From the IMG/VR virus record IMGVR_UViG_3300027741_000289, positions 1-22,535 of that record: a stretch of 22,535 bases of DNA, one strand, 5' to 3'. A program made the translations under genes and the position numbers. Shown here piece after piece: positions 1 through 22,535 of this stretch. Within the stretch, counting starts at the first letter, position 1. Each line of letters opens with the position of its first letter. The stretch is from a virus. A model generated the notes under the pieces. That model was not told where the DNA came from. It ran no database searches and saw nothing but the letters and a program-made list of their open reading frames with translations.

Positions 1-148
1 CACCGCCGGCATACAGGTTGTCTATGGCAATGACCAATGGTTTGGAATCGTTGGTACCAAACTGCGAACCCATGTCTTGGCTGGTGGTGATGCCTTGGCC
101 GTTGACCAAGCCTGCAACTGCTATGGTCTGTGCTGAAGTTATGGCCAT
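1..148 (-). CDS. Partial protein of unknown function (N-terminal 49 residues)
   Basis: An open frame starts at an ATG at 148 and runs off the left edge. It begins MAITSAQTIAVAGLVNGQ and is rich in Ala, Gly, Thr and Ser without charged clusters, as in many phage structural proteins. A GGAAGC sequence 5 bases before the ATG is a good ribosome binding site, and it overlaps the end of the upstream PAAR gene, whose stop lies one base away from this start. Position after a PAAR spike-tip gene suggests a tail or baseplate role, but this is inference from context only. I do not recognise the family from the visible part. Confidence 0.6.
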   Translation of the reverse strand, partial: MAITSAQTIAVAGLVNGQGITTSQDMGSQFGTNDSKPLVIAIDNLYAGG

Positions 149-149
149 T

Positions 150-434
150 TTAGCTTCCTACATCCACATCATCGCTGCCGGTGATAATAATATGTCCACA
201 ACTGTTGATACTACTGACCCAGGCCACAGGTATTCCGTCTGCAAATACTGTACTGCTACTGGTCACAATGGTGGCAGCTTCGTGCGGAGGATGTGGCGGA
301 CCATATGGACTGTGTGAAGTAACAGTATCACCCAACAGTCCAACTAGAATGCCATTGACGTACACCGTGCTGGCGCCAGGTATGATGGCCCCACCTTCTG
401 TGTTGATGTCTCCGCCTCTAGATATTGCTGGCAT
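150..434 (-). CDS. PAAR-domain protein, tail spike tip (T4 gp5.4-like)
   Basis: A 94-residue protein, close in size to T4 gp5.4. It opens with MPAISRGGDINTEGGAI and has the PAAR layout: short beta repeats with conserved Gly/Pro turns, an HPPH stretch around residues 48-51, and a late CGH that would complete the metal site with the upstream histidines. In contractile tails PAAR proteins form the sharp, metal-stabilised tip on the VgrG/gp5 spike and help pierce the outer membrane. The ATG at 434 shares its A with the stop of the preceding Sm-like gene (TAATG), which implies translational coupling. It is odd that this virion gene follows nrdA, nrdB and glutaredoxin rather than other baseplate genes. 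Confidence 0.88.
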   Translation of the reverse strand: MPAISRGGDINTEGGAIIPGASTVYVNGILVGLLGDTVTSHSPYGPPHPPHEAATIVTSSSTVFADGIPVAWVSSINSCGHIIITGSDDVDVGS

Positions 435-748
435 TATGTTATGATTCCACCTTTGGGCATCTGTTGTATTCCTGTGGTGGTCGTAATGTAATGACTTTCC
501 ATTTGTGGAATCACAGGGGCATACATGATCACGTGTGTCTTACTAATACTTATGCTAATTTTAGGGTCGCTGGTAAACATGCTTTGAATCAATCCAATGC
601 CCTGTTGGCTGGGCATAACTGTACAGGGACGATCTATTTCAAAAGCATCAGCAGTTTCGCTGACCAATTTTCCTACAATTTCGTCTCCATTGACGATCTT
701 GAACGCCACAATGTCGCCGCAGGCGACTTTTGATTTGTTGATTAACAT
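434..748 (-). CDS. Sm-like (LSm fold) phage protein
   Basis: A 104-residue protein. The N-terminal part reads GDIVAFKIVNGDEIVGKL and then ETADAFEIDRPCTV, a strongly bent five-strand Sm-like pattern: strand, GxE-type turn, G-x-L strand, then the x-F-x-I strand. A small Sm-like protein family of putative cyanophage origin has been described structurally, and this sequence fits that type. I know of no firm function; RNA binding or a structural ring are both possible. The ATG at 748 follows the glutaredoxin stop by one base and has an AAAAGG ribosome binding site. The stop overlaps the PAAR start by one base. The family call rests on pattern similarity, so it is moderate. Confidence 0.62.
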   Translation of the reverse strand: MLINKSKVACGDIVAFKIVNGDEIVGKLVSETADAFEIDRPCTVMPSQQGIGLIQSMFTSDPKISISISKTHVIMYAPVIPQMESHYITTTTGIQQMPKGGIIT

Positions 749-749
749 A

Positions 750-995
750 TTAGCCTTTTAGTGTTTGAAAAAATTCATTTGATTGCCGTTGCAGGCCTTG
801 AAAACCACCTTCGACCAACAGTTCTCCATCTTGATAGATTTGTGGAACGGTACGATGCCCTTTACTGAGCACAAACTCACGTGCTGTTTGATCTTCATCA
901 ATTTTGATTTCGCTGTAGTCAATGCCTTTGAGTTTTAGTAGGTTTTTTGCTTGATCGCAAAACGGGCAGTTGTTTTTTGAATATACTGTGATCAT
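750..995 (-). CDS. grx: Glutaredoxin
   Basis: An 81-residue thioredoxin-fold protein of normal glutaredoxin length. The active site is C10-P-F-C13, followed by the cis-proline motif TVPQ near residues 49-52 and a GG pair in the C-terminal glutathione-binding region. Glutaredoxins reduce the C-terminal disulfide of NrdA after each round of ribonucleotide reduction. The start ATG directly abuts the nrdB stop (TAA then ATG), and AAAGGA about 12 bases upstream is a plausible ribosome binding site. The order nrdA-nrdB-grx makes it the dedicated reductant of the phage reductase, comparable to NrdC in T4. A glutathione-dependent role in Fe-S transfer is less likely because it has the dithiol CPFC site rather than CGFS. 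Confidence 0.93.
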   Translation of the reverse strand: MITVYSKNNCPFCDQAKNLLKLKGIDYSEIKIDEDQTAREFVLSKGHRTVPQIYQDGELLVEGGFQGLQRQSNEFFQTLKG

Positions 996-2120
996 TTATA
1001 AACTAAATCCTTTGAATGTGTTGTTGTCGACGTCTTGTTTGGTTCCGCCGATCACATAACTACTTATTTCAGTTTCCTGGGGTGCCACTTGAACTTCTGC
1101 ACCAGCAATCCACTTGGCTGTCCAAGGCAAAGGATTTGATCCGGTCTTGATACCACAACTGAGGCCCACGGCGGTCATGCGCTTACAAGTCAACCAGTCA
1201 ACATATTGACTCAATAAGGTTTCGTTAAGACCAATCATGCTGCCGTCTCGGAATAGGTAGTGTGCCCAGGCCTTTTCTTGTGCGGCTGCACTCAAAAACA
1301 TCTGTTCACACTCGGCACGAGTTTCCTCGCGGATGGTGGCATAGTCAGGGTCATCAGTTGGTAGCAATTTTAGTAAAGTCTGCGTGGAACCTAAATGTAC
1401 GTTTTCATCCCTGGCAATCAGCTTGATAATTTTGGCATTACCTTCCATCTTTTTAAGTTCAGCAAAGGCCCAACTGCAAGCGAAGCTGACATAAAATCTT
1501 ATTCCTTCCAAGGCATTGACACTGTTCAAACACAACCACAGTTTTTTCTTAAGATCATAAAGATCCACTGTGATTTCTTTTCCGTTGACAGTATGAGTAC
1601 CTACGCCCAATAGGTTATAGTATTGACCGGCTTCGATGGCTTCATCGTAGTATCGGCTGATGTCCCGGGCGCAATTAACAATTTCTTCAATACTGGTAAG
1701 TTCATCGAACACAATGTTGGGGTTGGCAAACACGTTGCGAATGATGTGCGTGTAACTGCGGCTATGAATTGTTTCATTGAAACTCCAGGTCTGGATCCAG
1801 GTTTCCAGTTCAGGTATTGTAGCAAGAGGAAGAAAAGCCAAATTGGGACTGCGACCTTGAACACTGTCCAAAAGAATTTGACGTTTAAGATTGCTGGTAA
1901 AGATATGCTGTTCATGTTTTGTTAAATCCTTAAAGTCTTTGGCGTCACGAAGCACGTCTACTTCTTCGGGTCTCCAGAAGAAGCCCAACTGTTTGTCAGT
2001 CAGTTTTTCAAATTGTCGATATTTTAAAGTGTCGAATCTCTGAATGCCTTGACCGCCACTGGGGTCCAGGAAAGCAAGGGCACGGGTATGATCTATTTTG
2101 TTGTTATTGAATACGCTCAT
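996..2120 (-). CDS. nrdB: Class Ia ribonucleotide reductase, beta (radical) subunit
   Basis: A 374-residue protein carrying the diiron-tyrosyl radical cofactor that drives ribonucleotide reduction. All cofactor residues are visible, each one residue later than in E. coli NrdB: D85, E116, H119, radical Tyr123 (in ETIHSRSYTHIIR), E205, E239 and H242 (in ARDENVH). I chose the ATG at 2120 (MSVFNNN), because AAGGA lies 8 bases upstream. The longer reading from 2144 adds eight basic residues and overlaps the end of nrdA with no ribosome binding site. The gene lies 11 bases after nrdA and abuts glutaredoxin. Phages use such an operon to expand the dNTP pool from host ribonucleotides. The intact radical tyrosine argues for a conventional class Ia enzyme. 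Confidence 0.97.
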   Translation of the reverse strand: MSVFNNNKIDHTRALAFLDPSGGQGIQRFDTLKYRQFEKLTDKQLGFFWRPEEVDVLRDAKDFKDLTKHEQHIFTSNLKRQILLDSVQGRSPNLAFLPLATIPELETWIQTWSFNETIHSRSYTHIIRNVFANPNIVFDELTSIEEIVNCARDISRYYDEAIEAGQYYNLLGVGTHTVNGKEITVDLYDLKKKLWLCLNSVNALEGIRFYVSFACSWAFAELKKMEGNAKIIKLIARDENVHLGSTQTLLKLLPTDDPDYATIREETRAECEQMFLSAAAQEKAWAHYLFRDGSMIGLNETLLSQYVDWLTCKRMTAVGLSCGIKTGSNPLPWTAKWIAGAEVQVAPQETEISSYVIGGTKQDVDNNTFKGFSL

Positions 2121-2131
2121 TTTATTTTTCC

Positions 2132-4426
2132 TTAAATTACGCAACTGTCACAGTCGGCGTCATCAGACACGACCGCAGGTTCTGCTTCTACCAGTTTGCT
2201 GACATCTATTTCGCCTTGTTGGTCATTGGTCTGGAAATAGTACAACTGTTTCAAACCCAGTCGATAGCACAGCAACAGGTGTTGCAACATCTCACTCATG
2301 GGAATCTTTTCGTCTGTGTAGAAGCGTGGATTGTAGGAAGTATTTACACTTATGCCTTGATCAATGTATTTTTGTAGCACTGCACACAGTTTCAAATAAC
2401 CTTCGGGCGATTTCTGATCCCATAACAGTTCATACTTGTTTTTTAGACGACGGTATTCAGGAACAACTTGTCTTAAAGCACCATCTTTGCTTTGTTTGAC
2501 ACTGACAAAACTGCGCGGCGGCTCAATGCCGTTGGTGGCATTACTAATCTGTGCCGAAGTCTCTGCTGGCATCAAAGCCATGAGTGTGGCATTGCGTTGA
2601 CCTGTGCGTTGTACCTGAGCACGTAGTTCGGCCCAGGGCATACGCTCAACATAAGGAACCAATTCATCTACTTCGGGCTTGCGTGTGTCAATGGGCAATA
2701 TGCCTTGGGCTGACTTGAGATCTTGCCAACGACCACAGGCTCCTTGTTCAACTGCTAGGTCTGCTGATGCCTTGATCAAGTAATATGACCAGGCTTCGGC
2801 GTATTCATCTACCAAGGCCAAGGCACGTGGATCACTGTAGCTGACGTCGTGTTTGGCCAAGAAGTAGGCAAAGTTGATGATGCCCACGCCCAAGGGTCGA
2901 AACTCTTCGGTGGCCAACCGGGCTGCCAACACTGGATAGTTCTGATAACTCAACAGGGCATCCAACCCGCGCACTGCCAGACGGCACATACGTTCAAAGT
3001 CTCGGGGTTCTCGGACATTGCCCCAGTTGGTTGCACTCAAGGTACACAAGGCAATACGTCCGTCAGGATCGTTGACATCTTTGAGTGGCACAGTTGGCAA
3101 GTCAATTTCTGCACAAAGGTTTGACATCTTGATAGGTGCAACCATCTCATCAAATGGACTGTGTGTGTTGGCATGGTCTACATTTTGTAAGTAGATACGT
3201 CCTGTGTCTTTGCGTTCCTGCATAAAGCGGCTGAATAGGTCTGCGGCTTTGAATGTTTTCTTACGCAGTTTGGTATTGCGTTCTGCACGTTCGTATAACT
3301 CTTTGAAACGCTCTTGGTTGTTGTAGAAGGCCTCGTACATTTCAGGCACATCGTGGGGACTAAAACAGGTGATATCGCCTCCTGTGATCAGTCTTTCGTA
3401 CATTAACTTGTTGAATTGGACACCGTAATCCATGTGACGTACACGATTATCCTCTGTGCCCTTGTTGTTCTTTAGTACCAAGAGATCTTCAACTTCCAGG
3501 TGCCAAACAGGATAGTACAGGGTAGCGGCGCCATTACGCACACCACCTTGGCTACAACTGCGTGTGGCAGTTTGGAAGTATTTGTAGAATGGCACTACAC
3601 CGGTATGATAGGCATCGCCATTGCGAATAGGGCTACCCAGGGCACGTATGCGGCCTGCACCAATGCCGATACCGGCCTTTTGACTCACATATTTTACTAT
3701 TGAGCTGGCAGTAGCGTTAATGGAATCAAGACTGTCATCAGACTCAATAAGAACACAACTGCTGAATTGTTTTTGCGGTGTTCGTACACCAGCCATAATA
3801 GGGGTAGGTAAAGAGATATCGTGATTGCTGATAGCGTCATAGTAATCCTTGATCCACTGTAGTCTAGTTTCTTGTGGGTAATGTTGGAACAGGGTCGCAG
3901 AGATCAACATGTATGCAATCTGCGGTGTTTCAAATATCTCATTGGTCACACGATTCTGTACCAGGTACTTGCCGCGCCACTGTTCCATGGCCACATAGGT
4001 AAAGTTTTCATCACGCTCGTGTTTGATGTAGGTGTTTAATGTGTTCCACTCATCCACAGAGTAGGCGGCGAGAAGGCCTGCATCATAAAATCCAGACTCC
4101 ACATTCTTCTTGACCAGATCTAGCAAGGGCCAAGGAGCATAATTGTTGTAGACTTGTTTGCGTAGATGATAGTTGATCAGACGACCTGCTACATATTGAT
4201 AGTTGGGTGTTTCTTCTGAGATTAGATCTGCGGCACTCTTGATCAGGGTTTCTTGAATGTCTGAGGTTCTGATGCCGTTGTAAAATTGTATGTGACTTTT
4301 TATTTCTACTTCACTGGCACTAACACCTGTGATTCCTTCGGTTGCCCAGAACACCACACGATGCAGTTTCTCCAGGTCCAGTGTTTCTTTCTCGTTATTT
4401 CTTTTTGTTACTTGTATAGTTGTCAT
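2132..4426 (-). CDS. nrdA: Class Ia ribonucleoside-diphosphate reductase, alpha (catalytic) subunit
   Basis: A 764-residue protein, full length for class Ia NrdA. Residues 1-90 form an ATP-cone allosteric domain (VTKRN...IHRVV-like start). The catalytic cysteines are C224 (FSSCVLIESDDSLDSIN), thiyl-radical C438 in SNLCAEIDLPT with N436 and E440, and C461 in ALCTLSA. The radical-transfer tyrosine pair sits in LKQLYYFQTND near the C terminus. The tail ends DCDSCVI, a shuttle cysteine pair spaced CxxC, whereas the E. coli pair has four residues between. It is strikingly similar to enterobacterial NrdA throughout. GAAGAGG before the ATG at 4426 is a strong ribosome binding site that overlaps the stop region of the upstream gene. 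It acts with NrdB and Grx to make dNDPs. Confidence 0.97.
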   Translation of the reverse strand: MTTIQVTKRNNEKETLDLEKLHRVVFWATEGITGVSASEVEIKSHIQFYNGIRTSDIQETLIKSAADLISEETPNYQYVAGRLINYHLRKQVYNNYAPWPLLDLVKKNVESGFYDAGLLAAYSVDEWNTLNTYIKHERDENFTYVAMEQWRGKYLVQNRVTNEIFETPQIAYMLISATLFQHYPQETRLQWIKDYYDAISNHDISLPTPIMAGVRTPQKQFSSCVLIESDDSLDSINATASSIVKYVSQKAGIGIGAGRIRALGSPIRNGDAYHTGVVPFYKYFQTATRSCSQGGVRNGAATLYYPVWHLEVEDLLVLKNNKGTEDNRVRHMDYGVQFNKLMYERLITGGDITCFSPHDVPEMYEAFYNNQERFKELYERAERNTKLRKKTFKAADLFSRFMQERKDTGRIYLQNVDHANTHSPFDEMVAPIKMSNLCAEIDLPTVPLKDVNDPDGRIALCTLSATNWGNVREPRDFERMCRLAVRGLDALLSYQNYPVLAARLATEEFRPLGVGIINFAYFLAKHDVSYSDPRALALVDEYAEAWSYYLIKASADLAVEQGACGRWQDLKSAQGILPIDTRKPEVDELVPYVERMPWAELRAQVQRTGQRNATLMALMPAETSAQISNATNGIEPPRSFVSVKQSKDGALRQVVPEYRRLKNKYELLWDQKSPEGYLKLCAVLQKYIDQGISVNTSYNPRFYTDEKIPMSEMLQHLLLCYRLGLKQLYYFQTNDQQGEIDVSKLVEAEPAVVSDDADCDSCVI

Positions 4427-4436
4427 TGATGCCTCT

Positions 4437-4886
4437 TCAATACTGGTCTAGATTCAAATCACTGCTGGTATAGCAATGAACTAATTTTAATTTGTTGTCT
4501 ACTGATGTGTTATTTACAACCTCTGCACTATCCAAATTAAGAACATATTTCCCTTGGTTGAGCCAAGCTAAATTATATGTTAGTCTGGCCTCGGGATCAT
4601 AATACACTCTTATTTCGAACTCAACGTTGTTTCTATGCTCAGTTAACAACAGAGTATACACTATTCCTAGACATTTTGCAACATCACAGTAATAATTTTC
4701 GTCAATCAACTGCCAAGGATCTGGCCAAGTTTCGGGTTGTTTGACATCAAGATAGTAAGGCGTGAATGGACAGCCGGCCCAGAAGTCTGCGGTGGCCTGA
4801 ATGGCTTCTGCTAGACTCTGTGTGTCCAATTGTTTTCGAAAATCACGCCAGCGAGCCAGACGCTCTCCGGGTTTAAGTTTCCACAT
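4437..4886 (-). CDS. Conserved phage protein of unknown function
   Basis: A 149-residue acidic, aromatic-rich soluble protein with no signal peptide or membrane segment. The central part (WPDPWQLIDENYYCDVAKC) reads like a conserved helical core that I associate with uncharacterised proteins of T4-like marine phages, and the C-terminal half looks beta-rich (YNLAWLNQGKYVLNLD). It lies between the tail spike (6 bases upstream) and nrdA (10 bases downstream). There is no clear ribosome binding site before the ATG at 4886, so expression may depend on coupling to the tail-spike gene. I do not assign a function; an assembly partner for the spike is one untested possibility. Confidence 0.7.
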   Translation of the reverse strand: MWKLKPGERLARWRDFRKQLDTQSLAEAIQATADFWAGCPFTPYYLDVKQPETWPDPWQLIDENYYCDVAKCLGIVYTLLLTEHRNNVEFEIRVYYDPEARLTYNLAWLNQGKYVLNLDSAEVVNNTSVDNKLKLVHCYTSSDLNLDQY

Positions 4887-4892
4887 TGATTG

Positions 4893-6605
4893 TTATGTTC
4901 TAATAAAACTGATTTTGTAGGTTAATGTAGTACTCTCACCAGCAGTGTATTCAATATCACCTGTGGTGCTGTTGGCCTGTAGTGCAAAATCCATGCCGTC
5001 ACTTTGATTGTATTCATCGTCCCAGGTATACGAACCCAAGAAATTGTTTACATGTAGTACGCCATTGCGTACCGCACCAGTTTGTTGTACCGAGTAAGTG
5101 ACAGTGAAGTTTGTGGTAATACCATAATCTAGATACTGAACCCCCACACTGGTCATTGACATGGCGGCATCCAATGCCGTTGTAACAGCACTGCGTTCTG
5201 TTGATAGACCGTTGGTGATACCGTTTCTGTCTGCACCCACTACCACACAATCATGACCGTTGGTTTCCACATTAGGAACTCCATGGTCGGTGGTAAGATA
5301 GTTATCAAATACATCACCCATGCTGTAGTGACCATTGGACAAGAATTCAATGGCCGGAACTAATGGGCCATCACCGGCTCTATAGCCATAGGCTGCACCA
5401 GCAAACGAATTTGATGAGGTGGTCACATTTTTAGCTGATTCGCCAACTATGATAGATTGTGCACCGCTGTATCTAAAATAATTGCCCACGATGCTGACGC
5501 CGTAAGTGACATAGTTTCCATCTATCTGGAATTGAGGAGCATCAACTCCAAGATTGATATGATGGTAACATTGATCAAAGTAACTGCTGGTAATTTCAAG
5601 ATTGCGGATTTCACCCACAGTTTGAATACCATAGTTCATGCGTGTGATTTCACAGTCGTGTATTCTAACATCGCGAACAGCTTTGTAGTCGGACCATCCA
5701 GTCAACAGCACAGCGCCCATGCCAACGTCTACGCCAGGATCCGTACGATTGGTATAATAGTTGTCTGTTCCTGACCCATCATCATTGTAGTCAATTAGGT
5801 CGCCTTGAAACAAACAGTTGGACAACACAATGGTTGTTCCGCCATCGGCCTGGAACACTGGTTGATCATAGGTGTCGGCTGTCTGATAGAATCCAATATC
5901 GCTCACATGATATTCGAGACTGTAAGGTCTAACACCATTTACACGAGCACCATAATATTGACCTGATTGCCCAAATTGATCAACGACCAAAATCATGGCG
6001 CCGGTGTCGGTTAGATAAGTTGATGTCAATTCATTGCCGGTGTCGTACACTGTGTTTTTGCGAGGAATATTTCTAGCAATAATTGTACTAGATGTTTTAC
6101 CTTCACCTTGAATACGTGTAAACGGAGGAAGTTTGATAGTATCTGTAATAAGGTAAGTGCCGGCCGGGAAGTAAATTGTTCTATGTGTGATACTGCTGCC
6201 ACCTGCACTGGCTGTGCCTAAGGGCCGATCAAGAGCACGTTGTATGGCCGCGGTATCATCAGCAACTCCATCACCTACCGCACCAAAGTCACGTACACTA
6301 ACAAAGTCATCTAGTTTGTCTTGTAAGGTACGAATAATGGGATTGTTGGCGTCTGGTCCAGTTAAAACTTGGAAACCGGCCAACAAGCCTTTGAATGTGT
6401 AATTGCGACCCAGTGACAGCACATCACTGTATTCTGTAAGAATCTCTGTGACACCTGTGGTAGGTGCGCCTTCTTCTACGGTACCATTGCCGATAAACAA
6501 TCGTCGTTTGTCAACACTCCAACCCAGCTCTGCACTGGCCAATTGCGGAAAGTTTTCTTGAAGTCCTCGACGATGCTGTATTCTCGAGATTTGCACTACT
6601 GCCAT
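4893..6605 (-). CDS. Tail spike / tail fibre with pectate-lyase-type beta-helix
   Basis: A 570-residue virion protein. Residues 1-60 form a short N-terminal module (QHRRGLQENFPQLASAELGW, then RRLFIGNGT) of the kind found at the start of several T4-like tail proteins, probably for virion attachment. Residues 101-180 match the pectate-lyase-3 entry: VRDFGAVGDGVADDTAAIQ, then TIYFPAGTYLIT and RIQGEG. Repeated beta-helix rungs follow to about residue 430, then a beta-rich C-terminal domain. Such proteins bind and often cleave host surface polysaccharide. The catalytic site cannot be read from sequence alone, so enzyme activity is inference. The ATG at 6605 has GGAAC upstream, and a late-like promoter lies in the 30-base gap before it. 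Confidence 0.88.
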   Translation of the reverse strand: MAVVQISRIQHRRGLQENFPQLASAELGWSVDKRRLFIGNGTVEEGAPTTGVTEILTEYSDVLSLGRNYTFKGLLAGFQVLTGPDANNPIIRTLQDKLDDFVSVRDFGAVGDGVADDTAAIQRALDRPLGTASAGGSSITHRTIYFPAGTYLITDTIKLPPFTRIQGEGKTSSTIIARNIPRKNTVYDTGNELTSTYLTDTGAMILVVDQFGQSGQYYGARVNGVRPYSLEYHVSDIGFYQTADTYDQPVFQADGGTTIVLSNCLFQGDLIDYNDDGSGTDNYYTNRTDPGVDVGMGAVLLTGWSDYKAVRDVRIHDCEITRMNYGIQTVGEIRNLEITSSYFDQCYHHINLGVDAPQFQIDGNYVTYGVSIVGNYFRYSGAQSIIVGESAKNVTTSSNSFAGAAYGYRAGDGPLVPAIEFLSNGHYSMGDVFDNYLTTDHGVPNVETNGHDCVVVGADRNGITNGLSTERSAVTTALDAAMSMTSVGVQYLDYGITTNFTVTYSVQQTGAVRNGVLHVNNFLGSYTWDDEYNQSDGMDFALQANSTTGDIEYTAGESTTLTYKISFIRT

Positions 6606-6614
6606 AATTCGTTC

Positions 6615-6639
6615 CTAAATACTTGTATTGTGTATTTAG
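6615..6639. repeat. Inverted repeat in the nuclease/tail-spike gap
   Basis: CTAAATAC at 6615-6622 and GTATTTAG at 6632-6639 are perfect 8-base inverted arms around a 9-base loop. There is no U-run, so it is not a standard terminator. Each arm contains a TAAATA core like the late promoters elsewhere in the window. Confidence 0.6.
6632..6639 (-). promoter_or_regulatory. Possible late promoter for the tail spike gene
   Basis: On the minus strand this reads CTAAATAC, which contains the TAAATA core of the T4-type late promoter. It lies 27 bases before the tail-spike ATG at 6605 and overlaps the stop codon of the nuclease gene. Spacing would give a short leader of about 20 bases that includes the GGAAC ribosome binding site. 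Confidence 0.45.
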
Positions 6640-7334
6640 TTCATCCTGTAATACTGCTCTACTCGTTTCATCCATTCTGTGTGCCAGTAGGCAAATTCAT
6701 CAGGACCCAGTTCAAACTCTAGGTATTGCGGCGTTTCTGATTGGTCTCGGGGTTTGACACACATGAGAATAACACCCGTGTTAATGTCAGTTCCGTGGGT
6801 TTCGTTGTGTGCTGCCGCATAGGCTGCCAACTGTATAAAGTAATCACCAATGTATTCGCGCTTCTTGACCTTGTTACTCTGCTTGAAGTCCATGATAGCG
6901 GGCCGACCTTTCCATACTCCCACAAGATCTGTGGTACCAGCATATAATCCACTATAATACAGGGGAACTTCTGAACCCCAGTATTCGTTGGCATGACACA
7001 AGCCTTTGAGTATGACTTCAGCAGCCATGAACCACGAGGGCTGTGCAAACGGATTTGAGGGGAAATCGCCAATGTCATCTTCTTTGACATAACGTTCCAA
7101 GTAGGTGTGCATACGTGTGCCACGATTGGCAGCTTCTGTAACAATCTGTTGTGCCCGATCTTCGCCCACTGCCCGACGCCAATTGGCCAGAGCTTGACGG
7201 CTTTCTTCGCTTTTGGTACGATCTAGGATAGTGGTAACGCTGGGAACTTTGCTACCATCTGGTAATGCATAGTGGCGTTTACCTTCAACACTTTCTCTTG
7301 CAAGAGGCGTGTAATCATATTTTTTGATAATCAT
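6636..7334 (-). CDS. RecB/Cas4-like PD-(D/E)XK nuclease
   Basis: A 232-residue single-domain nuclease. The RecB-family motifs appear in order: G72-T-x-x-H76, E122, D136 (YAGTTDLVG), D149-F-K151 (IMDFKQS) and Q168-x-x-x-Y172. These residues bind two metal ions and cut DNA, so an exonuclease or DNA-end-processing role in replication or recombination is likely. Cas4 and AddB relatives hold an Fe-S cluster with four cysteines, but here only two cysteines are present (in GLCHAN and LMCVKP), so a cluster is unlikely although iscA and iscU lie directly upstream. The ATG at 7334 shares one base with the iscA stop (TAATG), which implies coupled translation. The exact substrate is unknown. Confidence 0.87.
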   Translation of the reverse strand: MIIKKYDYTPLARESVEGKRHYALPDGSKVPSVTTILDRTKSEESRQALANWRRAVGEDRAQQIVTEAANRGTRMHTYLERYVKEDDIGDFPSNPFAQPSWFMAAEVILKGLCHANEYWGSEVPLYYSGLYAGTTDLVGVWKGRPAIMDFKQSNKVKKREYIGDYFIQLAAYAAAHNETHGTDINTGVILMCVKPRDQSETPQYLEFELGPDEFAYWHTEWMKRVEQYYRMN

Positions 7335-7657
7335 TAAACTCTAAAACTTTCTCCGCAACCACATCGGTCGCGTTCGTTGGGGTTACGAAATTCAAAGCCT
7401 TCATTTAGGCCTTGTCGCACATAATCTACTGTCATATTTTGTAGGTAAACGTTATCTTTGGCATTGACCAAGACTACAAAATCAGGCTGTGCATAATTGA
7501 TCACATACTGTTCTGGCGTGTACTCTCGTACATATTCTAACACATAAGCCAGTCCTGAGCAACCTGTAGTTTTTACACCAAGTCGTATACCGGCATGGCC
7601 CGTGGCATCCAATAGTTTTTTTATTTTTGTTCGTGCCGCATCAGTTAATGAGATCAT
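7334..7657 (-). CDS. iscA: A-type Fe-S cluster carrier (IscA/ErpA/HesB family)
   Basis: A 107-residue protein of normal A-type carrier length. It has the three cysteines that bind iron or a cluster: C33 in TTGCSGLAYV, and C99 and C101 in CGCGESF at the C terminus. A-type carriers receive clusters from a scaffold such as IscU and deliver them to client proteins. The start overlaps the end of iscU by 17 bases and the stop overlaps the nuclease ATG by one base, so the three are probably translated together. ErpA and SufA share these motifs, so the subfamily is uncertain; the iscU neighbour favours an IscA role. No cysteine desulfurase, HscA/HscB or ferredoxin gene is in the window, so sulfur must come from the host. 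Confidence 0.94.
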   Translation of the reverse strand: MISLTDAARTKIKKLLDATGHAGIRLGVKTTGCSGLAYVLEYVREYTPEQYVINYAQPDFVVLVNAKDNVYLQNMTVDYVRQGLNEGFEFRNPNERDRCGCGESFRV

Positions 7658-8030
7658 GCTTTTTGCGATAGTCGGCTACTGCGGCTTTGATGGCGTCTTC
7701 GGCGAGGATACTGCAATGTATTTTAACAGGTGGAAGAGCCAACTCCTCGGCGATGTCGCTGTTTTTAATACTTGAAGCCTGGTCCAACGACATTCCTTTG
7801 ACCAGCTCTGTGATGAGCGAGGAGGAAGCGATTGCAGATCCGCATCCATATGTTTTGAAACGAGCATCTCTAATAATACCATGTTCATCTACCTTTATCT
7901 GTAATTTCATCACGTCACCACAAGCTGGTGCGCCGACCATGCCGGTGCCCACATCAGCATCGTTGGCGTCAAATTTGCCCACGTTGCGTGGATTCTCATA
8001 ATGGTCAATTACTTTATTTGAATATGCCAT
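7641..8030 (-). CDS. iscU: Fe-S cluster assembly scaffold IscU
   Basis: A 129-residue protein almost collinear with E. coli IscU from the first residue (MAYSNKVIDHYENPRNVG). All cluster ligands are present with the same numbering: C37 and D39 in APACGD, C63 in YGCGSA, H105 and C106 in KIHCS. The LPPVK motif recognised by the chaperone HscA is intact at residues 99-103. IscU builds 2Fe-2S clusters with sulfur from IscS and hands them on. The intact partner motifs suggest this copy works with host IscS and HscA/HscB. The ATG shares one base with the stop of a 43-residue ORF upstream. Such close similarity to a bacterial housekeeping gene points to capture from a host, with function kept. Confidence 0.97.
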   Translation of the reverse strand: MAYSNKVIDHYENPRNVGKFDANDADVGTGMVGAPACGDVMKLQIKVDEHGIIRDARFKTYGCGSAIASSSLITELVKGMSLDQASSIKNSDIAEELALPPVKIHCSILAEDAIKAAVADYRKKHDLIN

Positions 8031-8161
8031 TATCTTATGTCTTCGGTGTGTTTGTGTTTGGCGGATTTACGAAGAATCTTGAACCAAATCTTTTTTTCTT
8101 TTGCACTATCGTGTGCAAAGATGGCTCTGTATAGTTTGTGTCTTAGTTGTTGTAGTTTCAT
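8030..8161 (-). CDS. Small basic protein, 43 residues, upstream of iscU
   Basis: A short open frame beginning MKLQQLRHKLYRAIFAHD and ending KHKHTEDIR, rich in Lys, Arg and His, probably a single amphipathic helix with a basic tail. Its ATG overlaps the stop of the secreted-protein gene (ATGA, bases 8158-8161), and its TAA shares one base with the iscU ATG (TAATG). Exact start and stop coupling on both sides is the same layout seen between certain genes in this phage and is the main reason to call it real. I do not recognise a family. It could be a small IscU partner or a coupling peptide; function is unknown. Confidence 0.68.
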   Translation of the reverse strand: MKLQQLRHKLYRAIFAHDSAKEKKIWFKILRKSAKHKHTEDIR

Positions 8162-8478
8162 TGTGAGCAGGTCCTTGTTCTAGTAATAGTGCCATCAGAG
8201 TTTTGTACTTCGGTCCAGGAGGTGCAGTTTTGTGTTTGCCCATAGTACACAGTGGCAGGAGGCACAGGAGCGGGTTGTACGATCACCGGTTGTTGTACGA
8301 TCACCGGAGGTTGGTTACGTGCTATTTCATAGCCAATCACACCACCAATGATGGTGGGGGCTACCCAACCGTAATTGTATCCTGGATAGTATCCATGATG
8401 GTGATGATACCTGAAGCCTGGTTGAGCCAATGCACAAGTGCTGACCAATATCAATGTTAACGCTAGGATTTTTTTCAT
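8158..8478 (-). CDS. Secreted His-rich, Pro-rich small protein
   Basis: A 106-residue protein with a clear signal peptide: MKK, a hydrophobic core to about residue 14, and a likely signal-peptidase I site after ALA18. The mature part has an HHHH-rich segment at residues 25-28, a Tyr/Gly/Pro stretch, a short Gly-rich hydrophobic segment (APTIIGGVIGYEIA) and a duplicated PVIVQ unit. The C-terminal end (NCTSWTEV...TRTCSQ) has two cysteines that could form a disulfide. V-S-T-C15 resembles a lipobox but has Thr at the last position, so a lipoprotein is less likely. An AAAGGAGA ribosome binding site sits 7 bases before the ATG. It probably acts in the host periplasm; metal binding by the histidines is inference. 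Function is unknown. Confidence 0.8.
   Translation of the reverse strand: MKKILALTLILVSTCALAQPGFRYHHHHGYYPGYNYGWVAPTIIGGVIGYEIARNQPPVIVQQPVIVQPAPVPPATVYYGQTQNCTSWTEVQNSDGTITRTRTCSQ
8274..8307. repeat. Direct repeat inside the secreted-protein gene
   Basis: Two perfect 16-base copies of GTTGTACGATCACCGG occur at 8274-8289 and 8292-8307, offset by 18 bases. The offset keeps the frame and encodes the doubled PVIVQ unit, so it looks like a recent six-codon tandem duplication. Confidence 0.85.
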
Positions 8479-8547
8479 AACTATCTCCTTTAAGACTGTA
8501 CATATACAACGCCACAGAGGGCAGAAATGTTGACTGTCTTATACAGT

Positions 8548-8555
8548 TATTTACA
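8548..8555 (-). promoter_or_regulatory. Possible late promoter before the secreted-protein/iscU cluster
   Basis: The minus strand reads TGTAAATA, a one-region match to the late TATAAATA element, 70 bases before the ATG at 8478. The 88-base gap 8479-8566 is the only untranslated space upstream of the 8478-6636 cluster, so a promoter for iscU/iscA should be here. No convincing sigma70 -35/-10 pair was seen. Confidence 0.4.
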
Positions 8556-8566
8556 TTGTACAGGAA

Positions 8567-8977
8567 TTAACTACGATTTGCAAGAGCCGATTTAGCCATT
8601 GCGCCCACGGTCTTTTCTGGTGGGGTTCTGGGTGCGTTCATGTCTCCAGGCACAGCCGAAAAATCATCTTCGGCATTGCTCTGTAGATAAACATATTTGG
8701 TTCCATTGTCATCATCACTGATGTCTTTGACAAAGTTTTTGACGGTGTCATTGGTTTTGAATGCGTCCAATAGAGCTTCAAGATTAAAGGCTTCAGAACC
8801 AGGAATGCCTTGTACCATGTTGATCAAGGCATCTACACGAATCTTTGGCACCAGGTGTTGGTTACCTGCACGACCTTTTAGGAACTCCAAGGCCGAAATA
8901 AGATTGGCGTCGCCGCGATCAACCGCTTCGTCCTCAATCATCTCAGCATGAAAGTCTGAGAATTCGCGTAGTCTCAT
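8567..8977 (-). CDS. Phage protein of unknown function, probable head/prohead component
   Basis: A 136-residue acidic, mostly helical protein beginning MRLREFSDFHAE, with a Pro/Ala-rich tail after residue 110. Its N terminus shares a pattern with several neighbours (M, Arg/Lys, Leu/Ile, x, Glu, hydrophobic) and looks like the capsid-targeting peptides of T4 internal proteins. The ATG shares one base with the stop of the preceding gene (TAATG), and GAGAGCG upstream can act as a ribosome binding site. That preceding gene has a strong late promoter, so the pair are probably late structural or assembly proteins. I recognise no domain of known function. Confidence 0.72.
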   Translation of the reverse strand: MRLREFSDFHAEMIEDEAVDRGDANLISALEFLKGRAGNQHLVPKIRVDALINMVQGIPGSEAFNLEALLDAFKTNDTVKNFVKDISDDDNGTKYVYLQSNAEDDFSAVPGDMNAPRTPPEKTVGAMAKSALANRS

Positions 8978-9687
8978 TAGCGACGCTCTCTGCCCAGTGC
9001 CTCTGGGCCGCCTGCGGCAGCATCAGTGGCAGCAAACTCGTCACCAGCATCGAGGTCGCTAACCGGAGGCACACCACCAGGAACTTCGCCTGCGGCCATA
9101 CCAGCCATTTCGTCTCCGCCTAGGCTGCTGCCCATTCCCATGTCCATGGGCTGTGCAACTTGTTCACCAGCCAATGCACGACTTGCTGTGTCGGCTGTTT
9201 CTCTGGCAGCACCCAGTTGTGCAGACAGATCAGTGATCATGGGAGTCATTGCTGTTTTGAATTGTTCAGCTTGTTGGGCGCCAATTTGGTCACGGATGCT
9301 GTCCAACAGGGCCGGCATTTGCTCGCTTTGTAGTTTGCTGATTTTTTCTAACATGTCTTGGACACTGTCAACAATGTTCTTGGCAGCCAGGATGGCTTCT
9401 GATTTGGCCATTTCGCTTTCAGTAACAAACTGTTGCTGATTTTCACGCATCCAGCTGTGTATGCTTTCGCGTACCATCAGCATTTCCATGTAGGTAGAGT
9501 TTTTCTCTACGGCGCCGGCGCCGTGGCTACGACGAACTTGGTCAATGCTTTCGCTTAGACCACTGGCTAGTCGGTAGGCTTTTTTAAACGTCAGTTTATC
9601 AAAGTCAATGGCATAACCAAAGCGACTTTCGACCACTTGGTTTAGTTTTTTTGCGGAAGGCTTGGTGCCCATTTCTTGTAGTCTCAT
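8977..9687 (-). CDS. Prohead core/scaffold-type structural protein of T4-like phages (putative)
   Basis: A 236-residue protein. Residues 1-80 (MRLQEMGTKPSAKKLNQVVE, later YMEMLMVRESIHSW) are helical and conserved in appearance with uncharacterised structural proteins of T4-like marine phages. Residues 95-175 form a long coiled-coil-like stretch (SVQDMLEKISKLQSEQMPAL). The tail is rich in Gly, Ala, Met and Asp and is probably disordered. Long helices, an acidic disordered tail and a short MRLQEM N terminus fit a prohead core component, but sequence alone does not prove this. Its start overlaps the end of the 9684-10232 gene by 4 bases (ATGA). A perfect TATAAATA late promoter lies 35 bases before the ATG, inside the upstream gene. 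Confidence 0.7.
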   Translation of the reverse strand: MRLQEMGTKPSAKKLNQVVESRFGYAIDFDKLTFKKAYRLASGLSESIDQVRRSHGAGAVEKNSTYMEMLMVRESIHSWMRENQQQFVTESEMAKSEAILAAKNIVDSVQDMLEKISKLQSEQMPALLDSIRDQIGAQQAEQFKTAMTPMITDLSAQLGAARETADTASRALAGEQVAQPMDMGMGSSLGGDEMAGMAAGEVPGGVPPVSDLDAGDEFAATDAAAGGPEALGRERR

Positions 9688-10232
9688 AGTAGTCTTTCCT
9701 GAACTTTCAAATATTTAGCAGTATTTATAGTTTTTTCTAATTCTTGATTTGCATAATCCAGTTGATATCGAGCATTTATGTAGCGCATATTGGCTAGATC
9801 TGCACGAAAATAGTCTTGCTTTTTTAGACTGGTGCGGCGAGTATTGGCATAGGTATCTTGATCTAGCTCCAATCTGCTGACTTCTGCATCAGCTGTCAGT
9901 ATGTTTCTAGCTAGATTCAGTCGGTTGTCCTGTAGGGCCAAACAATAAAATATCGCACTCAGCTTACGACCAAAATCATGAACCAATTCATCATTGCGAT
10001 CCAATACACGCCAACAGTGCTTGCCCACACTCAATACCTTGTAATAACCAATTAAAAACCCGCGGTTGCCCAGGGGCAAACACACGGGTAAGTTTTCGTC
10101 TATGGTTAATCTTTTTAGTTCTGTTTCGGTCCAGTATTTTACGTATTGCGTGATTACATCTGCGGCAAGATCAATGCGTTGATCTGCCAGCGTTTTTTTA
10201 TTTCTTTTTGTAGGTGATTCGGCCTGTTTCAT
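9684..10232 (-). CDS. Conserved phage protein of unknown function
   Basis: A 182-residue soluble protein. Residues 1-20 are basic (SPTKRNKKT). Residues 25-100 look like an alpha/beta core with the phrase LPLGNRGFLIGYYKVLSVGK, and the C-terminal 80 residues are a helical, possibly coiled-coil region rich in Leu, Asn, Arg and Tyr. Its start lies 35 bases inside the preceding small gene, with no good ribosome binding site, so translation is likely coupled. Its last four bases overlap the next gene (ATGA). The neighbours are late assembly genes, which makes a role in virion assembly the simplest guess. Function is unknown. Confidence 0.68.
   Translation of the reverse strand: MKQAESPTKRNKKTLADQRIDLAADVITQYVKYWTETELKRLTIDENLPVCLPLGNRGFLIGYYKVLSVGKHCWRVLDRNDELVHDFGRKLSAIFYCLALQDNRLNLARNILTADAEVSRLELDQDTYANTRRTSLKKQDYFRADLANMRYINARYQLDYANQELEKTINTAKYLKVQERLL
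9722..9729 (-). promoter_or_regulatory. T4-type late promoter (perfect TATAAATA)
   Basis: The minus strand reads TATAAATACTGC, identical to the T4 late promoter core. It lies 35 bases upstream of the ATG at 9687, within the 3' end of the upstream gene. A second TAAATA follows at 9711-9716. Confidence 0.7.
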
Positions 10233-10401
10233 TTATTCTGTATAGTATGTCTTTGTTTACCAGGTGATTTGCAATCATTTGTTCTCTGGGTGACAAATCT
10301 TGTTTTTGTACTTCTGAGTGATGTTCGAATATGCCCAATACGTCTGCTTCTTCATTGGTGATTGGCACACTAATTTTATTTACTAGTTCTACAATTTTCA
10401 T
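10198..10401 (-). CDS. Small conserved phage protein of unknown function
   Basis: A 67-residue protein beginning MKIVELVNKISVPITNEEAD and ending ETGRITYKKK. Between them is a helical phrase, LSPREQMIANHLVNKDILYR, with the size and pattern of a small winged-helix or helix-turn-helix unit; this is suggestive only. The start (MKIVEL) fits the N-terminal pattern shared by several genes here. Its ATG follows the stop of the membrane-protein gene by 2 bases, in an A-rich context without a ribosome binding site. It overlaps the next gene by 35 bases. A DNA-binding or structural role cannot be separated from sequence. Confidence 0.68.
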   Translation of the reverse strand: MKIVELVNKISVPITNEEADVLGIFEHHSEVQKQDLSPREQMIANHLVNKDILYRINETGRITYKKK

Positions 10402-10403
10402 TT

Positions 10404-10661
10404 TTATTTGTTTATGAAGTTGACCAAGATCACAATGATACCTGTGGTCAATGCGCCAACCAAGGCTGTGCCTATGGTGATTATGGTTTTGTTTGCTGAT
10501 TCAGGAGCACCGGACAAGCTCTCTCTAATGAACATGAGATGTTCTTCCAGTTTACCAACCTTGTGTTCAAGATTGTTCAATTTATTTTCTAGATTGGTGT
10601 AGCGTAGAGCACACAGCTCCACGTGTGTTTCCAAACTTTCTTTTTCAATTTCGGCGGCCAT
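10404..10661 (-). CDS. XhlA-like small membrane protein (coiled coil plus one TM helix)
   Basis: An 85-residue protein. Residues 10-50 are a heptad-rich coiled coil (LENKLNNLEHKVGKLEEHL). Residues 59-82 form one transmembrane helix (TIITIGTALVGALTTGIIVI), followed by a short basic end. This layout matches the haemolysin XhlA-type proteins of phages, some of which work with holins in lysis. It could equally be a tail or ejection component, since no endolysin or second holin gene is in the window. AAGGA lies 8 bases before the ATG at 10661, and a late-like TAAATA element lies about 40 bases upstream. The start is firm because an upstream ATG is out of frame. Confidence 0.72.
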   Translation of the reverse strand: MAAEIEKESLETHVELCALRYTNLENKLNNLEHKVGKLEEHLMFIRESLSGAPESANKTIITIGTALVGALTTGIIVILVNFINK

Positions 10662-10699
10662 GGCTCATATCCTTGTTAGTTGTGATATCTGATATAGTG

Positions 10700-10707
10700 T
10701 ATTTAAC
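10700..10707 (-). promoter_or_regulatory. Possible late promoter for the XhlA-like gene
   Basis: The minus strand reads GTTAAATACAC, sharing TTAAATA with the late element, 38 bases before the ATG at 10661. It lies in the 79-base gap after the 10741-11172 gene. Confidence 0.45.
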
Positions 10708-10740
10708 AATGAGCCATGACAAGTGAAGATTAGGTAGATA

Positions 10741-11172
10741 TCAATTACTATTTAAGTCAATGCGGCCTAATCTAAAAAACACGTTTTTAATAGCACCTTT
10801 GGTATAGAATATGGGTAATATGAATCGGGCTGTTTCTTCAAGACCCATGATGATCGGCACTTCGTCAAAATCTTGTTCCAGGTAGTGCAAGACCTTTTCG
10901 TCCTTGAGCCAGACATCGGAATGTTCTGTACTGAAAGACCAGAACCATACTCGATGCACACCCGAATACATTTCTCCAAAGTCGCTGCCTTCTAGGTCAA
11001 CATCTTGATATATGGGGCCAATCATGTCCAACGGCTGAGCACGTATACCAATGCATTGTAGTACTGTTTCCCAATTACGTTGTTGGTCACGTGCCTGATC
11101 ACCATCGCCCCTGGTTCTGGTCACGCCTGTTTGTGTGATGTCCACTAGAGTAATGCCGGTGATGTGTTGCAT
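10741..11172 (-). CDS. Conserved phage protein of unknown function
   Basis: A 143-residue protein starting MQHITGITLVDITQTGVTR. It continues NWETVLQCIGIRAQP and has an aromatic middle (RVWFWSFSTEHSDVW) and a C-terminal end FRLGRIDLN. It resembles uncharacterised proteins I associate with T4-like phages. I chose the ATG at 11172, because a frame extending to 11226 would run through the terminator hairpin and the promoter. A perfect TATAAATA ends 5 bases before this ATG, so transcription should start at or very near the start codon and the message would be leaderless. No ribosome binding site is seen. Expression late in infection, and hence a virion or assembly role, is inferred from the promoter. 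Confidence 0.72.
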   Translation of the reverse strand: MQHITGITLVDITQTGVTRTRGDGDQARDQQRNWETVLQCIGIRAQPLDMIGPIYQDVDLEGSDFGEMYSGVHRVWFWSFSTEHSDVWLKDEKVLHYLEQDFDEVPIIMGLEETARFILPIFYTKGAIKNVFFRLGRIDLNSN

Positions 11173-11177
11173 ACAGA

Positions 11178-11185
11178 TATTTATA
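11178..11185 (-). promoter_or_regulatory. T4-type late promoter (perfect TATAAATA) with leaderless geometry
   Basis: The minus strand reads TATAAATATCTGT and then ATG. In T4 late promoters transcription starts about 6 bases after this element, which here is the A of the ATG at 11172. It follows directly after the terminator of the upstream gene, so it starts a separate transcription unit. Confidence 0.75.
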
Positions 11186-11190
11186 GTCGT

Positions 11191-11215
11191 AAAAAAAGGC
11201 ACTAAAAAGTGCCTT
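11191..11215 (-). terminator. Rho-independent terminator after the 11234-11644 gene
   Basis: On the minus strand, AAGGCACT at 11215-11208 pairs perfectly with AGTGCCTT at 11203-11196 around a TTTT loop. It is followed by five further T residues, seven counting the stem end. It lies 19 bases after the stop codon and is the clearest terminator in the window. Confidence 0.92.
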
Positions 11216-11233
11216 CTTTGGATCAAGTAGCTA

Positions 11234-11644
11234 TTAGGCTAGTTTGATACCACCTGTGCTACTGACCACTGCGGCTGTTGCATCAACTGCACTGTATGCA
11301 CCAATGTTAGAACTCAGCAAGCGGATGGCTGCTTGTAAAGTAGCGGCTGTGTCTGAACTGCGTTCTGTGATAACGCTCAACTGACTGCCTGTATCAACTT
11401 GATATGCTATAACTGTTGCATTTGCCGCAACAACGTTCAACAATGTTTCAACTGCACCAGAAACGCCAGAACCGTTTGGTCCGCCAAGTTCTGCTGCCAA
11501 GTTACCGCCTGTAGCGGTGATCTTGAATGCTTGGATTGGGGCCGCAATGCCTGTGTTGATGATGGTTGCGTTTGAAAAGTGACGACCTGCGCCAATGTTA
11601 AATACACCACCGGTGTTGCCGTTTGCTCTTTGGAATACTGCCAT
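11234..11644 (-). CDS. Small abundant virion protein candidate
   Basis: A 136-residue protein with very low charge, rich in Ala, Gly, Thr, Val and Ser (MAVFQRANGNTGGVFNIGAG, then many short beta/loop and Ala-rich segments), with no cysteine. This composition is typical of capsid decoration or other surface proteins of virions. It stands as its own transcription unit: a GATAAATA late element, a strong AGGAGA ribosome binding site 6 bases before the ATG, and a strong terminator just after the stop. That combination suggests high, independent late expression. No known domain can be named, so the structural role is inference from composition and expression signals. Confidence 0.75.
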   Translation of the reverse strand: MAVFQRANGNTGGVFNIGAGRHFSNATIINTGIAAPIQAFKITATGGNLAAELGGPNGSGVSGAVETLLNVVAANATVIAYQVDTGSQLSVITERSSDTAATLQAAIRLLSSNIGAYSAVDATAAVVSSTGGIKLA

Positions 11645-11683
11645 TTTATTTCTCCTGTAATGGTTGCGTAATACGCATGCAAA

Positions 11684-11691
11684 TATTTATC
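11684..11691 (-). promoter_or_regulatory. Late promoter for the 11234-11644 gene
   Basis: The minus strand reads GATAAATATTTG, a 7 of 8 match to TATAAATA. It lies 40 bases before the ATG at 11644, in the 66-base gap after the ligase-like gene. Confidence 0.6.
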
Positions 11692-11710
11692 ATCTGCAAC
11701 AAAAACCAGC

Positions 11711-12847
11711 TCAATTAGGTGTCCAACGATGTCTAGGTACCAGTTTGGTATCTCGATATACCCAACCCTCGCCGCCAGGAACACCTTCAGTTGAGGTACG
11801 TATCTGCGGTGTTTGTTGATCCAATTGATCAATGATGTCGTTCTTGATATCTCTAATGGATTCAACTAAGCCAAATACCGCCTTCAAACCATCGGGGTTG
11901 GTTTCTATTTTGTCCACAAAGGCCTGCATCTTTTTAGGGCCCAGTGTGGTCTGTACCCAAGGTAAAAACTGCGATTCAAGACCTTCCAAGTTGCCTTCTT
12001 TGCTCTTGGTGTTAACAAACGCATAGATATCACTGCCGGGACTGGACAACCCGGGTACACCCGATAAAAATGCATCCACCGCTTTGCGTGTACGAGCCGA
12101 CAGTTTTAGTGACTTGACATAGTTGGCGTCAATCACTGCACCTTGATCTGCAAAGTAAGATCCCAGTATGACCAACTGTGAACTGGCAGAGGGATAGTAT
12201 AGTCCTTGACTGGTCCGGAATTGTTCTAACCGAGGCATCTTGCCTGCATCCTTGTCGCCAAAACGTTTTAGATATTTGTGTACTACCACTGCGGCTTTGG
12301 CTTTGTACAGCAGATTTCCCAGTTCAACGGGATTACCTTGATCATCGGCCACTGGTACCATATAGGTCACTTTGTTGGGAGTAAACACCAGCTCTTGACG
12401 TTTGACATCGTATGGTTTGCCTGGATAAAACAACATGTCACCAAAGAAATAACCACGAAAGTTTTCTGGAGTACCGGCTTCAAATATGTGCCAAGCAGAA
12501 GCCATGTCTGCGGCAAACTGTGCTCGCCAATCTTCACCCTTGCCACGACTCATGATAAACTGTTCTAGTTCGTCGGGACTGGTAGCAAAGCCGCCTTGAT
12601 CTGCTTTGTCCCAGTTGTTTTTGCCCACAAACACAAACTGACCGTTGGGCTCTCTGCCCCAGTACACCGTGGGGTTGCCGTCCCACTTTAGACTGTAGTC
12701 TTTGCCAGTGGCTTCTGTGGCCATGTGACGTAAGTATTCCAGCGCACGGTCTGCGCCTGCAGATCCTTCTGTGAACACAAGATCCTCTAGGTGATTAAAC
12801 TCGCGTCCAATCTTGGCAGCTTCTACTAGTAATTCTCTGGCTCTCAT
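11711..12847 (-). CDS. Ligase/nucleotidyltransferase-like protein with KxDG motif, possible capsid-targeted protein
   Basis: A 378-residue protein. LKWDGNPTVYWG places K54-x-D-G57 like motif I of covalent nucleotidyltransferases (DNA/RNA ligases, capping enzymes), where Lys carries AMP. YFFGDMLFY near residues 133-141 resembles motif III. E360-G-W-V-Y-R with K368 at the C terminus resembles motifs IV and V. The motif order is right, but I-to-IV spacing is longer than in small ligases. I chose the ATG at 12847, since it overlaps the upstream stop (ATGA). This start gives MRARELLVEAA, which looks like the T4 internal-protein targeting peptide with an LxE prohead-protease site. It is adjacent to and coupled with a polymerase-beta-type nucleotidyltransferase. 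Enzymatic activity is inferred from motifs only. Confidence 0.68.
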   Translation of the reverse strand: MRARELLVEAAKIGREFNHLEDLVFTEGSAGADRALEYLRHMATEATGKDYSLKWDGNPTVYWGREPNGQFVFVGKNNWDKADQGGFATSPDELEQFIMSRGKGEDWRAQFAADMASAWHIFEAGTPENFRGYFFGDMLFYPGKPYDVKRQELVFTPNKVTYMVPVADDQGNPVELGNLLYKAKAAVVVHKYLKRFGDKDAGKMPRLEQFRTSQGLYYPSASSQLVILGSYFADQGAVIDANYVKSLKLSARTRKAVDAFLSGVPGLSSPGSDIYAFVNTKSKEGNLEGLESQFLPWVQTTLGPKKMQAFVDKIETNPDGLKAVFGLVESIRDIKNDIIDQLDQQTPQIRTSTEGVPGGEGWVYRDTKLVPRHRWTPN

Positions 12848-13626
12848 CGAAACATCTCGCTGATCTGTCGCAGCCATTGTGTGCTGCCGGGCTGTACACT
12901 TTCGGGCAGTGTCAGCAGGCCCTTGGCCTGATCATCACGTGCCTGTGCCAATTTGGCATCACGGTTGGGATCGTTAGCTAGACTGGCCATGATTGTTTTT
13001 ACACTGTTCAAGTCGTCGGCATTGGCCTGTGGATTCAAAAGTATTTTGGCCACAGCATCTCTCTCACGGGCGACCACCGTGTTGTCTTCACGACTTATCA
13101 GTTTGGCACCAAATGCATCAAACTTCAAGTTCAATGATTTGGCAATACTGCTGATCAACAAGAATATGGGAGAACCTCGAAAGTCCGGATCTGCATACAT
13201 GCCTCTGGGACCGTGTTGATGATAGGGTGCAACAATGTGTACATCGTGTATGACCATTAGGTCAACCTGTGCATAACCACCATCTGTGACTTTGCTGGCA
13301 TAAGGAACACCAATGCTGACATTGCGTCCGTTGACATTGGCTTCAATATTTTTGGCAGCAAAGAACTGCGCCAAGGCCTGTTTGGCGGCCTTGACTGGAT
13401 CCTTTGCGTCTTGGGTTTTGAACAAAGTCACAACATCTTCAGCTTCAACCATTAGATCAATATCGCCTGACTCTACCTTGTAGCCTGCTGAACCGATATC
13501 AGTCTGCATACGTTTTAACAAGGCAGGCGGTGCCAGTCGTTGAGCAATAGCAACCACTGCAGGCACATCTTCTTTGGCTACAGGGCGACTTGTGGGTATG
13601 GCGTTGCCGCCTTCTAATAGTATCAT
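12844..13626 (-). CDS. Polymerase-beta-superfamily nucleotidyltransferase
   Basis: A 260-residue protein with the nucleotidyltransferase signature: G45-S46 in TDIGSAGYK, D55-x-D57 in SGDIDLMVEAE, and a third acidic residue D122 in YAQVDLMV. These acidic residues bind the metals for nucleotide transfer in tRNA nucleotidyltransferases, MNT-type enzymes and polymerase beta. The C-terminal half is helical and ends LRQISEMFR. I chose the ATG at 13626 (MILLEGGNAIPTSR) because it overlaps the upstream stop as ATGA; a longer frame from 13653 would add nine residues inside the previous gene. It overlaps the ligase-like gene the same way. The substrate is unknown; a nucleic-acid end or a protein are both possible. 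Confidence 0.75.
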   Translation of the reverse strand: MILLEGGNAIPTSRPVAKEDVPAVVAIAQRLAPPALLKRMQTDIGSAGYKVESGDIDLMVEAEDVVTLFKTQDAKDPVKAAKQALAQFFAAKNIEANVNGRNVSIGVPYASKVTDGGYAQVDLMVIHDVHIVAPYHQHGPRGMYADPDFRGSPIFLLISSIAKSLNLKFDAFGAKLISREDNTVVARERDAVAKILLNPQANADDLNSVKTIMASLANDPNRDAKLAQARDDQAKGLLTLPESVQPGSTQWLRQISEMFR

Positions 13627-15095
13627 CTTCTTCGGGATTTCATTTTGCGCCACAACACTTCGCCAAGGTCAATACTGTCTTCAAGTTGACTTACTGGCTG
13701 ATTTAGAAATGAAGGTTCTGCTTGAGCCGCGGCACGTCTCCGTGCAACTTCTCTGCGCCCAACATATTGAGAACTCTTTGGATCATCCCACCCTAGAGCC
13801 GTGTTTGTAGCAGGTGTAGAATACGAGCTTGGCGGAATAACTCTTCCTGGTGCCTGATATGAACCGTTTCCTGCAGCCATGGTACCTGTTGCATTGCCAG
13901 TAGCTGACATATTTGTAGGTGCTGTTGGTGCTATTGGTATTGGCGCTGTCGGGGTCGGTGCTGTCGGTGCTGTAGCCTCCGGTGGCGGCATATTGAGTGT
14001 AGGATCAAATCTTGGGTCATTTCTTCTACGCATTACCGACGGTGTGTCTGTGGTAGTAATAGGTGTGGTTTGTCTTTGTGCAAGAACATCTGCGGCCGGT
14101 GCCGAGTTTGTAGTATCTATGTTAGTGGGTGCCGCGGGCAGTATGGCATCGGTGTTTCTATATGATTGTATTGCTTGATCAGATTGTCGTTGTGTTGGAG
14201 CAGGTGCTGGTGGTTGAGTTTGTGGTGCAGGTGCCGGTGGTTGTACGTGTATCTCAGAATTTAAATAAGCATCATGTTGTTTGTTCAAAAAGGCCTGCAT
14301 AGCCTGGCTTTCTGGTCTTTTGGGATTCTTGACTGGTGCCCAAATACCGTTATCGTTCAATGCATAGTCGGTATTTTTGAAGTTGATTATGATTGGTTCT
14401 TCGCTGGTTATGGATACCCCAGACGATAATCTTGGTCCAGCGTTTCGGCCGGCGCTGGTGTTGAATCCTTGTAAAAGTTTGGCATTCTCCCGTGTGTATC
14501 TGCCCATAGTCGTATAAAACACGGTTTGCATTTTTTCGTTAGCCGGTGTACCGGCTTCGTCTACCCATTTTCCTGATGCATCATCAATGCTGTAATTTTT
14601 ACCAGAAAAAGTCAATGTTGGATCTGCATTTGGATTAGAGGCGCCGCCGGTGATGGTCAGCCCTGGTACGTCAGTTTTGATTGGTTCTTTGGTTGGCTGT
14701 GCCCGTAAACTGGCTGACGCTCTGTCGGTCCAATTGTCGGCATCCGGTGCGTCTCTCATGGCAGCTGCCAGGCTCTGTCCGGTGACCGTGGTAATATATT
14801 CATTAACACCCTTTGGTGTCATGTCAGTTGGTGCAGGAACATCTGGAATATTTGGTGCGGCCTTTTGTACAAACTGTTGCAGAGCAGATGGGTTTTTTTG
14901 TAAAGTGGGATCCATGGCCACTGATTGATTCCATTTACCAATAAGATTATCGGCCACACTATTTCTAGTGGCTCGACCCTGTGCCTTTTGACCGACCAGT
15001 GGTGCATTGGCTTTGATGGTATTGATTCCGGATCTTAACGAGTCCATTACACCTTCGTCTAGTTTGTGTTGATTGTCAATTTCTTTAATCTTCAT
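13623..15095 (-). CDS. Pro/Ala/Thr-rich phage protein, probable virion or internal head protein
   Basis: A 490-residue protein. Residues 1-60 are helical, beginning MKIKEIDNQHKLDEG, which has IxE and LxE sites of the T4 prohead-protease type. Residues 90-280 hold folded-looking segments, including two similar units (LTFSGKNYSIDDASGKWVDE and INFKNTDYALNDNGIWAPV). Residues 285-420 are a low-complexity Pro/Ala/Thr linker. The end is basic (LGEVLWRKMKSRRR). I chose the ATG at 15095, which has AGAAAGA upstream and overlaps the preceding gene by 11 bases; the frame to 15134 adds 13 residues without support. The stop overlaps the nucleotidyltransferase start (ATGA). The function is unknown. Confidence 0.72.
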   Translation of the reverse strand: MKIKEIDNQHKLDEGVMDSLRSGINTIKANAPLVGQKAQGRATRNSVADNLIGKWNQSVAMDPTLQKNPSALQQFVQKAAPNIPDVPAPTDMTPKGVNEYITTVTGQSLAAAMRDAPDADNWTDRASASLRAQPTKEPIKTDVPGLTITGGASNPNADPTLTFSGKNYSIDDASGKWVDEAGTPANEKMQTVFYTTMGRYTRENAKLLQGFNTSAGRNAGPRLSSGVSITSEEPIIINFKNTDYALNDNGIWAPVKNPKRPESQAMQAFLNKQHDAYLNSEIHVQPPAPAPQTQPPAPAPTQRQSDQAIQSYRNTDAILPAAPTNIDTTNSAPAADVLAQRQTTPITTTDTPSVMRRRNDPRFDPTLNMPPPEATAPTAPTPTAPIPIAPTAPTNMSATGNATGTMAAGNGSYQAPGRVIPPSSYSTPATNTALGWDDPKSSQYVGRREVARRRAAAQAEPSFLNQPVSQLEDSIDLGEVLWRKMKSRRR

Positions 15096-15345
15096 TGCGT
15101 ATCTTTCTGACCCCACGGGTAAATTTGGCGGCATCTTGACTGCGTATGCTGTTGAGTAGTCTACGTTCTAACTCGGCGGCCTGTTCGGCATCGTAGTTTT
15201 CACGTATGTAGTTGACCAGATTAATGGCACCTTGGATCACATGGTTGGCACGACTTTCCACAAGATTTTGTTTGTCTCTATGGGTCAACAGGCTGTCCAG
15301 TTCGTCCAAGATACTACGGGTACGCTTTTGCAAGATAGGCTCCAA
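15085..15345 (-). CDS. Small helical conserved phage protein (TTG start)
   Basis: An 86-residue, fully helical, charged protein with the phrase RANHVIQGAINLVNYIRENY and the ending FTRGVRKIRNED. It has no methionine codon in frame. A TAG stop lies three codons before the TTG at 15345, so the start must be this TTG or a later TTG such as 15333. No strong ribosome binding site precedes it. It lies 10 bases after the helicase stop and overlaps the next gene by 11 bases. I associate the sequence with uncharacterised T4-like phage proteins; function unknown. Confidence 0.68.
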   Translation of the reverse strand: MEPILQKRTRSILDELDSLLTHRDKQNLVESRANHVIQGAINLVNYIRENYDAEQAAELERRLLNSIRSQDAAKFTRGVRKIRNED

Positions 15346-15352
15346 TATAGTC

Positions 15353-15360
15353 TATTTATT
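15353..15360 (-). promoter_or_regulatory. Possible late promoter at the end of the helicase gene
   Basis: The minus strand reads AATAAATAGAC, matching the late element at 7 of 8 positions and overlapping the helicase stop. The predicted transcription start would fall within one or two bases of the TTG at 15345. Confidence 0.45.
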
Positions 15361-16795
15361 CAGTTTTGTTCTTTAAGCCTGCTAGCATTGCCTTGAGTTT
15401 GTGACTTTGTGCTTCACCGCCCACTGGGGCTTCCAAACTGAATCCTGGTTTGGGCTCGGCCTTGACCCATTTGACCGGTTCAGCGCCATCTTCAGTGGGC
15501 ATGGGTTTGCCCTTGATCTGCGTCATGATACTGCCAATTCTAGACCCTGTGGTACCATCTCCTGCACTTTCGCCTTCGTCTGTGATACGCATGGTATCAA
15601 TGTTGTAGCTCAAATCAACCTTTTGTCCAACACCTGTGCTACTACGAGACTTCATACACTGGATTTGATAGCGTCCACGTTCTTTCATGGCTCTGCTGGT
15701 AAAGATACCAAACACGTTGTCTGCGGTGTTGATCTTACTAATACCGCCCGATATATGACTATGGTCAAATTCAACTTCTTCAACTGCTGATCGATTCAAC
15801 TGTGACGCCGTGACCATGAGCATACCTAATTCTTTGGCCAGATTACGTAGTTCTTCACTCACATACTTGTCCTTGACAAACAGATCATTGGGCGATACTT
15901 TGGCACTGACCGGCATCAACAAGTCCAGGTAGTCGATCATGATAAAGTCTACACTACGCCCTGTCTGTATCTGATACTCTTTCAAATAAGCACGAATGTC
16001 ATTGATGTTGCTCTGTGCCGGCATACCTTTGACTTGATATGTGCCTGACTTCTTGCCCACCATCTTGACCTTGAGTGTGGCAGTATCAATGTCCTTGCGT
16101 ATGTCCTTGGTACTCATGTTGGACAACATGGCATCTGTACGCAGACTGGTCAATTCTTCGCTCAACTCCAGTGTGATATAAACACCGTTGAGTCCAGATT
16201 GTACCCAGTTCAAGGCAATGTTCATCATGACCAAGGATTTACCTGAACCCGATCCTCCAGCGAAGATGTTGAGTTCACCACGACTGAATCCACCATACAA
16301 CAGTCGATCCAGTTGTGGCCATCCTGTGCTAACCTGTCCACCGGCGTTGAAGTATCTGTTGATGCGTTCTGCAGGATCTGCAAAATAGTCTGTGCCCATG
16401 TCTCTGGTAAGACTGATGTGTACTGCATCCTTGATCAGTTTTTCCACAGGATCATATTCGCCTTTTTCAATCAGGTCTGCGGCTTTTAAAATAGCACGTT
16501 CCAATTCTTGTCTGCGACTGAATCCTTCAAACTCTTCCAAGAACCAGTCATAGTGTCCTTTATCCAAATCCGGCACTGCCTGTAGTTCTACACCAGTGAC
16601 CGCTCGGATCTGGTCACGTGTTGGTATGGTGCGATGACTATCTGTATGTGTTTTGATAAACTCTGCAACTGCTCTTAGACTGCGATCAAAATTTTCTGAG
16701 TTAAAGATGTTTTGTACCCGCACATAGGCTGTGGCATCTTCCAGCATCATTTCTAGAAATAATCTCTGTAGGTCTACTGTGTATTCTTTGTTCAT
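15356..16795 (-). CDS. Replicative DNA helicase, DnaB/T4 gp41 family
   Basis: A 479-residue hexameric helicase. Residues 1-130 form the N-terminal helical domain, followed by a RecA-type motor. Walker A is GGSGSGKS at 180-187, Walker B is FIMIDYLDLL with D288, and the polar sensor motif MVTASQLNRSA follows near residue 330. The extreme C terminus is a charged, flexible tail ending LKNKTE. It unwinds the fork and recruits primase on the lagging strand. The ATG overlaps the stop of the SGNH-like gene (ATGA), and primase lies one gene upstream, so primosome genes are nearly adjacent, as in T4. The size agrees with T4 gp41 (about 475 residues). Confidence 0.94.
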   Translation of the reverse strand: MNKEYTVDLQRLFLEMMLEDATAYVRVQNIFNSENFDRSLRAVAEFIKTHTDSHRTIPTRDQIRAVTGVELQAVPDLDKGHYDWFLEEFEGFSRRQELERAILKAADLIEKGEYDPVEKLIKDAVHISLTRDMGTDYFADPAERINRYFNAGGQVSTGWPQLDRLLYGGFSRGELNIFAGGSGSGKSLVMMNIALNWVQSGLNGVYITLELSEELTSLRTDAMLSNMSTKDIRKDIDTATLKVKMVGKKSGTYQVKGMPAQSNINDIRAYLKEYQIQTGRSVDFIMIDYLDLLMPVSAKVSPNDLFVKDKYVSEELRNLAKELGMLMVTASQLNRSAVEEVEFDHSHISGGISKINTADNVFGIFTSRAMKERGRYQIQCMKSRSSTGVGQKVDLSYNIDTMRITDEGESAGDGTTGSRIGSIMTQIKGKPMPTEDGAEPVKWVKAEPKPGFSLEAPVGGEAQSHKLKAMLAGLKNKTE

Positions 16796-17532
16796 TTTGT
16801 TAGATATTTAATAATATTGTTGGCTAAATTTTGGTGAGTCGCAGGCCCTGGATGTATGTTATCTGTGCCTAGATCTACTGCACTGTCCATGATAGTCGAG
16901 AACATGTTGATCCATTTTGACTTGTCTAATTTTACAATTTCAGTCGATATTGCTTCAAAAAATTTCTTTATATCATCGTCGGGCAGTCGGTCAATGCACA
17001 AAAGATTTTTTGTATATTCGCTAAAGTAGCGTTGAGGATCTCTGGCAGATTCTGGATATCGCAGTTCGGGTGTCCACGGAATCAATCCGTTGATAAAAAT
17101 CAGACGGCATTTGTCCTTGGCTACATTTTCCAATATCTTGCAATAGTTTATTACTGACAAAATATTGTGATAGTCATGATTTAGATAACGAAACATGTCA
17201 ATGAATTCCTTTGCTTGCTGTTGCGGAAGGAAAAAATCCAAATACTTCAAATCATTACGTATACCAGCAGTGATTGGAAACTCCAAATCCAATGCTGGAT
17301 ATAACCAATGCCTACTCAATTCGGACCATTGAACAAACAGCACATCAGGTGTATCAAACAACAATTCATTCATTGATTCTATAAAAATTTTGCTGTTGGC
17401 ATTGCCGGGTACTGCGATATTCTTTAGTACAGCCGATTGCGAGTCAGCAACCAAACTGGCATAGTTTTCTTTGGTATCGTTTAATCCCTCACCATATGTG
17501 AGTGAGCAACCACTAAAGCAGAATCTTGTCAT
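16792..17532 (-). CDS. SGNH/GDSL-hydrolase-like protein
   Basis: A 246-residue protein with the blocks of the SGNH fold: block I FSGCSLTYGEG with candidate nucleophile S10, block II NIAVPGNANS with a conserved Gly and Asn, and block V D224-N-I-H227 for the Asp-His pair. Block III, usually GxND, is replaced by a VQWSE sequence, so activity may differ. SGNH enzymes are esterases or lipases, often acting on acylated sugars. Why one lies between primase and helicase is unclear. The gene starts 2 bases after the primase stop and ends in an ATGA overlap with the helicase. A sigma70-like promoter ends 5 bases before its ATG. Confidence 0.75.
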   Translation of the reverse strand: MTRFCFSGCSLTYGEGLNDTKENYASLVADSQSAVLKNIAVPGNANSKIFIESMNELLFDTPDVLFVQWSELSRHWLYPALDLEFPITAGIRNDLKYLDFFLPQQQAKEFIDMFRYLNHDYHNILSVINYCKILENVAKDKCRLIFINGLIPWTPELRYPESARDPQRYFSEYTKNLLCIDRLPDDDIKKFFEAISTEIVKLDKSKWINMFSTIMDSAVDLGTDNIHPGPATHQNLANNIIKYLTK

Positions 17533-17534
17533 AG

Positions 17535-18575
17535 TTAATTATATAGTCTTTTCTTTTTGAGTTCAATCTTTAATCTGGAGGTTTCTCTGGCTTCCAGTAT
17601 GCTCTTGAGCACAAACAATCGACCGTGCTTGACCACAGCCTCATTGATGTCTTTGCAGGTGTCCATCCATATGGGAAAGCTCACTGTCCATCCATACTCA
17701 ATGGCCGCATCAATCAACTTGGCGCCGGCACGATCCGAATCAGGCACAACAATGACTTCTCGGCCCAGAGCATCGATCACATCGGCCTGTGTCTCATTGC
17801 ATTGATTACTCAATATGGCCACACCGTCTATGCTCATGGCGTCAAACGGTCCTTCACACACTATCACAAACCGTGCCGCTGGCAGTTGGCGATCCACATT
17901 AAACACATAGTTGGGTTCGTGACTATTGTGATACTTGGGCTTGACATCATCTTGTGTGGCGCGGGCAGTATAGCCAATGATTTGATTCTGCCAAGTAAAG
18001 GGCACAATTACTCGTTTGTCTAAGTTGTATTGTCGCTCGGGAGTCCAATAAAAATCATATTTACTTAAATCAATGGCTCTGGCTGCTGGATACAGCACAG
18101 CGTTATGAAACACCGCAGGTACATTGTACACTGTGGGATTTTCTGCACTCAATGTGTGGAAAGTTTCCCATGCCTGTAGGGTCTGTGCTTCTGCAGGCAA
18201 GGGCCTGGGTTTGATGGTCAGTTCTGTACGTTCTACCGGTTTGGTATCCGGAACACCCACAAGGTCTTTGATACGAACTGCATCAATCACCAAGCGGCGT
18301 ACTGTGTTTTCATCTGCGCCCAACCACGCCAACAGTTTACGAAATTTGTAGTTTAGGTGATAGCCCGGAGTGTAACTGGCTTTGAAGTTGCAGTTGAAAC
18401 AATGATAGCTGACACCGCCATCTGGGTTACTGATGATACCGCCACGACTGCGTGTGTCTCGGCTTTCACCATTATGGTCGCAACAGGGTGCATTAAAACT
18501 GATCCAGCCATTTGATGCTGTTTTCCTTTTGGCGGGCAGGAACTGTTGTACTGCATCTTGTATCGTTGTTAGCAT
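17535..18575 (-). CDS. DNA primase, T4 gp61-like (zinc finger plus TOPRIM)
   Basis: A 346-residue primase, close to T4 gp61 (342). The N-terminal zinc-binding region has C31-C-D-H34 and, after a beta hairpin, H58-C59-x-x-C62 (YHCFNCNFKAS). The TOPRIM catalytic domain has E241 in VIVCEGPFDAMS and the DxD pair D279/D281 in VIVVPDSDRAG. It makes RNA primers for lagging-strand synthesis together with the gp41-type helicase two genes downstream. It is the first gene of the long minus-strand block. The ATG at 18575 lies 6 bases after a TATAAT element of a good sigma70 promoter, with no ribosome binding site, which suggests a leaderless message made early by host RNA polymerase. Confidence 0.93.
   Translation of the reverse strand: MLTTIQDAVQQFLPAKRKTASNGWISFNAPCCDHNGESRDTRSRGGIISNPDGGVSYHCFNCNFKASYTPGYHLNYKFRKLLAWLGADENTVRRLVIDAVRIKDLVGVPDTKPVERTELTIKPRPLPAEAQTLQAWETFHTLSAENPTVYNVPAVFHNAVLYPAARAIDLSKYDFYWTPERQYNLDKRVIVPFTWQNQIIGYTARATQDDVKPKYHNSHEPNYVFNVDRQLPAARFVIVCEGPFDAMSIDGVAILSNQCNETQADVIDALGREVIVVPDSDRAGAKLIDAAIEYGWTVSFPIWMDTCKDINEAVVKHGRLFVLKSILEARETSRLKIELKKKRLYN
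17538..17566 (-). promoter_or_regulatory. Possible sigma70 promoter for SGNH/helicase, leaderless geometry
   Basis: TTGAAC at 17566-17561, a 17-base spacer and TATAAT at 17543-17538 precede the ATG at 17532 by 5 bases. The -10 lies in the last codons of the primase gene, so chance cannot be excluded. The predicted transcription start falls on or next to the ATG. Confidence 0.5.
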
Positions 18576-18581
18576 CTAGTA

Positions 18582-18610
18582 ATTATACACTAATACAGTC
18601 AAGATCACAA
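18582..18610 (-). promoter_or_regulatory. Sigma70-type (early) promoter for the primase operon
   Basis: TTGTGA at 18610-18605, a 17-base spacer and a perfect TATAAT at 18587-18582 lie in the 71-base divergent gap. The expected transcription start, 6-8 bases after TATAAT, is the A of the primase ATG at 18575. Host RNA polymerase would read it, fitting early expression of replication genes. Confidence 0.72.
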
Positions 18611-18646
18611 ATAGTTTGAGCTTGAAATGGCGCAAATAAGTACTGT

Positions 18647-19291
18647 ATGAGCGACATCCTAACCCCACACGAACACTTTCCTAGCGTGATTTATTCGGTC
18701 GACAAGCCAGAATTTTTAGACGCTGTACGAAAAGTAAGCCAGCGGTATTTGGCACAAAGAAAAAACAGTGAGCCCAAACCAGATCCCTTGTATCCTATAC
18801 AGACCAATGGGTACCCACACGAACCCCAATTGTCCGCATTTACCGGCTATATTGCACAGGCGGCCTGGACCATACTCAACAGTCAAGGACACGACGTGGC
18901 CAATCTTGGCACCTACATACAAGAAATGTGGACGCAAGAACACAATCAATACAATGGACACGATGAACACATACATAGTCGTGGTGCCCAAATCACCGGA
19001 ATGTATTTTTTAGACTGTCCAGAAAACGGGTGTAAGGTTGCTGTACACGATCCACGCTATGGCAAGAATCAGATCAACTTGCCCGAAGCAGATCTAGGCA
19101 AAATTACCTTGGCCAGTAGTACAGCATTGTTTGTGCCCAAACCTGGCATGATGTATTTGTTTAATTCTTGGTTGCCGCACAGCGTGACAAGAACCGCTAT
19201 CAAAAGTCCCACACGTCTAGTGCATTTTAATCTAGGTGTTCGAGACTTGCCGCCAAAGACTGCACCTGTGCCAGATGTCACTGTGATCTAA
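18647..19291 (+). CDS. 2OG-Fe(II) oxygenase-like protein
   Basis: A 214-residue protein. The candidate iron ligands are in GHDEHIHSRGAQITGMYFLD (H108 and H110 or the nearby acidic residues) and in WLPHSV (H178). R190 in SPTRLVHFN would bind 2-oxoglutarate. This is the double-stranded beta-helix arrangement of the phage 2OG-Fe(II) oxygenase family, where HxH, a distal His and a following Arg are typical. Such proteins are frequent in aquatic T4-like phages, and their substrates are mostly unknown. It is the first plus-strand gene, starts in the divergent gap, and shows no ribosome binding site before the ATG. The downstream methyltransferase-like and QueC-like genes suggest a modification role, but this is inference. 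Confidence 0.75.
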   Translation: MSDILTPHEHFPSVIYSVDKPEFLDAVRKVSQRYLAQRKNSEPKPDPLYPIQTNGYPHEPQLSAFTGYIAQAAWTILNSQGHDVANLGTYIQEMWTQEHNQYNGHDEHIHSRGAQITGMYFLDCPENGCKVAVHDPRYGKNQINLPEADLGKITLASSTALFVPKPGMMYLFNSWLPHSVTRTAIKSPTRLVHFNLGVRDLPPKTAPVPDVTVI

Positions 19292-19292
19292 A

Positions 19293-19739
19293 GTGTCACG
19301 AGAGTTTTGGCAGAGTCTTGTTTGGCCAGCGGCACCCAACCTAGATGACTATGATGTATTCAAAAATTTCTGCTCAGGGCGTGTGTTGCTGTTAGGTAGC
19401 ACACGACTTTTACTGCCTTTGTGTACTGAAGCCTGGGATCTTGAACCTGTGTATGATGATCCCAAAATCCGGCAAAGAGATTGGTTCAGCATGGATAGTT
19501 ATTGGGATACTGTCATCATCGATGGCGGTCTGAGCTACGGCAAGGAGTTTGCAGATCGTTTGTTGCCCACGGTATTAAATAACTGTGATAGGTTTGTTAG
19601 TCGTACATTTTTGAACCCTTCGTGGCCCACTACCTATGCTGTCTATTTCCCACGTGCAGAAGAATTAACACCAGTGCCCCAAGAACACAAAATAAACCAA
19701 GTTTACTCATTTTACATATGGAATCAAAAACAATCTTAG
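19293..19739 (+). CDS. Methyltransferase-like Rossmann protein (GTG start)
   Basis: A 148-residue protein beginning at a GTG one base after the oxygenase stop. GRVLLLGSTRLLLPLCTEAW near residue 29 resembles motif I of class I SAM-dependent methyltransferases, DLEP the acidic end of strand 2, and WDTVIIDGGLSYG the strand-4 motif. The chain is short, and the usual GxGxG loop is only GST, so a true catalytic role is uncertain; it may be a degenerate or minimal member. The 3' end overlaps the QueC-like gene by 22 bases in another frame. Substrate unknown. Confidence 0.55.
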   Translation: MSREFWQSLVWPAAPNLDDYDVFKNFCSGRVLLLGSTRLLLPLCTEAWDLEPVYDDPKIRQRDWFSMDSYWDTVIIDGGLSYGKEFADRLLPTVLNNCDRFVSRTFLNPSWPTTYAVYFPRAEELTPVPQEHKINQVYSFYIWNQKQS

Positions 19740-20311
19740 CCATGTATTCCGGAGGACTGGATAGTCTAGGAATGATATATCATATGCTAACTGATGCCGC
19801 ATATCAGGCGTATGATCTACACATACATCATGTTCATAACCGAAACATAGAAAATCGAGATCGGGCCGAAGCCGTGGTAGTTGAGCAAGCTCTAGCAGAG
19901 CTACGCAGACTGGGCTTTGAGTTTGAGTACAGCACCAGTGCCATTGCCGCACCGACCTATAACCAACAGTTCTTGTACGACTCAGACACCATGAACTTTT
20001 TTGCCGGATACATTTGTAGTGTCAATCCCGCAATAACAAAAGTGGCCATGGGCATGAATGCTACCGACAGTAATCATGCGCTAGAAGAGCGTAGACACCG
20101 TGCCAATAACATATTGGGTGCATTTACTTCAGTAGAGAAAATATATCCTGTGTTGAACTTGACCAAACGTGAGATATACGATTCGTTGCCCGAATCACTA
20201 AGAGATAAGTTTTGGAGTTGTCGAACTCCTATTTACAACGAAACAACAATTGATGCTTGCGGCCGATGCAAGAGTTGTTTACAAATAGCAAGAGCCGGAA
20301 TTGAGGATTAA
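19718..20311 (+). CDS. QueC-like PP-loop ATPase
   Basis: A 197-residue protein. The PP-loop that binds ATP is SGGLDS at residues 11-16. The C-terminal zinc site of QueC is preserved as C168, C181, C184 and C187 (SCRTP, then ACGRCKSCL). QueC makes preQ0, the 7-deazaguanine precursor; many phages use such genes to modify DNA or tRNA. No QueD, QueE, FolE or transglycosylase gene is in the window, so the substrate could also be another carboxylate activated by ATP. It is somewhat shorter than E. coli QueC (231). I chose the ATG at 19718, inside the previous gene, because the PP-loop strand starts right after it; the frame back to 19622 adds 32 residues unlike any domain. Confidence 0.75.
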   Translation: MESKTILAMYSGGLDSLGMIYHMLTDAAYQAYDLHIHHVHNRNIENRDRAEAVVVEQALAELRRLGFEFEYSTSAIAAPTYNQQFLYDSDTMNFFAGYICSVNPAITKVAMGMNATDSNHALEERRHRANNILGAFTSVEKIYPVLNLTKREIYDSLPESLRDKFWSCRTPIYNETTIDACGRCKSCLQIARAGIED

Positions 20312-20313
20312 CC

Positions 20314-20565
20314 ATGAACAAATATCACATTAGATTTAACAAAAACAGAGGTCAGCCGGGATTTGGTACTGCTGAACACGTATGGCGTGTGTTTGAAAAT
20401 GGTAAACAGTTTATTGTCAAGCACGTGAGAATTTCAGTGCCTGTGTATGATGAAGTGACCGGAGATGGTCAGGGAAATGATAACTGGAATTTTGCTTGTG
20501 AAGGATATATGGCAGTGGACAAAGCATCATCCACTGCCATAATTACGTCAACCGAACCCGATTAG
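20314..20565 (+). CDS. Small conserved phage protein of unknown function
   Basis: An 83-residue protein beginning MNKYHIRFNKNRGQPGFGT, with HVWRVFENGKQF and an end rich in small residues (MAVDKASSTAIITSTEPD). The pattern is beta-rich and single-domain. I associate it with uncharacterised proteins of T4-like marine phages. GAGGA lies 7 bases before the ATG, and it starts 2 bases after the QueC-like stop. Its TAG stop overlaps, in antiparallel, the stop of the minus-strand gene that ends at 20562. A long inverted repeat lies inside its 3' end. Confidence 0.72.
   Translation: MNKYHIRFNKNRGQPGFGTAEHVWRVFENGKQFIVKHVRISVPVYDEVTGDGQGNDNWNFACEGYMAVDKASSTAIITSTEPD
20508..20541. repeat. Perfect 12-base inverted repeat near the convergent gene end
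   Basis: TATGGCAGTGGA at 20508-20519 pairs exactly with TCCACTGCCATA at 20530-20541 around a 10-base loop. It lies in coding sequence just before the 20565 stop. There is no T-run, so it is not a canonical terminator, but it could slow polymerase or protect the 3' end. Confidence 0.8.
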
Positions 20566-20780
20566 ACTGGGGTAGCAGTGCCAACCCAGTCCCAAACCTT
20601 TAGATGGTCTTCGTGACATAGGCTTTTAGCATACTTGTCAGCATTAGCTTGAGCGGCAGCCTGATCTGCAAATTCTGCAGGAGTTGGATAACGCTTTTTG
20701 TCTGTGTTGCTGACTGTTTGTCCAATCACATTGTTGACATTGGCTGTAGCTGAAGTTGCTGTGATATTAAATTGTGGCAT
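20562..20780 (-). CDS. Small phage protein of unknown function
   Basis: A 72-residue protein beginning MPQFNITATSATANVNNVIG. The N-terminal 25 residues are small, polar and beta-like. The middle is an Ala-rich helix (PAEFADQAAAQANADKYAKS), followed by HEDHLKVWDWVG. AGAGGAAAA gives a strong ribosome binding site before the ATG at 20780, and a GATAAATA late element lies about 22 bases upstream, so late, strong expression is likely. Small size and late control fit a virion accessory protein, but no family is recognised. It lies 33 bases after the fibre gene and converges with the plus-strand gene, overlapping stops by 4 bases. Confidence 0.72.
   Translation of the reverse strand: MPQFNITATSATANVNNVIGQTVSNTDKKRYPTPAEFADQAAAQANADKYAKSLCHEDHLKVWDWVGTATPV
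20565..20591. repeat. Short inverted repeat at the convergent junction
   Basis: GACTGGG at 20565-20571 pairs with CCCAGTC at 20585-20591 around a 13-base loop, at the end of the minus-strand gene. With the repeat at 20508-20541 it gives two hairpins around the convergent stops. There is no T-run, so a terminator role is only possible. Confidence 0.45.
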
Positions 20781-20801
20781 TTTGTTTTCCTCTGTATACG
20801 T

Positions 20802-20809
20802 TATTTATC
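20802..20809 (-). promoter_or_regulatory. Late promoter for the 20562-20780 gene
   Basis: The minus strand reads GATAAATAACG, a 7 of 8 match to TATAAATA, 21 bases before the ATG at 20780 in the 32-base gap after the fibre gene. The leader would include the AGAGG ribosome binding site. Confidence 0.6.
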
Positions 20810-20812
20810 TGA

Positions 20813-22535
20813 TTAGTTTTGAACCATCCACTTGTCTGTTTCCACTTTAAGGATTGTGACATAAGTGTCTGCTGGTATATTAATACTGGCATCTGCACCA
20901 AACTTGCTCAGTATCAGGGTAGTGACTCCACTGTTGGCTGACTGTACAGTGGTCGAGTGTGAGCTGCCTGTGACTAAGGTAATGGTTGTTCCTACAGGAA
21001 ACTCTACACTGGCATTGGTCGGAACCAACACTGCACCTGTACCTGTTTTGTAAATGTGTTTGCCAATGTCTGTCAGTGCCAGAGTATAATCACCGTTGGC
21101 CGACTGCAAATTCTGTTCCAATACACCGGCTGCAGAAACTGTATAAGTCAACTCATGCGTCTCTTCATCGTAATAGACACTGTATGTTGTATTGGCAATA
21201 TCTTCACGCACAGGGTTGATGTACAAACCTTGGTTGGTTGTATTCAATGTGGAGCTACTGGCATTGATTACAATACTATTTGTCATTTGACAGCATTGAC
21301 CAGCTTTGTAGCCGATGGCCACTGCATATTCGCCTTGGCAGTTTTCACCAGCATAACTACCAATGGCCACTGCGTTTTGGCATTGGCAGCATTGTCCTGC
21401 ATGATTGCCAATGGCCACCGATGAATACGATTGGTTATATTGACCAGCTTGATAACCGATGGCCACAGCATGATTGCTTTGGCAGCAATAACCAGCTTGG
21501 TGTCCAATGGCCACTGTGTCTTCGCCTTGACACGCATTGCCGGCGGCACGACCGATGGCAATGGCATCAGAATTTTGATTATAACTGGCAGCACATGATC
21601 CGATAGCCACCGAGTGATCGCCTTGGCCTCCACTGCGGCAACTGCCACAGCCGCAGCAGTCGCAATAGCCTTGACCTGCATATTCACCAATGGCCACAGC
21701 CCCATTGCCTTGACAGTACCGTCCAGCGTACGGTCCAATAGCCACTGATTGGCAGCATTGGCAATATTGTGCGGCATAGTTGCCGATGGCCACTGACTGT
21801 TCACACTGGCAGCAATATCCAGCCCAGTTGCCAATGGCCACTGATGCATAGCACTGATTGTACTTGCCGGCATAGTGACCAATGGCCACAGCATGATTGT
21901 TTTGATTACGATAACCAGCATTGTGTCCAATGGCCACGGTGTCGTCGCCTTGACAGCAATAACCGGCGGCTCGCCCAATGGCAATGGCACTACAGCCTTG
22001 GTTACATCCGCAACAGCCGCTGCCTGCACAAACACCAATCGCAATTGAATGGCAACCTTGGCAGTATTCACCAGCACCTTGACCAATGGCAATGGACCCT
22101 TGACCTTGGCAATAATGTCCTGCATCTGCACCCACAGCAACCGCATATTGTTCTTGGCAATACATACCGGCTCTACGACCCACTGATGTGGCGTGATAAC
22201 CTTGGCAGCAATAACCTGCTAAGTGTCCAACTGCTGTGGCACCTGTGCCTTGACTGCAATTACCAGCGGCACGACCAACTGCGGTAGCAACATAACTTTG
22301 ATCGCAATTACCTGCACACGAGCCAATGGCCACCGAATGCTCACCTTGGCCCCAACGTCCTGCGTATTCACCAACTGCGACCGAACCGTAGCTTTGATTA
22401 CACTCGCCGCCACCGTAGCCAATGGCCACTGCACGATTTTCTTGATTTTGTTCACCAGTATAAGTACCAATGGCCACAGCATCATTACCTTGATTATAAC
22501 TGCCAGCATGGTAACCAACTGCAATTTGATTGTTG
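20813..22535 (-). CDS. Cys-rich YadA-head-like repeat fibre protein, 5' end missing
   Basis: At least 574 residues are visible, and the frame is open at the right edge, so the true start is outside. About 25 units of 16 residues follow the pattern [A/S]-V-A-I-G-x-x-A-G-x-x-x-Q-G-x-x, as in the left-handed beta-roll heads of trimeric adhesins. I count 40 cysteines, all in the repeat part, often as CCQ or CxCC at the turn positions; two units carry longer Cys-rich insertions. The C-terminal 150 residues are non-repetitive and Cys-free (GLYINPVRED, TLALTDIGKHIY, KVETDKWMVQN), like trimerising ends of T4-like tail fibres. A receptor-binding or adhesin role on the virion is inferred. The many cysteines are unusual for an extracellular fibre of this type. 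Confidence 0.85.
   Translation of the reverse strand, partial: NNQIAVGYHAGSYNQGNDAVAIGTYTGEQNQENRAVAIGYGGGECNQSYGSVAVGEYAGRWGQGEHSVAIGSCAGNCDQSYVATAVGRAAGNCSQGTGATAVGHLAGYCCQGYHATSVGRRAGMYCQEQYAVAVGADAGHYCQGQGSIAIGQGAGEYCQGCHSIAIGVCAGSGCCGCNQGCSAIAIGRAAGYCCQGDDTVAIGHNAGYRNQNNHAVAIGHYAGKYNQCYASVAIGNWAGYCCQCEQSVAIGNYAAQYCQCCQSVAIGPYAGRYCQGNGAVAIGEYAGQGYCDCCGCGSCRSGGQGDHSVAIGSCAASYNQNSDAIAIGRAAGNACQGEDTVAIGHQAGYCCQSNHAVAIGYQAGQYNQSYSSVAIGNHAGQCCQCQNAVAIGSYAGENCQGEYAVAIGYKAGQCCQMTNSIVINASSSTLNTTNQGLYINPVREDIANTTYSVYYDEETHELTYTVSAAGVLEQNLQSANGDYTLALTDIGKHIYKTGTGAVLVPTNASVEFPVGTTITLVTGSSHSTTVQSANSGVTTLILSKFGADASINIPADTYVTILKVETDKWMVQN
21287..22535 (-). repeat. Tandem 48-base coding repeats of the fibre gene
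   Basis: Roughly 25 in-frame 48-base units continue to the right edge. A higher-order copy is visible: the units starting RAAG-YCCQGDD (about 21963-21991) and RAAG-NACQGED (about 21540-21568) begin matching four-unit blocks 423 bases apart. This equals eight units plus a 39-base insertion, suggesting block duplication followed by divergence. Confidence 0.88.

Follow-up and report, generated by a model that had tools for sequence, protein, structure and literature searches.

IscU and A-type carrier genes have been described in marine environmental viral genomes, several of which are T4-like (Nishimura et al., 2017; PMC5332604). In that study, IscU was found in 6 genomes and an A-type gene in 14; these were scattered, and many close relatives lacked them. 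Radical SAM, cas4, grx and paaD genes were present in the same genomes, earlier virome reports were cited, and, according to the authors' proposal, the recipients include Fe-S proteins encoded by the viruses. iscU and erpA have also been reported in metagenomic genomes of HMO-2011-type phages (PMC9038755), a different phage group for which the passage concerned gives neither operon nor client evidence. Since phage iscU and A-type genes have been published, this kind of finding is already known. Bacterial isc operons have the order iscR-iscS-iscU-iscA-hscB-hscA-fdx, and PHROG 8429 groups NifU-like Fe-S cluster assembly proteins.

The locus studied here lies in a stretch of 22,535 bases (the window), which is the whole deposited IMG/VR record and a fragment of a larger phage genome. 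The window and its relatives share with the genomes of Nishimura et al. a phage IscU of gammaproteobacterial affinity, A-type carriers, and a T4-like setting with radical SAM and glutaredoxin genes. Unlike in those genomes, the pair is near-constant in one phage backbone and its genes are coupled to one another, several relatives have radical SAM genes within the operon, and SUF genes take its place in a sister lineage. Judging from the sequences, the apparent operon-level link to radical SAM genes and the SUF swap are what is new here.

The locus and its two proteins

The minus-strand transcription order is orf106, orf43, iscU, the A-type carrier gene, a PD-(D/E)XK exonuclease gene, the tail spike, orf149, nrdA, nrdB, glutaredoxin and a PAAR protein. 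The main features in the window are as follows.

8158..8478, minus strand: orf106, small protein whose N-terminus is hydrophobic, encoded upstream of the iscU/A-type pair; no family match
8030..8161, minus strand: orf43, small protein of 43 amino acids, joined to iscU by TAATG; no family match
7641..8030, minus strand: iscU, Fe-S scaffold, 129 amino acids; matches TIGR01999, NifU_N and PHROG 8429
7334..7657, minus strand: A-type Fe-S carrier, IscA-like, 107 amino acids; matches Fe-S_biosyn, TIGR00049 and phrog_17776
6636..7334, minus strand: PD-(D/E)XK exonuclease; phrog_298 exonuclease 7e-54, PDDEXK_1 6.6e-5
4893-6605, minus strand: tail spike
2132..4426, minus strand: nrdA, backbone gene; phrog_84, 1041.7 bits
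15356..16795, minus strand: gp41-like replicative helicase, backbone gene; phrog_19, 3.4e-69

The replicative helicase, a primase, a 2OG-Fe(II) oxygenase and structural families identify the contig as phage. NrdA is 82% identical in a 374 kb relative (G018/L031), and the best cultured match of the helicase is to Pseudomonas phage PA5oct (287 kb; 47.9%). A scan of viral contigs gave at least 600 IscU relatives, 80 of which were kept for analysis. Backbone relatives were also sampled by the helicase instead of IscU, yielding 21 records.

Positions 7334-8161 had been attributed in an earlier note on this sequence to IscU and IscA. Both genes are there, and the span also contains the 43-residue ORF at 8030-8161, which was not mentioned. 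The orf43/iscU and iscA/nuclease junctions are TAATG joints and iscU overlaps iscA by 17 nt, so that orf43, iscU, iscA and the nuclease gene look like a single coupled unit. The nuclease forms the downstream edge of a variable slot. Upstream, orf106 homologues are close to iscU in 28 of the 80 kept relatives. orf43 precedes iscU in L002, L003, L005, L032 and L037 with 67-86% identity and dN/dS of 0.07-0.18; it is conserved in six contigs (2693-2824 in L032) and appears to have been exchanged along with iscU-iscA. A Fe/Mn superoxide dismutase-like gene (Sod_Fe_C 1.5e-22) is located some 700 bases upstream of iscU in L045 (9268-9870) and about ten other loci.

Elsewhere in the window, the beginning of ORF246 (16792-17532, minus strand; no Pfam match) somewhat resembles an ORF of a radical SAM island (FSGCSLTYGEG, compared with VVSGCSFTHEP in G018:43300-44079). 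A QueC-like PP-loop protein is encoded at 19622-20311 on the plus strand (PF06508 25.6, cut-off 22; below the NCBIfam cut-off), which hints at 7-deazaguanine chemistry. The QueE step of the 7-deazaguanine pathway is carried out by a radical SAM enzyme. A tail-type protein built from repeats of VAIG-x-x-AG, with an unusually high cysteine content, occupies 20813-22535 on the minus strand and reaches past the contig end.

IscU scores 222.4 bits against the TIGR01999 iscU model, above the curated cut-off of 192.4, and falls below the cut-offs of the SufU and NifU models. It also matches Pfam NifU_N (1.5e-53) and belongs to PHROG 8429 (1.1e-40). Over 126 residues it shares 82% identity with E. coli IscU, and its identity to beta- and gammaproteobacterial IscU is 79-85%; solved homologues include PDB 2l4x and 3lvl (E about 1e-66). 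As noted earlier, all the cluster ligands are present (C37, D39, C63, H105 and C106) and the LPPVK chaperone site is intact at residues 99-103. It has no cysteines besides 37, 63 and 106. The ligands and the LPPVK HscA site are intact in all 83 viral IscUs, and comparison of iscU with the five nearest phages gives dN/dS of 0.02-0.08.

The A-type protein contains exactly three cysteines, and these are the ligands C33, C99 and C101 named in the earlier note. It matches Pfam Fe-S_biosyn (1.7e-17) and is 49% identical to E. coli IscA (1s98; E=3e-28). It passes TIGR00049 (95.4, cut-off 58.8) and misses the IscA equivalog model TIGR02011 (113.3, cut-off 150.6), yet the latter is its best-scoring A-type model. 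The original IscA label therefore holds for an A-type carrier nearest to IscA but not at the equivalog level, and we refer to the protein as an IscA-like A-type carrier. The cysteines are intact in 76 of 76 viral A-type proteins, and dN/dS of iscA is 0.04-0.20, with 0.04-0.13 in the comparison with the five nearest phages. Through its match to the window protein (1.9e-33), phrog_17776, for which no function is listed, looks like an A-type carrier family. Near iscU in L007, L015, L025, L036, L040, L080 and L081, two ORFs match the A-type carrier, mostly in tandem behind iscU.

Sulfur donor and candidate clients

No desulfurase, HscA/HscB or Fe-S client was identified among the main ORFs scanned in the window, in agreement with the earlier reading that IscS, the chaperones and an obvious client are missing here. 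The iscU-iscA order is shared with the bacterial operon; iscR, iscS, hscBA and fdx were not found beside the pair. Only 22.5 kb of this phage is in the record, so absence from the phage is judged on its relatives alone. The class V desulfurase family PF00266 is over its cut-off in one of 40 records (G021) and in none of the large relatives G007, G018, G023 and G038, whose records cover 262-374 kb (262, 266, 300 and 374 kb in order of size). Weak PF00266 matches in G007, G008 and G023 were rejected as sub-cut-off, two of them having an internal stop. The earlier note had held that an iscS gene elsewhere in the phage would count against it. No desulfurase exceeds the cut-off in the nearest large relatives, but a sister lineage does have SufS.

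HSP70 is found in six of the 40 records (G003, G016, G021, G023, G030 and G033). Among the four large relatives it is absent from three, and that of G023 is DnaK-type. The single HSP70 scanned, from G021, is a DnaK (1001.6, cut-off 648) and lies below the HscA cut-off (605.9, cut-off 708.6); for this protein, HscA was rejected. Small heat-shock-like ORFs adjoin the HSP70 gene in L188 and L193. The proposal that the phage plugs into the host ISC machinery fits the absence of a desulfurase in the large relatives together with the retained ligands and HscA site.

Radical SAM enzymes each need a [4Fe-4S] cluster. Ten IscU-containing records of at least 80 kb hold 13, 12, 9, 12, 4, 4, 15, 6, 3 and 1 radical SAM domains, and 15 T4-like or jumbo phages without IscU hold 0-1 in 14 cases and six in the other. 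The density is 3.76 per 100 kb with IscU and 0.30 without (Mann-Whitney P = 1e-4 on counts), in a comparison that is phylogenetically non-independent because the IscU-containing records are mostly metagenomic and related to one another and the controls are cultured phages. Outside Vibrio phage K566, the matches in phages without IscU are ORFs of 156-168 amino acids, which would be the length expected of the NrdG activase. The CX3CX2C motif is kept in all 44 radical SAM ORFs examined (G017, G018, G023 and G028), and 24 of 35 ORFs scanned match a twitch-domain radical SAM model. At G018:40570-49497, G028:35921-72562 and G017:8337-25543, diverse radical SAM genes, up to 15 of them, form islands interspersed with other ORFs; some ORFs in these islands are SGNH-like by eye.

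The slot itself contains radical SAM genes in several relatives. The order iscU-radical SAM-iscA-nuclease is present in G057, G058 and G059 (G059 has a pair of radical SAM genes), and G042 has iscU-radical SAM-iscA followed by two further ORFs ahead of the nuclease. L071, L074 and L049 have one radical SAM gene between iscU and iscA and a second one separating iscA from the nuclease gene. Matches to Pfam Radical_SAM in these operons reach E = 1e-13; the second gene of L049 was called from the CX3CX2C motif alone. Three distinct iscU-iscA gaps contain four radical SAM domains where 0.26 would be expected (P = 2e-4, a value that ignores clustering of such genes). This test used the helicase-sampled set, with G057 and G058 counted once and the group's own radical SAM density as the expectation. 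We consider the physical link suggested by these operons more telling than the frequency of radical SAM genes. The slot of the window is the bare form, iscU-iscA-nuclease, and no radical SAM gene is seen in its 22.5 kb. The radical SAM genes of G018, the nearest large relative, are distant from iscU, and iscU-iscA inserts other than radical SAM genes occur in L005, L032, L037, L048, L051 and L072. The phage C48C1 has IscU and just one radical SAM gene. K566 has six radical SAM matches without IscU, so the host supply alone can sustain such enzymes in a phage.

The presence of iscU and iscA beside radical SAM genes in several related phages suggests that the phage probably equips its own enzymes with host sulfur. 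In the explanation we favour as the probable one, host IscS provides the sulfur and the pair supplies clusters to radical SAM enzymes of the phage. Both the scaffold and the A-type carrier would be made from phage genes. IscU would receive sulfur from host IscS, and would assemble and release clusters using host HscA/HscB through the retained LPPVK site. The A-type carrier would then deliver clusters to acceptors, chiefly phage-encoded radical SAM enzymes. The activity of the proteins, host IscS as the donor, radical SAM enzymes as the recipients and the possession of such enzymes by the phage of the window are what we infer from these comparisons. Of the two roles offered in the earlier note, we prefer that of supporting a phage client elsewhere, since relatives hold radical SAM arrays, some within the iscU-iscA-nuclease operon; repair or redirection of the host supply has nothing positive of its own in support.

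Alternatively, the pair may raise or protect the total cluster synthesis of the host, with phage radical SAM enzymes as one beneficiary among several. Host respiration, dehydratases and other targets would be served as host proteins decay or host transcription stops. Viral IscU resembles a drop-in copy in this respect, being ~80-85% identical to bacterial IscU with its known partner sites kept, and some relatives carry stress-repair functions (SodB-like, DnaK and small-heat-shock-like genes). A general supply of this kind leaves unexplained why radical SAM genes sit between iscU and iscA and why they are more frequent, and we regard it as rather unlikely. It is improbable that the pair serves a single dedicated client other than radical SAM enzymes. 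A ferredoxin or the coupled nuclease could be such a client, given the ferredoxin-like ORF in G066 and the TAATG joint between iscA and the nuclease gene. However, the nuclease has just two cysteines (113 and 192), as the earlier note had counted, and was rejected as an Fe-S client for want of a four-Cys cluster site; it is also not seen adjoining iscU in the sister lineage.

Phage IscU could instead compete with host IscU and other acceptors for IscS, starving host pathways of sulfur or clusters. IscS has distinct sites for its several acceptors (PMC2854127), and the phage brings acceptors with no donor found. A pure decoy would need neither the ligands, the HscA site nor the carrier, and the retention of all of these under strong purifying selection argues against it. 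The sister lineage, moreover, adds the donor SufS and not acceptors alone. Such starvation of the host is thus very improbable.

Recurrence and possible exchange of the pair

An IscA-type gene is close to iscU in 74 of the 80 kept viral loci. The order orf106-iscU-iscA-nuclease is repeated in other assemblies (L002, L003 and L004), and L310 is 94.3% identical to the window over 8560-18499 and 85.8% over 7343-8030. When relatives were sampled by the helicase, iscU was present in 14 of 21 records and in 10 of the 11 that are at least 30 kb long. The earlier note had allowed for a bacterial-phage chimera created by assembly; the same arrangement in the independent assemblies L002, L003, L004 and L310 and the recurrence across the backbone rule this out.

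A tree was built from 83 viral and the 80 nearest bacterial IscUs (127 columns). Viral and bacterial labels change 4 times on it, compared with 54 in shuffles. The grouping of viral IscUs and the purifying selection indicate that iscU is an established phage gene, and the pair is not obviously a recent pick-up. The tree had been proposed as a way to identify the donor lineage, which cannot be named because branch support is poor (95 of 149 inner branches unresolved). That the pair represents recently captured host genes of little use to the phage, or a chimera, is scarcely credible: an identity as high as 79-85% to IscU of beta- and gammaproteobacteria would suit it, and the independent assemblies, the few label changes, dN/dS far below 1 and the near-constant iscU of the longer backbone records all oppose it. 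In L032 and L037, orf43, iscU and iscA are 86-89% identical to those of the window and NrdA is only 46-48% identical, a disparity suggesting that phages have exchanged the unit.

'Acinetobacter phage MD-2021a' was rejected as the best phage match, the region being a bacterial isc operon. Its contig CAKLQH020000011.1 consists of bacterial chromosome and carries a complete isc operon, and CAKLQF020000009.1 is alike.

SUF operons in a sister lineage

In the sister lineage, two kinds of operon contain SUF genes. The order SufC-SufD-SufS-IscU-IscA is found in G021 (246 kb), L315 and L316-L319. The order SufB-(Grx4)-SufC-SufD-SufS-SufE-SufT-SufA is found in the corresponding slot of L320 (G066) and L322 and, more divergently, of L323.

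L039:7308-10694: hybrid operon, SufC-SufD-SufS-IscU-IscA
L320:1973-7445 (IMGVR_UViG_3300008113_006810): complete-looking SUF operon on a phage-type contig, with Grx4 (L320 only)
L322:10016-15122: complete-looking SUF operon on a phage-type contig
L323:1289-6477: complete-looking SUF operon on a phage-type contig

In L320, SufB (845, cut-off 717) and SufC (278, cut-off 213) exceed their cut-offs, and SufD, SufS, SufE and SufT are all below theirs. A UvdE-like gene precedes the SUF operon and a giant tail gene follows it in L320 and L322. Homologues of the UvdE-like gene also border iscU-iscA in L029 and the hybrid operon in L039, and members of the sister lineage have iscU-iscA in the slot between UvdE-like and giant tail genes. 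In an alignment of the hybrid SufS proteins (L039 and L316-L319), the cysteine of L320 SufS is not present (GHLNARP vs GFLCAQP), at what we presume to be the catalytic position, and an N-terminal segment, around HRGIH, is also missing. The SufS of the hybrid operons is probably not a working desulfurase. Most viral-contig SufB matches (L324-L361) were set aside, as they may be bacterial or from other viruses. The SUF-bearing contig G066 also encodes a ferredoxin-like ORF at 6945-7268 (CIKCKFTDCVAVCPVDC). No report of a phage SUF operon was found in the literature searched, which was thin in subscription journals.

So far, lists of auxiliary metabolic genes have included phage iscU with no client that had been put to the test. 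Where a radical SAM gene separates iscU from iscA, the operon offers a concrete enzyme-scaffold pair, and radical SAM clients would account for the large arrays of such genes in these genomes. More tentatively, large phages may keep an exchangeable Fe-S slot for maturing viral radical SAM enzymes. Depending on the lineage, it would be filled by IscU and an A-type carrier with host IscS as the donor, by a self-contained SUF system or by mixtures of these, with carriers that prefer the viral enzymes over host clients. If the assemblies hold, the SUF operon in the corresponding slot would be a case of a virus encoding a whole cofactor-assembly machine.

Follow-up and report, generated by a model that had tools for sequence, protein, structure and literature searches.

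In phage T4, gp21 cuts proteins after L/I-X-E, the leader of IPIII alone sends proteins to the head, and propeptides are 7 to 65 residues long (PMC9026906). IPI-III, Alt and gp24 of T4 and the leaders described below share a start of the form M[K/R]xxE[I/F][I/L]xE↓[A/S/G] (the arrow marks the cut), with propeptide lengths mostly in the same range; in the T4 record, IPII and IPIII begin with MKTYQEFIAE↓A and gp24 with MAKINELLRE↓S. To our knowledge, no nucleotidyltransferase or ligase is among the known packaged proteins of T4, and no polymerase/ligase-type pair is known as phage head cargo.

Gap filling and sealing by a polymerase X and a ligase joined in one protein have been demonstrated for PgVPolX of Phaeocystis globosa virus (PMC5537341). 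The ligase gene g30 is reported in a review to be absent from cyanomyoviruses, and a distant homologue was named there as a possible, less probable option (PMC2984593). In this study, a 22.5-kb phage fragment (IMG/VR record IMGVR_UViG_3300027741_000289; 22,535 nt, hereafter the window) was analysed, in which a nucleotidyltransferase-like gene (NT) is coupled to a ligase-like gene (LIG).

Gene layout and predicted folds

Three genes on the minus strand of the window are chained by two ATGA overlaps. A 503-aa Pro/Ala/Thr-rich gene (13623-15134) overlaps the start of NT at 13626-13623, and NT (12844-13626, 260 aa from ATG) shares its stop with the start of LIG (11711-12847, 378 aa from ATG) at 12844-12847. 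Alternative starts are possible for NT at a GTG at 13653, 9 codons upstream, and for LIG at an ATG at 12877, 10 codons upstream. Helicase and primase genes adjoin the pair, and the same strand carries an 86-aa virion-protein family (15085-15345; phrog_11854, head and packaging; 46% identical to its PA5oct homologue gp259), a 236-aa virion-protein family (8977-9687; phrog_14154) and a 136-aa gene (8567-8977). No tRNA genes were found in the window. The T4 late-promoter sequence TATAAATA has two exact minus-strand sites in the window, neither of them before NT or LIG, and in the 333-kb relative G003 it occurs below the count expected from base composition.

Several other genes of the window resemble known families. 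A NifU/IscU-like iron-sulphur cluster gene (7641-8030, minus strand; PF01592, 1.5e-53) adjoins an IscA-like gene (7334-7657, minus strand; PF01521, 1.7e-17), and a QueC-like gene (19622-20311, plus strand; PF06508, 1e-5) may serve deazaguanine modification of DNA or tRNA. A 554-aa protein of short AVAIGxxAGxxxQ-type repeats (20813-22477, minus strand), YadA-head-like at 3e-5, is probably a fibre, and a tail-spike-like protein (4893-6605, minus strand) combines an Mtd N-terminal domain with a pectate-lyase-like fold (PF12708, 2e-23).

The features of the polymerase-beta nucleotidyltransferase superfamily, namely the GS motif, DxD, a third Asp and a predicted palm fold, are all present in NT. 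Its motif residues are G45, S53-G54-D55-I-D57 and Q120-V-D122, with the catalytic D55-x-D57 encoded at 13456-13464 and D122 at 13261-13263 (minus strand). In an alignment of IMG/VR relatives, D55, D57, Q120, D122 and G45 are invariant (39/39) and S46 is kept in 37/39. The AlphaFold2 model (pLDDT 85, pTM 0.78) matched DNA polymerases lambda and mu in the PDB by Foldseek (E 3e-6, probability 1.00, about 200 aligned columns); the best 50 listed matches were all Pol lambda/mu, entries in which the PDB is rich. NT resembles these family X polymerases in its palm, its thumb-like C-terminal part and the GS..SGD[I/M]D pattern with a third Asp, and by eye the SGD[I/M]D spacing and the thumb-like stretch past the third Asp agree with Pol X. 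It differs from solved Pol X in its 260-aa length, its short N-terminal part and its lack of detectable sequence homology: the NT alignment profile found no Pol X among solved structures at E<=10, and Pfam gave no Pol X match. Pol X usually has Arg before the third Asp, where NT has Q120, and YFTGS where NT has QHGPRG. No family was matched in Pfam or PHROG, and direct tblastn against INPHARED phages gave no match. The model supports NT as a polymerase-beta-type nucleotidyltransferase, more precisely one of Pol X-like fold. A cellular origin of NT was considered, and a pattern-limited profile search of genome contigs gave no relative.

LIG is a full-length member of Pfam DUF6267 (PF19782; E 3e-17, 63.5 bits against a cut-off of 27), with residues 28-383 aligned to profile positions 5-365 of 376, and the match was found in all 33 aligned relatives. 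The motifs of covalent nucleotidyltransferases are conserved in order (all on the minus strand): motif I, K54-W-D-G57 with the presumed adenylated lysine (12677-12688; 33/33); motif III, G136-D137 in the predicted strand 132-141 (12437-12442; G 32/33, D 33/33), which is GD and not GE, with the consensus G-D-[L/M/I/V]; motif IV, E360-G361 (11765-11770; 33/33); and the motif V lysine K368 (11744-11746; 32/33). H190 and K335 are also invariant (33/33). Since identity between members of these families falls to about 23-30%, motif conservation in both NT and LIG is far beyond chance. The AlphaFold2 model (pLDDT 85, residues 1-17 disordered) has the topology strand-KWDG-strand-strand ... strand-GD ... 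EG-strand-K, in which motifs and strands follow each other as in a ligase core. Between motifs III and IV lies a stretch of about 220 residues, most of it helical beyond residue 240; only about 10-30 residues follow K368, almost nothing for an OB domain; and the KxDGxR arginine is absent, position 59 being P, I, A or V and never R among the 33 relatives.

Comparison with named ligases was less decisive. No PDB fold match of LIG reached E<=0.001 and the best ligase stood at E 0.34, although 11 of the 50 weak matches listed were RNA or DNA ligases. In BFVD, DUF6267 relatives took the top 13 places, and about 13 of the 37 matches listed below them were ligases; the best ligase-annotated viral match was an 'RNA ligase' of Agrobacterium phage Atu_ph07 (E 4e-3). 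RNA ligases and the tRNA ligase Trl1 were prominent among the listed matches. LIG shares motifs I, III, IV and V with Rnl2/PF09414 RNA ligases and differs from Rnl2 in the long stretch between motifs III and IV and in the lack of profile similarity. Two specific identities were rejected: a T4 gp30-type DNA ligase (hhalign E 0.31 over 9 columns, with neither KxDGxR nor a C-terminal OB domain) and an Rnl2 RNA ligase (hhalign E 0.56, out of register). A sequence search of solved structures with both families returned chance matches only. By its motifs LIG therefore appears ligase-like, with no named ligase family supported by the profile comparisons; the motifs, the predicted topology and the enrichment of ligases among weak fold matches are suggestive of a ligase, and we regard ligase-type chemistry as somewhat probable.

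The initial annotation had described this place as an ATGA-coupled pair carrying two different nucleotide-transfer folds. The coupling was confirmed, with both ORFs on the minus strand, and its residue numbering proved exact for GS...DxD...D (D55, D57, D122) in NT and for K54-x-D-G57, GDM as motif III, EG and the later Lys in LIG; KxDG and EG are kept in every one of the 33 homologues. Structure prediction and fold search bore out the fold proposed for NT and left that of LIG at the level of suggestion, with no significant PDB ligase match.

Leaders of the capsid-targeting type

Two observations are added here to the initial annotation, namely the membership of LIG in DUF6267 and the capsid-targeting-type leaders of both proteins. 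NT starts with MILLE (13612-13626, minus strand) before GGNAIP, giving a predicted prohead-protease site LLE↓GG that follows the T4 rule. LIG starts with MRARELLVE (12821-12847, minus strand) before AAKIG, with a predicted site LVE↓A, as read from the leaders of relatives and the disordered N-terminus of the model. Nearly all members have these shapes, M..[LI]xE↓GG in NT and M.....[LI]xE↓[AGS] in LIG, which are those of the T4 IPII, IPIII and gp24 starts; unlike the T4 internal-protein propeptides, the leader of NT measures only some 5 aa. The 503-aa gene also bears a leader (MKIKEIDNQHKLDE↓G), as do relatives of the 136-aa gene (for example MRAREFIIE↓N and MRIHEFLSE↓D) and neighbouring nuclease-, ADP-ribosyltransferase (ART)- and kinase-like genes.

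Leaders were counted under a strict rule, [LI]xE[AGS] within 20 residues of a start, with the other genes of the same loci as controls. The strict leader was found in 27/30 non-redundant LIG proteins (30/30 when relaxed) and in 23/27 NT proteins, compared with 52 of 397 controls (13%), many of whose full leaders belong to neighbours in the same cassettes. Fisher tests gave 7e-19 for LIG and 2e-15 for NT, values that are overstated as relatives are not independent. The NT variants of four loci (L015, L021, L042 and L045) and of the cultured jumbo phages Phosso, Atu_ph07 and PA5oct have no leader, and leaderless variants begin at MGGKAIP, the predicted mature end. In fused proteins, a cleavage-type site lies between the domains: LYE↓A between NT and LIG in L064, and VIRE↓GG (in L017) or IIKE↓GG between the 503-aa gene and NT, which are joined in L017 and L040.

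Neither gp21 nor gp23 is present within the window fragment; both are present in G003, whose gp23 contains LLAE↓S. Only 7 of the 407 ORFs of G003 have a full leader: LIG, three tandem kinase-like genes, one NT2-acetyltransferase-kinase-like protein (NT2 is described below) and two unassigned. The three kinase-like genes lie beside gp23 (L094 14190-15903, minus strand, equal to genome positions 174190-175903), and the one tested matched phrog_15752 (2.8e-14), the phage protein kinase known as an inhibitor of transcription in the host; the trio are candidate injected kinases. In Atu_ph07 (L156 11646-17835), at least eight tandem ART-like genes contain YRGM and most start with M[RK]W.QL[TN]E. The first of them matches phrog_11975 at 1e-107, and the array has the appearance of a large repertoire of Alt-like effectors for injection.

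DUF6267 proteins of phages with non-cyanobacterial hosts have leaders too, LVE↓D in Pelagibacter phage HTVC008M, ITE↓D in Methylophilales phage Melnitz and LAE↓S in Stenotrophomonas phage DLP6. In Melnitz and HTVC008M, the gene immediately preceding DUF6267 (L105 6887-7972 and L080 6941-7999) has the leaders FLSE↓A and NLSE↓A, respectively, and by eye a nuclease-like PKTD...SLK pattern.

The window cassette is syntenic with one of phage PA5oct, where the helicase, the 86-aa family, NT and the 161-, 236- and 570-aa families correspond to gp260, gp259, gp253, gp250, gp247 and gp243. GenBank carries an ESI-MS/MS structural-protein note on gp253, the leaderless NT homologue, and on gp250, gp247 and gp243. 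The ribonucleotide reductase subunits of PA5oct bear the same note, so this detection is no proof of packaging. Given the leaders, we consider it likely that NT and LIG are packaged in the phage head, and their likely site of action is therefore the newly infected cell.

Distribution of the pair and of DUF6267

The initial annotation had proposed co-occurrence across phage genomes as a check, and the pair is conserved. LIG lies downstream of NT, on the same strand and within 2.7 kb, in 65 of 77 loci with NT. The sequence ends within 0.85 kb of NT (contig ends) in 10 of the 12 loci that lack LIG, and the other two have 1.4 and 2.7 kb. The two genes form one open frame in L064, with NT before LIG, and in L065, which is cut by the contig end. 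The L064 fusion and PgVPolX share the polymerase-then-ligase order from N- to C-terminus; PgVPolX differs in having a ligase part that is NAD-dependent-ligase-like, unlike LIG, in an algal host, and with no head-targeting leader described.

About 30 loci (9 non-redundant) hold a further nucleotidyltransferase of the GS..GDID type, NT2, placed between NT and LIG. NT2 (L006 8494-9522 and relatives) has the pattern E↓GGWDTT...GRPTGSSAYHEKD...GDIDLQM...QVDLMW, and matches no Pfam or PHROG family; in L025 and G003 it is joined to acetyltransferase domains. Other NT/LIG cassettes hold genes that are nuclease-like or ART-like by motifs read by eye; a Pfam search of these genes detected neither identity.

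Distant NT homologues were found in the three jumbo phages: Phosso p447 (3.5e-18), Atu_ph07 a77 (2.6e-15) and PA5oct gp253 (1.9e-13). The gene that NT overlaps in Atu_ph07 and Phosso is not LIG but another one of the KxDG ... EG type, matching PF09414 RNA_ligase weakly (E 0.002 and 0.085). The Atu_ph07 partner has 324 aa, matches PF09414 over residues 4-248, and has the same length as the best ligase-annotated fold match of LIG. PA5oct has a third KxDG/EG protein, gp256, three genes upstream of its NT homologue. The pairing of a polymerase-type with a ligase-type protein therefore recurs with different ligase-type partners. Alignment of LIG with the three ligase-like proteins by hhalign was in register and weak (best E 0.005 and 0.013). 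A motif IV-V pattern, written after the sequences had been seen, occurs in 22/33 LIG proteins, two of the jumbo-phage proteins and 0/928 background sequences, and this sharing is treated as a hint. Searches of IMG/VR for wider families of the Atu_ph07 ligase and the Phosso NT found nothing outside their own genomes.

LIG is not peculiar to the window phage. DUF6267 (phrog_455) is found in hundreds of cyanophages and also in pelagiphages, with the same KWDG ... GD ... EG ... K core and an HxED start. The cyanophage proteins differ from LIG in lacking the leader and in having a 'cytidyltransferase'-like neighbour in place of NT. This neighbour follows DUF6267 (L079 9177-10250, L081 9167-10222 and L083 9155-10234), is apparently fused to it in S-PM2, and represents a different nucleotide-transfer partner of DUF6267. 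That NT itself might stand beside DUF6267 in cyanophages and pelagiphages was rejected, as the upstream genes fail the NT profile. In these cyanophages DUF6267 is located among gp43, uvsX, gp41 and gp61. Six complete Kyanoviridae genomes with DUF6267 gave no match to PF01068, PF09414 or PF01653, of which the first two score in T4. We regard DUF6267 as a candidate for the ligase that cyanomyoviruses appear to lack.

Proposed role and alternative readings

We propose, at a confidence a little short of even, that NT and LIG together make up an end-repair unit of Pol-X/ligase type, which a T4-like jumbo phage packages in its head and injects with its DNA; repair as their role is proposed just as tentatively. 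The proposal builds directly on the motifs, the coupling and fusion of the genes, the Pol X-like predicted fold and leader conservation, and from these we infer cleavage, packaging, ejection, substrate and catalysis. The short N-terminal leaders would send both proteins into the prohead core, where a gp21-type protease would trim them after L/I-x-E, and the mature enzymes would be ejected into the host along with the DNA. In the cell, NT, with its Pol X-like palm and thumb, may extend an end or fill a short gap, and LIG, as a covalent nucleotidyltransferase acting through K54, may activate and seal the extended end. Repair of the incoming phage DNA, or of damaged RNA, would precede any phage gene expression. 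The initial annotation had likewise proposed an end-modification and sealing unit; the nucleotidyltransferase, the conserved ligase-core motifs and the conserved pair agree with it, and a profile match of LIG to T4 DNA ligase or Rnl2 was not obtained.

The choice of substrate separates this proposal from a reading in which NT adds 3' nucleotides to RNA and LIG rejoins tRNA or other RNA that has been cleaved, countering defences of the anticodon-nuclease type right after entry. RNA is favoured by the RNA-ligase-like partner in Atu_ph07, by the prominence of RNA ligases and Trl1 among the fold matches listed for LIG, by the missing KxDGxR and C-terminal OB domain of canonical DNA ligases, and by a separate DNA ligase already present in G001, G003, XaC1 and DLP6. 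DNA is favoured by the Pol X fold of NT, whose best 50 listed matches are DNA polymerases and not CCA-adding or poly(A) enzymes, and by replication synteny, with helicase and primase adjoining the pair; the window also has no tRNA genes. We consider RNA-end repair unlikely. We give somewhat less credence still to NT, and perhaps LIG, being part of an injected arsenal and using host proteins or small molecules as nucleotide acceptors, with repair not their job. The packaged host modifier Alt of T4 offers a precedent, the same leader stands on ART-like (L050, L055 and the Atu_ph07 array), GNAT and kinase-like genes of the same cassettes or genomes, and NT2 often sits between the two genes; nevertheless, nucleic acid is the better fit to a polymerase X fold whose C-terminal part is thumb-like, to an obligate ligase-type partner and to the exchange of that partner for another of its type.

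Finally, the pair may serve ordinary intracellular replication and repair, with DUF6267 as the ligase of these phages, NT as a gap-filling helper and L/IxE starts that are no packaging signal. The adjoining helicase and primase genes, the six Kyanoviridae genomes with no recognisable DNA or RNA ligase, the reported absence of g30 from cyanomyoviruses (PMC2984593) and the leaderless cyanophage DUF6267 are in line with this account. Nevertheless, the leader is far commoner than in controls and common to unrelated proteins, virion proteins flank the pair, and a further DNA ligase is encoded by G001 and G003. We find this account improbable. A broader scheme, in which large T4-like phages inject a Pol X and DUF6267 gap- and end-repair machine before transcription and leaderless DUF6267 is the overlooked ligase of gp30-less cyanomyoviruses, is put forward as a rather unlikely extension of the end-repair proposal.

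In uncultured phages, injected effectors (kinase-, ART-, GNAT- and nuclease-like) can be listed simply by means of the leader. DUF6267 makes a published question testable, namely whether cyanomyoviruses are truly without a ligase (PMC2984593) or have DUF6267 as one. If the proposed end-repair unit is real, injected enzymes could start the repair of the phage genome, or counter-defence.

Follow-up and report, generated by a model that had tools for sequence, protein, structure and literature searches.

A phage tail fibre with a cysteine-rich VAIG-repeat shaft and related fibres of uncultured phages

Several described systems share parts with the fibre analysed here. The head repeats of YadA-type trimeric adhesins (PF05658) resemble its shaft in the VAIGxxAG motif, in having about 16 residues per rung and in forming an extracellular fibre, although the shaft scores beneath the Pfam cut-off for that family. 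The VAIG repeats of phage and algal-virus fibres (PHROG 4636) share motif, rung length and fibre setting, and fibres of this repeat type are normally near-devoid of cysteine; the VAIG arrays of Tenacibaculum phages PTm1 and pT24, for example, contain 0 and 1 Cys, unlike the shaft described below. With the Mtd_N / HylP fibre family the protein has its N-terminal anchor in common, while HylP-family shafts and tips differ, and we know of no Cys-rich solenoid in that family.

Metal ions have been solved in the T4 gp37 fibre, which has HxH iron sites, and have been proposed for the fibre of Alteromonas phage R22Y (PMC11705849). Both of these fibres use pairs of histidines, whereas ours carries Cys in its outer turns and, on direct reading of the window protein's translation, has no HxH motif; the likeness lies in metal within a phage fibre, which is here only proposed. 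Metallothioneins hold thiolate clusters with CC and CxC spacings, and such clusters are found in our shaft too. The Cys-rich antifreeze proteins of insects are beta-solenoids with regularly placed Cys in fixed disulfides, whereas Cys positions turn over in the present family. We claim homology to neither.

The fibre gene and its shaft

The stretch of DNA analysed (22,535 nucleotides, hereafter the window) comes from a virus of bacteria in an environmental sample, and is a tailed-phage fragment that also encodes a class I ribonucleotide reductase, a helicase nearest to those of jumbo phages such as PA5oct (48%), a primase and IscU- and IscA-like genes. The fibre gene (22534..20813, minus strand) is a frame of 573 aa that continues past the end of the window. 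A near-identical contig from another sample (L001) provides the missing start; the full protein of 630 aa begins MATKIQFRRDTAGNW..., and the 57 additional N-terminal residues include one further Cys. Over 6,685 bases of overlap, L001 and the window show one synonymous difference (TGT/TGC, at a Cys codon). The features of the region are as follows.

20813..22534, minus strand: tail-fibre gene; 573 of 630 residues in the window, the N-terminal 57 lying past its edge
21275..22534, minus strand: shaft; a predicted beta-solenoid of 25 VAIGxxAGxxxQ repeats and 420 aa, with 40 Cys
21986..22045, minus strand: repeat extended by a Cys-rich insert of 4 residues, IAIGVCAGSGCCGCNQGCSA, with 5 Cys; L040 and L044 have counterparts of the insert
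21611..21697, minus strand: repeat extended by a Cys-rich insert of 13 residues, VAIGEYAGQGYCDCCGCGSCRSGGQGDHS, with 5 Cys; L006 and L044 have counterparts of the insert
20816..21274, minus strand: C-terminal part without Cys, comprising the SIVINAS...INPVR junction and a tip domain common to other phage fibres
20562..20780, minus strand: small downstream ORF of 72 aa, MPQFNITATSATANVNNVIGQ...; the gene that follows on this strand

The protein is a phage tail fibre with an Mtd_N anchor. In the full protein the N-terminus matches the Mtd_N domain (PF18454; E 2.8e-17, 62.8 bits against a curated cut-off of 26.3), the family profile matches the N-terminal domain of the solved phage hyaluronidase (HylP) fibre (6x3m, E 2.5e-6; HylP matches range to 0.007), and the shaft matches a PHROG tail spike profile (E 3e-18). 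Judged by its profile, Mtd_N is the domain that docks the fibre on the tail. The C-terminal domain is probably the host-contacting tip; these 153 aa resemble other phage fibre tips, Cys-free ones among them (L151, L049-L052), with 39.6% identity to L151 over 154 aligned columns (E 5e-27). The 72-aa downstream ORF, which recurs with identical sequence in L001 (2485-2703), may be no part of the fibre. A bacterial adhesin of the YadA autotransporter kind was considered and rejected because the phage anchor lies within a phage contig; the full protein has no Pfam matches besides Mtd_N and the repeats, and so no C-terminal outer-membrane anchor.

A first-pass annotation of the gene had described 40 Cys in a VAIGxxAG repeat array, stopping abruptly at a non-repeat C-terminal part. 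Our count agrees exactly: all 40 Cys of the 573 aa lie between residues 45 and 415, every one within the 25 repeats (residues 4-420), the final 153 aa contain none, and the motifs CCQ, CQCCQ and YCDCCGCGSC are found as quoted. The repeats start with IAVG, VAIG or TAVG, and 23 of the 25 are exactly 16 aa long, the other two holding the inserts, in which 10 of the Cys are found. In the regular units the Cys occupy columns 11 (13), 10 (9), 13 (4), 14 (2) and 6 (2). Other window proteins average 0.97% Cys, a frequency at which the binomial probability of at least 40 Cys in 573 residues is 1e-21.

AlphaFold2 models 11 rungs as a regular two-strand solenoid (monomer, pLDDT 87, pTM 0.82), in keeping with the repeat fibre that the annotation had suggested. 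Columns 1-3 (VAI) make up the first strand and columns 11-12 a second, short one; predicted viral homologues match this model. Because 22 of the 40 Cys lie in two neighbouring columns (10 and 11) beside the second strand, they would be expected to line up along the shaft, again as had been proposed. The proposal of a YadA-head beta-roll survives as a resemblance. The YadA head profile (PF05658) scores 23.4 bits on the window part and 19.6 on the full protein, below the Pfam gathering cut-off of 25, so that membership of that family is not assignable. Foldseek of the model gave no significant PDB match, nor did a PDB search with the array sequence give any. The best PDB matches in VIA-align were general solenoids (Z up to 9.7); YadA heads were not among the chains compared, and the absence of a YadA structure from this comparison does not exclude a relation.

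Cysteine-rich and cysteine-poor shafts

IMG/VR was scanned with a Cys-selected pattern (AGxxCQ-4-[VI]A[IV]G), which gave 45 stretches, and with a control pattern in which Asn replaced Cys, which gave at least 120. Among the matches listed for the control scan, 82 arrays had at least six repeats and were counted: 79 contained no more than 2% Cys (63 of these had zero), none lay at 2-4% and three exceeded 4%. The Cys-selected scan contributes about 20 additional rich arrays on several unrelated anchors. Pooled, 23 distinct rich arrays contain 419 Cys in 411 regular units (6,576 residues), while 80 poor arrays, among the matches listed, contain 10 Cys in 719 units (11,504 residues), or 0.09%. The Gln-type VAIG shafts sampled form two classes, rich and poor, with the window's shaft in a separate Cys-rich class. 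The gap at 2-4% is limited to these sampled Gln-type shafts, since wider TTG-type rolls, with TTG for the conserved Gln, have intermediate Cys contents (12/564 in HTVC111P, 44/1508 in AG-345-L05). Marine virus AG-345-L05 (L287, MH319754.1, Kyanoviridae) is cyanophage-like, and its TTG-roll frame of 1,669 residues has 48 Cys. The same DNA pattern as in IMG/VR gave at least 115 stretches in bacterial genomes, with no array of five or more repeats among the matches listed. The literature searched, with most subscription journals outside its reach, yielded no description of cysteine-rich phage fibres.

Within the rich arrays, Cys is confined to exposed, variable turn columns and loop inserts and never enters structural columns. 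It falls at columns 10 (32%), 11 (27%), 14 (12%), 6 (11%), 15 (10%) and 13 (6%), with traces at 5, 9 and 16 and none at 1-4, 7, 8 or 12 in the 411 regular units; at columns 10 and 11 the poor arrays usually have Thr, Asn or Ser. Among the 394 loop-insert residues of rich arrays there are 58 Cys (spacings CC, CxC and CCxCxC), versus 0 in 314 in poor arrays among the matches listed.

Rich shafts are joined to N-termini of six or more kinds, in seven anchor groups that are alike in Cys density (9-14% of variable cells) and unlike in the columns they prefer. The anchor of L001 is also carried by L147, with 0% Cys (48% over 50 aa), and that of L018 by L060, with 0.2% Cys (49% over 98 aa). Given that anchor and tip domains are common to Cys-free fibres, the enrichment is a property of the shaft, and it has probably arisen, or spread, on more than one occasion. 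L018, with 72 units and 74 Cys, is the largest rich example; its fibre (6142-12366, minus strand) is 2,075 aa long, has an alternating super-repeat and shows the Cys motif in a CRQR variant. A fibre in L053 (1-1359) has 18 Cys in the 179 residues of its array and, unlike other fibres, a further 22 in 274 residues outside it.

Comparison with homologues, for which the first-pass annotation had called, bears out Cys richness as a recurrent trait and finds individual Cys moderately conserved. The window protein is 71% identical overall to that of L044; of the 29 aligned Cys, 17 are conserved, compared with 51% for all variable cells, the exchanges being chiefly with Asn and Tyr. Cys density is thus conserved more clearly than single positions, a pattern that fits a redundant network better than one fixed set of disulfides; the moderate conservation of single Cys argues against the fixed disulfide ladder proposed earlier.

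Possible roles of the shaft thiols

The Cys-rich shaft belongs to a broader class found in many other uncultured phages, and suggests a sulphur-bonded or metal-bound stalk. About 25 solenoid rungs would form the shaft between the Mtd_N anchor and the tip, exposing turns enriched in thiols. Within each chain the thiols would follow one another at about one rung (4.8 Angstrom), and they would probably be near those of neighbouring chains in a putative trimer. Our tentative reading, to which we give somewhat less than an even chance, is that these thiols form a redundant network of cross-links and so make the shaft stiffer, most likely through metal-thiolate bonds and next through disulfides. In its likeliest form, soft metal ions (Zn, Cu or Fe) would be coordinated by clustered thiolates, with some His, and the fibre would acquire them while being assembled in the reducing cytoplasm; in the next likeliest, disulfides would be made after lysis. 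We infer the order metal-thiolate cross-linking, disulfide curing, surface adhesion.

Metal is placed first because the CC, CxC and CCxCxC clusters of the inserts and the His enrichment of the main family point to soft metals. Such spacings are typical of thiolate clusters, and fibre assembly occurs in the reducing cytoplasm, where thiols encounter metal before oxygen. His is 4-fold higher in rich arrays than in the poor arrays among the matches listed (p 1e-4), but the strong enrichment is confined to some groups, His making up 6.0% of variable cells in the L001 type, 0.4% in L018/L130 and 0.9% in the listed poor arrays; rungs with a lone Cys, which also speak against our reading, are common (63 of 135), and the Cys-rich records show no surplus of Fe-S or glutaredoxin genes that would favour it. 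Alternatively, the fibre may fold reduced inside the host and, on release to oxic water, be locked by many alternative disulfides joining rungs and chains, a possible but rather doubtful course of events. In the model, Cys of columns 10 and 11 lie beside the second strand, so that neighbours would stack, and redundancy would account for the turnover of single positions. Adjacent-rung pairs (11-11, 14-14, 13-11) are in weak excess; in the L001 family, 11-11 pairs number 27 versus 19 in shuffles (p 0.0075) and 14-14 pairs 6 versus 1.8 (p 0.0035), homologous rungs, and arrays within the family, not being independent. This weak stacking is compatible with metals and disulfides alike. Stacked residues in parallel solenoids have Cb-Cb distances of about 4.8 A, at the upper edge for disulfides, and CC and CCCC runs pair poorly, odd Cys numbers occur per rung and conserved pairs are absent, all of which tells against disulfide curing. 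Disulfides within a rung were rejected: Cys at columns 6 and 11 share a rung 0 times versus 7.1 expected. That avoidance is partly due to the alternating super-repeats of L018/L130, and a same-rung excess of columns 10 and 15 is weak.

The restriction of Cys to variable, surface-type columns and the rapid change of single positions among relatives would also suit a reactive surface, on which exposed thiols either adhere to host or particles through mixed disulfides or metal bridges, or belong to a binding face that diversifies. We consider this improbable, as Cys runs along the entire shaft instead of concentrating at the tip, and the tip domain has none. Far less probable still, and largely refuted, is that Cys simply piled up at tolerant positions through codon bias or drift. 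Tolerant columns are indeed where Cys is found, and its exchanges are commonly with Asn and Tyr, but drift is unlikely because of the gap between the classes (no array at 2-4% among the matches listed) and the near-absence of Cys at the same columns elsewhere (0.09% in the same units of the listed Cys-poor arrays). Furthermore, Trp (TGG) stands at 0.5% in rich and listed poor arrays alike, TGT and TGC are both in use, and the rest of the window's proteins remain at 0.97% Cys.

Strong selection for thiol chemistry at a virus surface is implied by a class whose shafts reach 10% Cys and stand on several unrelated anchors. If metals are bound, such phages would constitute a pool of organic metal ligands that can be counted, and the shaft a thiol counterpart of the iron-in-tail-fibre hypothesis; if disulfides are formed, the fibre would be hardened by oxygen after lysis. 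The most far-reaching version, which we regard as rather unlikely, is a convergent class of fibres with a metallothionein-like shaft, in which at least 120 thiols per trimer would bind tens of soft-metal ions, stiffening the fibre and turning its virions into vehicles for Zn, Cu, Fe or Hg.

Neighbouring genes

The first-pass annotation had speculated on a link between a metal-loaded fibre and the iron genes of the window, where IscA-type (Fe-S_biosyn) and IscU-type (NifU_N) genes are neighbours (7334-8030, minus strand). Our comparison lends it no support: Fe-S and glutaredoxin genes show no excess in the 23 Cys-rich records. NifU_N occurs in 2 of these versus 11 of the 50 Cys-poor records listed, and glutaredoxin in 4 versus 9, the contigs being fragments, and both links were rejected. 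From its presence in 11 of the 50 listed Cys-poor VAIG-fibre records, phage IscU looks common in the set.

Elsewhere in the window, 2OG-Fe(II) oxygenase-like and QueC-like PP-loop genes lie on the opposite strand (18647-20311, plus strand) between structural and replication genes. Within the helicase gene, the last 230 bases shared with L001 (window ~15620-15848, L001 7417-7645) have 63 mismatches, marking a recombination breakpoint, a strain switch or a chimeric contig end. A second fibre (4893-6605, minus strand) has an Mtd_N anchor, a pectate-lyase (tail-spike) body and 4 Cys in 570 aa, so that a single phage bears two very different shafts on the same type of anchor.
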